48,804 nt of DNA from Aromatoleum evansii (lineage in GTDB: Bacteria > Pseudomonadota > Gammaproteobacteria > Burkholderiales > Rhodocyclaceae): assembly GCF_012910805.1 (NCBI RefSeq), contig NZ_WTVK01000041.1, forward strand, positions 1 to 48,804, written 5' to 3'. A program made the position numbers and the translations under genes. Positions 1 through 48,804 of this stretch are shown here, one piece after another (the stretch's first letter is position 1; each line of letters begins with the position of its first letter). A model generated the notes under the pieces. It was not told the origin of the DNA. It was given only the letters and a program-made list of their open reading frames with translations, and searched no databases.

Positions 1-312
1 ACGTTGCTTGTTACAAACGTGCCACCACACGAGTTTTAGAAAAATCGGCCTGAAACCCGCATGAATACTGAGGCGACTTCGCCAAAATCGTCATTTTTCG
101 GGCTGAACTGTCGAACTCCGGTGGCCAGCGGCTGAAGCGCCCGGGTTGATCCGGGAAGAGGTGACGCGGGACTCTTCGAGGGAGAGTCAGCTGGTCGGCC
201 TGAGCGGAAGTTCAACTGGCTTGCGAAGTCGGTCAGCAATGCACCGAATAGCTGCCTGTGAGTACCGCTGAGCGATAAATCGTAACTGTAAGATCAGGTT
301 TGTCCTTTAGAA
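1..312. other. Left-edge region with no supported gene
   Basis: This stretch lies beyond the 3' end of the sigma-54 activator gene and runs to the window edge. I find no open frame with a ribosome binding site or a recognisable protein. A 67-codon minus-strand frame at 36-239 has low-complexity Ser/Pro/Arg content and no family signature, so I do not call it. The sequence could be the edge of a mobile or island segment, but no integrase, att repeat or insertion-sequence end can be shown from here. Confidence 0.5.
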
Positions 313-3195
313 CTAATAGCGAGGTCGCCTAGCAGTAAGTGTTTCTAAGTACAGATTCACGCGAGGAAGTTCGGCTTTGAACTGTTCTATCTTATGCCGA
401 CGACTTCTCACCCAATCCGGCAACTCGTTAGTTTTAGTCTTTTTATCTTTCAAACGCTCCATAAGCATCGCGTATTGCCGTTGCCGGGTTATCCCCTGAA
501 TGCCAAGGATTTCCTCTAAGCACTTGAGCTCTTGGGGTAGAGGAAGAGCCCCTTGGGCAGCCGCGATGTTTTTGTCGGTAGCCTCTCCGAAGTAGATTTT
601 CGGGAAATTCTCTTCAAGAAAACCATCATCGATAACGGACTGGCCCAAGAGAAACGCTCTCATGATCAGGCTTTGGAGCTCTCTCGCGTTCCCCGGCCAT
701 GAATATCGCAATAGTCGCTTGCGAGCGGAGAATTGTAGTCCGATCTGCATAGACCTTTTATTTTTCGCCAAATCCCTGTTAATCCGGTCGAAAATGCACT
801 CTATGTCCTGTGGGCGCTCTCGGAGAGGTGGAATCAAAATGGGACTCCCCAGCCGCATCTGAAGGTCGAGCCGAAAGGAACCGTCCGCAACCAAATCCGA
901 TACCGGTTTATTGCTGGCTGCGAGAACTACGCCCGCGTACCCAACGGTTTCTTGCTCCTCCTCCCCCAAAGGGGAGAACTCGCCGTGCTCAATGACAGTT
1001 AGAAGCCGAAACTGCACCTCCAACGGATAAGAGTTGATCTCGTTGAGGAACACCGGGCGACTCTGCTTCTTCGCGATCCCGAAAATTCCGTCACGCCGGT
1101 TGGCTGCTCCGGTGAACGAGCCCTTTGCATGTCCGAAAAGTTGCGTCAGGATGAAACGGGTATCCGCCGTTACGCCGAAGCGAACGAAGGGCGATTGGAC
1201 ATGCCGGCTATCCAAGTAATCGATCAATTCATCTTTACCGGACCCCGTTTCCCCCTCTATGAGCAGGGCGATTACGCGGTACGATCCGTTCCGGGTCAGC
1301 TCCAGAGCCTTGCGATAAACGGACTCGAGCTCACCAACTCTTTTCGCAAGCGCCTCGTCATGGGTTACGAATTTGCCAAAGGTATGGAGCCGTCTGCTTT
1401 TCCTTTCCGAAATGACGTTAGCCGCGGTAGCTCCTTTCGTTACGCCGGAAGCTTTCAGGCGACCAGAGAGCTTTACCAGATCTGGTCGAACCCGGTCAAG
1501 AATGCTTGTTTTCACGGCAACGGGCGAAAAGCGTACAAATGGCTCCGATGGGGAGTCCAATTGCGCAAGACGGTCAATTACTTCGTCGCAAGTAATGATC
1601 GACTGGTTCTCCAACAACGACCGAACATGCTGGACAAGCGGAGTCATCACTTCATCGGTCAAGTCCACGCTTTCCGGCTCCCGCTCCGTCTCACTGAAAA
1701 GGTGCTCGAGAAATTGCCGTGCTGGAAAGTCTCGCGCTTTGCCTTTTTCGGCGTAAAGAGCAAAAACATGCGATTCGCTAACTATATCCAAAGCATGTGC
1801 CGCCCCAAGTTGTTCGGAAGCGAACTGCAGGGGCGTAACCGCCGAAGTAATCGAAATGACGGCAGGAGCCATCATAAGCTCCTTGGCTACCCCTGCCTCA
1901 AGTTCGTTACCGGATATTGAGAACGGACGCGGATCCGCAACCGGGACATCTTCCTTTCTCAAAGCGGATACGCATTCGCTTCCGATTGTCCGGTCATTGC
2001 TTAGTACGATGACGTTTCCGGGCTTGCCGCCGGATTTTCGATATCTCTCGATGCGCCTGAGGCACGACCATTTTCCCGGCCATGTCACATCGTCCGCCAT
2101 GAGAGCTTCTTCGACCTTTTGGAGATTCGCGTCTACTTCGCCCCTGTCCTCCCCGCTCAGCGCCAAGCGGGTCATCGCGTCAAGCGTGAAGGCCATTCCG
2201 GCAGTAACTCCGCCGGGGAGTGGGGGTAGGCGAATGTCGCCCTGCAAAAAATGCTCAGTGAGCGGCTTCATTACCCGATCGCTCAACTCCATCCTCAACT
2301 GATCGGTAAAGTCATCACAGGTAAGGGTAAACCAAACGGCTGCTGAGTCGCGCTTCGATCGGTCACCCTTCTGGGAGAACCGGAGTAAGTATATGGACCT
2401 CGTCGCGTCGTTCGGTGGGCCGTCGAAACGTGCCAGTTTCACCTCGGTAAAGCCGAGCATCGAAACCAGGAAATCGCCTGGTTTAAGGGGAACGTCGCGA
2501 CCTTCTTGTCCCCAGGCGCCACGAACGCGCGAATGCGCGATCGCGTGCAGGCGCTCGTTGATCTGCGCCGATGACAGCCATTTCAAAGCCCCTTTGTTCG
2601 GGCGTTCAAGAAGGGGATTCCTCTGCCCTCGCTCTTCGGCGACAACGAATAGTTCGTCGAAGGTGGGTGTCCCCCAATGTTTGCGGTCGCTTCGAAGTTT
2701 TCGGAAGCGGTCTTGGTAGTACCAGCAATCCAGGCGCCGTGCGGCATCGATTTCCAGGCTGCTGACCCTCCATCCATTTGGTGGTTCCCGGTTTATCTCG
2801 TCCAAAGGGGGATACATCCAAACGGATTCAACGGGCGTTACGCCGTAGGCAAAGACGCTGAAGGAATTGGGCTCGTCCATTGGTTTGTAGGAGCGCTCCT
2901 GGTTACCCAAGGGAATGATGCGGCTCAGCTCCGGCGTGAAGAGCGCCATTCGGTACGCCCTGTATTCCTCGACCAACTCTTTGCTGGACTTCTTGCGCGT
3001 GGCGTCGCACAGCACCCTATCCTGCACGAAGACCCGAATGGGTTGCGAACGTGGCCTGCCCAGAAAGGCCAGCAAGTCATCCGGGGCGCCAGGTAACGAC
3101 GTGCCGGTCGGCCTGGCCTCTGGATTGCCCGTGGTTGCTTCGTCGATCCGCAGTTCCAGTAACTTCCGGTTCTTTTCATCAAGAAGGAAATCCAT
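313..3195 (-). CDS. Sigma-54 enhancer-binding AAA+ regulator with novel N-terminal half
   Basis: This 960-residue protein has a bacterial enhancer-binding (sigma-54 activator) AAA+ domain at about residues 610-870. It shows Walker A GETGSGKD (648-655), the sigma-54-contacting loop GSFTGA (692-697; family GAFTGA), Walker B PVFLNE (714-719), an arginine-finger-like FRLDL (774-778) and the sensor II segment WPGNAREL (833-840). Walker B has Asn where the family has Asp. Residues 1-600 match no sensor family I recognise (no response-regulator receiver, GAF, PAS or obvious CARF); residues 393-480 look like an alpha/beta Rossmann-type segment. A Fis-type helix-turn-helix is not obvious at the C terminus (870-960). 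It is divergent from the operon at 3470-10530, which carries a sigma-54 promoter, so it is the likely activator of that operon and probably autoregulated. The start at 3195 has only a weak ribosome binding site. Confidence 0.9.
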   Translation of the reverse strand: MDFLLDEKNRKLLELRIDEATTGNPEARPTGTSLPGAPDDLLAFLGRPRSQPIRVFVQDRVLCDATRKKSSKELVEEYRAYRMALFTPELSRIIPLGNQERSYKPMDEPNSFSVFAYGVTPVESVWMYPPLDEINREPPNGWRVSSLEIDAARRLDCWYYQDRFRKLRSDRKHWGTPTFDELFVVAEERGQRNPLLERPNKGALKWLSSAQINERLHAIAHSRVRGAWGQEGRDVPLKPGDFLVSMLGFTEVKLARFDGPPNDATRSIYLLRFSQKGDRSKRDSAAVWFTLTCDDFTDQLRMELSDRVMKPLTEHFLQGDIRLPPLPGGVTAGMAFTLDAMTRLALSGEDRGEVDANLQKVEEALMADDVTWPGKWSCLRRIERYRKSGGKPGNVIVLSNDRTIGSECVSALRKEDVPVADPRPFSISGNELEAGVAKELMMAPAVISITSAVTPLQFASEQLGAAHALDIVSESHVFALYAEKGKARDFPARQFLEHLFSETEREPESVDLTDEVMTPLVQHVRSLLENQSIITCDEVIDRLAQLDSPSEPFVRFSPVAVKTSILDRVRPDLVKLSGRLKASGVTKGATAANVISERKSRRLHTFGKFVTHDEALAKRVGELESVYRKALELTRNGSYRVIALLIEGETGSGKDELIDYLDSRHVQSPFVRFGVTADTRFILTQLFGHAKGSFTGAANRRDGIFGIAKKQSRPVFLNEINSYPLEVQFRLLTVIEHGEFSPLGEEEQETVGYAGVVLAASNKPVSDLVADGSFRLDLQMRLGSPILIPPLRERPQDIECIFDRINRDLAKNKRSMQIGLQFSARKRLLRYSWPGNARELQSLIMRAFLLGQSVIDDGFLEENFPKIYFGEATDKNIAAAQGALPLPQELKCLEEILGIQGITRQRQYAMLMERLKDKKTKTNELPDWVRSRRHKIEQFKAELPRVNLYLETLTARRPRY

Positions 3196-3212
3196 TGGAG
3201 CACCAATAGAAC

Positions 3213-3258
3213 AAGGAAGTTCCTTAATATATCAGGAAAATCCTTACGATAGGAATCT
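3213..3258. promoter_or_regulatory. Phased inverted repeats, candidate upstream activator sites
   Basis: The sequence shows a perfect 13-bp palindrome AAGGAAGTTCCTT (3213-3225), a second AGGA-AAA-TCCT repeat (3234-3244) and a third degenerate AGGAATCT (3251-3258). The centres of the first two are 20 bp apart, about two helical turns. They lie roughly 70-115 bp upstream of the -24/-12 promoter and just upstream of the divergent activator gene. That is the usual placement for enhancer sites of a sigma-54 activator. The assignment to the activator encoded at 313-3195 is inference. Confidence 0.6.
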
Positions 3259-3327
3259 TATATCAATGCCATGGTTGTTGATGGATACGCTTTACATTTC
3301 AATCGGTTATATGATCGTGCTGCACGG

Positions 3328-3342
3328 TGGCACGCTACATGC
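3328..3342 (+). promoter_or_regulatory. Sigma-54 (-24/-12) promoter
   Basis: The sequence TGGCACGCTACATGC matches the sigma-54 consensus TGGCAC-N5-TTGC with one mismatch in the -12 element and the required ten bases between the invariant GG and GC. Transcription would start near 3354 and leave a leader of about 115 bases before the start codon at 3470. The leader contains a small hairpin (GCCTG-TTTC-CAGGC). The match is strengthened by the sigma-54 activator gene on the opposite strand and the repeats upstream. Confidence 0.8.
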
Positions 3343-3457
3343 GTATAGAAAGGCGCTGCCTGTTTCCAGGCGGCAAGGGGACAGCAAATGCCCCCTGGCT
3401 ACGACACGTTGGGCGGACTAAACCGGGATCTGCCCAAACTGTTCTCAATTTTCCGGT

Positions 3458-3463
3458 AAGGAG
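3458..3463 (+). promoter_or_regulatory. Strong ribosome binding site of the Gly/Ala-rich protein
   Basis: AAGGAG lies six bases before the ATG at 3470. It is the strongest Shine-Dalgarno match in the operon and suggests the first product is made in large amounts compared with the coupled genes behind it. Confidence 0.75.
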
Positions 3464-3469
3464 AAAATC

Positions 3470-3865
3470 ATGGGATTGTTCAGCGCGATTGACGAATTCT
3501 TGTTTGGCCCTCCCGGCGAAGTCAGCGGGGTACTCGGATCGGTTGTTAATGCCGCACTCGAAAACCCAGGCAAAGCCGCACTCGTAGTTGGCGCGACGGT
3601 TGCAACTGGAGGCCTGGCTGCCGTAGCGGCCCCTACGCTTGCGGCCGTAGCCGGATCTGCCGGGTTGCTTGGCGCCGCGAGTACAGGAACGGCAATCAGC
3701 ACCCTTTCTGGGGCAGCTCTAGCGAACGCTTCGCTAGCCGCCGTTGGAGGCGGGGCATTGGCGGCCGGTGGCGGAGGGATGGCGGCCGGTACGGCCGTTA
3801 TTGCGGGAGCGGGAGCCGTGACGGGAGCAGGCGTTTCAACCGGCATGGCAGTTGCGAGCAATTAG
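3470..3865 (+). CDS. Gly/Ala-rich hydrophobic small protein, first gene of the sigma-54 operon
   Basis: I do not recognise this 131-residue protein. Residues 1-35 are less biased and contain an acidic amphipathic start (MGLFSAIDEFLFGPPGE). From residue 36 to the end it is almost entirely Ala, Gly, Val, Ser and Thr with few charges, including repeated small-residue patterns of glycine-zipper type. Such segments insert into membranes or self-associate. There is no classical Sec signal and no Cys. The last residue is Asn, as in the microcin C precursor peptide, but no adenylating MccB-like enzyme is present. It has the best ribosome binding site of the operon and lies first behind the sigma-54 promoter. 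Possible roles are membrane-active effector, ribosomally made carrier for a nucleotide-derived group, or structural protein; none is proven. Confidence 0.75.
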   Translation: MGLFSAIDEFLFGPPGEVSGVLGSVVNAALENPGKAALVVGATVATGGLAAVAAPTLAAVAGSAGLLGAASTGTAISTLSGAALANASLAAVGGGALAAGGGGMAAGTAVIAGAGAVTGAGVSTGMAVASN

Positions 3866-3994
3866 GCACGAGTTATCAGTCCAGGGGGTCGTTCCGCCAG
3901 CGGCAGTGCGCCCCTCGTAGCCCCAGTTGCCACCGCGTTCGGAGCCGTGCGATTGGCTCTTCGTCTGAATATGAAATCCCGGATCTGACACCAA

Positions 3995-4915
3995 ATGAAT
4001 AGTTTCAGCCTTAGACGCCCTTGGCATGGAACGCTCGTGGATGCCCATCGCCACGGGCTTTACGACGTTTCCTCGGACTGGAGCCTTGCCGGGGTGCCTG
4101 TCGAGCAATGGTCGTACGATCCCCGGTTTCTCGCCCATGAGCGTCGGACGAAGTGGCTATTTGGAGACGAGCTTCGCGATGCCCTTCGGCCATGGATCGA
4201 ATACTCGCGCGATGAGGGCGTGGGGACGGTGCTCGACTTTAGCGGCAAGCACGCAAGCGCGGATGTGGAATATGTCTACGGGACGTTCGGGGTGCGATCA
4301 AAAGTCACGGTGCTCTGGAACTCCTGGAGACCGGATATCCGGCCGAGTCCGGCGGTGATGATTCTTCCCGACGAGCGGGAGATCGGGCCCGAAGCGGCCG
4401 AAGCCGCGCGTGCTTTCCTCAAGTCGATGCCAGGAGGGCTGATAACGTTGCATGCAGGGGAGTCCGAGGCTCGCGCCAGAATCGGGAGATCCCGCCTGGG
4501 GCGATCAATCGTCGAATGGCTGGCCATGGAGTCCCTATTGGATTCGCGTACGCTGCTGGTACACGCGAATACGCTGAACTCGAACGATTTCGGTTTGATT
4601 GAGGATAGCGGAGCGGGTGTGGTCATGTGTCCTTTCACGAGGTCCGCGCTCTCCAATCCCGCTCCGACGGTACCTCAACGGGTGCGGGTTTTTTTCGGAA
4701 CCGATGCTCCGTTGGTATCCGGAAACCGAAGCCTAATTGCCCAAGCCATAGCTGAGGCTGGGCGGTGGATAGCCTACGGATGTACCGAAATAGCTGCCGC
4801 GGAGAGCGCGGCGATTGCGCTGACGCGACCGCTAACGGGCGAACCGTGGGAAGTTTCCGGTACGGCGTCCGACTTGGCTGAATTTCTGTTTAACGACCTG
4901 ATTAGGGAGAAATAA
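3995..4915 (+). CDS. Metal-dependent amidohydrolase (deaminase-type fold)
   Basis: This 306-residue protein has the metal-ligand pattern of the amidohydrolase superfamily: HxH at residues 18-20 (DAHRHG), HAGE at 153-156, a further His at 190 (LLVHANT) and an Asp at 237 (FGTDAP). The HAGE motif followed by a distant His and Asp is typical of adenosine/cytosine-deaminase-like members. Those enzymes remove an exocyclic amino group from a base or nucleoside. It stands between the Gly/Ala-rich protein and a thymidylate-synthase-like gene, so a base or nucleoside substrate fits the context. Substrate and reaction are inference. The start at 3995 has a weak ribosome binding site, and a 129-base gap separates it from the gene before. 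Confidence 0.82.
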   Translation: MNSFSLRRPWHGTLVDAHRHGLYDVSSDWSLAGVPVEQWSYDPRFLAHERRTKWLFGDELRDALRPWIEYSRDEGVGTVLDFSGKHASADVEYVYGTFGVRSKVTVLWNSWRPDIRPSPAVMILPDEREIGPEAAEAARAFLKSMPGGLITLHAGESEARARIGRSRLGRSIVEWLAMESLLDSRTLLVHANTLNSNDFGLIEDSGAGVVMCPFTRSALSNPAPTVPQRVRVFFGTDAPLVSGNRSLIAQAIAEAGRWIAYGCTEIAAAESAAIALTRPLTGEPWEVSGTASDLAEFLFNDLIREK

Positions 4916-4916
4916 G

Positions 4917-5528
4917 TTGGGTGCAACCGGCCAATCAGCCAAACTGCTGGGCGAAACCTGGAAAAATCTGCTCCGGCTTGTTATGGAGCACGGCGATGAC
5001 TCCGACCAGGAGATCAGGGAGGCCAGGGCGGTGACTGTGGATTTCACGGTCGAGACTTCGGACATTACCGAACTGGCGGAATACGGCCTCAAAGAAACCT
5101 TGTCCGAGATGCGCAAAGTTTTTTTCACGTCCGAACCAAACCGATTTGGGCATAGCTACAGATCCTGCTGGCGGGGGCCCTTCGGCAGAGAAGATCTTAC
5201 CGACGTTATAGATCTGTTGAAGGATCAGCCGTCGACGAAGCGGGCGCTACTCGTATTCGTTGATCCGACGGGGAAGAAGGTTCCGTGCGTCAACGCGATA
5301 CATTTCCTCATCCGCCATGGACGCCTGGATCTGAGTTATTTCGCGCGGGGACAAGACGTTTATCTAAAGTTCTGCGCGGACGCAATCTGCGTCCACGATT
5401 TCGGCGCGGTGGTTTCCGAGGCGCTCGGCATCAGAATCGGAACAATAACCGGCACCATAAGCTCAGCCCATATCTATCGGAAAGATTTTGAGCGAGTCGA
5501 ATCCATACTCAATCCGGCACGAAAATGA
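4917..5528 (+). CDS. Thymidylate-synthase-like nucleotide C5 (hydroxy)methylase
   Basis: This 203-residue protein aligns without gaps to the C-terminal half of thymidylate synthase. The catalytic Cys is C124 (VPCVNAIHF), the phosphate-binding Arg is R144, D147 matches Asp169, and H185/Y187 match the His207/Tyr209 pair (E. coli numbers). The Asn177 position, which reads the base in dTMP synthesis, is Asp155. Asp at this site marks cytidylate enzymes such as phage T4 dCMP hydroxymethylase, so CMP or dCMP is the favoured substrate; this is inference from one residue. The residue after the Cys is Val instead of His. The protein is shorter than ThyA (264 residues). The start is TTG, one base after the previous stop, with AGGGAG upstream. 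The stop overlaps the next ATG as ATGA. Confidence 0.8.
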   Translation: MGATGQSAKLLGETWKNLLRLVMEHGDDSDQEIREARAVTVDFTVETSDITELAEYGLKETLSEMRKVFFTSEPNRFGHSYRSCWRGPFGREDLTDVIDLLKDQPSTKRALLVFVDPTGKKVPCVNAIHFLIRHGRLDLSYFARGQDVYLKFCADAICVHDFGAVVSEALGIRIGTITGTISSAHIYRKDFERVESILNPARK

Positions 5529-6898
5529 CGATAAGAAAAATTCTATTTGTAGTACCGCGCTCGCTGAATCCCAAGCAAATGTATAAGGAATACCCGCTCG
5601 GCGTTGGATTTATCGGTACGATACTGCAAGAGCGCGGCTACGAAGTGGCGGTTTTCGATCAAAACGCCGAGGGAGGGGACGAGAGTCTGCTGTGGGAGAG
5701 GGTTTCCTCATTTGAGCCGGACGTGGTCGGGTTTTCCATCATCACGCCGAATTATCCGGTGGCGCGCCTGCAAATTGCGGAAATGAAGCGTCGTCATCCC
5801 GAGACGGTCGTTATTGCCGGTGGCATCCACGTAAATCTGTTTCCCAACGATGTATTGTCGGACGGGGCGGACGTTGCGGTGCTCGGAGAGGGCGAGTACA
5901 CCGTATACCGATTGTTGGAGGCGCTGGGCGCTGGGCGTCCGCTTGGGGACATTCAAGGGGTGGCGTTCGCGGAAAACGGTTCGGTTCGCATGAACCCCAA
6001 AGATCCGCGCCCTTTGAGTATCGACGAGTTGCCAATTATCGATCGCAACCTGTATCGGCTCGAGTTATACAACCATCATTCGATGGTGGCTTCGCGAGGC
6101 TGCCCCTACAACTGTACCTTTTGCTGCAACTATACGGGTACCGTCCTTGTAAAGGGCGTCGCTGTTTCAGGGCACGAGAGGGTTATCCGGGAAATGGCCC
6201 TTCTGGAGAGGGATTTCGGCGCCAAGGAGATTTTTTTTGCTGACGACATTTTCTTTCTGAAGAAGAAAAGCATCGTGACGTTCTGCGAGGAATATGCCGC
6301 GACAGGCCTCAGTGCATCGTGGATCGGCCAGTTGAGGGCGGACTCGATGGATTCGTCCGTGGCCGAAGCGATGGCGTCGGCTAATTGCCGACGGGTTTAC
6401 TTCGGGATAGAGAGCGGTTCCGACGAAATATTGAATCGGGCTAGCAAACGAACGACAGTCGAAAAGATGCTTTCCGGGGTTCAATCCGCGTCCAATGCCG
6501 GTATCCGGGTCAAAACCGGATGGATTTACGGCCTTCCCGGTTCCCTGGCAGAACAGCGGAAATCCATCGATCTCATGCTACGCATGCGTCCCCATGAAAT
6601 ATCAATCCATCAGCTGATCCCATTTCCGGGAACTGCCTACTATTCCCGCCCACAGGATTTCGGTATCCGGATAAAAGACCCGAAGGATTTCGAGAGCTTT
6701 TGCTATGGCGGTATAGGCGACAATATTTCATTCGAATATATGTCGCCATCCGAAATGATCGCTCTGCTCGAGAAAACGGCAACCGCCTTGGAACGTGAAG
6801 GCTACGTGAGCAGCGACATCGCAACGCCGGAGGACGAGTTCATCTTCTCCTCCCCGTTACACCAAAAATCAATGAACGTATTCAGAAATAAGTCGTAA
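5525..6898 (+). CDS. B12-binding radical SAM enzyme
   Basis: This 457-residue protein has an N-terminal cobalamin-binding-type Rossmann domain (about 1-165) and a radical SAM core (about 185-400). The 4Fe-4S motif is CPYNCTFC (Cys 193, 197, 200), followed by the EEIFFADD-like acidic segment and a FGIESGSDE motif. Members of this class methylate unactivated carbons or carry out ring rearrangements. A DxHxxG cobalamin motif is not visible in the N domain, which is common in this class. It is translationally coupled to the thymidylate-synthase-like gene (ATGA overlap). A role in remodelling a nucleotide or nucleoside is inferred from the neighbours. No characterised protein can be named as the orthologue. 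Confidence 0.88.
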   Translation: MTIRKILFVVPRSLNPKQMYKEYPLGVGFIGTILQERGYEVAVFDQNAEGGDESLLWERVSSFEPDVVGFSIITPNYPVARLQIAEMKRRHPETVVIAGGIHVNLFPNDVLSDGADVAVLGEGEYTVYRLLEALGAGRPLGDIQGVAFAENGSVRMNPKDPRPLSIDELPIIDRNLYRLELYNHHSMVASRGCPYNCTFCCNYTGTVLVKGVAVSGHERVIREMALLERDFGAKEIFFADDIFFLKKKSIVTFCEEYAATGLSASWIGQLRADSMDSSVAEAMASANCRRVYFGIESGSDEILNRASKRTTVEKMLSGVQSASNAGIRVKTGWIYGLPGSLAEQRKSIDLMLRMRPHEISIHQLIPFPGTAYYSRPQDFGIRIKDPKDFESFCYGGIGDNISFEYMSPSEMIALLEKTATALEREGYVSSDIATPEDEFIFSSPLHQKSMNVFRNKS

Positions 6899-6912
6899 CC
6901 AAGGGTTTGACG

Positions 6913-8613
6913 ATGAAATATCGTGAATTAGGTTCCGTAGATGTAATGGCCACCATCGGGCCCACGCTGGAGACGGCGGAAAGCATTGCTTCGGCGATTG
7001 ATGCCGGGGCGGGATGGTTCCGATTCCCGACGGGCTACCGTAACCGGGACCATGTCGCGCATGCCCTGCTCGTTCGGAAGGTGGCTGAAAGCAAGGGGGC
7101 TGACGTGAAAATCCTCTTCGATCTTCCGTCGGAGCGCTTGAGACTGGGAAGTATCTCCCCGCGGGAGGTTGCACCGGGGGTCGAACTTTCATTTTCCGAC
7201 TCCGACGGAGAGTGTTCCGGCGATCATGTCGGAATTCCGGGGCTGGACAAACTCAGAGGGACTGTCACGCCCGGTCATCGCGTCTTGGCGCTTGACGGCC
7301 GGATTGTCCTGCGGGTCGTGGATTTCGGCTCCGGACTCATGCGTACCGTCGTTGAGCGTGGAAGCGGTCGGTTGCAAACCAGTAATTCGGTCGTCTTTCC
7401 AGATAGCAGTGCCGATTTTTCCTTGTTTGAACCAGCCGATGTCGAGCTATTGCGCAAAGCAGAGGCCGCTGGCCTCGTCCCGGACTGGATAGCGCTTTCC
7501 ATGGTGACGTCGGTCGGGCAATTTAACTCGGCCGTAACGGCACTGCGGGATTTTTTGCCGAATTCGGTTCGATTCATGGCAAAGCTGGAAACGCGGGAAA
7601 TCATCCTCGACTGCGAGGGAATTGTCCAGGCTTCCGACGGCATAATGGTCGCACGCGGCGATCTCGGCTTGGTGGTCAAGCCGGAGGATATGCCGCAAAT
7701 CCAAGAGAGGCTTGTCGAAATTGCTAAAGCGAAAGGCAAGCCCGTCATCGTGGCTACCCAATTCCTCGAAAACTTCGCTTCAAGCGGCGTGCCGCAGCGT
7801 TGCGAGCTGACCGACCTTGCCACCGCGGCGTGGCAAGGGGCGTCGGGGATAATGCTCGGCAAAGAGACCGTGTTTAGCGACCATCCGATCGAGAGCATCG
7901 GGCTCGCGACCCGATGTCTGAAGGCAGCCTCCCGGATTCGACTGCCTATCGCCTTGTTCCTACGCGAACCACGGAATTTGTTTCCGGGAGGCTCGTCGCC
8001 GCTAATTGCCATCGAAGGGGGCAACGGGGTGGGGAAGACGACACTCATAGAGCGCCTCCGGGCAACGCACCCGGACTGGACGATTCGCCGGGGGGTTCCG
8101 GACGCATGGATGGAGCCGCAAATGAAAATGCGGATGATTCGAGACGCGGACTGGATGGCGTCCGCCTTTTACTTCTTTTCCGGTTCCATGGAGCTCAAGC
8201 GCGAGCTGGCAGAATTTATCCAACGGCAAGTTTCGTCACCCAAAATTTGCCTGGACCGTAGTCTTTGGTCGACCCTTGCGGTACACGTGGGCCACGATCC
8301 GAAACGTCTGGCTCAATTGATGCCGATGCTCGAATTGATGGGTGGCCACGTTTGCGTGCCGAACAAAACCGTTGTTCTGATGGCATCGCCAGAAACGTTG
8401 CGGCGACGGGTCTCGGAAAAGGAACCATCCGAGCGCGTATTCGACGAGCTAACCCAAAGCTATGATTATTGGGAACAGGAATCTGCCTTCTACCATTGGT
8501 TGCAGGAGGCTGTCGCCGAGGTTGGGTTACCTCAATTCCAGGTCGAAATCGTGAATACCGATGACCTGTCGTCCGATGAAGTCGTCGAATGTGTTGATAG
8601 GTTGATTTCATGA
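6913..8613 (+). CDS. Pyruvate-kinase-like / thymidylate-kinase-like fusion
   Basis: Residues 1-345 are a pyruvate kinase barrel without the C-terminal allosteric domain. The PEP and metal residues are kept: K224 and E226 (AKLET), D250 (ARGDLG) and T281 (ATQFLE). The potassium and phosphoryl site is degraded: the family RxNxS motif reads R37-FPTG, and the DTKGPEIR segment becomes D70-LPSERLR. Residues 360-566 are a thymidylate-kinase-like P-loop NMP kinase with Walker A GGNGVGKT (369-376) and a CLDRS motif. The fusion could bind PEP and phosphorylate a nucleotide, or transfer an enolpyruvyl or phosphoryl group to it; the real reaction is unknown. The ATG at 6913, seven bases after AAGGG, is preferred over the TTG at 6907. 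The stop overlaps the next gene. Confidence 0.85.
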   Translation: MKYRELGSVDVMATIGPTLETAESIASAIDAGAGWFRFPTGYRNRDHVAHALLVRKVAESKGADVKILFDLPSERLRLGSISPREVAPGVELSFSDSDGECSGDHVGIPGLDKLRGTVTPGHRVLALDGRIVLRVVDFGSGLMRTVVERGSGRLQTSNSVVFPDSSADFSLFEPADVELLRKAEAAGLVPDWIALSMVTSVGQFNSAVTALRDFLPNSVRFMAKLETREIILDCEGIVQASDGIMVARGDLGLVVKPEDMPQIQERLVEIAKAKGKPVIVATQFLENFASSGVPQRCELTDLATAAWQGASGIMLGKETVFSDHPIESIGLATRCLKAASRIRLPIALFLREPRNLFPGGSSPLIAIEGGNGVGKTTLIERLRATHPDWTIRRGVPDAWMEPQMKMRMIRDADWMASAFYFFSGSMELKRELAEFIQRQVSSPKICLDRSLWSTLAVHVGHDPKRLAQLMPMLELMGGHVCVPNKTVVLMASPETLRRRVSEKEPSERVFDELTQSYDYWEQESAFYHWLQEAVAEVGLPQFQVEIVNTDDLSSDEVVECVDRLIS

Positions 8614-9857
8614 TGCAAAAAAACATTCCCCTCGTAACCTCGAATGCCGCGAAGTACGCGCTTTTTCAGCCGATCCTGGAGATGCTTGGCGTTGAATTGG
8701 TCACGCCGCCCCAATCCTGTCATGAAATTCAATCCGACGACTGGGTCGAAATCATCAAGGAGAAGGCCCGCGCTGCGGCCCGATCCCTCGGTCGCCCCTG
8801 CATCGTGGACGATGCGGGACTCCTGCTCGATGCCTACCCCGGATTCCCCGGCGCCTATACGAAGTCGGTAATCCGATCGCTTGGAAGCGATGGGTTGGTC
8901 AGGCTTTTGAATAATCAAAGCCCGTCCGGGCGTCTCATCGCGAATCTTGCATGTTCAGACGGCGTCGAATGCCTTCACTGGATGGGGAGCGTTCAGGGCA
9001 GTCTCGTCCCGAGCGAAGTTCGCGGCGAAGGTCCGGGGCCGCTACATGAGTGGTTCCAACCGACAGTTAAAGGGCCGTTTGCCAAGTCACTTCATCGATT
9101 GAGGGCTTGGCAGGCGCTGGAGCGCGATTGGCACCTTTTGTGCGAGAAGGGATGGGCCTACCCGGCCGACGGCGATCCATTTTGCTACACGCGGGGGCCG
9201 ACCTCGGGTTCGTGCGTGTTCTGTGTGGAACTCTCTGGCGACCCAGGCTCGGTTTTTGAGCAACTGTCGGGGGGGGTGCCGAGGGACAGGGTAGTTCACA
9301 TCAGCACATCGTTTGTGCTCTTGCCACCGTTGGGCCAGTTCATGGAGGGCGGGTTGTTGCTTCTCACCCGTAAGCATGTGAAAAGTATGGCGCACCTTGA
9401 AGCTGGGCAGGTTTCAGAATTGGAGGATCTGATGTCGGAAGTGACGACGAAACTCTGTGGCGCGTATGGCTCGAATCCCGTTTTTTTCGAACATGGGCCT
9501 GGACGCGGACGGGGGAAATCTACGTGCTGCGTGGAGCACGCGCATCTGAATATTTTCCCGGCGGATGTGGATTTAATGCCACTCCTTGGACAATTTCCTG
9601 GTCATGAAATCGGTTCGCTCAATGAACTCGCCTCGCTGCGTGACAATGACGATGATTACATATTTGTGCAGCATAGAGACGGCACGCGCACAGTCCATTT
9701 CTCAGAGGACTTCCCGTCCCAATTCATTCGCCGGGAAATCACCAGGCAACTCGGATATCCGGAGCGATGGCATTGGCGGGACTATCCGGGGATAGCGGAA
9801 CTGCGCGCCACATACGACGGGCTTCAGGGGGGATTCGCCGAACATGTCTCTTTCTGA
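8610..9857 (+). CDS. RdgB/Ham1 pyrophosphatase fused to a HIT domain
   Basis: Residues 1-175 resemble the RdgB/Ham1 non-canonical NTP pyrophosphatase: TSNAAKY replaces the nucleotide-binding TGNxGK, and the catalytic DDSGL motif appears as DDAGL (67-71) with PGFPGAYT after it. Residues 200-340 are a HIT domain beginning CVFC (202-205) and carrying HAHLN (310-314), the HxHxH motif with Asn in the third position. Ham1 enzymes turn modified NTPs into NMPs; HIT proteins hydrolyse or transfer nucleotidyl groups through the central His. I know of no standard protein with both domains. It could process the pathway product or keep modified nucleotides out of nucleic acid. The start overlaps the previous stop; a second in-frame ATG follows directly. 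Confidence 0.8.
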   Translation: MMQKNIPLVTSNAAKYALFQPILEMLGVELVTPPQSCHEIQSDDWVEIIKEKARAAARSLGRPCIVDDAGLLLDAYPGFPGAYTKSVIRSLGSDGLVRLLNNQSPSGRLIANLACSDGVECLHWMGSVQGSLVPSEVRGEGPGPLHEWFQPTVKGPFAKSLHRLRAWQALERDWHLLCEKGWAYPADGDPFCYTRGPTSGSCVFCVELSGDPGSVFEQLSGGVPRDRVVHISTSFVLLPPLGQFMEGGLLLLTRKHVKSMAHLEAGQVSELEDLMSEVTTKLCGAYGSNPVFFEHGPGRGRGKSTCCVEHAHLNIFPADVDLMPLLGQFPGHEIGSLNELASLRDNDDDYIFVQHRDGTRTVHFSEDFPSQFIRREITRQLGYPERWHWRDYPGIAELRATYDGLQGGFAEHVSF

Positions 9858-10530
9858 GGATTTCTACGGCATTCCCGAGAGCGATCCCGGCTTGTATGCC
9901 TCACGCGACATTGACGCTATTGCCCGGCGCTGGGACTCTAAGGCCGCTCAATGGGACTCCGGATTGGAAAGCGAGTCCTGTCACCTTAATGACGGTGACG
10001 CTTACGGGCGTTTTGTCGAATTGGGTCGGCGCTTGGTGCTGGATCGGCAGGAATTGTGCTCGGCGGGCAGCCTCGTCGATCTGGGTTGCGGAACCGGTAG
10101 CGTACTTGCTGGACTTTCCATCCATTTCGGAAACGCCATCGGAATCGACATAAGCCGCGAGATGCTAAATGTCGCTGCTTCGAAAAATATTCGGAACGCG
10201 GAGTGGCGGTTGGAGGACGTTTTCGAGGGGACTTGGAGCGGGATGAGGCACGCCGCAGTGCTTTCCAGGGGGATACTCCTTTCTCACTACGGTAACGAAT
10301 TGGCGTGCCTGCTCATCGCGCAGACCGTTAAGGCGCTTACGCCAGGTGGGTTCGCGTTGTTCGACTTCCTTTCCGTGGAGGCACCGGAGGCTACCAAGAT
10401 ACTCGCGCCCAATAAGACGTATTTCTGTCCCGATTGGCTCGTCGACCAAGCGAAGCGCTTGGGCTCAAGCGGTGCAGCAGTGGCAGGAGACTCCATTTCA
10501 AGGGTTCGTTATTTGATCCTGAAAGATTAG
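9844..10530 (+). CDS. Class I SAM-dependent methyltransferase
   Basis: This 228-residue protein has the methyltransferase motif I VDLGCGTGS (78-86), the acidic loop GIDISREML after strand 2 and a motif-IV-like segment downstream. It is a small-molecule type with no RNA- or DNA-binding domain. It is the last gene of the sigma-54 operon and starts 14 bases inside the preceding frame, so it is translationally coupled. By context it methylates the pathway intermediate or product; the substrate is unknown. Confidence 0.85.
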   Translation: MSLSEDFYGIPESDPGLYASRDIDAIARRWDSKAAQWDSGLESESCHLNDGDAYGRFVELGRRLVLDRQELCSAGSLVDLGCGTGSVLAGLSIHFGNAIGIDISREMLNVAASKNIRNAEWRLEDVFEGTWSGMRHAAVLSRGILLSHYGNELACLLIAQTVKALTPGGFALFDFLSVEAPEATKILAPNKTYFCPDWLVDQAKRLGSSGAAVAGDSISRVRYLILKD

Positions 10531-10857
10531 TTCTGGTTCACGAAGTGCAACTTGCCAATATGCGGATGCTTATTTATCGATTGAAGCTCTCACTGACTTG
10601 CTAATAGGTAGCTTTCTGCCGAACAGAATCGACAAAGCAGGTACCTGCAAATGATCACGAAGGGAAGGTGCCATCCTTCGCCACTGACGAAAGCGGCGGC
10701 TCAGGCTGGATAATTCATCAATGGCGGCAATTTGCTCGATACCCGCCATTCAACAGAGCTAGCGCCACCGTCAGCAAAGGCCGACGACCTGCCAGTCGCC
10801 CCCTGAAAGGCAAGGTTGCCCCTTCGCGCAACTGAATCCGAGCGCGAGTCGTCGACT
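10531..10857. other. Intergenic region with hairpin between island operon and nnrS
   Basis: This region lies between the ends of two convergent genes. It has no supported gene. An inverted repeat AATGGCGG (10720-10727) / CCGCCATT (10743-10750) could form a hairpin with a 15-base loop, but it has no trailing T tract. The base composition changes here from the A+T-richer island to the high-GC chromosome, so this is the best candidate for the right boundary of the island. Confidence 0.5.
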
Positions 10858-12063
10858 CTAGTTGTTCGGAGTTCCGGTCGTGCGCGGGAGGCTGGGCCTC
10901 GCCAGCAGCGCGCCGAACCTGGACAGGTAGATCCCGAACGCCGCCGCCCACAGCAGCGCGGCCGCCGCGATCGCCAACGCGCGGATCTGGGGCATCGACA
11001 GCGCGAGCCGCGCGATCGCCGCGGTGAAGACGAGGGCGCAGGCGACGCGCATCGCCGTCGGCAGCTTGAGCGGGCGGCCGGTATGGCGAAGGCTCACGCG
11101 GGTCATCAGCCCGAGCATCATCATGCCGAGGCTCCCCACCGTGAAGGCGTGTAGCCACGCCGCGTCGGCAACCAGGCCGGTGAGCGCCGCGAGCGCCTTG
11201 AGCGCGAAGGCGAGGATCAGCCATGCAAAGCCGAGATGCATGACGAGGAGAAGAGGCACGTCGGCCACGCGCCAGCCCTGCCAGCGCGCGACGCGCCAGG
11301 CGTGCACGAGGGTGCAGCCGAGGGCGGCGAGGCCGACCCAGCGGGGCGGCGCGCCGGCGAGGTCGAGCGCCGCGAGCACCACGACGAGACCGACCGCGGT
11401 GACGTCGAGCCACATCCGGAACGGCGTCTGATCGCCGCGGCCTTTCTCGCGCAGCGCATTGCCGGTGAAGATCGGCGTCAGCACCCCGCCCTTGAGCACG
11501 TACAAGGTGAGGATCGTGTAGAGGCCGCCGTGCAGCGCGACTCCGGCGAAGGCCTGATTGCCGGCGCCGATACCCAGATGAAATGCGAGGTTCGCCGCGA
11601 AGAAGGCTGCGAGAACCGGTAGCAGCAACAGATACAACCGGTTCGCCGCCCGCAGCAGTTGCGGTGCGACCGTGGCGAACACCAGCGGAAACAGCAGGCA
11701 GTCGGCCGCTGCGGCAAAGCCGGCGGGCAGCAGCGGCATCGCCCAGAACGCGAGCCGGCCCGCGAGCCACGCGGCGACGAGCAGTGCGAGACGGCCGCCG
11801 TGGATTTCCGCGGTGCCGGCCCAACTCGGCAGCGCGGTCAGCACGATGCCGAGGATGATCGCGGTGGAGAATCCGAAGATCATCTCGTGACCGTGCCACA
11901 GCGCCGGCGGCATGTCGCCGACGGGGCCGCTCCACACGCCGAACCAGGCGCCGAGCCAGGCGCACATCAGCAGCGGCGCGTACAGCGTGCCGAGCAGGAA
12001 GAACGGGCGGAATGCGCTCACCCATAGCGCTGCCGGGAACAAGCGGGATGCGGTCGCGAACAT
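10858..12063 (-). CDS. nnrS: NnrS family membrane protein
   Basis: This 401-residue protein is almost entirely membrane-spanning (about 11-12 helices). It has the NnrS pattern near the N terminus (SAFRPFFLLG, WHGHEMIFGF) and the later HAFTVGSLGMMMLGLMTR segment. NnrS proteins are inner-membrane haem- and copper-containing proteins linked to nitric oxide and nitrosative stress tolerance, usually near denitrification genes. No denitrification gene or regulator lies in this window, and no clear FNR/Dnr box is visible before the start. The ATG at 12063 is the natural start. It is a single-gene unit convergent with the island operon. Confidence 0.88.
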   Translation of the reverse strand: MFATASRLFPAALWVSAFRPFFLLGTLYAPLLMCAWLGAWFGVWSGPVGDMPPALWHGHEMIFGFSTAIILGIVLTALPSWAGTAEIHGGRLALLVAAWLAGRLAFWAMPLLPAGFAAAADCLLFPLVFATVAPQLLRAANRLYLLLLPVLAAFFAANLAFHLGIGAGNQAFAGVALHGGLYTILTLYVLKGGVLTPIFTGNALREKGRGDQTPFRMWLDVTAVGLVVVLAALDLAGAPPRWVGLAALGCTLVHAWRVARWQGWRVADVPLLLVMHLGFAWLILAFALKALAALTGLVADAAWLHAFTVGSLGMMMLGLMTRVSLRHTGRPLKLPTAMRVACALVFTAAIARLALSMPQIRALAIAAAALLWAAAFGIYLSRFGALLARPSLPRTTGTPNN

Positions 12064-12364
12064 TTCGTTGGCCGTGAAATTGTTTGGACCGCTTCAGTCT
12101 AGGGGCGATGCGGGGCGGAGTTTCTGTCCGGCGTCAAAAGTGGTGGTGATGGGGTGTTTTTTTGGTTCAGCGCGCCTTCCCAGGAAAGACGCGATGAACC
12201 AAAAAAAGGCCGGTGCAGGCCGTTCATGGAAACCATGATGCGCCTGACACCGGCAAAATCCGCGTTCGGTCGTAAATGGAGTGAAACTGCCGAAACGCGG
12301 GCGGGCATCGCACGCAATGTGCGAAGGCCCAGGAGGACGGAAAGTTCACATTGCAAGGCGATCG
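12064..12364. other. Hairpin-rich intergenic region between eutC and nnrS
   Basis: No gene is supported. Two long stem-loops are visible. The first pairs a 13-base arm TTTTTTTGGTTCA plus GCGCG (12157-12174) with CGCGA plus TGAACCAAAAAAA (12190-12207). The second pairs GCCGGTGCAGGC (12209-12220) with GCCTGACACCGGC (12242-12254) with one bulged A. The stems follow the 3' end of the eut operon on the minus strand, where they may end transcription or stabilise the mRNA. The T and A tracts lie inside the first stem, unlike a classical terminator. Confidence 0.6.
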
Positions 12365-13180
12365 TTACGTATCCTCGGTCAGGAAATTGCCGCCGGGGGC
12401 GGCGAGGCGTTCCGGTGGGGCCTCGACCTCGTCCTTGAGCAGGACGCCGGAAAGGTGCCGGCCGCGGGCTTCTGTCATCAGGTAAAGCAGCTTGTGTGCC
12501 GCAAGCTCGAAACTCATGCCTTCCCGCCGCACGTTGGAGATGCAGTTGCGGCGGGCGTCGGTCGTGCCGACCGCAGGCTGCCACGTAAGATAGAGCCCCA
12601 TGCTGTCGGGCGAACTCAGGCCGGGACGCTCGCCGACCAGGACGACGACCATGCGCGCCCGCAGCGCGACCGCGATCTCGTCACCGATCGCGACGCGGCC
12701 CTGTTCGGCGATGACGAGCGGGGCGATCCTCCAACTCTCGGCCGGCACGCGCGGGAGCATCACGTCCAGAAAGGCGAGGGCGTTTTGTTCGATGGCGAAG
12801 GCGGACAGGCCGTCCGCGATCACGAAGGCGACATCGAAGTCCTTGCCGCCGGGCGCGCGATACGTTTCCAGACGCTCGCGCGAAGCCGCGTCGAGCCTGC
12901 GGCCGAGGTCCGGCCGCTTCAGGTAGGTCGGGCGATCGGCCGCCGCGCTGTGCACCGTCACGACCCCGAGGCCGCGCTCGACCAGTCCGGCGCGCAGCGG
13001 CTCGATCGCGAGCGTGTGATGGACGGCATCGCGGGCCCGCGCGTGGGCGAACTGGAAGTCGAGGTGGGGTTGGGTCGGCAGGCTGCTGCCGGCGCGGCCC
13101 AGCGCGATGCGGGCCTGCGTGAAGCGGCGCAGCGTCCCCCAGGCGTCGGGGATGACGGTATCGGTGATCCGGTCGGTCAT
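12365..13180 (-). CDS. eutC: Ethanolamine ammonia-lyase light chain
   Basis: This is the small subunit (271 residues) of adenosylcobalamin-dependent ethanolamine ammonia-lyase, which converts ethanolamine to acetaldehyde and ammonia. The recognisable family features are FTQARIALGRAG near the N terminus, HARARDAVH, the FVIADGLSA region, the VGERPGLSSPDSMG segment and the C-terminal RRNCISNVRREG. It starts ten bases after eutB. No eutA reactivase and no carboxysome-shell genes accompany it, so the enzyme would act free in the cytoplasm. The length is slightly below that of the enteric subunit (295 residues). Confidence 0.95.
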   Translation of the reverse strand: MTDRITDTVIPDAWGTLRRFTQARIALGRAGSSLPTQPHLDFQFAHARARDAVHHTLAIEPLRAGLVERGLGVVTVHSAAADRPTYLKRPDLGRRLDAASRERLETYRAPGGKDFDVAFVIADGLSAFAIEQNALAFLDVMLPRVPAESWRIAPLVIAEQGRVAIGDEIAVALRARMVVVLVGERPGLSSPDSMGLYLTWQPAVGTTDARRNCISNVRREGMSFELAAHKLLYLMTEARGRHLSGVLLKDEVEAPPERLAAPGGNFLTEDT

Positions 13181-13190
13181 GGCCGCGTCC

Positions 13191-14582
13191 TCAGCTCAGG
13201 TTCGCCAGCGCGCGACGGAAGGGGCCGGGAAGGTCCTTGGCGAGCCTCATGGCCTCACCCGGCGCGAAGATGCCGACCTTGCGCAGCCATGCCTCGAACT
13301 CCGGCGCCGGGCGCAGGCCGAGTACCTGGCGGATGTACATCGCGTCGTGGAAGGACGTCGTCTGGTAGTTCAGCATCACGTCGTCCGAGCCGGGGATGCC
13401 CATCACGAAGTTGATGCCCGCGACCGACAGCAGGGTCAGCAGCATGTCCATGTCGTTCTGGTCGGCTTCGGCGTGGTTGGTGTAGCAGACGTCGCAGCCC
13501 ATCGGCACGCCGAGCAGCTTGCCGCAGAAGTGGTCTTCGAGGCCCGCGCGGATGATCTGCTTGCCGTCGTACAGGTATTCGGGCCCGATGAAGCCGACGA
13601 CGGTATTGACGAGAAAGGGTTTGAACTTGCGCGCCACCGCGTAGGCACGCGCTTCGCACGTCTGCTGGTCGACGCCGTGGTGGGCGTTGGCCGACAGGGC
13701 GCTGCCCTGACCGGTCTCGAAATACATCACGTTGTCGCCGACGGTGCCGCGCTTGAGCGACAGCGCGGCCTCGCGTCCTTCGGCGAGCACGGCGAGGTTG
13801 ATGCCGAAGCCGGCGTTCGCGGCCTCGGTGCCGGCGATCGACTGGAACACGAGATCGACCGGCGCACCGCGATTGATCGCCTCGATGCTGGTCGTGACGT
13901 GAGTCAGGACACAGGACTGGGTCGGGATCTCGTATTTTGTGATGATCGCGTCGAGCATGCGGATCAGCGTCGTCACCGCCGAGACGCTGTCGGTCGCGGG
14001 GTTGATGCCGATCACCGCGTCGCCGCTGCCGTACATCAGGCCGTCGACGATGCTGGCGGCGACGCCGCTCGGTGCGTCCGTCGGGTGGTTCGGCTGCAGG
14101 CGGGTGGAGAGCCGCCCCGGCAATCCGATCGTGTTGCGGAAGGCCGTGACGACGCGACACTTCTTGGCGACGAGGATCAGGTCCTGCACGCGCATGATCT
14201 TGCTGACGGCGGCCGCCATCTCGGGCGTCAGACCCGGCGCCAGCGCGGCGAGAGCGGCCTCGTCGGCCTCCTCGGACAACAGCCAGTTGCGGAAGTCGCC
14301 CACGGTCAGGTGGCTGACCGGCGCGAACGCCGCGGCATCGTGCTCGTCGATAATCAGCCGGGTGACTTCGTCGATCTCGTACGGGATCAGCGCCTCGACG
14401 AGAAAGCGACGCAGCGGCAGCTCGGCCAGTGCCATTTGCGCAGCGACACGCTCTTCGTCGCTGGCGGCCGCGATCCCCGCGAGGTAGTCGCCCGAACGGG
14501 CCGGCGTCGCCATGGCCATCAGGCTCTTGAGGTCCGCGAAGTGGTAGGTATGCCCATCCACAGTATGCGAGTAGCGGGTCAT
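13191..14582 (-). CDS. eutB: Ethanolamine ammonia-lyase heavy chain
   Basis: This is the catalytic large subunit (463 residues from the ATG at 14582; E. coli EutB has 453). Highly conserved stretches include RVVTAFRNTIGLPG, NPATDSVSAV, FQSIAGTEAANAGFG, YFETGQGSALSA and GCDVCYTNHAEADQND, which build the substrate- and cobalamin-binding barrel. It works with EutC (next gene) on ethanolamine imported by the Eat-type permease upstream in the operon. The earlier TTG at 14603 is less likely because the ATG begins the conserved N terminus. Confidence 0.96.
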   Translation of the reverse strand: MTRYSHTVDGHTYHFADLKSLMAMATPARSGDYLAGIAAASDEERVAAQMALAELPLRRFLVEALIPYEIDEVTRLIIDEHDAAAFAPVSHLTVGDFRNWLLSEEADEAALAALAPGLTPEMAAAVSKIMRVQDLILVAKKCRVVTAFRNTIGLPGRLSTRLQPNHPTDAPSGVAASIVDGLMYGSGDAVIGINPATDSVSAVTTLIRMLDAIITKYEIPTQSCVLTHVTTSIEAINRGAPVDLVFQSIAGTEAANAGFGINLAVLAEGREAALSLKRGTVGDNVMYFETGQGSALSANAHHGVDQQTCEARAYAVARKFKPFLVNTVVGFIGPEYLYDGKQIIRAGLEDHFCGKLLGVPMGCDVCYTNHAEADQNDMDMLLTLLSVAGINFVMGIPGSDDVMLNYQTTSFHDAMYIRQVLGLRPAPEFEAWLRKVGIFAPGEAMRLAKDLPGPFRRALANLS

Positions 14583-14658
14583 GGGGGCGGTATCCGATTC
14601 CAAAACAGTTTGTTGCGGCCCGCCGCCGACGCAGCGGGCCTTGTCGTGAGCGGATTTC

Positions 14659-16113
14659 TCAATTGGCCTTGTAGACTGCGGCGGCCTGGAATTCGACTTC
14701 CATTTCTTCGCGGGATTCCAACATGTCGTCCAGCGGCGCGACTTCGCGCTGGTGGCGGGTCAGGTGGAACACGACGTAGCCGGCAGCCATCAGGCCGAAG
14801 AACAGCGCGGCGATGAGCGGGTTGTAGTAGATCATCGTGACCAGACACACGACGGCCGCCAGCAGCGCGAAGCCCGGGAACCACGGATACAGCGGGGCCG
14901 AGAAGGGACGCGGCATGCCCGGCTCCGAGCGGCGCAGCTTGAAGAGCGCCGCCATGCTGATGATGTACATCACGATCGCGCCGAACACGGACATCGTGAC
15001 GACGTTCGCGGTGAGCGTCTGGCCGCCGAACTTGATCAGCTCGTCGCTATAGATCGCTGCGATGCCGACCGCGCCGCCCGCGAGGATCGCGCGGTGGGGG
15101 GTCTTGAAGCGCGGATGCACCTTGGCGAAGAAGGCCGGCAGGTAGTTGGCGCGCGCCTGGGCGAAGATCTGTCGCGAATAGCCGAGGATGATGCCATGGA
15201 AGGACGCGATCAGCCCGAAGAGCCCCAGCCAGACCAGCATGTGCGTCCAGCCGCTGTTTTCGCCGACGATCGATTTCATGGCCTGAGGCAGCGGATCGTT
15301 GATGTTCGACAGCTTGGTCCAGTCGCCCGAACCTCCGGCGAAGGTCATCACGCCGATGGCCAGCACGAGCAGCGTGAGGATCCCCGTGACGTAGGCGATG
15401 GGAATCGAGCGCTTCGGATCCTTGGCTTCCTCGGCCGCCATCGCGACGCCTTCGATCGCGAGGAAGAACCAGATCGCGAACGGCACCGCGGCGAACATGC
15501 CGGGAATTGCGGCCAGGCTGAATTCGTCCTGGCCGGCCCAGCCGCCCTTGGTGAAATTGGCGAGCGAGAATCCGGGCGACACGACGCCCATGAACACGAG
15601 CAATTCGAAGATCGCGATCACCGTCACGCACAATTCAAAGGTCGCAGCGATCTCGACGCCGATGATGTTGAGCGCCATGAAGATGATGTACGCGCCGACC
15701 GCTGCATCCTTGGGATTCAACTCCGGGAATTGCACGTTCAGGTAGGCGCCGATTGCGAGTGCGATCGCGGGCGGTGCGAATACGAATTCGACGAGCGTTG
15801 CGAAACCGGCGAGATAACCGCCCGCCGGGCCGAAAGCGTGACGACCATAGGCGAACGGGCCGCCCGCATGCGGAATTGCGCTCGTGAGTTCGGTGAAACT
15901 GAAGATGAAGGTCGTGTACATCGCCGCGATGAAAATCGAGGTGATGACGAATCCCAATGTGCCGGCCGAAGCCCAGCCGTAACTCCAGCCGAAATATTCC
16001 CCGGAAATAACCAGTCCGACCGCAATGCCCCACAGTTGCCAGGTATTCAGGGTCTGCTTCAATTCGTGGTGGCTGACCTTTCCCATGTGCAGGCCATGTC
16101 TTTCTTGTGTCAT
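14659..16113 (-). CDS. eat: Ethanolamine permease (APC family)
   Basis: This 484-residue transporter has about 12 membrane helices of the amino acid/polyamine/organocation type. The signature elements are the NTWQLWGIAVGLVISGEYFGW start, the AIPHAGGPFAYGRHAFGP segment and IEGVAMAAEEAKDPKRSIP after helix 6. These match the ethanolamine permease subgroup. It lies between eutB and a porin gene on the same strand. It imports ethanolamine across the inner membrane, inferred from family and context. Confidence 0.92.
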   Translation of the reverse strand: MTQERHGLHMGKVSHHELKQTLNTWQLWGIAVGLVISGEYFGWSYGWASAGTLGFVITSIFIAAMYTTFIFSFTELTSAIPHAGGPFAYGRHAFGPAGGYLAGFATLVEFVFAPPAIALAIGAYLNVQFPELNPKDAAVGAYIIFMALNIIGVEIAATFELCVTVIAIFELLVFMGVVSPGFSLANFTKGGWAGQDEFSLAAIPGMFAAVPFAIWFFLAIEGVAMAAEEAKDPKRSIPIAYVTGILTLLVLAIGVMTFAGGSGDWTKLSNINDPLPQAMKSIVGENSGWTHMLVWLGLFGLIASFHGIILGYSRQIFAQARANYLPAFFAKVHPRFKTPHRAILAGGAVGIAAIYSDELIKFGGQTLTANVVTMSVFGAIVMYIISMAALFKLRRSEPGMPRPFSAPLYPWFPGFALLAAVVCLVTMIYYNPLIAALFFGLMAAGYVVFHLTRHQREVAPLDDMLESREEMEVEFQAAAVYKAN

Positions 16114-16140
16114 TTTGTGTGCTCCTCCATCAATATTTTT

Positions 16141-17016
16141 TTAGAATTGCCGCGACACCGACACGAGCAATCGTGGCCGCGCCGCATCGACGGTGTCTCC
16201 GTTGCCGGTCAGGGATGCGTAGTTTTCGAACGCCTTGGGCTCGGTCGTGCGCGAGTAGGCGATTCCGACGCTCCAGTTCGAAGGCAGGGATTTCGTGACG
16301 CCGATGCGGTAGTAACTCCAGTCGAGCCCTTTGCCATGGGCAATCCACTGGTGTCCGATTTGGCCGTTCGCGGCCCAGCCGTCGCCGATATCCTGATTCA
16401 CGGTCAACTCGACGTACTGCGAGCCCCGCGTGGAGCCGGTGACGCCTGCCGACGGGGCCGTGGCGGAGAAGACGCCGGGGCCGGAGTTGTTTTCGTTCCA
16501 GCCGTAGAACTTGCTCAACGTCCGGCCGTACTTGAGGGACACTGATTTATAGGTCGCACCGACGTAGGCCTCCAGCGTGTTCGGGCTGGAACCCGTGAAG
16601 GTGTTGCCATCCAACGCGTCCGCGTAATCGCCGCCGGGGTAGTAGACGTAGATCAGGCCGAGATCGAGACCGAGACCTTCGACACCGGGCAGCGGCGTCC
16701 GAAAACCCCCGTAGACGTCGAGTTCCAGATTCGCACCGGGAATCCACCGTTCGGTCACGTTCGACCCCCAGGCGCCCAGGTACGCACCGGACTCGTGCTG
16801 CATTTCGACGCCGACCTGCAGCGCGGGTTTGCCGAAGGTCTGCGTCAGGCCGCGCCAGATATAGTCGTTGGCTAGGGTTGCCGAACCGGAAACGGTGATT
16901 CCGGATGGGCTCTCGTTCGCGTCGGCTGCCACGGCCGCGGAAAACTGAAATGCAAGGCCAATCAACATCAACGCCCGAATGCCTTTGGTGCGAGGCAATG
17001 TGTTCTTGATTTCCAT
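16141..17016 (-). CDS. TorF-like outer-membrane porin of the ethanolamine operon
   Basis: This 291-residue protein has a signal peptide (about residues 1-31, ending SAAVAA) and alternating amphipathic beta-strands. It carries the ITVSGSATLANDYIWRGLTQ start and ends VSRQF with the terminal Phe of outer-membrane barrels. This pattern fits the TIGR02001/TorF family of putative porins. It is the first gene of the minus-strand unit, 27 bases before the permease, so it probably passes ethanolamine or a related amine through the outer membrane; that role is inferred. Confidence 0.85.
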   Translation of the reverse strand: MEIKNTLPRTKGIRALMLIGLAFQFSAAVAADANESPSGITVSGSATLANDYIWRGLTQTFGKPALQVGVEMQHESGAYLGAWGSNVTERWIPGANLELDVYGGFRTPLPGVEGLGLDLGLIYVYYPGGDYADALDGNTFTGSSPNTLEAYVGATYKSVSLKYGRTLSKFYGWNENNSGPGVFSATAPSAGVTGSTRGSQYVELTVNQDIGDGWAANGQIGHQWIAHGKGLDWSYYRIGVTKSLPSNWSVGIAYSRTTEPKAFENYASLTGNGDTVDAARPRLLVSVSRQF

Positions 17017-17384
17017 GGATTTCCTTACGGTGCTTACCTGCGCCAGGACATCTGCCGCAGCGTAAGGCGTAAGTTAAGAATCCGGCTTTCTTCGCGCTAT
17101 CCGATATCGGCATTTTTCAAGTTGGCTCGGGAAGCGCGCTGCGCCTATCACTTCGGCGACAGGACTGGGGTAGGGCCGGGGATGGATCGGAACCGGCGCT
17201 CCGCGACTATCCGAATTCGGCAGATTTAGCGGAAAGGCGTTGCATCGAAGACAATCTTCCGGGGCTTGCAATATCGCCGTCGCTTTACGCTATTCTTCAC
17301 AAATGCCGTCACGCTGCGCGCGGCACCCGACGGTTCGTCGCATTGCAATATCGGCCGCCCTGACCGGGACTCAACGGGGTAGAG
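17017..17384. promoter_or_regulatory. Divergent control region between porin/eut operon and eutR
   Basis: Two direct repeats of CTATCCGAWWTCGGCA carry palindromic cores: CCGATATCGG at 17101-17110 and CCGAATTCGG at 17211-17220, with centres 110 bp apart. A second pair, TTGCAATATCGCCG (17266-17279) and TTGCAATATCGGCCG (17343-17357), lies just before the regulator start. All but the 17211 copy contain ATATCG. They are candidate sites for the EutR-like regulator or a second factor. No clear sigma-70 or sigma-54 promoter could be fixed. Confidence 0.55.
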
Positions 17385-18326
17385 ATGCTTCTTTCCATCG
17401 CCAGCCAAGACGTCGACGAGCAGGCTGCCCGACTCCGCGGGTGGCACCAGACTTACGCCCAGATGTCGCCCGGACGCTTTGCCGGCACCTATACCGAAGT
17501 CCGATTCGACGATGTCCATCTCTTCGTCGAGTACACGAGTAAAGGTCTCTTTCAGAGTGGGGAACTGAGCGAGGCGGTCGTTGCCCTCGGCGTGCCGCTG
17601 CAGCTTTGCGGCTCGGGAGTTTTTTGCGGCGCAATAACCAACGACACGACCGTGCACCACTTTTCGGGGGACGGCGGGTTCGAGTTCTATTCGCCGGCCG
17701 ACCTGGTGATGGGCGGCGTCGTCCTCTCCCGGGACCGCGTACTTTCCGCGCTCTCCGACGACGAAGCGGCTTCGGTCGAAACGTCGCTCGACCATCCGCA
17801 CCTCAGCGTCGTTCAGGCCGGCAAGATCGCCGTCATGCGCGAATTCCTGCGCGGCTTCTTCGAAATGCTGGAGAACGCCCCGCGCCTCATGGACAACGCC
17901 CCGCTGCAGCGTTCGCTGCGGGACTCGGTCATTTCCAACGTCACCGAGCTACTGGTCGACGATGCTCATCCAGAAGGCGAACTGATTTCCCTGTCGAAAC
18001 GCTGGCAAATCGTCGCCCGCGCCCGCGACTTCATCCTCAGCCGACCGGAATCCCCGACCTCCATCCTCGACGTGTGCAAGGCCATCGGCGTCAGCCGGCG
18101 CACGCTGCAATACTGCTTCCAGGACGTATTGAACCTGAATCCGATCGCCTTCCTCCGGATGGTCCGGCTCAACGGCGTTCGCGGCATGCTTCGCACCTGC
18201 GCGTCCGTCTCCGAAGCCGCCACCTATTGGGGTTTCTGGCATTTCGGGCGTTTTTCGCAGGACTACAGGCAGTTGTTCGGGGAGCTGCCGTCGGAAACTT
18301 ATCGCCGATTTAACGGGAAGGGCTAA
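17385..18326 (+). CDS. eutR: EutR-like AraC family regulator
   Basis: This 313-residue protein aligns over its length to enteric EutR. The N-terminal segment WHQTYAQMSPGRFAGTYTEV matches the EutR WQQIYDQLHPGKFHG region, and the C-terminal AraC double helix-turn-helix (about 215-305) contains SRRTLQYCFQDVLNLNP and YWGFWHFGRFSQDYRQLF. EutR activates eut genes when ethanolamine and cobalamin are present. It is divergent from the ethanolamine operon, across a 368-bp region with repeats. The ATG at 17385 follows GGGGTAGAG. It is the only eut regulator in the window. Confidence 0.9.
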   Translation: MLLSIASQDVDEQAARLRGWHQTYAQMSPGRFAGTYTEVRFDDVHLFVEYTSKGLFQSGELSEAVVALGVPLQLCGSGVFCGAITNDTTVHHFSGDGGFEFYSPADLVMGGVVLSRDRVLSALSDDEAASVETSLDHPHLSVVQAGKIAVMREFLRGFFEMLENAPRLMDNAPLQRSLRDSVISNVTELLVDDAHPEGELISLSKRWQIVARARDFILSRPESPTSILDVCKAIGVSRRTLQYCFQDVLNLNPIAFLRMVRLNGVRGMLRTCASVSEAATYWGFWHFGRFSQDYRQLFGELPSETYRRFNGKG

Positions 18327-18386
18327 TTTCCCGGTCGGCGGATGGCCGTCGCTGCGCACACGGCGTTTTTCCGGAGCGGATGACGA

Positions 18387-18422
18387 CGGGCCCGCGCACG
18401 GACGTTCCGTGGTGCGGGCCCG
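18387..18422 (+). terminator. Hairpin downstream of eutR
   Basis: The arms CGGGCCCGC and GCGGGCCCG, plus inner CACGGA/TCCGTG, form a strong stem-loop 60 bases after the eutR stop. There is no clear U tract, so it may be a weak or factor-assisted terminator, or a mRNA-stabilising stem. Confidence 0.5.
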
Positions 18423-18656
18423 ATCAGGGCGCGGCCTGGCACGTAGGTAGGGCTGCCGCAGCTATGCAAACAGCATTAACGAGAGAACAAACGCATTGAT
18501 GATCATGCACTTGCGCACCCATTGCGGGGGACGTTTTCTCCGAGCGAAGGATGAACGTCGTTGCGCACGTGTCCGCTTCCTGGAGCGCGGGGTCTTGCCG
18601 AACCGGACGACACCGCGCCCTCCCCGCGATGGGGGGGGGCGAGAAGGGGCTCGATG

Positions 18657-18672
18657 TGGGTTAATTGACCCA
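18657..18672. promoter_or_regulatory. Imperfect palindrome upstream of the aminobenzoate operon
   Basis: TGGGTTAATTGACCCA has 5-bp arms TGGGT/ACCCA around an AT-rich centre. It lies 56 bases upstream of the candidate -35 element, a position suited to an activator site. The factor is unknown. Confidence 0.35.
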
Positions 18673-18727
18673 CCGCAGCACCTGTCGAACGCGCGGCTCA
18701 CGCAGCGCCTGGTCCCCAAGGCCCGCG

Positions 18728-18756
18728 TTGGACTATATAGTTTAAGTATGAAATAT
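18728..18756 (+). promoter_or_regulatory. Candidate sigma-70 promoter of the aminobenzoate operon
   Basis: TTGGAC (18728-18733) and AAATAT (18751-18756) are spaced by 17 bases in the only A+T-rich patch before the operon. The -35 matches 4 of 6 consensus bases; the -10 is poor. The downstream palindrome at 18755-18771 overlaps its end, as a repressor site would. Confidence 0.4.
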
Positions 18757-18771
18757 TCGTGTATGAAGAAT
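18755..18771. promoter_or_regulatory. Candidate MarR-type operator before the aminobenzoate operon
   Basis: ATTCGTGTATGAAGAAT begins with ATTC and ends with GAAT. A related 17-base sequence (12 matching positions) lies before the MarR gene at 24542-24558. A shared operator for the MarR regulator of this cluster is inferred. Confidence 0.4.
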
Positions 18772-18820
18772 AGTGAAGCCCTGGGACGGTGCCGGGGCGT
18801 CCGGACGGAGGAGGCTTGAG

Positions 18821-21142
18821 ATGCGCATCGTTTGTATCGGTGGGGGGCCCGCGGGGCTGTATTTCGCGATCCTGATGAAGAAGCTGAACCCGGTGCACGA
18901 GATCCGCGTGGTCGAACGCAACCGCGCGTACGACACGTTCGGCTGGGGCGTCGTGTTCTCGGATGCGACGATGGACAACATGCGCGAATGGGACCCGGAG
19001 ACCGCCGACGCGATCCAGGTCGCGTTCAATCACTGGGACGACATCGAGCTCAATTTCAAGGGGCGCACGATCCGCAGCGGGGGTCACGGTTTCGTCGGCA
19101 TCGGCCGCAAGAAGATGCTGAACATCCTGCAGGAGCGCTGCGAGGCATTGGGCGTCGAGCTCGAGTTCGACCGCGAAGTCGAGTCGGACGCGGAGTTCCC
19201 CGACGCCGACCTGATCATCGCGTCCGACGGCATCAACTCGCGCATCCGCAACAAGTACGCGGAAGTGTTCCGCCCGGACATCGTCACGCGGCCCAACCGC
19301 TACATCTGGCTCGGCACGACGAAGCTCTTCGATGCCTTCACGTTCTATTTCGAGAAAACCGAGCACGGCTGGTTCCAGGCGCACGTCTACAAGTTCGACG
19401 ACACGACGACGACCTTCATCGTCGAATGCCCCGAGCACGTCTGGAAGGCGCACGGGCTGGACTCGGCCGACCAGGAGCAGTCGATCGCGTTCTGCGAAGA
19501 GTTGTTCGGCAAGCACCTCGACGGCCACCGCCTGATGACGAACTCGCGCCACCTGCGCGGCTCGGCGTGGCTCAACTTCCAGCGCGTCAAGTGCGAGCAG
19601 TGGCACCACGACAACGGCAGGAGCCACGTCGTGCTGATGGGCGACGCGGTACATACCGCGCATTTCGCGATCGGCTCGGGCACCAAGCTCGCGCTCGAGG
19701 ACGCGATCGAGCTCACGCGCCTCTTCCGCGACGAGGGCGACACGCGCGAGCACATCCCCACCGTGCTGGAGCGCTATCAGGCGGCGCGCAACATCGACGT
19801 GCTGCGGCTGCAGAACGCGGCGTGGAATGCGATGGAATGGTTCGAGGTCTGCGGCGCGCGCTACTGCGATACGCTCGAGCCCGAGCAGTTCATGTACTCG
19901 ATGCTGACGCGCTCGCAGCGCATCTCGCACGAGAACCTGCGGCTGCGCGACGCCGCATGGCTGGAGGGCTACGAGCGTTGGCTCGCGGCGAAATCCGGCG
20001 TGCCGGTCGCCGACGACGCCGTGCCGCCGCCGATGTTCACGCCCTTCAAGCTGCGGGGCCTGACGCTGGCCAACCGCATCGTGATGTCGCCGATGGCGAT
20101 GTACTCGGCCGAGGACGGCGCGCCGAACGACTTCCACCTGGTGCATTTCGGCTCGCGCGCGCTCGGCGGGGCGGGGCTGCTGTACACGGAGATGACCTGC
20201 GTGTCGCCCGATGCGCGGATCACGCCGGGATGTGCCGGCATGTACAAGCCCGAGCATGTGAACGCGTGGAAGCGCATCGTCGATTTCGTGCATGACAACT
20301 CGGATGCCCGCATCGGCATGCAGCTCGGCCACGCCGGCCGCAAGGGCGCGACGAAGGTCGCGTGGGAAGGCATCGACGAACCGCTGGAGGCGGGCACGTG
20401 GGAGCTGATCTCCGCCTCCGCGCAGCCCTATCTGCCGCACTCGCAGGTGCCGCGCGCGATGACGCGCGACGATATGGAGCGCGTGCGCAACGACTTCGTG
20501 CGCGCCACGCGGATGGCGGCCGAAGCCGGTTTCGACATCCTCGAGCTGCACTGCGCGCACGGCTACCTGCTGTCGAGTTTCCTGTCGCCGCTGACGAACC
20601 GCCGTACCGACGAGTTCGGCGGCGGCGTCGAGAACCGCGCGCGCTTCCCGCTCGAAGTGTTCAAGGCGATGCGTGTGTTGTGGCCGACCAATCGCCCGAT
20701 GTCGGTGCGGTTGTCGTGCCACGACTGGTTCCCCGGCGGCAATACCGGCGACGACGCGGTCGCGATCGCGCGCCTGTTCAAGGAGGCCGGCGCCGACATC
20801 ATCGACTGCTCGTCGGGCCAGGTGTGGAAGGGCGACCAGCCGGTGTATGGCCGCATGTACCAGACGCCGTTCGCGGACCGCATCCGCAACGAGGTCGGGA
20901 TCCCGACGCTCGCGGTCGGCGCGATCTCCGAGGCCGACCACGCGAACAGCATCATCGCGGCGGGCCGCGCGGACCTCGTCGCGCTGGCGCGGCCGCACCT
21001 CGCCGATCCGGCCTGGACGCTGCACGAGGCGGCCAAGATCGGCTTCGGCGGGGTGGCGTGGCCGAGGCAGTACCGCTCCGCGCGCGGCCAGTACGAGACG
21101 AACCTGCAGCGCGCTGCAGCTGCCGCGACATCGGCCAGGTGA
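18821..21142 (+). CDS. abmA: Fused 2-aminobenzoyl-CoA monooxygenase/reductase (ACMR type)
   Basis: This 773-residue enzyme joins an FAD monooxygenase domain (about 1-390; [11 protein letters not shown] at the N terminus, the [15 protein letters not shown] motif near 272) to an old-yellow-enzyme-type FMN reductase (about 400-770; [28 protein letters not shown]). This architecture is that of 2-aminobenzoyl-CoA monooxygenase/reductase from Azoarcus evansii and of salicylyl-CoA 5-hydroxylase relatives. ACMR hydroxylates the CoA-bound ring at C5 and then reduces and dearomatises it. The downstream benzoate-type CoA ligase and RidA-like gene favour 2-aminobenzoate over salicylate. The ATG at 18821 follows GGAGGAGG; an earlier in-frame ATG at 18773 lacks one. 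The symbol rests on similarity in architecture. Confidence 0.88.
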
Positions 21143-21164
21143 GCCGAACGACGGGAATACGACC

Positions 21165-21974
21165 ATGACAACGACCCTCGGCCGCAACAGAGAAAACGCC
21201 GCGCCGCTCGCCGGCCGGCATGCGCTGGTGACCGGTGCCGGCAGCGGCATCGGCCGGGCCTGCGCGATCGAGCTCGCGCGGCTCGGCGCGACGCTGACGC
21301 TCGTCGGCCGGCGTGCGGCGCTGCTCGAATCGGCCTGCGCCGAGCTGCCGGGCGATGGCCACGGCTTCGCGGCCGCCGATATCACCGATTTCGCCGCGTT
21401 GCGCGCGGCCTTCGACGCCGCCACGGCAGCGCGCGGACCGGTGGCGATCCTCGTCAATAACGCGGGCGCCGCAAAGAGCGCTCCGTTCGGCCGCACCGAG
21501 CCGGAGCTTTGGAACGAGATGCTCGCCGTCAACCTCACTGGGACCTACAACTGCACGCACGCGGTGCTCGCCGGCATGCAGGCGGCGGGGTGGGGGCGCA
21601 TCGTCAATATCGCGAGCACCGCCGGCCTCGCCGGCTACGCCTACGTCGCGGCGTACTGCGCCGCGAAGCACGGTGTCGTCGGCCTGACGCGGGCGCTCGC
21701 GCTGGAAGTCGCGAAGCAGGGGATCACCGTCAATGCGGTGTGCCCCGGCTACACCGACACGCCGCTGATCGAGGGCGCCGTCGACAACATCGTCGCGAAG
21801 ACCGGCCGCAGCACCGACGACGCGAAGGCCGCGCTGGCCGCGCGCAACCCGCAGGGCCGGCTGGTGCAGCCGGAGGACGTCGCTGGGACCGTCGGCTGGC
21901 TGTGCCTGCCGTCGAGCGACGCGATCCACGGCCAGTCGATCGCGGTTGCCGGCGGCGAAGTGATGTGCGGCTGA
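21165..21974 (+). CDS. Short-chain dehydrogenase/reductase (3-hydroxyacyl-CoA dehydrogenase type)
   Basis: This 269-residue enzyme is a classical [11 protein letters not shown] cofactor motif (23-30), NNAG (98-101), and catalytic S151, Y164 and K168 (AYCAAKHG). It is 22 bases behind the monooxygenase/reductase gene. It probably oxidises or reduces the ring or side-chain oxo/hydroxy group of the dearomatised CoA intermediate. The exact step is inferred. The ATG at 21165 begins the conserved N terminus. Confidence 0.88.
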
Positions 21975-22044
21975 GGCCGCGCCGACAAAGACAAGAACTT
22001 TCCGCGCGTCTCGACCGTCGCGCGGGTCACCCAAGGAGAATGAG

Positions 22045-22890
22045 ATGGCCGAACTGTCGATGCAGGACCACAAGCGCCCGTTCAAGGACTATGCGGCGCG
22101 CAACTTCCGCTGGGAATGTTCCGACGACGGACGGGTCGCCACGATCACGCTGAACCGCCCGGAGAAGAAGAACCCGCTGACCTTCGACTCGTACGCCGAA
22201 CTGCGCGACCTCTTTCGCGACCTCGCTTATGCGAACGACGTGCGCGCGGTCGTGATCCAGGGCGCCGGCGGCAACTTCTGTTCCGGCGGCGACGTGTTCG
22301 AGATCATCGAGCCGCTGACGAAGATGTCGATGCCGGAGCTGCTCGCCTTTACGCGCATGACCGGCGATCTCGTCAAGGCGATGCGCCGCGCGCCGCAGCC
22401 CATCATCGCCGCGATCGACGGCATCTGCGCCGGCGCCGGCGCGATGGTCGCGCTCGCGTCGGACTTCCGTTTGGGCACCGCGGAGGCGAAGACCGCCTAC
22501 CTGTTCACGCGCGTCGGGCTCGCCGGCGCGGACATGGGCGCCTGCGGCCTGCTGCCGCGCGTGGTCGGGCAGGGCAAGGCGACCGACCTCCTGATGACCG
22601 GCCGCGCGATGGGCGCCGACGAGGCGCTCGCCTGCGGCTTCTTCAGCGCGGTGCATGCGCCGGCCGAATTGCTCGGCAAGGCGCAGGCGCTCGCGCAAAC
22701 CCTCGCCGACGGACCGTGGTTCGCGCACACGATGACGAAGACGATGCTCAACCAGGAGTGGGCGATGGGCATCGAGGAAATGATCGAGTCCGAGGCCCAG
22801 GCCCAGGCGATCTGCATGGTGACCGGCGACTTTACGCGTGCCTTCGAGGCGTTCGCGGCGAAGCAGAAGCCGAAGTTCGAAGGCTGCTGA
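22045..22890 (+). CDS. Crotonase-family protein with non-canonical active site
   Basis: This 281-residue protein has the crotonase fold: RPEKKNPL, the oxyanion-hole FCSGGDVF (78-85) and GICAGAGA (127-134). The two catalytic glutamates of enoyl-CoA hydratase are missing: the family GGGxELA reads GAGAMVA (Met134), and the PEV/I-LG Glu position is Arg156. A nearby GADMGA (161-166) offers Asp163. This resembles crotonases that hydrolyse or cleave rings instead of hydrating double bonds, so ring opening in the aminobenzoate pathway is a plausible role. AAGGAG precedes the ATG at 22045. It is in the middle of the operon, 11 bases before the acyl-CoA dehydrogenase gene. Confidence 0.85.
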
Positions 22891-22901
22891 GGCCCCACGC
22901 C

Positions 22902-24116
22902 ATGGACCGCAGCTCACTCGACCTGCCGTTCTTCGGGCCGGAGCACCGCGCGCTGTCGGACGCGATTTTCGATTGGGCGGCCGCGATGCCGCCGATCGAC
23001 CATCACGACACCGACGCCGCCTGCCGCCGGCTCGTCGCCGCGCTCGGCCGCTCAGGCTTCCTGCGCTACTGCGTGCCGGCGGCGTTCGGCGGCGCGCTGC
23101 CGGAACTCGACTCCCGCGCGCTGTGCATCGCGCGCGAGACGCTCGCGTACCACGACGGGCTCGCCGACTTCGCGTTCGCGATGCAGGGGCTAGGCTCGGG
23201 CGCGATCACGCTCGCGGGCTCGCCGGAGCTCCAGCGCCGCGTGCTGCCGAAGGTCGCGTCCGGCGAATGGATCGCCGCGTTCGCGCTGACCGAGCCGGAA
23301 GCCGGTTCCGACGTCGCCGCGATGGCGACGAGCGCGCGGCTCGACGGCGACCACTACGTGCTCGACGGCGAGAAGACGTGGATCTCCAACGGCGGCATCG
23401 CCGACGTGTATTGCGTGTTCGCGCGCACCGGCGACGCACCGGGCACGCGCGGGCTGTCGGCCTTCGTCGTGCATCCGGACATGCCGGGCTTCGAGATCGC
23501 CGAACGCCTCGACGTCATCGCGCCGCACCCGCTCGCGCGGCTGCGTTTCAACGGTCTGCGCGTGCCGGTCGAGAACCGCCTCGGCGCCTCGGGCGAAGGC
23601 TTCAAGATCGCGATGCGCACGCTCGACATCTTCCGCGCGTCGGTCGCCGCAGCGGCGCTCGGCTTCGCGCGCCGCGCCCTCGACGAGGCGCTCGCGCACG
23701 CGAGGGGCCGCGCAATGTTCGGCCACACGCTCGCCGACTTCCAGCTCACGCAGGCGAAGCTCGGCGAGATGGCGACGGACGTCGATGCCGCGGCCTTGCT
23801 GACCGCACGCGCCGCGTGGCAGCGCGACGTCGCGAAGAAGCCGACGACGCGCGAGGCGGCAATGGCGAAGATGACCGCGACCGAGAACGCGCAGCGCGTG
23901 ATCGACGCCGCGGTGCAGATGCATGGCGGGCAGGGCGTGCGCGTCGGCGTCAAGGTCGAGTCGCTGTACCGCGAGATCCGCGCACTGCGCATCTACGAAG
24001 GCGCGACGGAGGTGCAGAAGCTCATCGTCGCGCGCGAACTGATGAAATCGCCGGCGCGGTCCGCGCCGCCCGGGTCACGCAAAGCATCCCCCGAAGGAGA
24101 CAGGCATGGTTCATAA
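22902..24116 (+). CDS. Acyl-CoA dehydrogenase of the aminobenzoate operon
   Basis: This 404-residue flavoprotein has the acyl-CoA dehydrogenase layout: [14 protein letters not shown]/substrate motif in the middle domain, [11 protein letters not shown], and the catalytic YEGATEV near residue 370 with the usual Glu. It introduces a double bond next to the CoA thioester, passing electrons to ETF. Its place between the crotonase and RidA-like genes suggests beta-oxidation of the ring-opened product. The C-terminal tail overlaps the next gene by 11 bases. Confidence 0.88.
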
Positions 24117-24504
24117 GGTGATTCAGCCCGAAGGCTGGGCAGCGCCCAAAGGGTATTCGAACGGCATCGAGGCGCGCGGCCGCCAGATCTTCGTCGGCGG
24201 CCAGATCGGTTGGGATGCCGAGTGCCGCTTTCCGAGCGACGATCTCGTGCAGCAGGTCTTCCTCGCGCTGAAGAACGCGATCGACGTCGTCCGTTGCGCC
24301 GGCGGCGGACCCGAGTACGTCACGCGCATGACCTGGTACCTCGTCGACAAGAAGGAATACGCCGCCCGGCTGAAGGAGATCGGCCAGGTGTACCGCGAGG
24401 TAATGGGCCGCAATTTCCCGGCGATGACGGCGGTGCAGGTCGCCGATCTCGTCGAGGACGACGCGAAAGTCGAGATCGAGGTCACTGCGGTGATCCCGGA
24501 CTGA
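24106..24504 (+). CDS. RidA/YjgF family protein lacking the catalytic Arg
   Basis: This 132-residue protein has the RidA fold: GYSNG near residue 16, FVGGQIGWD (29-37), and the C-terminal [11 protein letters not shown] strand. Canonical RidA enamine/imine deaminases have an Arg in the PARSCVEV segment (Arg105 in E. coli/human numbering). Here that segment is PAMTAVQV with Met107, so it is not a standard 2-iminopropanoate deaminase. In this operon a role on the enamine ring intermediate (amino group release) is attractive, but the lost Arg means the chemistry must differ, or it has another substrate. The ATG at 24106 lies inside the end of the acyl-CoA dehydrogenase gene, after GAAGGAG. Confidence 0.88.
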
Positions 24505-24541
24505 CCACCTGACAGCCAGAATTTTGCTTGAGCTCGAATTT

Positions 24542-24558
24542 ATTCATGAGTAAAGTAT
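24542..24558. promoter_or_regulatory. Candidate MarR autoregulatory operator
   Basis: ATTCATGAGTAAAGTAT lies in the A+T-rich gap before the MarR gene and matches 12 of 17 positions of the sequence at 18755-18771 before the operon's first gene. MarR regulators usually bind their own promoter region. Confidence 0.35.
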
Positions 24559-24618
24559 TTTCACAGGTTCGCCCCACGCCGCGGCCGAACCCGATTGCCT
24601 TCACAACTCCGAGCCCGC

Positions 24619-25104
24619 ATGTCCACGCCAGCCACCGCCAGCCCCCCGACCGATGCACGCGCGGAAGAACACGAGGCGCTGCGCGTCTGGCTGCGCCTGC
24701 TGACCTGCACGAACCTCGTCGAGGCACAGCTGCGCACGCGGCTGCGGACGAGCTTCGAGTCGACGCTGCCGCGCTTCGACCTGATGGCGCAGCTCGACCG
24801 GCACCCGGAGGGGCTGAAGATGAGCGAACTGTCGCGCCTGCTGATGGTGACCGGCGGCAACGTGACCGGACTCACCGACAAGCTTGCCGAGGAAGGCCTC
24901 GTCGAGCGTCGCGACGATCCGCGCGACCGGCGCTCGTTCACGGTGATGCTGACGCCCGAGGGCAAGCGCCAGTTCGGCGCGATGGCGCACGAGCACGAAC
25001 AATGGGTCGTGGGGTTGTTTGCCGGGCTCGATCATGCGGAGAAGCGGCAGATGCTCAAGCTGCTAGACCGCTTGAAGGTGCATCTCTCGACGATCTCCGA
25101 CTGA
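24619..25104 (+). CDS. MarR family regulator of the aminobenzoate cluster
   Basis: This 161-residue protein has the MarR winged helix-turn-helix: PRFDLMAQLDRHPEGLKMSELSR followed by the recognition helix GGNVTGLTDKLAEEGLVER and the wing DPRDRRSFTVMLT. MarR repressors of aromatic acid clusters typically respond to the aryl-CoA ester made by the ligase; that inducer is inferred here. It stands between the ring-attack genes and the ligase gene. The ATG at 24619 fits the family length better than the TTG at 24595. Confidence 0.87.
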   Translation: MSTPATASPPTDARAEEHEALRVWLRLLTCTNLVEAQLRTRLRTSFESTLPRFDLMAQLDRHPEGLKMSELSRLLMVTGGNVTGLTDKLAEEGLVERRDDPRDRRSFTVMLTPEGKRQFGAMAHEHEQWVVGLFAGLDHAEKRQMLKLLDRLKVHLSTISD

Positions 25105-25261
25105 GGGGTGGTGCGCTGGCGGGCGCGCCCCCGCCGCAACGGAAGAGAAGCGGAGCAGCCCAGCCGGCTGCCGCGCCCGCTCGTCCCCCCATCGTGGGGG
25201 GCCGCAGGGCGTCTGCAAACCGTCACCATTTTGAATTCACGCCACCTGGGGAGATGCCATC

Positions 25262-26890
25262 GTGACCAGTCACGTCGATACTTTCGCCCGCGACCGCCTG
25301 CCGCCGCCCGAGCTGCAGCCGGAATTCCTGTTCGATCTGCCATCGCTGCAGTTTCCGCCGCTGATGAACTGCGCGGCCGAGCTGCTCGACCGCCGCGTCG
25401 TCGCCGGCGACGGCGAGCGCGTCTGCCTGCGTGCGCCCGGCGGGCTGCGCTGGACATACGGTGACCTCCTTGCCAACGCGAATCGCATCGCGAACGTCCT
25501 CGTGCGTGAGCTCGGCATCGTGCCGGGCAATCGCGTGCTGCTGCGCGGGCCGAACAGCCCGATGCTGGTTGCATGCTGGTTCGCGGTGGTGAAGGCCGGT
25601 GCGATCGCGGTCACGACGATGCCGCTGCTGCGCGCGAAGGAGCTCGGGCAGATCCTCGACAAGGGCCGCGTCACGCATGCGCTGTGTGCGCAGGCACTGC
25701 GCGGCGAACTCGACGCAGCGGCTGCGGCCCGTCCCTTCGTCGCGCACGTGGTCTCTTTCGGCGACCCGTCCGGCGCGGGCCTCGAAGCGGCCATGGCGCG
25801 TCAGCCCGAGCAGTTCGACAACGTCGCGACCGCAGTCGACGACACCTGCATCCTCGCCTTCACGTCGGGCACCACCGGTCAGCCGAAGGCGACGATGCAT
25901 TTCCACCGCGACGTCATCGCCGCCTGCCGCTGCTGGCCGCCGCACGTGCTGCGGCCGCAAGCCGACGACGTGTTCATCGGCAGCCCGCCGCTTGCCTTCA
26001 CCTTCGGACTCGGCGGCCTGGTGCTGTTCCCGATGAGCGTCGGCGCCGCGATCGTGCTGCTCGAGCAGGCATCTCCGCCGCAGCTGCTCGATGCGATCCG
26101 CGAGTTCGGCGCGACGATCCTGTTCACCGCACCGACCTCCTATCGCGCGATGGCCGAGGGTGCGCGCGAGCGGCGGCTCGGTGCGCCGTACGGCGGGTCG
26201 CTCGTGAAATGCGTGTCGGCGGGCGAGGTGCTGCCGGCCGCGACGCGCGAGTTGTGGAAGGACGCGACCGGCATCGAGATCATCGACGGCATCGGCGCGA
26301 CCGAGATGTTCCACATCTTCATCTCTGCCGACGAGGAGCACGCGCGCCCCGGCGCGACCGGTACCGTGGTGCCGGGCTATCGTGCGGAAATCGTCGACGA
26401 CGAGGGCCGCGAATTGCCCGCCGGCACCGTGGGGCGGCTCGCAGTGAAAGGGCCGACCGGCTGCCGCTACCTCGACGATTCGCGCCAGCGCAACTACGTC
26501 AGGGACGGCTGGAACTACACCGGCGACGCGTACTACATGGATGCCGACGGCTATTTCCACTACCAGTCGCGGCTCGACGACATGATCGTGTCGGCCGGCT
26601 ACAACATCGGCGCGCCGGAAGTGGAGGATGCGCTGATGCAGCATCCCGCGGTCGCCGAATGCGCGGTCATCGGCGTGCCCGACGAGGAGCGCGGGCAGAT
26701 CGTCAAGGCCTTCGTCGTGCCGCGGCCCGGACTCGGGGCAGGGGAGATGCTCGTGCGCGAGCTGCAGGACTTCGTCAAGCGCACGATCGCGCCGTACAAA
26801 TATCCGCGTGCAATCGAATTCCGCGATTCGCTGCCGCGCACCGAGACCGGCAAGCTGCAGCGCTTCCGCCTGCGCGAGGGGAAACCCTGA
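25262..26890 (+). CDS. abmG: 2-aminobenzoate/benzoate-type CoA ligase
   Basis: This 542-residue AMP-forming ligase belongs to the benzoate-CoA ligase family. It has the P-loop TSGTTGQPKATMHF (about 199), the GATEMFHIF A5-type segment, GDAYYMDADGYFHYQSR and the catalytic Lys motif TGKLQRF near the C terminus. Benzoate-family features such as PPLAFTFGLGG are clear. It would activate 2-aminobenzoate to its CoA ester for the fused monooxygenase/reductase. Benzoate or a related acid cannot be ruled out from sequence alone. The start is GTG at 25262, after GGGGAGATGCC. Confidence 0.85.
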   Translation: MTSHVDTFARDRLPPPELQPEFLFDLPSLQFPPLMNCAAELLDRRVVAGDGERVCLRAPGGLRWTYGDLLANANRIANVLVRELGIVPGNRVLLRGPNSPMLVACWFAVVKAGAIAVTTMPLLRAKELGQILDKGRVTHALCAQALRGELDAAAAARPFVAHVVSFGDPSGAGLEAAMARQPEQFDNVATAVDDTCILAFTSGTTGQPKATMHFHRDVIAACRCWPPHVLRPQADDVFIGSPPLAFTFGLGGLVLFPMSVGAAIVLLEQASPPQLLDAIREFGATILFTAPTSYRAMAEGARERRLGAPYGGSLVKCVSAGEVLPAATRELWKDATGIEIIDGIGATEMFHIFISADEEHARPGATGTVVPGYRAEIVDDEGRELPAGTVGRLAVKGPTGCRYLDDSRQRNYVRDGWNYTGDAYYMDADGYFHYQSRLDDMIVSAGYNIGAPEVEDALMQHPAVAECAVIGVPDEERGQIVKAFVVPRPGLGAGEMLVRELQDFVKRTIAPYKYPRAIEFRDSLPRTETGKLQRFRLREGKP

Positions 26891-26974
26891 TACCGGCAAT
26901 CGCCGGATACGAAAATCATAGCTTTCCGCAGTTGCCGTTTGACGCGAACACACCAATAACCGGAGGAGACGAGA

Positions 26975-28150
26975 ATGACCAGGAAGAACGGAGCCGAAGT
27001 GGTCCGCTGCATCGCCGCCGTAGCGCTCGGCGCGCTGACGCTCGGTGCGGCGCAGGCGGCCGAGAAGGTCAAGGTCGGGCTGATGCTGCCCTACACGGGA
27101 ACCTATGCCGCGCTCGGCACCGCGATCACGAACGGCTTCAAGCAGTACGTCGCGGAGCAGGGCGGAACACTCGGCGGGCGCGAGGTCGAGTATTTCGTCG
27201 TCGATGACGAGTCCGATCCGGCCAAGGCGACCGAGAACGCCTCCAAGCTCGTCAAGCGCGACAACGTAGACGTGCTCGTCGGCACCGTGCACTCGGGCGT
27301 GGCGCTGGCGATGGCCAAGGTCGCGCGTGACACCAAGACGCTGCTGATCGTCCCCAACGCCGGCGCCGACGAGCTCACCGGCCCGCTGTGCGCGCCGAAC
27401 GTGTTCCGCACCTCGTTCACCAACTGGCAGCCCGCGTACGGCATGGGCAAGGTCGCGGCCGAGCGCGGACACAAGAACGTCGTCACGCTGACGTGGAAGT
27501 ACGCGGCCGGCGAACAGGCGGCCGGCGGCTTCAAGGAGGCTTTCGAGAAGGCGGGTGGCAAGGTCGCGAAGGAACTCTATCTGCCATTCCCGAACGTCGA
27601 ATTCCAGGCATACCTGACCGAGATCGCGAACCTGAAGCCCGACGCGGTGTTCGTGTTCTTCGCCGGCGGAGGGGCCGCCAAGTTCGTCAAGGACTACGAT
27701 GCGGCGGGCCTGAAGAAGGCGATCCCGCTATACGCGTCGGGTTTCCTCACCGACGGCACGCTCGATGCGATGGGAGGCGCGGGCGAAGGCCTGCTGACGA
27801 CGCTGCATTACGCCGACGGCCTGACCAACGCGAAGGACACGGCCTTCCGCAACAAGTACGCGACGACCTACAAGATGCAGCCCGACGTGTATGCGGTGCA
27901 GGGCTACGACGCCGCCCAGCTCCTGCGCACGGGGCTGGACGTGGTGAAGGGCGGCAAGCTCGACCAGCCGACGATGATCAAGGCGATGGAAGCTGCGAAG
28001 ATCGACAGCCCGCGCGGCGCCTTCACGCTGTCGAAGGCGCACAACCCGGTGCAGGACATCTACCTGCGCAAGGCCGAAGGCCGCGACAACAAGCTCGTCG
28101 GCGTCGCCGAGAAGGCGCTTGCCGATCCGGCGCGCGGCTGCCGGATGTAA
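26975..28150 (+). CDS. ABC transporter periplasmic binding protein (LivJ type)
   Basis: This 391-residue protein has a Sec signal peptide (about 1-28, AAQA) and a branched-chain-amino-acid-type periplasmic binding fold (VKVGLMLPYTGTYAALG, LVGTVHSGVALAM). Relatives next to aromatic operons bind aromatic acids. No permease or ATPase gene follows in this window. A GGAGGA ribosome site precedes the ATG. It is the last gene of the operon, before a terminator. Confidence 0.88.
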   Translation: MTRKNGAEVVRCIAAVALGALTLGAAQAAEKVKVGLMLPYTGTYAALGTAITNGFKQYVAEQGGTLGGREVEYFVVDDESDPAKATENASKLVKRDNVDVLVGTVHSGVALAMAKVARDTKTLLIVPNAGADELTGPLCAPNVFRTSFTNWQPAYGMGKVAAERGHKNVVTLTWKYAAGEQAAGGFKEAFEKAGGKVAKELYLPFPNVEFQAYLTEIANLKPDAVFVFFAGGGAAKFVKDYDAAGLKKAIPLYASGFLTDGTLDAMGGAGEGLLTTLHYADGLTNAKDTAFRNKYATTYKMQPDVYAVQGYDAAQLLRTGLDVVKGGKLDQPTMIKAMEAAKIDSPRGAFTLSKAHNPVQDIYLRKAEGRDNKLVGVAEKALADPARGCRM

Positions 28151-28173
28151 GGCATCGGACGGTCTAGGCGAGG

Positions 28174-28199
28174 AAGGGGGCGCACGCCCCCTTTTCATT
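28174..28199 (+). terminator. Rho-independent terminator of the aminobenzoate operon
   Basis: A perfect GC-rich stem AAGGGGGCG / CGCCCCCTT with a tiny loop is followed by TTCATTT, 24 bases after the binding-protein stop. Confidence 0.85.
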
Positions 28200-28220
28200 T
28201 GCGGGGGCGGTCCGCGAGCC

Positions 28221-28310
28221 GTAGGGCGGATGAGCCGAAGGCGTAATCCGCCGCATGGCGGTGCACGACGGGCGGCATTCGGCGGAAGGCGCTTCGCTTT
28301 TCCGCCCTAC
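28221..28310 (+). repeat. Palindromic dispersed repeat, copy 1
   Basis: This 90-bp element begins GTAGGGCGGATGAGCC and ends with CGCTTTTCCGCCCTAC, so its ends GTAGGGCGGA/TCCGCCCTAC are inverted repeats. A second copy in opposite orientation lies at 30863-30939. The element resembles short REP- or MITE-like intergenic repeats. It carries no gene. Confidence 0.85.
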
Positions 28311-28337
28311 GAGTTGTGCGATTGCCTGATCGGCGGT

Positions 28338-29486
28338 CTATTTCGCGAGCGTCCAGTTGCCGTCCCTGACGGCGATGAGCACGCGGCCACGCTCGTCGAA
28401 GCCGCTGTGGTCGGACGCGCTCATGTTGTACACGCCCTGCGTGCCGACCAGCTCGCGGGTCTGCTCGAGGCTGTCGCGCAGCGCCGCGCGGAACTCCTTC
28501 GTGCCGGGTTTGGCGACCTTCGCCGCGGCGGGGATCGCCTGCTGCAGCAGGAGGCCGGCGTCGAAGACGTTGGCGCCGAAGGTTGCCGGCTTCGTGCCGT
28601 TCGCCTTCTCGTAGGCGGCGATGTAGTCGGCGGCGATCTTCTTCGACGGGTGGTTGTCGGCGATCTCCGGCAGCACCAGCATGAGGCTCGCGGCGAGGAC
28701 CGTGCCTTCGACCTTCTTGCCGCCGAGCTTGAGGAAGTCGGGCAGCGCGGCGCCGTGGGTCTGGTAGACCTGCCCCTTGTAGCCCTGCTCGACGAGCGTC
28801 GTCTGCGGCAGCACCGCCGGCCCGCCGGCGGCGGCGACGAGCACCGCGTCGGGCCGGGCGCCGAGGATCTTCAGGCTCTGGCCGGTGACCGACGCATCCT
28901 GGCGCTGGAAGCGCTCGTTGGCGACGATCTGGATGCCGTTCTTGTCGGCGAGTCCCGAGAACACCTTGTACCAGTTCTCGCCGTAGGGGTCGCCGACGCC
29001 GATGAAGCCGACCGTCTTCACGCCGGACTTCACCATGTGCTCGACGAGCGCGCGGGCGATGATGTCGTCGTTCTGGGTGGTCTTGAACACCCACTTCTTC
29101 TTGTCGTCCATCGGCGTGACCACCGCCGCGGTGCCGACCGGCGCGAGCAGCGGCACGCCCGCCTCGGCGACGAACTGGATCACGCCCATCGCGTTGGGCG
29201 AGCCGGACGGGCCGATGATCGCATCGACGTTCTGCTCCGAGATCAGTTTCTTCACCGCCGTGACGGAAGCGGTCGGGTCGCTCGCGTCGTCGAGCGCGAT
29301 GTACTCGACCGAGAGATCGCCGATCTTCGCCGGCAGCAGCGGCACGGTGTTTTTCTGCGGGATGCCCACCAGCGCGGTCGGGCCGGTCGCCGATGACACG
29401 ACGCCGATCCTGACCTGGGCGTTTGCCGACAGCGCTGCCGCCAGCGCGAGGCCGGACAGCACCACTCGAATGCTTAGCATCTTCAT
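28338..29486 (-). CDS. ABC transporter periplasmic binding protein, second copy type
   Basis: This 382-residue protein has a signal peptide (cleavage after ANA, about residue 23) and a LivJ-type ligand-binding fold (VRIGVVSSATGPTALVG, IIGPSGSPNAMGVIQ). It is only distantly similar to the binding protein at 26975-28150. It is the last gene of the minus-strand catabolic unit and probably captures that unit's substrate. GGAGA lies before the ATG at 29486. No matching permease or ATPase genes are in the window. Confidence 0.87.
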   Translation of the reverse strand: MKMLSIRVVLSGLALAAALSANAQVRIGVVSSATGPTALVGIPQKNTVPLLPAKIGDLSVEYIALDDASDPTASVTAVKKLISEQNVDAIIGPSGSPNAMGVIQFVAEAGVPLLAPVGTAAVVTPMDDKKKWVFKTTQNDDIIARALVEHMVKSGVKTVGFIGVGDPYGENWYKVFSGLADKNGIQIVANERFQRQDASVTGQSLKILGARPDAVLVAAAGGPAVLPQTTLVEQGYKGQVYQTHGAALPDFLKLGGKKVEGTVLAASLMLVLPEIADNHPSKKIAADYIAAYEKANGTKPATFGANVFDAGLLLQQAIPAAAKVAKPGTKEFRAALRDSLEQTRELVGTQGVYNMSASDHSGFDERGRVLIAVRDGNWTLAK

Positions 29487-29641
29487 GTTCCGATGTCTCC
29501 TACGGTATGAACCACAAGGACTTCTTGTCCCGCGCGGATCGGGGCCGCGCGCTCCTCTCGCCGTCGATGGTTTCCGGGTTTCGTGAATCGAAGGCGGCGC
29601 CCCTCCCGGTGGGGCGCCGCATGACGGTCCGGCGCCTCCTG

Positions 29642-30838
29642 TCAGCCCGCGACGATCCCGCGTGCGTGCAGCATCGCGATCTCGTCGTCGCTGCAGCCGG
29701 CCTCGCGCAGCACGGCGTCCGTGTGCTGGCCATAGCGCGGCGGAAACGGTAGTTCACCGCGTTCGGCCGCGGCGACGTCGACCGCCATCGGCTGCATATG
29801 CACGACCTTGCCGCCCGGCATCCGCGTCGTCGTCAGGCGCCGGCGGATCGCGTCCATGTCGCGCACCGCCGGGATGTCGTGGATCGGCGCGTGCGGGATC
29901 GTCGCATCGCGGAAATCCGCGGCGATCCCGGCAGTCGGATAGCGGCTCGTGACCGCGGCGACGTCACGGTGGATCGCGTCGCGCTCACGATGCCGGCCTT
30001 CATTCGTGGCGCGGGCGGCGTTGCCGATCGACGCGAACTTCGGGATCTCGGAGAGGCGCTTCCACTGCACGTCGCTGCCGATGGCCATGTAGATGAAGCC
30101 GTCGGCGGTCGGATAGACGTTGGTCGGGATGAACTTGCGGTGCTCGTTGCCGCAGCGCGTGATCTCGGCCGGCTGGCAGTCGAAATCGAGCAGCGGCAGC
30201 GTCGTGATCAGCCACGAGGCGGCGGCCTGCAGCATCGACACGTCGATCCGCGTGCCCTTGCCGCTCTCGGCGCGTTCGAGGAGCGCCATCATCACGTTGG
30301 CGTAGACCTCGTCGCCCGCCTTGAGGTCGATGACCGGCACGCCGGCGAGCGTCGGGGGGCCGTCGGCGGGGCCGGTGAGCTCCATGTAGCCCGCCATCGC
30401 CTGGATCACCGGGTCGTAGCCCGGCGCGTCCGGGTAGTCCGGGCCCATCGCCGAGATGCCGGCCCAGATCAGATCCGGCTTCGCCGCGGCGAGCGTCTCG
30501 TAGTCGATGCCGAGTTGCCGGTAGCGGCGCGGCACGGTGTTGCAGCAGAAGACGTCGACGTCGAGTTCGACGAGGAGGCGCCTGAGCAGCGCCTGGCCCT
30601 CGGGCGCCTTCAGGTTCAGCGCGATCGCCTCCTTGCCGACGTTGGGCGCGATGAAATAGGTGCGCCGGTCGTCGTCGACGACCTTGCCGCCGATGTAGCG
30701 GTTCGGGTCGCCGGGCAGCCCGTCGCCGGCCGGGGTCGATTCGATGCGGATCACGCGCCAGCCGAGCTGCGCGAAGCGCAGCGTCGCGTAGGGCAGCGAC
30801 AGCGCCTGCTCCATCGAGAGAACGGTTCGCTTTTTCAT
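29642..30838 (-). CDS. CaiB/BaiF family CoA transferase
   Basis: This 398-residue protein is a class III CoA transferase: [14 protein letters not shown] at the N terminus, [25 protein letters not shown] where the family's catalytic Asp sits, and [11 protein letters not shown]. It moves CoA between acids, so it could charge the pathway substrate or shift CoA from an end product. It is preceded by the palindromic repeat at 30863-30939, which separates it from the molybdenum-enzyme genes upstream. The ATG at 30838 is the natural start; the repeat would otherwise be inside the frame. The ribosome binding site is weak. Confidence 0.88.
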
Positions 30839-30862
30839 GCGGGTTTCCACGGTTTCCAGAAC

Positions 30863-30939
30863 GTAGGGCGGAAAAGCGAAGCGCCTTCCGCCGAATGGCA
30901 TACGGCGGATAACGCCGCAGCGCGGCTCATCCGCCCTAC
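30863..30939 (-). repeat. Palindromic dispersed repeat, copy 2 (inverted)
   Basis: This 77-bp element is the reverse complement of the one at 28221-28310, 13 bp shorter in its middle, and nearly identical over the half ending ...CGCTTTTCCGCCCTAC. The pair flanks the second binding protein and the CoA transferase in inverted orientation, about 2.6 kb apart. Confidence 0.85.
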
Positions 30940-30962
30940 GGTTGCCCCATGGTGATCGACGC

Positions 30963-33371
30963 TCATGCCGGCTTCCACGCTTGCCAATGGGGTTTCGGCG
31001 TCGCGCCGCGCAGCGCCCGGTACACCGCCTCCGGCGTGAAGGGCAGGCCGAAGATGCGCACGCCCGTCGCGTTGTAGATCGCGTTCGCCGCTGCCGCGGC
31101 GATGCAGATCGACGGCGCCTCGCCGACCCCTTTCGCCCCTTGTGGGCCTTCGCCGTCCATCGACTCGACGAAGGTGATGTCCATCTCGGGGATCTCCGGC
31201 GCGGTCACGAGCTTGTAGTCGCGGAAGTTCGGGTTGCGCGTGACGCCGTTGTCGACGATCAGGTTCTCGGTCAGCGCGTAGCCCTGGCCCATGACGACGC
31301 CGCCTTCGATCTGGCCTTCGAGGCCGAGGCGGTTGAGCACGCGGCCGACGTCGTGCGTTCCGGTCACTTTGGTCATCTTCACGATGCCGGTGTCGGTGTC
31401 GACCTCGACCTCGACGACCTGCGCCGCCCACGCGTAGGCGGCCGACACGTCGCCCTTGAAGGCCTTGTCCTGATGCACGCTGGGCGGCTCGTAGTAGAAG
31501 GTCGTCATGACCAGCTCGGCCTTGTCGGAGAAGTGCAGGTTGCGCATCAGCCGCGCGAGTTCGACGAGCGGCTCGCCGGTCTCGGCAACGACGACGAAGC
31601 CGCCGCGCAGATCCAGCTCCGCCTCGTCGCAGCCGTGCTTCCTGGCCGCCGCCGCGAGGATCTTCGCCTTCGCCTTGCGCGCCGCCCCGATCGCCGAGTT
31701 GCCGGCGATGAAGGTCGTGCGGCTCGCGTGCACGCCGACGTCCCACGGCGTGATCGCGGTGTCGTTATTGACGACGGTGACCGCCGAGATCGGCAGCCCC
31801 AGCTCCTCGCACACGAGCTGCGACAGCACCGTCTCCGAGCCCTGGCCGATCTCGGATGCGCCGGTGATCAGCGTGACGTTGGCGAAGTCGTCGAGCTTCA
31901 GGATCGTGCCGCAGCCGTCCGACGGGTAGATCTTCGCGCCGCCGCCCACGTGCAGCATAGACGCGATGCCGATACCGCGCTTCACCGGTCCGCGCGCATT
32001 GCGGTTCGCGATGTTGTCGGCGTGCTTGCGGCGGTAGTCGCTGCGCTCGGCGGCGGTCGTCAGGCATTCCTTGAAGCCGCAGCTCTTGAACGTCATGCCC
32101 TGACCGGTGACTTCGCCTGCGTCCTGCGCGTTCTTCATGCGGAAGTCGAGCGGGTCCATGCCGATCCTCTCGGCCAGCATGTCCATGTGCTGCTCGATGG
32201 CGAAGGTCGCCTGCAGGTTGCCGTAGCCGCGGAACGAGCCGGCGTAGGGGTTGTTCGTGTAGACGACGGTCGTGTGGTAGTCGCAGGCCGGCACGCGGTA
32301 CAGCGACGAGAAGGTCTGCATCATCACGAACGGCGTCGTCGCGCCCCACGAGGTGTAGGCGCCGTTGTCGTGCAGCGTATGCACCTGGCGGAAGGTGAGC
32401 GTGCCGTCCTTCCTGCAGCCCGAGCGCAGCGTCAGCAGCACCGGCTGGCGCGTCGGCGAGGCGAGGAACTCTTCTTCGCGCGTGAACACCATCTTCACCG
32501 GGCGCTTCGCAGCGCGCGCGAGGAAGATGCAGATGACCTCGAAGGGGTAGATGTCGAGCTTGGAGCCGAATCCGCCACCGATCGGCGGCTGGATGATGCG
32601 CACGCGACTCGGATCGATGTTGAGGTACTCGGCGAACTCGCGCTTGTGCAGGAAAGGCACCTGCGTGTTCGAATACATCAGCAGGTTGCCCGACGCGTCG
32701 AATTCGGCGATGACGCCCGACACGCCCATGCAGCAGTGCGTCACGTAATGCAGCTGGAAGGTGTCCTCGACGACGACGTCGGATTCGGCCTCGGCCTGCG
32801 CGATGTCGCCGTGCGTGTAGTCGAAGCGCATCGCGATGTTGTCGGCCTTGCCCGCGAACGCGACCGGCGTCTTCGGCGGCAGAGATTTCGGCTGGCCGTC
32901 GGCGTCGAGCGGGGCAGGGTGGATCAGCGGCGCGCCGGGTTTTATCGCGTCTTCCGGACCGGCGATGATGGGCAGATCCTCGTATTCGACGCGGATCAGC
33001 TTCAGCGCCGCTTCGGCGATCTCGTCGCTGTCGGCGGCGACCGCGGCGATCTCGTCGCGCAGGCTGCGGACGCGCTCGCCCTTCAGCGGCAGGTGGTCGC
33101 GCGCGACGCCGATCGGCTGCTGGTTGGGCACGTCGGCGGCGGTCAGCACCACATGCACGCCGGGCAGCGCCTTCGCCGCTGACGTGTCGATGCTCTTGAT
33201 CTTCGCGTGCACGCGGCTCGAACGCAGGATCTTCGCGTGCAACATGCCGGGAACGACCATGTCCTGGATGTAGCGCGTCTTGCCGGCGGCCTTCTCGGGC
33301 GCGTCCTTCTTCTGGATCCGCTGGCCGATCAGGGATTCGGGCGCGATCACGGGTTTTTCAGCAACGTTCAT
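30963..33371 (-). CDS. Xanthine-dehydrogenase-family molybdopterin subunit
   Basis: This 802-residue protein is the large subunit of a molybdenum hydroxylase. It has the N-terminal domain [62 protein letters not shown] (molybdopterin binding) and the catalytic Glu near residue 751 in KGVGEAPSI. Such enzymes hydroxylate an activated C-H of a heterocycle, aldehyde or CoA-activated ring, or reductively remove an OH. The iron-sulfur and FAD subunits lie just upstream. The ATG at 33371 follows GAGGAG. A 4-hydroxybenzoyl-CoA reductase role is unlikely because the FAD subunit lacks the extra cluster. Substrate unknown. Confidence 0.9.
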
Positions 33372-33384
33372 GCTGTCGTTCTCC

Positions 33385-33858
33385 TCATCGCCCGCCGCAG
33401 CAGGCGGACTCGACCGCATCGACGATCTTCTTGTAGCCGGTGCAGCGGCACAGATTGCCTTCGAGGCCACGCTTGATCGTCTCGGCGTCGGCGTCCGGAT
33501 GCGTGTCGAGAATGTGCGAGGCCTGCACGACCATGCCCGGCGTGCAGAAGCCGCACTGCACCGCGCCGTGCTCGACGAAGGCCTCGCGCAGCGCGTCGGC
33601 CTTCGGGTCGGCGGCGAGCCCCTCGATCGTGACGATGTCGCGGCCGTTGAAATCGACGGCGAACATCAGGCAGGAGTTGCGCGTCTCGCCATCGACGCGA
33701 ATCGTGCACGCGCCGCACTCGCCCTCGCCACAGCCGTACTTCGTGCCGGTGAGGCCGACGACGTCGCGCAGCATGTCGAGCGCGTTCATCGTGATGTCGA
33801 CGGTGACGCGCTTCCTGACGCCGTTCAGCGTGAATTCGATGTCATGCTTGAGCAACAT
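33385..33858 (-). CDS. 2Fe-2S subunit of the molybdenum hydroxylase
   Basis: This 157-residue protein holds both [2Fe-2S] sites of the xanthine-dehydrogenase family: the plant-type CGEGECGAC...C (about 43-63) and the second site QCGFCTPG and LCRCTGY. It carries electrons from the molybdenum centre to FAD. It overlaps the FAD subunit gene by 17 bases and ends 13 bases before the molybdenum subunit, so the three subunits are co-translated. Confidence 0.93.
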   Translation of the reverse strand: MLLKHDIEFTLNGVRKRVTVDITMNALDMLRDVVGLTGTKYGCGEGECGACTIRVDGETRNSCLMFAVDFNGRDIVTIEGLAADPKADALREAFVEHGAVQCGFCTPGMVVQASHILDTHPDADAETIKRGLEGNLCRCTGYKKIVDAVESACCGGR

Positions 33859-34708
33859 GGTCGAGCATCCTCTTGGTCATGTTGTGGATGAGTTCCTTGC
33901 GGTACCACGCGGTCGCGCGGACGTCGTCGATCGGGTTGACCTCGTCGCGCGCGGCGTTCGCGGCCGTCTCGATCGTCGCATCGTCGAGGCGGCGGCCTTC
34001 GAGCGCCGCTTCGGTGCGCTTCGCACGCACGGGCGTGGGCGCGACGGCGCCGAACGCGACGCGGATGTCGGTCAGCGCGCCGTCCTTCTTCACGCCGGCG
34101 ATGCCGATCGAGATCGTCGCGATGTCGAGCGCGGGCCGCGCGCCGAACTTGTAGAAGCGCGCGACGTGGCCCGGCTTCGGCAGCGGGATGCGCACCGCGG
34201 TCAGCAGCTCGTTCGCGGCGCGCTTCGTCCTGCCCGGGCCGGTGAAGTACTCCGCGAGCGGCATGCGGCGCGTCGTCACCGCGCCGTTGGGCTTCGACGC
34301 GAGCTCGACCTCGGCGTCGAGCACGATCAGCGGCACGAGCGTGTCGCCGGCGGGCGAGGCGTTGCTGATGTTGCCGCCGATCGTGCCGGCGTTGCGGATC
34401 TGGTCGCTCGCGAAGTGATCGCAGGCTTCCGCGAGCACCGGCGCGTTCTTCTTCACGAGCGGATCGTTGAGGATCGCGGTGATCGTCGTCGTCGCGCCGA
34501 TGCTCAGCCAGTCGCCGTCGAACGCGACGCCCGAGAGGCCGGCGACGTTGCGGATGTTCATCAGCGTCGCTTTGAACGCGATGCGGCCGGCCTTGGTCTG
34601 CGGCATCAGGTCGGTGCCGCCGGCCAGTATCGTCACCTCGCCTTGCTGCAGGATGCCGAGCGCCTCATCGAGGCTGTTCGGCGCGGCATATCTTTCGATT
34701 GCTGTCAT
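33842..34708 (-). CDS. FAD-binding subunit of the molybdenum hydroxylase
   Basis: This 288-residue subunit has the FAD motifs ILAGGTDLMP and TIGGNISNASPAGDTL of the CoxM/xanthine-dehydrogenase flavoprotein family. It has only one Cys and lacks the extra 4Fe-4S loop of 4-hydroxybenzoyl-CoA reductase HcrB. The chosen ATG at 34708 starts 13 bases after the mutase stop, with GAGG upstream; an ATG nine bases earlier is too close to it. Confidence 0.9.
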   Translation of the reverse strand: MTAIERYAAPNSLDEALGILQQGEVTILAGGTDLMPQTKAGRIAFKATLMNIRNVAGLSGVAFDGDWLSIGATTTITAILNDPLVKKNAPVLAEACDHFASDQIRNAGTIGGNISNASPAGDTLVPLIVLDAEVELASKPNGAVTTRRMPLAEYFTGPGRTKRAANELLTAVRIPLPKPGHVARFYKFGARPALDIATISIGIAGVKKDGALTDIRVAFGAVAPTPVRAKRTEAALEGRRLDDATIETAANAARDEVNPIDDVRATAWYRKELIHNMTKRMLDHVAQA

Positions 34709-34721
34709 TGTGGGCATGTCC

Positions 34722-36335
34722 TCAGAAGCGGATCGGTTCCTGGTACCGTCCATACACGTTCACCAGTTCCTTCGTGATCTCGCCGACGCTCGCGTAAGCC
34801 TTCACGGCCTCGACGATCGCCGGCATGGCGTTCGCACCGGTTCGCGCCGCGTTGCCGACGGCGGCGAGCGTGCGGGCGACGCGCTCGGCGTCGCGCTCGG
34901 CGCGTACCTTGTTGAGCGAGGCGATCTGCACGCGCGCGTCGTCCTCGTTGTACGTGTGGAATTCGACCGGATGCTCGTCCTCGTGCTCGTTGCGGTAGCA
35001 GTTGACGCCGACCTTGGGGAACTTGCCGGACTCGATGTCGCGCTGCATCTTGTACGCCTGCGCCGACACCTTCGCCTGTATCGCCCCTTCCGACACCAGC
35101 TTGACGATGCCGCCCTGCGCGTCGGTCTCGGCGATGATCTCTTCCATCTTCTGGCGCATCTGGTTCGTCATCGTTTCGACGTAGTACGAGCCGCCGAGCG
35201 GATCGACCGTCTCGGTGAGGCCCATCTCCGCGATGAGGATCTGCATCGTGCGCAGCGAGATGCGCGCCGAATATTCGGTCGGGATCGTGTAGGCCTCGTC
35301 GTACGAGCACAGCGCCATCGTCTGCGTGCCGGAGAGCGCGCTGATCAGCGCGTAGTACGCGCCGCGCACGATGTTGAGCTCGGGCTGCTCGAACGTGAGG
35401 CCCCCGCCGCCGCCGGCCGCGATCATGCGCAGCCACATCGAGCCCGGTTTTTCTGCCTTGTACTCATCCTTCATGATCTTGGCCCACAGGCTGCGCCCCG
35501 CGCGGAACTTGCAGACCTGCTCGAAGAGGTTGCCGAAGATGTTGAAGTTGTACGACAGCCGCCCGGCGAACTCGTCGACGTGCAGGCCGCGCGCGATGAC
35601 CTCGTCGGCATACGCGCGGGCGATGCAGAACGCGTAGGCCATCTCCTCGGCCGGTGTCGCGCCGGACTCGCGGATGTGGTAGCCGCAGACCGACACGGGG
35701 CTGTATTTCGGCGCGTGCGTCGCGCAATACTCGATCGTGTCGCCGACGAGCCTGATCGACGGCTGTACCGGGAAGATCCACGTGCCGCGGCCGATGAACT
35801 CCTTGAGGATGTCGTTCTGCGCGGTGCCGCGCAGCTGGTTCAGGTCGTAGCCGCGCTTCTCGGCCATCGCGAGGTACATCGCGATCGCGATCGCCGCGGC
35901 GCCGTTGATCGTCATCGACACGGTGATCTTGTCGAGGTCGATGCCGTCGAAGGCGATCTCGAAGTCGCGCAGCGTGTCGACCGACATGCCGACGCGGCCG
36001 ATCTCGCCTTCGGCCTGCGGGTCGTCCGAATCGAGGCCGATCTGCGTCGGCAGGTCGAACGCGACGTTGAGCCCCGTCTGGCCGTTCGCGATCAGGTACT
36101 TGAAGCGCTGGTTGGTGTCCTGCGGATTGCCGAAGCCGGCGTACTGCCGCATCGTCCATGGCTGCTTGCGGTACATCTCGCGGTGGATGCCGCGGGTGAA
36201 AGGGTACTCGCCGGGCAGGCCGATCATCGCGTCGCCGCCGCTCGCCGCGACATCGGCCGCGGTGTAGAGCGGCTGGACTTCGAGCCCGGATTCGTTGATG
36301 ACGCGCTTGAGCGTCGGCTGGGCGCGGTCGTTCAT
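34722..36335 (-). CDS. B12-dependent acyl-CoA mutase, large subunit (MCM-like active site)
   Basis: This 537-residue protein is the substrate-binding subunit of a methylmalonyl-CoA-mutase-family enzyme whose B12 domain is a separate protein (next gene). Family motifs are WTMRQYAGFG, GLDSDDPQAEGE, NDILKEF and SVCGYHIRESG. The residues that read the acyl group in methylmalonyl-CoA mutase, Tyr89, Arg207 and His244, are all present as Y65, R183 and H220 with identical spacing. Isobutyryl- and 2-hydroxyisobutyryl-CoA mutases change the Arg to Gln. The Arg predicts a substrate with a free carboxylate. It is coupled to the small subunit by an ATGA overlap. Methylmalonyl-CoA itself, or a larger alkylmalonyl or succinyl-type CoA, are both possible. 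Confidence 0.9.
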   Translation of the reverse strand: MNDRAQPTLKRVINESGLEVQPLYTAADVAASGGDAMIGLPGEYPFTRGIHREMYRKQPWTMRQYAGFGNPQDTNQRFKYLIANGQTGLNVAFDLPTQIGLDSDDPQAEGEIGRVGMSVDTLRDFEIAFDGIDLDKITVSMTINGAAAIAIAMYLAMAEKRGYDLNQLRGTAQNDILKEFIGRGTWIFPVQPSIRLVGDTIEYCATHAPKYSPVSVCGYHIRESGATPAEEMAYAFCIARAYADEVIARGLHVDEFAGRLSYNFNIFGNLFEQVCKFRAGRSLWAKIMKDEYKAEKPGSMWLRMIAAGGGGGLTFEQPELNIVRGAYYALISALSGTQTMALCSYDEAYTIPTEYSARISLRTMQILIAEMGLTETVDPLGGSYYVETMTNQMRQKMEEIIAETDAQGGIVKLVSEGAIQAKVSAQAYKMQRDIESGKFPKVGVNCYRNEHEDEHPVEFHTYNEDDARVQIASLNKVRAERDAERVARTLAAVGNAARTGANAMPAIVEAVKAYASVGEITKELVNVYGRYQEPIRF

Positions 36336-36760
36336 GCGGCGTTCTCCCGGATGCTCTCGCGGATGCTTTCACGGATGTACGCGGCGATCGCGTCGAGCTT
36401 GGCGCCGGTCGGGAAGATCCCCTTGAAGCCGAGCTCGCGCAGCGCATCGTGGTCCTGCGCCGGCAGGTTGCCGCCGATCATCCACAGCTTGTCGGCGAGG
36501 CCGTTCGCTTCGAGCAGCGGCTTCAACTTGCGGCAGAAGGGCAGGTGGGACCCCGCCATGCTCGAGAGCGCGATGACGTCGACGTCCTCGTCGAGGGCGA
36601 TCCGTGAAACCTGTTCCGGCGTCTGCCGCAGCCCGGTGTAGATGACTTCGAAGCCCGCATCCATCATCGCGCGGACGACGACTTTCGCGCCCTGGTCGTG
36701 GCCGTCGAGGCCGGGCTTCGCGAGCAGCACGCGGATGCGGCGTTGTGCGGTGTCGTTCAT
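36332..36760 (-). CDS. B12-dependent acyl-CoA mutase, small (cobalamin-binding) subunit
   Basis: This 142-residue protein is the cobalamin domain, with the base-off/His-on motif DGHDQG (19-24), SSMAGSH and IGGNLPAQD. It pairs with the large subunit, as in isobutyryl- and 2-hydroxyisobutyryl-CoA mutases. The C terminus carries a short repeated IRES-IRES-IREN tail from a 12-base tandem duplication. AAGGAGG precedes the ATG at 36760, which overlaps the preceding stop as ATGA. No MeaB-type chaperone gene lies in the window. Confidence 0.92.
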   Translation of the reverse strand: MNDTAQRRIRVLLAKPGLDGHDQGAKVVVRAMMDAGFEVIYTGLRQTPEQVSRIALDEDVDVIALSSMAGSHLPFCRKLKPLLEANGLADKLWMIGGNLPAQDHDALRELGFKGIFPTGAKLDAIAAYIRESIRESIRENAA

Positions 36761-37890
36761 GCGCTGACCTCCTTCGCAATGACGAGTTTGAGGATTTCGC
36801 TGGTGCCGCCGCCGATCAGCGTGAAGCGCACGTCGCGCAGGTAGCGCTGTACGGGGTATTCCATCGCGTAGCCGTAGGACGCGAGCACGCGCGCAGCCTG
36901 GTCGCAGATCGAGGCGGCCGTCTCGGTCGCGAACAGCTTCGCCATCGCGGCCTCCTTGTGGTGCGGGCGCTTCGCGTCGCACAGCCACGCGGCGCGATGG
37001 ACGAGGGCGGTCGCGGCTTCGAGCCCGGTCGCCATCTCGGCGAGCTTGAGCTGGATCGCCTGGAAGCGGTTGATCGGCTTGCCGAACTGCTGGCGTTCGC
37101 CAGCGTAGCGCACCGCTTCGTCCAAGGCGGCGCGCGCGACGCCGAGCGCCATCGCGCCGGTGATGATGCGGATCTCTGCGAGCGTCTTCTTTAGATGCCC
37201 TTCGCCGTCGCCTTCCTCTTTGGACAGACGATGGCTGTCCGGCACGAAACAGCCGTCGAACGCGACCTCCGAGGTCGGTAGCGCCCACACGCCCATCTTG
37301 TGGATCTCACGGCCGACGGTGAGGCCCTTGAAGTCCTTTTCGACGAGGAAGATCGTCAGCTTCCTTTCTTCGCCTGTGCGGGCGAATACGGTGAAGAAAT
37401 CGGCGACCGGGGCCGACGTGATCCACGTCTTCTGCCCGTTGATCACGTAGCCGCAGTCCACCTTTGTCGCTGTCGTGGCGATCGATTCGAGGTCGGAGCC
37501 CGCGTTCGGCTCGGTCATGCAGATCGCGCCGATCTTGTCGCCGCGCAGCGCCGGCTTGAACAGGCGCTCGACGATGTCGGCGTTGCCCAGCAGCTGCAGG
37601 AACTTCGTGCCCATCAGCGACTGCATCGCGACCGCGCCGGCGAGCGACATCGAGCCGCGCGCGACCTCGGTCAGCGCGAGACAGAACTCGGTCAGCGCGA
37701 GCCCGGTGCCGCCGACCGCCTCCGGATAGCGCATGCCGAAGAAGCCGAGCTCGGCGAGCTCGCGGAAGAGCGAGCGCGGGAACGCGTGCGCCTCGTCGAG
37801 CGCGGCCGCCTGCGGCGCGATGCGCTCGTCGCAGAAGCGCGCGAAGGTGTCCTGGATCGCGCGTTGTTCGTCGGTCAGGTCGAAGTTCAT
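36757..37890 (-). CDS. Acyl-CoA dehydrogenase family protein with unusual active site
   Basis: This 377-residue protein is a clear acyl-CoA dehydrogenase (ICMTEPNAGSD, WITSAPVAD, ERQQFGKPI). The Glu376 position of medium-chain enzymes is Gly361 (IGGGTSEI). The alternative site of long-chain and isovaleryl enzymes is Ile, with a Glu one residue before (AEIRIITG). So the catalytic base is not where either class has it. It could be a dehydrogenase with a shifted base or act as an unusual dehydrogenase or reductase in this pathway. It sits between HyuB and the mutase, joined by stop/start overlaps on both sides. Confidence 0.87.
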   Translation of the reverse strand: MNFDLTDEQRAIQDTFARFCDERIAPQAAALDEAHAFPRSLFRELAELGFFGMRYPEAVGGTGLALTEFCLALTEVARGSMSLAGAVAMQSLMGTKFLQLLGNADIVERLFKPALRGDKIGAICMTEPNAGSDLESIATTATKVDCGYVINGQKTWITSAPVADFFTVFARTGEERKLTIFLVEKDFKGLTVGREIHKMGVWALPTSEVAFDGCFVPDSHRLSKEEGDGEGHLKKTLAEIRIITGAMALGVARAALDEAVRYAGERQQFGKPINRFQAIQLKLAEMATGLEAATALVHRAAWLCDAKRPHHKEAAMAKLFATETAASICDQAARVLASYGYAMEYPVQRYLRDVRFTLIGGGTSEILKLVIAKEVSA

Positions 37891-39584
37891 CAGGCGGTTC
37901 CTTCGGCTGCGTAGCCGTACTTCTCGCGCGCCGCCTCCTCCGAGATCACGCCGTTGCGGATCTCCTCGGCGAGGAGCTTGCGGTCGCGCCGCTTCGGATC
38001 GCCGTAGCCGCCGCCGCCGCTCGCGACCTGGTGGTAGATCGTGCCCTTAGGCACGCCGGTGATCAGGTCCTTGTTCTTCGGTACGACGGTCGTGCCGTCG
38101 GGGTAGTGCAGGCGGATGAAGTTCAGCCCGCCCTCGCAGCCGCCGAAGAGCCCGAACGCCGGCTCGAAGTCGCCGTCGCCGAAGGTCACGAGCTGGGTGT
38201 CGTTGGAGCCGATCTCGAAGACCGTCTCGACGCCGAGCCCGCCGCGCCATTCGCCGGCGCCGGCCGAGTCGGTCATCAGCTCGTGGCGGATCAGGCGGTG
38301 CGGCGTCTGCTGCTCGAACATCTCGTAGTCCTGGTCGAGCACGCCGCCGGACGCATCGATCATGCCGATGTGGTCGTAGCCGTCCGTGCCGCGCATCGCG
38401 CCGGAGCCGCCCTTGAGGCCCATGAAGCCGATGTCCACGTATTTCTCGTTGGTCTTCGGGTCGATGCCGGTCGTGAGGCTCGCGAGCAGGTTGTTCCAGC
38501 CGGCGGTCACGCGCTCGGGCATCACCGGGGCGAGGGCGCGCTGGATCGCGTCGGCATTCGGAGGGCACAGGTGGTTGCCGAAGGTTGTCGCCTTCGGGTA
38601 CGCAGCGTTGAGGATCGTGCCCTCGGGGATCACGATCTCGATCGGCTGCACCATGCCTTCGTTGTGCGGGATGTCGGGATTCACCATCTGCAAGAGCGTC
38701 AGGATCGTCGCCGATGCGCTCGACGTGAAGGTGCCGTTCACGAAGCCGTTGGTCTGCGGGTCGGTGCGCGAGTAGTCGAAGCGGATCGCGCGGTCTTTCA
38801 CCTCGATGTCGACGCGGATCGTGAACTCCGAGCCGACGTGCCGGCCGTCGTAGAACACCTTGCCTTCGCCCGAATAGCGGCCGTTCGGGATCTTCGCGAT
38901 CTCGGCCTCCATCATCCGGCGCGTCGCGTCGAACAGCGCCTGCTTGTGCGCGTCGTAGCTCGCGACGCCGTACTTGCCGAGCAGTTCCAGCAGGCGCCGC
39001 TCGCCGACCGTGCAGGCGCCCATCTCGGCCTTCATGTCGTGCTGCACGATGTCGAGCCGCACGTTCGCGAAGATCAGGTTCCACACGTCCTTGCGCAATT
39101 TGCCCTTGTCGACGACCTTCACCGGCGGGATGCGCAGCGCCTCCTGCCACACCTCGACCGCGTTCGGGTTGTAGCCGCCGGCGACCGCGCCGCCGATGTC
39201 GGCCTGGTGGCCCTTGACCGCCGTCCACGCGACCAGCCGCCCCTCGAAGAACACCGGCTTGAACACCGCGACGTCGTTGTTCTGGTTGCCGAGGCTGAAG
39301 ACGTCGTTGTGGAAGATCACGTCGCCCGGGTGCAAGTCGTCGCCGAAGTAGTCCTTGATGTACTTGCACACCGGTGCGAGCGAGAACGCGAGGATGGGCA
39401 GGTTCTCGGTCTGTTCGAGCATGTTGCCGTCGCCGTCGTAGAGGCCGGTGACGTAGTCCTTGGCCTCGCACAGGATCGGCGAGCGCGTCGTCTGCTCCAT
39501 CGAGATGCTCATCTCGTCGGTGATCGAGCGGAAGGTCCGCGCGTACACCGACAGCAGGATCGGGTCGATTTTCGCGGTGCTCAT
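37890..39584 (-). CDS. Hydantoinase B/oxoprolinase-type subunit (HyuB)
   Basis: This 564-residue protein belongs to the HyuB family: PILCEAKDYVTGLYD, DVIFHNDVFSLGNQNNDV, PHNEGMVQPIEI and the Gly-rich GGGGYGDPKRRD near the C terminus. With HyuA it forms either an ATP-dependent cyclic-amide hydrolase (oxoprolinase, hydantoinase, caprolactamase) or an ATP-dependent ketone carboxylase (acetone or acetophenone carboxylase type). No small gamma subunit gene of the acetone-carboxylase type is present. The start at 39584 overlaps the HyuA stop. Confidence 0.88.
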   Translation of the reverse strand: MSTAKIDPILLSVYARTFRSITDEMSISMEQTTRSPILCEAKDYVTGLYDGDGNMLEQTENLPILAFSLAPVCKYIKDYFGDDLHPGDVIFHNDVFSLGNQNNDVAVFKPVFFEGRLVAWTAVKGHQADIGGAVAGGYNPNAVEVWQEALRIPPVKVVDKGKLRKDVWNLIFANVRLDIVQHDMKAEMGACTVGERRLLELLGKYGVASYDAHKQALFDATRRMMEAEIAKIPNGRYSGEGKVFYDGRHVGSEFTIRVDIEVKDRAIRFDYSRTDPQTNGFVNGTFTSSASATILTLLQMVNPDIPHNEGMVQPIEIVIPEGTILNAAYPKATTFGNHLCPPNADAIQRALAPVMPERVTAGWNNLLASLTTGIDPKTNEKYVDIGFMGLKGGSGAMRGTDGYDHIGMIDASGGVLDQDYEMFEQQTPHRLIRHELMTDSAGAGEWRGGLGVETVFEIGSNDTQLVTFGDGDFEPAFGLFGGCEGGLNFIRLHYPDGTTVVPKNKDLITGVPKGTIYHQVASGGGGYGDPKRRDRKLLAEEIRNGVISEEAAREKYGYAAEGTA

Positions 39585-41707
39585 GCCACAGCCTCCTTCT
39601 TGTCCTTGATGCACGATGCGACGAGGTCTGCGCGACCCTTCTGGTACAGCGCGAACGAGCCGAGCGCGTCCACCACGCAGTCGTACGACGCGGACACGAA
39701 GATCGCGGTCGTCTCCTGCTCGATCATCGCCGGCCCGTCGATGCGGTTGCCGTGGCGCATCCTGTGGCCGTCATAGACCGGCACTTCGCGGAACTTCTTC
39801 GTCTCGGGGATATAGACGGCGCGCTTGCACTTCAACGCGTGCGAGGCGTCGTCGCCCGCCCATTCCTCATGGCGCGCGACCGGCTTGTCGGTGATGCCGA
39901 TCGCCTGCACGCGCACGTTGATGACCTCGACCGGCGTGTTTTCCTGTTCCAGCGAGTAGCCGTACAGCCGGTTGTGCTCGGCGTGGAATGCGCGCGCGAT
40001 CGCAGCGGCATCGCCCGCCTCGACGAGCTCGCGCGGCACGACGAAGGAGACCTCGTGGTACTGCTTCACGTAGCGGCAGTCGAGCTTGACGTCGAAGCGG
40101 CGGCGCGCCTCGGGGATGCGCTCCTCGTCGAGCAGGCGCGCGCCCTCGGCCGCCATCGCGTCGATGATCGCGCCGAGCTTCGCCCAGTCGATCGCGTCGA
40201 GCCGAGATACGAAGGTGCGCACGAAGTCGTGCTTGAGCTCGCTCATCAGCATGCCGAACGCGCACAGCACCGACGACTCGCGCGGCACGATCTGCAGCGG
40301 GATCTCCAGCTCCTCGCAGATCAGGCACGAGTGGATCGGGCCGGCGCCGCCCGCGGGAATGAACGGGAACTCGCGCGGATCGAAGCCGCGCTTGATCGTC
40401 ACTTCGCGCACGCCCTGCGCCATGTTGTTGCACGCGACGCGGTACATACCGGCCGCCGCGTCCTCGATCGAAAGCCCCATCGGTGTGGCGACGTGTTCGA
40501 GGATCGCCGCGCGCGCGGCCTCGACATCGAGCTTCATCCTGCCGCCGGCGAAGAAATCCGGGTCGAGGTAGCCCAGCACGACGTTGGCATCGGTCGTCGC
40601 CGGCAGCCTGCCGCCCTTGCCATAGCAGGCCGGGCCGGGGTCCGCGCCGGCGCTCTGCGGGCCCATCCGCAGCAGGCCCCCTTCGTCGAGCCAGCCGATC
40701 GAGCCGCCGCCTGCGCCTATCGTGTGGATGTCGAGCATCGGCAGCGCGATCTTGTGGCGCGCGATCTCGCCGTCGTTCTTGATCATGGGCGCATCGACCG
40801 CGACGGAGGCCTCGAAGCTTGTTCCGCCCATGTCGGTGATGATGCATTTGTTCTGGCCATGCACGCGCACGTAGTGCAGCCCCGCGCCGGGGCCGCCGGC
40901 CGGGCCCGACAGCAGCGTCAGCGCCGCATTTTCGCGCGCGAGCTGCGGCGAGATGACGCCGCCGTTCGACTGCATGATCAGCAGCAGGCCGTCGAAGCCG
41001 ATGCCCTTCAACCGGCCGACGAGCTGGTCGAGGTAGTGGTTCAGCTTCGGGCCGACGTAGGAGTTCAGCGCCGTCGTGCTGACGCGCTCGTAGAAGCGGA
41101 TCGACGGCAGCAGATCCGTCGATACCGACAGGTAGGCGTCCGGCAGTTCGCGCCGCACGAGCTTGGCCGCGGCCTGCTCGTGCGCGGGGTTCGCGAACGA
41201 GTTCATGAAGCAGATCGACACCGCCTGCACGCCTTCGTCACGGAAGAGGGCGATCGCCTCCTTCACGGCGTCGAGGTCGAGCGGCGCGGTCTCGACGCCG
41301 TCGCGGTCGAGCCGGCCCGGAATCCCCGCCCTGAGATAGCGCGGCACGAGCGGCTTCACGTTCGTGTAGCGGTTGTTGTACTGCTCCTCGCGCACGCCGC
41401 GGCGCATCTCGAGCGCGTCGCGCACGCCTTCGGTCGTCAGCAGGCCGCTTTTCGCGCCGGTGCCGGTCAGCGTCGCGTTGGTCGTCACCGTGGTGCCGTG
41501 CACGATCGTGGCGATCGTCGGCGCGAAGGCTTCGAGCGTCATCGGCGGGTTCATGCTCGCGGCGATGTCGCGCAGGCCATTCACGACCGCGATCGACGGG
41601 TCCGACGGCGTCGACAGGGTCTTGAAGATCGCCGGCTCGGCGCCGTCGCGCGTGACGACGAAATCGGTGAAGGTGCCGCCGACGTCGATTCCGATTTTCA
41701 ATGTCAT
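39581..41707 (-). CDS. Hydantoinase A/oxoprolinase-type ATPase subunit (HyuA)
   Basis: This 708-residue protein begins with the ASKHA ATP-binding signature IGIDVGGTFTDFVV and has DMGGTSFEASV, IHTIGAGGGSI and PIHSCLICEELEIP downstream, the HyuA pattern. It phosphorylates a carbonyl or enol oxygen to drive ring opening or carboxylation by the HyuB subunit. Next to a molybdenum hydroxylase it could open a lactam made by ring hydroxylation; next to a carboxylate-type mutase it could add CO2 to a ketone. Both are inferences. The start overlaps the ligase stop (TGATG). Confidence 0.88.
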   Translation of the reverse strand: MTLKIGIDVGGTFTDFVVTRDGAEPAIFKTLSTPSDPSIAVVNGLRDIAASMNPPMTLEAFAPTIATIVHGTTVTTNATLTGTGAKSGLLTTEGVRDALEMRRGVREEQYNNRYTNVKPLVPRYLRAGIPGRLDRDGVETAPLDLDAVKEAIALFRDEGVQAVSICFMNSFANPAHEQAAAKLVRRELPDAYLSVSTDLLPSIRFYERVSTTALNSYVGPKLNHYLDQLVGRLKGIGFDGLLLIMQSNGGVISPQLARENAALTLLSGPAGGPGAGLHYVRVHGQNKCIITDMGGTSFEASVAVDAPMIKNDGEIARHKIALPMLDIHTIGAGGGSIGWLDEGGLLRMGPQSAGADPGPACYGKGGRLPATTDANVVLGYLDPDFFAGGRMKLDVEAARAAILEHVATPMGLSIEDAAAGMYRVACNNMAQGVREVTIKRGFDPREFPFIPAGGAGPIHSCLICEELEIPLQIVPRESSVLCAFGMLMSELKHDFVRTFVSRLDAIDWAKLGAIIDAMAAEGARLLDEERIPEARRRFDVKLDCRYVKQYHEVSFVVPRELVEAGDAAAIARAFHAEHNRLYGYSLEQENTPVEVINVRVQAIGITDKPVARHEEWAGDDASHALKCKRAVYIPETKKFREVPVYDGHRMRHGNRIDGPAMIEQETTAIFVSASYDCVVDALGSFALYQKGRADLVASCIKDKKEAVA

Positions 41708-43239
41708 CAGATGTGCTCCATGAACGTTTTGCGCGCGACCAGACGCCGCACTTCGTCCTTGCGGACCTTGCCCAGCGCGGTGCGCGGGAGTTCGTCGATG
41801 AACAACACTTCCTTAGGCAGCTTGTACCGGGCGATGCGGCCGTCCAGGAGCTTCAGGACGCCGTCCGCATCGAGCGTCGAGCCCGCGTGCGTGACGATGA
41901 CCGCAACGACGCATTCGCCCCAGCGCTCGTCGGGGCGACCGACGACGGCCACTTCGGCGATGTCGGGCGACTCGGCGAGGAGGTTCTCGATCTCAGCCGG
42001 ATAGATGTTCTCGCCGCCGGAGATGATCATTTCCTTCTTGCGCCCGTCGACCCACAGCCAGCCGTCGGCGTCGAAATGCCCCATGTCGCCGGTGTGGAAC
42101 CAGCCGTCCTTGAGCGCCGCGGCGGTCGCCTGCGGGTTGTTCCAGTAACCGGCCATGACGTTCGGGCCGCGCACGAGGATCTCGCCACTGACACCGGTCT
42201 TCGCCTCGCCATCGCCTTCGGCCGCGACGCGCAGGCTGCAGTGGCGCGCCGCCCGTCCGGCCGCGCCGGCATGGGTCCGGGCGTCCGCGGCTTTCACGTA
42301 GGCCGCGATCGGGCTCGTTTCGGTCGAGCCGTAGATCTGCACGAGCGGCACGCCGCGCTCATGCACCGCGCGGAAGAGCCGGTCCGGCACGATCGTCGAG
42401 CCCGTCGTGATCATGCGCAGGCTGGAGAAGTCGGCCTTCGCCCAGCGCGGGTGCGCCATCATCGCCTCGATCTGTGCCGGCACCAGGACGGTCAGCGTGA
42501 TGCGCTCGCGCTCGATCGCATCGAAGGTCGCCTCGACGTCGAACTTCGGATGCAGCACGACCGTGCAGCCGAGCGACAGGGCAGGGGTGGTCTGGTTGTT
42601 CAGCCCGCCGACATGGAAGAGCGGCAGGGTCGTCAGCACGCGGTCCTTGCTCGTCAGATCGTGCAGGTCGACGCTGTTCGCGGCATTCCACGCGAGCGCG
42701 TCCTGCGTGAGGAGGGCGCCTTTGGCCTTGCCGGTCGTCCCCGACGTGTAGCAGATCAGCAATGGCGTGTCGGGGCCGACTCGCGGGTCGTGCGGCGCGG
42801 GCAGACTGCCGCGCCGCATCAGGTCGTCGTAGGCGATCCAGCCGGGCAGCGGCGCGCCGAACGCGACCAGCGTCACCCCGGCGAGCGCGTCGCGGAAGGC
42901 GTCGACCTGCTCGACGAAGCGCGGCTCGACGAGCAGCACCGTCGGTGGACAGTCGGCGAGCAGTTGCCGGTGCTCGGGTCCCGCGAGCCGCCAGTTCAGC
43001 GGCATGAAGAGCGCCCCCAGACGCGCGCAGGCGAACAGCGCCGCGAGCGTCTCGGGGCGGTTGTAGCCGAGAAACGCGACACAGTCGCCGCGCTCCACGC
43101 CCGACACGCGGAGCGCCGACGCGAGCCGCTCGATCTCGGCGGCGAACGCCGCGTACGTCAGGTCGCGCTCCGGAAAGCGGATCGCCGTCTTGTCGGGCGC
43201 AAGCCCGGCCTGACGGACGATCCATTCGGACATGTCCAT
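41707..43239 (-). CDS. AMP-forming acyl-CoA ligase
   Basis: This 510-residue enzyme is a fatty-acyl/aryl-CoA synthetase with the P-loop CYTSGTTGKAKGALLT, IYGSTETSPI, GWFHTGDMG, the hinge GRKKEMIISGGENIYPAEIE and the catalytic Lys segment ALGKVRK. It activates an acid that enters this pathway. The ATG at 43239 is chosen because GGAGGAGGA lies six bases before it; in-frame ATGs at 43245 and 43233 are alternatives. It is coupled to HyuA. Confidence 0.9.
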   Translation of the reverse strand: MDMSEWIVRQAGLAPDKTAIRFPERDLTYAAFAAEIERLASALRVSGVERGDCVAFLGYNRPETLAALFACARLGALFMPLNWRLAGPEHRQLLADCPPTVLLVEPRFVEQVDAFRDALAGVTLVAFGAPLPGWIAYDDLMRRGSLPAPHDPRVGPDTPLLICYTSGTTGKAKGALLTQDALAWNAANSVDLHDLTSKDRVLTTLPLFHVGGLNNQTTPALSLGCTVVLHPKFDVEATFDAIERERITLTVLVPAQIEAMMAHPRWAKADFSSLRMITTGSTIVPDRLFRAVHERGVPLVQIYGSTETSPIAAYVKAADARTHAGAAGRAARHCSLRVAAEGDGEAKTGVSGEILVRGPNVMAGYWNNPQATAAALKDGWFHTGDMGHFDADGWLWVDGRKKEMIISGGENIYPAEIENLLAESPDIAEVAVVGRPDERWGECVVAVIVTHAGSTLDADGVLKLLDGRIARYKLPKEVLFIDELPRTALGKVRKDEVRRLVARKTFMEHI

Positions 43240-43267
43240 CCCCATTCCTCCTCCAAGTTCGGTCACG

Positions 43268-43363
43268 GGCGCTTTGCGCGCCTCTTCTGACTCATTTGAA
43301 TCCGGTTGGGGATGCTGCATCCGGGCGCTTTTGCGCCTCTCGTGCCTTCCCCTATCGGGGAGG
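43268..43363. repeat. Repeated small hairpins between thiolase and ligase genes
   Basis: The 189-base gap holds two direct copies of a GGGCGCTTT-type hairpin (from 43268 and 43323; the second is GGCGC-TTTT-GCGCC) and a third stem around CCCCTATCGGGG (43349-43360 area). No promoter is evident. They may attenuate or stabilise the polycistronic mRNA. Confidence 0.45.
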
Positions 43364-43428
43364 CGGTGGTTGATGCTGTACTGCGCGCGCCGCTTTCCCT
43401 ACGACGGGGCGCGGCGCGCTTGCAACGC

Positions 43429-44637
43429 TTACCGGTCCCCGACCTCGATGACGACCGCCATGGCCGTGTCGCCGGCGGCGCACCCGGTAAAGAGACCGCA
43501 GCCGCCGCCCCGCAGCGTGAGTTCCTCGATCAGTTCGATGATCGCGCGCGTGCCCATCGGTGCCTGCGGGTGACCCCAGACGAGCGAGCAGCCGAAGTTG
43601 TTCATCGCATCGAGCTTCGCGCCGGTCTCGCGCGCAAAGACGATGTCATTAACCGCGAACGGGTTGTGGGTCTTGATCGCCCTCATGTCGGCGACGCCGA
43701 GTCCGGCCTGGTCGAGCGCACGCCGTGCGGCCGGGATCATCGCCTCGGGCATGTACGCGAGCTCGGTACGAGCGAGGCCGAAGCCGCGAAGCCGCACGGC
43801 GATCGCTGGATCCTTCGACAGCGCTTTCGCCTGCTCGGGCGTGGTCACGACGATCGCCGCATTGCCGTCCGCCGGATGCGTCTGCCCGCCGAAGGTGACT
43901 GTCCCACCTTCCATGACGGGCTTCAGTTTCGCGAGGCCCTCGGCCGTCGAGTGCGACACGCCCTCGTCGCCGTCGAGCGTGCCCGCGTTCTTGCGGAAGT
44001 CTGCGCTCGGCACATCGAAGGGCAGGGTCATGAAGCGGCGCAGGAAGGCGGAATCGTCCTTAAGCGCGTCGGCGTATTGCGCCTCGCGTCGCAGCACGAG
44101 CTCGTGTTGCTGCGAGGTCGTGACGCCATGCTTCGCGGCGACGTTCTCGGCCGTCTGCACCATCGTGTGGCCGCCGAGCGGGTCGCAGCCGAAGTTGTCG
44201 AGCACCCAGTTTTCGGACGAACCCGTGCCGCCCGCACCGCGCGGATTCGGGTAGTAGAGATGCGGGCCGTTCGACGTGCGGTCGCAGTTCACCGCGAGCG
44301 CGACCTCGGCCATGCCGGCCTCGATCTCCTGCGCGGCGGCCAGCAGCGTGCGCACGCCCGTCGCGCAGGCCTGCATCATCGTCGGCCCGCCTGCACGCGT
44401 CGCCCCGACGAGGCCGGTTAGCCACGGCAGGCCGTAGAACGCATGCTGTTGCGGCACTGAAAATCCCAGGACACCGTAGTCGATGGTCTGCGGGTCGATG
44501 TTCCGCTTCGCAAGCTCGTTCTTCGCCACATGCGCAGCGAAACGCACGCTGTGCAGCGACGCGAAACTGCCCTGCCAGCGCGCGAACGGCGTGCTCCAGT
44601 AGGCGCCGTACGGGATTTCGGCCTTGTAGCGGGTCAT
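43429..44637 (-). CDS. Thiolase family protein
   Basis: This 402-residue protein carries the thiolase catalytic residues: nucleophilic Cys91 in MMQACATGVR, the GHP histidine in NNFGCSLVWGHPQ, and the second Cys386 in FTGCAAGD. The family's GHPxGATG reads GHPQAPMG. It cleaves or condenses a beta-ketoacyl-CoA, most likely the last step that yields acetyl- or propionyl-CoA. It is the first catabolic gene behind the GntR regulator on the same strand, 58 bases from it. Confidence 0.9.
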   Translation of the reverse strand: MTRYKAEIPYGAYWSTPFARWQGSFASLHSVRFAAHVAKNELAKRNIDPQTIDYGVLGFSVPQQHAFYGLPWLTGLVGATRAGGPTMMQACATGVRTLLAAAQEIEAGMAEVALAVNCDRTSNGPHLYYPNPRGAGGTGSSENWVLDNFGCDPLGGHTMVQTAENVAAKHGVTTSQQHELVLRREAQYADALKDDSAFLRRFMTLPFDVPSADFRKNAGTLDGDEGVSHSTAEGLAKLKPVMEGGTVTFGGQTHPADGNAAIVVTTPEQAKALSKDPAIAVRLRGFGLARTELAYMPEAMIPAARRALDQAGLGVADMRAIKTHNPFAVNDIVFARETGAKLDAMNNFGCSLVWGHPQAPMGTRAIIELIEELTLRGGGCGLFTGCAAGDTAMAVVIEVGDR

Positions 44638-44695
44638 CGTCTGCGGTCTCCGGGTCTTGTTCCTTGTGGGCGGAAGAAGCCGATTCGCGGCAAGG

Positions 44696-45379
44696 TCAGG
44701 CCTGGCCGTTCTCGGTCAAGCCGACGGCGGCGATAAACGCCCGCTTCGCCTCGACCAGATGTTCGAGCATGGCCGTGGCAGCAGTGTCGCCGTCACCCGC
44801 GGCCAGCGCCGCCGAGATGCGATTCAGGCCGCGCAGCACGATCGTGCGGATCTCGGGATCATCGAGCGTCAGCGTGCGGATGCGCTGCATGTGGTCGGCG
44901 TACTGTTCGACGATCCGCACGAGCCGCGGATTCGGCACCAGGGCGAGCCATGCCGCACGGAAGCAGATCGTCGCTTCACGGAAGGCTGCGGCGTCGCCGG
45001 CCTTGTGGGCGCGTACGATTGCCGCGAGCGCGTCCTCGATACCACGGCGGAGCTCGGGCGAGCGCGTCAGCGGTGCGATGCTGCGGATTGCGGCCGGTTC
45101 GATGAGGAAGCGGATCTCGTAGATGTCGTTAACGTCCTGCAGCGTCAGCGACGGCACGACGAAGCTGCGGTTGTCGGAGACGAGCAGTCCTTCGCTTGCG
45201 AGGCGCCGCAGCGCTTCGCGTACGGGGGTACGCGAGACGCCGAGCTTTTCGGCGAGCTGGACTTCCTGCAGCGGCTGGCCGGCGACGATCTGACCGTTGC
45301 GAAGGTGATCGCGCAAGGTGTGATAGACCCGTTCACCGAGAGCGAGGGGGCGTTCGACGGGCTGAAGCGTGGAGACCAT
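44696..45379 (-). CDS. GntR/FCD family regulator
   Basis: This 227-residue regulator has an N-terminal winged helix (ERVYHTLRDHLRNGQIVAGQ, SRTPVREALRRLASEGLL) and a C-terminal FCD helical ligand domain. The metal-binding His residues usual for FCD domains (in FH and EH segments) are mostly replaced, so it may bind its ligand without metal. A GTATAC-centred palindrome lies 53 bases before its start and another lies before the gene at 46763, so it probably represses itself, the operon behind it and the hydroxyacyl-CoA dehydrogenase fusion. The ATG at 45379 matches the start of the family. Confidence 0.9.
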   Translation of the reverse strand: MVSTLQPVERPLALGERVYHTLRDHLRNGQIVAGQPLQEVQLAEKLGVSRTPVREALRRLASEGLLVSDNRSFVVPSLTLQDVNDIYEIRFLIEPAAIRSIAPLTRSPELRRGIEDALAAIVRAHKAGDAAAFREATICFRAAWLALVPNPRLVRIVEQYADHMQRIRTLTLDDPEIRTIVLRGLNRISAALAAGDGDTAATAMLEHLVEAKRAFIAAVGLTENGQA

Positions 45380-45431
45380 TTTTCTGGAGCCTTTGATGTT
45401 CGTTGTTTGCAGCGGCTTTCGAGTTGATGTG

Positions 45432-45445
45432 TACTGTATACAGTA
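45432..45445. promoter_or_regulatory. GntR operator upstream of the regulator gene
   Basis: TACTGTATACAGTA is a perfect 14-bp palindrome centred on GTATAC, the usual core of FadR/FCD-type operators. It lies 53 bases upstream of the GntR start. Confidence 0.75.
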
Positions 45446-45582
45446 TTTTTTAGGGTGTAAAGTGTTCTTTGCGTCATCGGACGGGAACGAGCTTCCGCCG
45501 GGAATTCTCCGATCCGGCGATCGAAGTCCGCCGACGCTGGAAGCCGTTGCAGCAGTTTGCCGCCACGGCGACGGCTTGGCTA

Positions 45583-45599
45583 TGATGGATATCCAATCA
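45583..45599. promoter_or_regulatory. Candidate TetR operator
   Basis: TGATGGATATCCAATCA is an imperfect palindrome with a GGATATCC centre, 14 bases before the TetR-fusion start. Placement suits autorepression by that protein. Confidence 0.5.
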
Positions 45600-45613
45600 A
45601 TCGGGTGACGCGC

Positions 45614-46528
45614 ATGAGCCTGGATGCCTGCCATGAAGAAGAGCGCCGCGGCCCGAACGTCGAGGCCGCGATCCTCCGGCTCGCGCGGGAGGAGCCCGGG
45701 CTGGGCCAGGCCGCGGTCTCCGCGCGCCTGCGGCGCGAGGGGTTTGCCATTTCCCCGTCGGGGGTGCGTTACATATGGCAGAAGCACGACCTCGAGACCG
45801 CCGTGAAGCGATTGCAGGTGATCGCGCAGTCGTCCCGCGAGGGCGTCGGGGCGCTTACCGATACGCAGCGCGGATTGCTGGAGCGGGGAGCTGTCGCCGC
45901 GCAGCTCGTGGCCGGTGACGCAGCCACGGTCGGCGAGCCGCTCGACCGCCGTCAGGTGATCCTCGACGCGGCGGCGGCGCTCTTTGCGGAGCAGGGCTAC
46001 GACAGCACTTCCATTCGTGACATCGCCAGCCGGGTCGGTCTTTTGCCCGGGTCGATCTACCACTATTTCGCGTCGAAGGATGAGCTCTATCTCGCCGTGC
46101 ACGGGGAAGGTTTCGGGCGCCTGATGGCCGCCGTCGCCGAGGCGTTGGCCAGTGCGAGCGATCCGTGGGAGCGACTCACCCGCGTTTGCCAGGTGCACAT
46201 CGCGGCGATCACCAGCGGCACCTATATCGACCGCGTCACCGGCCACAGCCTCGCGATGACGGGCAACCCTGAACTCTTCGCCAAGATCCGGCCGATGCGC
46301 GAAGCCTACGAGAACGTCTACCGCGGGCTCATCGATGAGTTGCCGCTCGCACCGCATGCCGACCGCAGCCTGTTGCGGCTGATACTCCTGAGTTTCCTCA
46401 ACTGGATTCACGTCTGGTATCGCGAGGGCCGGCGCTCGCCCGACGAGATCGCCGCGGCCATGGTGGATACGCTGCGCGGCGGTGTGGAATCGCCCGGCGC
46501 TGCGACGAAATCTCCATCGTCTTCCTGA
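45614..46528 (+). CDS. TetR family regulator with extra N-terminal helix-turn-helix domain
   Basis: This 304-residue protein has a TetR DNA-binding domain at about 112-160 (VILDAAAALFAEQGYDSTSI, SIYHYFASKDEL) and a helical ligand domain after it. Residues 12-70 form a second helix-turn-helix (AVSARLRREGFAISPSGVRYIWQKHDLET) of the kind seen in IS481/IS630-type transposases and related regulators. Usual TetR proteins are near 200 residues, so the extra domain is a real extension in one frame. The ATG at 45614 is the first Met of the coherent sequence. It is divergent from the GntR gene and points toward the dehydrogenase fusion. Confidence 0.87.
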   Translation: MSLDACHEEERRGPNVEAAILRLAREEPGLGQAAVSARLRREGFAISPSGVRYIWQKHDLETAVKRLQVIAQSSREGVGALTDTQRGLLERGAVAAQLVAGDAATVGEPLDRRQVILDAAAALFAEQGYDSTSIRDIASRVGLLPGSIYHYFASKDELYLAVHGEGFGRLMAAVAEALASASDPWERLTRVCQVHIAAITSGTYIDRVTGHSLAMTGNPELFAKIRPMREAYENVYRGLIDELPLAPHADRSLLRLILLSFLNWIHVWYREGRRSPDEIAAAMVDTLRGGVESPGAATKSPSSS

Positions 46529-46604
46529 AGTAGCCGTCGATCGTGTCACGGCCCCGTGCCATGCAGCCCCGGAAGCGGTTGCTTTTTTTCCTGAATACAC
46601 TGGA

Positions 46605-46618
46605 TACTGTATACATTA
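46605..46618. promoter_or_regulatory. GntR operator before the hydroxyacyl-CoA dehydrogenase fusion
   Basis: TACTGTATACATTA shares the first 11 bases and the GTATAC core with the palindrome at 45432-45445. It lies 145 bases upstream of the ATG at 46763. Confidence 0.65.
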
Positions 46619-46762
46619 AAAGACAAACGGCGGCAGGACTGCGCCGATCGCCCTGAACGGGTGCCCCAGAGGAGTTCGCCGGCCGGTGTCGTGTGGCCGG
46701 CCGATAAGGATGCGCGCCGCACCGACGGCTCGCCGCTTGAGACTACCGAAGGAGGCTCCCTG

Positions 46763-48778
46763 ATGGTCACCCGTTTCGCCAATCCTCTGCTCGCCACGCC
46801 GCAGCGTCCGCTGCCGCGCACCGTCGCAATAATCGGTGCCGGCACGATCGGTCCGGATATCGGCTATTACCTGAAAAGTGCGCTGCCCGACTTGAAGCTG
46901 ATCCTCGTCGACGTCGCCCAGGCGGCGCTCGACCGTGCCTTGCAGCGCTTCGCCGATTACGCGGCGAAAGCCGTTGCGAAAGGGAAGATGAGCGAGGCCG
47001 AAGCCGCGGCCGTCACGGCCGGGGTCGTCGGCACGCTCGACTATCGCGACCTCGCGGAGGCCGACTGGGTGCTCGAGGCGGCGACCGAGAATCTCGCGTT
47101 GAAGCGACGCATCTTCGCGGACGTCGAGGCGGTCGTGCGCACGGACGCGCTGATCACGTCGAACACGAGCTCTCTGCCGGCGGCCCAGATCTTTTCCGCG
47201 TTGAAGCACCCCGAGCGTGCCACCGTCACGCATTTTTTCGCGCCGGCCTGGCGCAATCCGGTCGTCGAGGTCGTCCGCTGGGAGCGCACCGACCCGGCTG
47301 TGGTCGAATACCTGCGCTGGGCGTTCTGCACCACCGGCAAGGTGCCCCTCGTCACCGACGACGTCGCATGTTTCATGCTCGACCGGATCTTCGACAACTG
47401 GTGCAACGAGTCCGGACTGCTGCTCGACCGTGCGACCGCGGCCGAGATCGACAGCGTCGCGGGCGAGTTCGTGCACGCGGGGCCGTTCTTCGTGCTGAAC
47501 CTCGCCAACGGCAACCCGATCATCACCGAGACGAACACGCTGCAGGCCGAACTCGAAGGCGAGCATTACCGTCCGGCGCCGGTGTTTCGCTCGGTCGACC
47601 GCTGGCTGACGGTGCCCCCCGGCAAGCACGTCACCGTCGCCAGCGATGTCGCGACCGCCGTGCGCGAGCGTCTGCTCGGCGTGCTGTTCTCGCAGGCGGT
47701 GGACATCCTCGACCGCGACATCGGCGAGGCCGCCGACCTCGATTTCGGCTGCCGTCAGGCGCTCGGGTTCAGGAAGGGGCCGCTCGAACTGATGCGCGAC
47801 CTCGGCGAGGCCGACACTGGCCGTCTGCTCGCGCGCTTCTGCAAGGAGCGGCGCGGGATGCCGGCCGCGCAAAAACCGCTCGGCGACTACCAGGGCTTCC
47901 TGCGCCATGTGCTCGTCGACGACATCGGCGACATCAAGGTCATCACGTTGCGCCGCCCCGAAGCCCTGAACGCGCTCCACGACGAGATGACCGATGAAAT
48001 CCTCTCGGTCATCCGCCGCTTCGAAGACGACCCCGCGGTCGCGGGCTTCGTGCTCGTCGGCTACGGCAACCGCGCCTTCTGCGCCGGCGGCGACATCGGG
48101 CGCTTCGTGAACATGCTCGGCGATGCGCCGGCCTCCGCCCAGTACGCGCGCGACTGTTCGCGCCTGCTCGTGCACCTCGACCGCATGAAGAAGCCGGTCG
48201 TCGCCGCGATCAACGGCATGGCGCTGGGCGGCGGCTTCGAGCTGGCGATGCGCTGCCACGGCATCGTCGCGTTGGCGAGCGCGTGGATGCAGATGCCCGA
48301 GATCACGCTCGGCATCGTCCACGGCATCGGCGCGATGGTCGTGCCCTACCGTCGCTGGCCGCAGGCCTCGGCCGAGTTCCACGGCATGCTGCGCCGGGCC
48401 GAGCGCCTCAAGGCGACGAAGGCGTTCGAGCTGGGCGTCGTCGACGGGCTCGCCCGCGACTATCCGGAACTCATCCAGGCGGCCGTCGCGCGGGTCAAGG
48501 CGCTGAACGGCAAGGTGGGTGGCATCCCCGACGGTGCCGTTCAGATCGCCCGGCTCGACCCCATCGCCCCGGTCGCCGCCAGCGGTCAGCCGCTCAGTGC
48601 CGAAGTCATCGGCATCCTCGAGCGCGCAGTGGGGGCCGCCGCAGCCGCCCCGACCTTCGAGGAGGCGCTGGAGATCGGCTACCTGGCATGGGGCGACAGC
48701 GCCTGCACGGCGGCCGCGCGCGAGGGCATCAGCGCCTTCCAGGAGAAGCGCAAGCCGGATTTCACGAAGACACCGTGA
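46763..48778 (+). CDS. 3-hydroxyacyl-CoA dehydrogenase / enoyl-CoA hydratase fusion
   Basis: This 671-residue protein has an N-terminal NAD-dependent 3-hydroxyacyl-CoA dehydrogenase (1-380; IIGAGTIG at 23-30, catalytic His in HFFAPAW) and a C-terminal crotonase domain (about 387-671; FCAGGDIG, GGGFELAM and PEITLG with both catalytic glutamates). FadB-type enzymes have the opposite order. The same order as here is seen in crotonyl-CoA hydratase/dehydrogenase proteins of archaeal carbon fixation. It hydrates an enoyl-CoA and oxidises the 3-hydroxy product, which would feed the thiolase of the GntR-controlled operon. GAAGGAGG precedes the ATG at 46763. The stop falls 26 bases before the window end. 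Confidence 0.92.
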   Translation: MVTRFANPLLATPQRPLPRTVAIIGAGTIGPDIGYYLKSALPDLKLILVDVAQAALDRALQRFADYAAKAVAKGKMSEAEAAAVTAGVVGTLDYRDLAEADWVLEAATENLALKRRIFADVEAVVRTDALITSNTSSLPAAQIFSALKHPERATVTHFFAPAWRNPVVEVVRWERTDPAVVEYLRWAFCTTGKVPLVTDDVACFMLDRIFDNWCNESGLLLDRATAAEIDSVAGEFVHAGPFFVLNLANGNPIITETNTLQAELEGEHYRPAPVFRSVDRWLTVPPGKHVTVASDVATAVRERLLGVLFSQAVDILDRDIGEAADLDFGCRQALGFRKGPLELMRDLGEADTGRLLARFCKERRGMPAAQKPLGDYQGFLRHVLVDDIGDIKVITLRRPEALNALHDEMTDEILSVIRRFEDDPAVAGFVLVGYGNRAFCAGGDIGRFVNMLGDAPASAQYARDCSRLLVHLDRMKKPVVAAINGMALGGGFELAMRCHGIVALASAWMQMPEITLGIVHGIGAMVVPYRRWPQASAEFHGMLRRAERLKATKAFELGVVDGLARDYPELIQAAVARVKALNGKVGGIPDGAVQIARLDPIAPVAASGQPLSAEVIGILERAVGAAAAAPTFEEALEIGYLAWGDSACTAAAREGISAFQEKRKPDFTKTP

Positions 48779-48804
48779 GGGGCGGAGCCATACCGGGTGG
48801 GGGG

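Follow-up and report, generated by a model that had tools for sequence, protein, structure and literature searches.

What could be produced, and to what end, by an operon that faces a sigma-54 activator and brings together a thymidylate-synthase-like protein, a B12-binding radical SAM enzyme, a kinase fusion and a Ham1–HIT fusion? The initial annotation of the 48,804-nucleotide stretch of DNA analyzed here (the window) had proposed the synthesis of a modified pyrimidine nucleotide. The answer that we put forward, tentatively and with somewhat less than even confidence, is that the cluster is a sigma-54-switched, horizontally moved cassette that would make a modified cytidine nucleotide intracellularly.

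The cluster consists of eight genes, all open, namely the divergent activator gene P0001 and the seven tightly packed genes P0002–P0008 (Table 1), separated by gaps of 129, 1, −4, 8, −4 and −14 bases; its GC content is 53–59% as against 67% in the surroundings. The activator opposite a coupled seven-gene operon, as originally described, is confirmed, the reading frames being open and the named domains recognizable. Most of the families named are recovered by Pfam, the HIT domain by profile comparison and the amidohydrolase by weak HutF-like matches and motifs, whereas the kinase part of P0006 proved to be nearer to deoxynucleoside kinases than to thymidylate kinase.

Table 1. Genes and regulatory sites of the cluster, with their positions in the window
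Feature	Position	Strand	Basis
P0001, sigma-54 activator, 960 aa	313..3195	-	Pfam, relatives in L005/L006
Palindrome AGGAA-GT-TCCTT, presumed activator site 1	3214..3225		sequence
Palindrome AGGAA-AA-TCCTT, presumed activator site 2, 20 bases further	3234..3245		sequence
-24/-12 site TGGCAC-N5-ATGC, oriented to operon	3328..3343	+	2 mismatches to TGGCACN5TTGCW
P0002, Gly/Ala-rich hydrophobic protein	3470..3865	+	composition
P0003, amidohydrolase-superfamily, nearest HutF-like iminohydrolases	3995..4915	+	weak matches, motifs
P0004, short thymidylate-synthase-like, predicted cytidylate 5-hydroxymethylase	4917..5528	+	Pfam, residue alignment
P0005, B12-binding radical SAM, CPYNCTFC = CxxxCxxC	5525..6898	+	Pfam
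P0006, pyruvate-kinase barrel + deoxynucleoside/thymidylate kinase-like domain	6907..8613	+	Pfam
P0007, Ham1 NTP pyrophosphatase-like + CwfJ-like HIT	8610..9857	+	Pfam, profile comparison
P0008, class-I SAM-dependent methyltransferase	9844..10530	+	Pfam 3.5e-10

As judged from sequence comparison, the cluster is more than a chance grouping, since two further betaproteobacterial MAGs (loci L005 and L006) carry the regulator and the six enzymes in identical order, the DNA homology between the copies ends at the cluster edges, and dN/dS, calculated after removal of gapped alignment columns, lies between 0.05 and 0.26 for the seven shared genes in 21 pairwise comparisons. Protein identity between the copies is 78–96%, that of P0001 being 87% in L005 and 79% in L006. 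The expectation that these genes co-occur elsewhere is thus upheld, both P0006 relatives that were found carrying the entire enzyme set; only three copies were found, all of them betaproteobacterial. The one operon gene that the copies do not share is P0002, the gene set 129 bases apart from P0003: this first slot is occupied in L005 and L006 by a different Gly/Ala-rich protein, while the remainder is kept. P0002 matches no family whatever, and from its composition only it is a possible membrane-acting effector. The cluster looks horizontally moved; both further copies have genes of conjugation type as neighbors, L005 adjoining traI- and traU-type genes and L006 lying near an acaB-type gene. 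The left side of the window copy is the contig end and its downstream neighbors are ordinary (NnrS, EutC, EutB and a permease), with no defence gene seen beside it.

The activator P0001 possesses a sigma-54 interaction AAA domain (PF00158, E 2.3e-28, 99 bits with a cut-off of 20) whose loop reads GSFTGA, the usual loop in sigma-54 activators being GAFTGA. The N-terminal part, ~610 amino acids long, is without family match: no significant Pfam match was obtained for residues 1–520, no plasmid match by tblastn for the N-terminal part and no match among solved structures for residues 385–520, and the AlphaFold2 model of the first 620 residues has a pLDDT of 35. An RtcR-type architecture (CARF-AAA-HTH) is not indicated, the PADLOC profiles of RtcR matching only residues 609–875 and no CARF sensor being recognized by Pfam in residues 1–520; a resemblance of residues 385–520 to a deoxyribosyltransferase-like Rossmann domain is unsupported. 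The palindrome AGGAA-N2-TCCTT occurs in the 48.8-kb window only at 3214 and 3234, and is found once in L005 (6274) and twice in L006 (6173 and 6193). The −24/−12 site occupies the equivalent alignment position in all three loci, with no mismatch in L006 and two in L005, and RpoN is encoded in all three genomes. These conserved elements bear out the sigma-54 control suggested at the outset, and the operon is apparently switched on by P0001 via sigma-54.

The predicted identity of the product depends mainly on P0004, whose match to the thymidylate synthase family is modest (PF00303, E 1.5e-10) but which keeps Cys124, Glu60, His185 and Tyr187. At the three specificity places, as given in published work on MilA and BcmA, P0004 has Lys/Gly/Asp and MilA has Lys133/Ala176/Asp186, while ThyA, the housekeeping enzyme of these genomes, has Arg/Ser/Asn; Lys and Asp agree with MilA, whereas Gly replaces Ala at the place that specifies ribose. 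Since this combination is near that of MilA and unlike that of ThyA, the substrate is likely to be a cytidine nucleotide, so that the modified pyrimidine nucleotide originally proposed is supported and, through the active-site residues of this one enzyme, narrowed to cytidylate. A role of P0004 as a stand-in for ThyA was rejected, a separate ThyA being encoded besides it in each of the three genomes.

The analogy with the mildiomycin and bacimethrin pathways drawn in the initial annotation holds at residue level and for P0004 only, which shares with MilA/BcmA the TS family, the Lys and Asp and the catalytic Cys, His and Tyr; P0004 is, however, shorter (203 amino acids vs chains of 325–342), and no glycosidase, tailoring, transporter or exporter family is matched by any of the eight proteins. 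These likenesses could suggest a secreted nucleoside antibiotic or antivitamin of this type, its exporter being encoded elsewhere, all the more as a plasmid operon of E. coli encodes an MFS transporter together with a TS-like enzyme, a formyltransferase, a DUF84 ITPase-like protein and a P0003-related amidohydrolase (hhalign E 3e-6). Nevertheless, we regard this explanation as unlikely: besides the unmatched transporter and glycosidase families, P0006 would drive the product to the triphosphate, and triphosphates cross membranes poorly, while sigma-54 control and conjugative neighbors are, to our knowledge, unusual for such pathways. As no exporter family is matched, the site of action is probably the producing cell itself.

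Three enzymes could modify the product of P0004 further. P0005 has both a B12-binding domain (PF02310, E 1e-19) and a radical SAM domain (8e-16), and its best solved match is an enzyme of the apramycin pathway, not a nucleotide enzyme. OxsB of oxetanocin biosynthesis, a B12 radical SAM enzyme that acts on a nucleotide, is matched by residues 57–335 (E 1e-8), but this match is remote and weaker than those to AprD4-type enzymes and CysS, and no OxsA-type phosphohydrolase is recognized here. A scan of viral contigs with P0005 gave three remote radical SAM loci (26–28% identical). P0003 has no Pfam match and resembles HutF-like enzymes weakly (NCBIfam 1e-7, hhalign 1e-6), with the conserved motifs HxH, HAGE, H and TDAP; its AlphaFold2 model has a pLDDT of 37, and no relative was found in viral contigs with its profile. 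That P0003 is a deaminase like Add, GuaD or CodA of E. coli was rejected on hhalign probabilities of 0.3–2.3%, a weak negative since the profile comprised only three close sequences.

In P0006, whose start may be the ATG at 6913, a pyruvate-kinase barrel (residues ~11–342, Pfam 1e-39) retaining the AKxE, GDLG and ATQxLE segments is followed by a kinase domain (residues ~362–568) that matches the deoxynucleoside kinase family (PF01712, 4e-7). Taken alone, the kinase part finds no solid match among solved structures (best E 0.04) and none among plasmids by tblastn; the barrel matches 21 phage records. With its two kinase parts, the predicted fusion could phosphorylate the product as far as the triphosphate.

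P0007 joins a Ham1 domain (residues ~5–151, Pfam E 3e-17) to a HIT part (residues ~200–415), which has no significant Pfam match but whose profile, built with its relatives, finds CWF19L1 (E 2e-9) and HINT and FHIT chains. The closest solved relative of the Ham1 domain is KomB (E 7e-11) of the Kongming defence system in which, according to a review, KomA and nucleotide kinases make dITP from dAMP and KomB binds dITP. One could imagine by analogy a second-messenger immunity in which an odd NTP is made and sensed by Ham1-HIT, with the Gly/Ala-rich protein killing or stalling the cell; the KomB likeness, the presence of an amidohydrolase and nucleotide kinases in the cluster, and the swapping of the first gene beside an otherwise conserved set are in keeping with it. 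On the other hand, in the same alignment segment P0007 has an intact DDAG where KomB has EHTG, its Ham1 domain is fused to HIT, the kinases are encoded within the cluster, which has further enzymes and a sigma-54 switch of its own, no KomC-like NAD-depleting family is matched among the eight proteins and the effector role is read from composition only, so that we consider a Kongming-like system unlikely.

A third possibility, that the modified nucleotide enters nucleic acid (DNA or RNA), where the altered base would shield a mobile element, recalls the TS-like hydroxymethylases that serve T4 DNA modification (gp42), and phage-type thymidylate synthase and thymidylate-kinase profiles do match P0004 and P0006, respectively. 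It seems very improbable to us, as the ribo-type residues of P0004 speak against deoxynucleotides and no polymerase, glycosyltransferase or restriction family is matched among the eight proteins.

Two further comparisons concern a radical SAM enzyme combined with a nucleotide kinase. Viperin, a radical SAM enzyme without B12-binding domain, acts with a CMPK2-type kinase, and the presumed cytidine nucleotide substrate is a further likeness; the B12-binding domain of P0005 and the several additional enzymes set the present cluster apart. The PADLOC candidate PDC-M51 likewise has a radical SAM gene with a thymidylate-kinase-like gene directly after it, but it comprises two genes, and P0005 and the P0006 kinase match its profiles only at 1.5e-16 and 3.8e-5, compared with 5e-171 (PDC-M51A) and 1e-72 (PDC-M51B) for a true pair (L055, 7812–9634). 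That PDC-M51 is itself a B12 system was rejected, its radical SAM protein having no B12-binding Pfam match. Nor are PADLOC matches taken as proof of defence, because the PDC-M51B profile is unspecific (213 of the 378 genomes from the phylum match it, as do 7 of the 14 controls); those of Gly/Ala-rich proteins may reflect composition. Among seven neighboring proteins scanned with PADLOC (two from the window, five from L005 and L006) a methyltransferase of L006 gave the single match. An intracellular role is favored by the unmatched exporter families, the surroundings of L005 and L006 and the KomB-like Ham1 domain, and a function in defence or signalling seems more likely than a secreted antibiotic.

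In the intracellular pathway that we prefer, P0001 would take its cue via the N-terminal part, bind the palindromes and open the −24/−12 promoter; P0004 would put a one-carbon group, most likely hydroxymethyl, on C5 of CMP; and P0005, P0008 and P0003 may, in an order and by a chemistry still conjectural, elaborate or deaminate the product. The deoxynucleoside-kinase-like part of P0006 would then convert monophosphate → diphosphate and its pyruvate-kinase part, with PEP, diphosphate → triphosphate, while P0007 could hydrolyze, trim or sense the nucleotide, in self-protection or as a read-out. The product might be a chain-terminating or corrupting nucleotide directed against invaders, or a signal triggering the exchangeable Gly/Ala-rich protein. 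A bolder version, rather unlikely as a whole, would be a mobile innate-immune pathway in which a sigma-54 cue leads to a new 5-substituted CTP, made from CMP by the cluster's own complete enzyme set (hydroxymethylase, B12 radical SAM enzyme, methyltransferase, amidohydrolase and NMP-to-NTP kinase fusion) and read or cleared by Ham1-HIT, with exchangeable Gly/Ala-rich membrane effectors; this would represent a new class of immunity based on nucleotides.

Unusual nucleotides are increasingly found to drive bacterial immunity and chemical warfare, and here a single cassette appears to hold the whole chemistry CMP → triphosphate along with a switch, and an enzyme for clearing or sensing, of its own. 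If this is true, it would offer a cytidine nucleotide with a new modification, the kinase fusion that charges it and a pathway inducible from a defined promoter. No description of this gene set was found in the open-access literature, a search with subscription papers and most preprints outside its reach.

Outside the three copies, no locus matched more than one query protein at E 1e-4, and plasmid and other parallel-looking loci have families in common but are not close homologues. A scan of 369 genomes gave five matches, four of them via the Ham1 part only, and one of 398 genomes gave eleven, i.e., the window itself, strong matches in G744 and G624, a partial one in G274 and seven confined to the HIT core. 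A P0005 match in Streptomyces clavuligerus sits in an apparently unrelated biosynthetic cluster. The HIT profile found no relative in viral contigs; among the plasmid matches listed (25 of 102) four records match through the HIT part, and in all of these the HIT gene adjoins nucleotide-type enzymes, two having the same layout. Recurring in this way next to nucleotide enzymes in clusters that are otherwise unrelated, the CwfJ-like HIT domain may provide a handle for further pathways.

Cassette features and loci of relatives, with coordinates in the respective stretch or record
Locus	Positions	Content
Window, cassette	313-10530	P0001, sigma-54 activator, 960 aa, divergent from seven co-directed genes (P0002-P0008)
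Window, sigma-54-type site	3328	TGGCACGCTACATGCG; in 274-base divergent region; two mismatches to consensus used
Window, downstream neighbours	10858-16113	NnrS, EutC, EutB, amino-acid permease
L005, Rhodocyclaceae MAG		Cassette copy
L006, Betaproteobacteria MAG		Cassette copy
L007, Rhizobium pRL1	3663-11571	Thymidylate-kinase, PRPP-synthetase-like, SDR-like, PfkB, class-V aminotransferase (cysteine-desulfurase-like), HIT, Glycos_transf_3, methyltransferase-like
L008, Parabacteroides	5346-10632	Long Thy1-domain protein, AAA, HIT, PRA-PH in row, then dihydrofolate reductase
L009, Streptomyces plasmid	8441-11737	dCTP-deaminase-like, HIT, unknown, cysteine desulfurase
L060, Streptomyces plasmid	7441-10741	Same row as L009
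L031	8286-9426	HIT relative adjoining small membrane-like protein (by reading)
L032	8360-9639	As L031
L018, NZ_CP075671.1, 5.7-kb E. coli plasmid record	827-5372	Operon: TS-like, DUF84 ITPase-like, amidohydrolase (P0003 relative), formyltransferase, MFS transporter
L016, Geobacillus pGeo12a	4192-9704	Two TS-like, QueA, NUDIX, AAA-type genes; farther along, ABC transporter genes
L055, genome G566	7812-9634	Radical SAM and thymidylate-kinase-like gene pair, PDC-M51A/B

The window, contig C266 of a 5.94-Mb assembly in 330 contigs, carries a real and coherent cassette, the seven co-directed genes of which are separated, in order, by 129, 1, -4, 8, -4 and -14 bases, with no terminator seen 3' of the operon in a simple scan. 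Domain searches bore out the domains listed in the initial annotation, apart from two refinements. P0006, a pyruvate-kinase (PK) fusion, has a kinase part that matches deoxynucleoside kinase PF01712 (E 4e-7) better than thymidylate kinase (3e-4). In the Ham1-HIT fusion P0007, the HIT part belongs to the CwfJ/CWF19L1 type (E 2e-9).

The TS-like P0004 retains the Cys nucleophile, the Glu and the His/Tyr pair. Its best solved matches are a TS from a bacterium, at E 5e-8, and a CMP 5-hydroxymethylase (1.3e-7) that we take to be MilA. According to PMC5175136, Lys133 and Ala176 of MilA are linked to ribose and Asp186 to cytosine, deoxy-users carrying Arg and Ser and uracil-users Asn. At these three places P0004 has Lys, Gly and Asp, and T4 dCMP hydroxymethylase has Arg, Ser and Asp; Arg, Ser and Asn occupy them in ThyA of E. 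coli and in the housekeeping ThyA that all three cassette-bearing genomes encode. Because of its Lys, Gly and Asp, P0004 is predicted to act on a cytidylate, probably CMP, the Gly being not exactly the MilA residue. These residues strengthen the core idea of the initial annotation, a modified pyrimidine nucleotide, and narrow it to cytidine; they also sustain its mildiomycin/bacimethrin analogy for this one enzyme, the only one alike, and the cassette is not classed with those pathways.

CMP would be converted to 5-hydroxymethyl-CMP, and the product further changed by P0005, P0008 and P0003. The solved matches of P0005, a B12 radical SAM protein, are an apramycin-pathway enzyme (1e-14), 9ccb (1e-11), CysS (8e-11), OxsB (1e-8), TokK (8e-7) and a tryptophan methylase (7e-5); P0008 is a generic methyltransferase, and nearest to the amidohydrolase P0003 are proteins of the formimidoylglutamate deiminase type. 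Phosphorylation would fall to P0006, the PK part of which aligns across the barrel and retains AKxE, GDLG and ATQxLE, the NFSHG segment being altered, while a P-loop (GGNGVGKT) and a DRS motif can be read in its C-terminal part; a fusion of this type could take a monophosphate to the triphosphate. P0007, with SN..K and DDAG invariant in all three copies and HAHLN as its HIT motif, might clear or sense the nucleotide.

The nearest solved relative of P0007 is KomB, a likeness to Kongming; the cassette is nevertheless not classed as Kongming, no KomC-like family occurring among its proteins. Nor is it classed as viperin, P0005 having a B12 domain, as PDC-M51, to which the cassette matches are weak, or as RtcR, there being no CARF match. 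Kongming was compared by its description in a review (PMC12948488).

In the divergent region, TGGCACGCTACATGCG has GG and GC at sigma-54 spacing, and a site of this type lies at the equal alignment place and in the same orientation in L005 (two mismatches) and L006 (none). The whole window holds 11 such sites (both strands, at most two mismatches), by which rate ~0.03 would be expected on one strand of the 274 bases. Upstream of the promoter site are AGGAA-N2-TCCTT palindromes, two each in the window and L006 and one, plus an imperfect one, in L005; none occurs elsewhere in the 48.8 kb of the window or the 21.7 and 19.3 kb of the L005 and L006 loci. Together with RpoN, encoded in all three genomes, these elements lend weight to the sigma-54 control proposed initially.

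A genome-collection scan with P0006, of a type that detects close relatives only, pattern-matched 24 stretches, two of which, L005 and L006, encode a relative. The regulator and six enzyme genes keep their order and orientation in both, with 78-96% protein identity; co-occurrence of the gene set elsewhere holds for these seven and fails for the first gene of the operon, the copies encoding a different protein there. DNA similarity to L005 covers 319-3245 and 3939-10531 of the window, and that to L006 244-3246 and 3938-10587. What separates the blocks is the slot of the first gene, filled by P0002 in the window and by another Gly/Ala-rich protein (22% Gly, 26% Ala) in the copies. dN/dS is 0.05-0.26 (21 comparisons, seven genes), and the GC of the window's cassette genes is 0.53-0.59 vs 0.67 past 10.6 kb. 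TraI_2, TraU and S26-peptidase genes lie at most 6 kb away in L005, and an AcaB gene lies nearby in L006. Taken together, the ordered copies, shared edges, dN/dS, GC and neighbouring genes describe a cassette that has apparently been maintained whole while changing its genomic location, mobility of the window copy being read from GC and shared edges. Its downstream neighbours are ordinary chromosome; upstream the contig ends. Positions 1-127 are identical to the start of contig C328, an assembly junction; the C328 ORFs look glycosyltransferase-like by reading.

With no exporter family matched in the cassette, a role inside the cell is more probable than that of a secreted antibiotic. Defence would be favoured by the conjugative setting of L005 and L006, by inducibility, by exchange of the first gene and by the presence of a KomB-like domain. 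Against it, PADLOC matches are weak, the PADLOC kinase profile is generic, and a PADLOC scan of seven neighbours gave a single match, an L006 methyltransferase.

No description of this gene set was found in the open-access literature and, as far as searched, the cassette is undescribed. Within the order, the P0003 profile finds one genome among 399, which is that of the window (E 1e-12); within the class, the P0007 profile finds five of 369, four via the Ham1 part only; and within the phylum, the HIT profile at E 1e-6 finds 11 of 398, with two strong matches besides the window. Beyond the three copies, no examined locus matches more than one query protein at E 1e-4; by sequence comparison, the remoter loci and the window have families in common and are not close homologues. 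Among the matches listed (25 of 102), the HIT part accounts for the match in four plasmid records, L007, L008, L009 and L060. The L007 gene run may make a sulfur-bearing nucleotide; the L018 operon, present in a single E. coli genome among 5426, resembles a gene cluster for a nucleoside natural product; and L016, both TS-like proteins of which have Asp at the cytosine place, is a possible nucleoside pathway. The L055 pair mirrors, in minimal form, part of the gene set in the window. L060 additionally carries a phage portal gene, and the next gene in L032 encodes an 813-aa protein with no Pfam match at 0.01.
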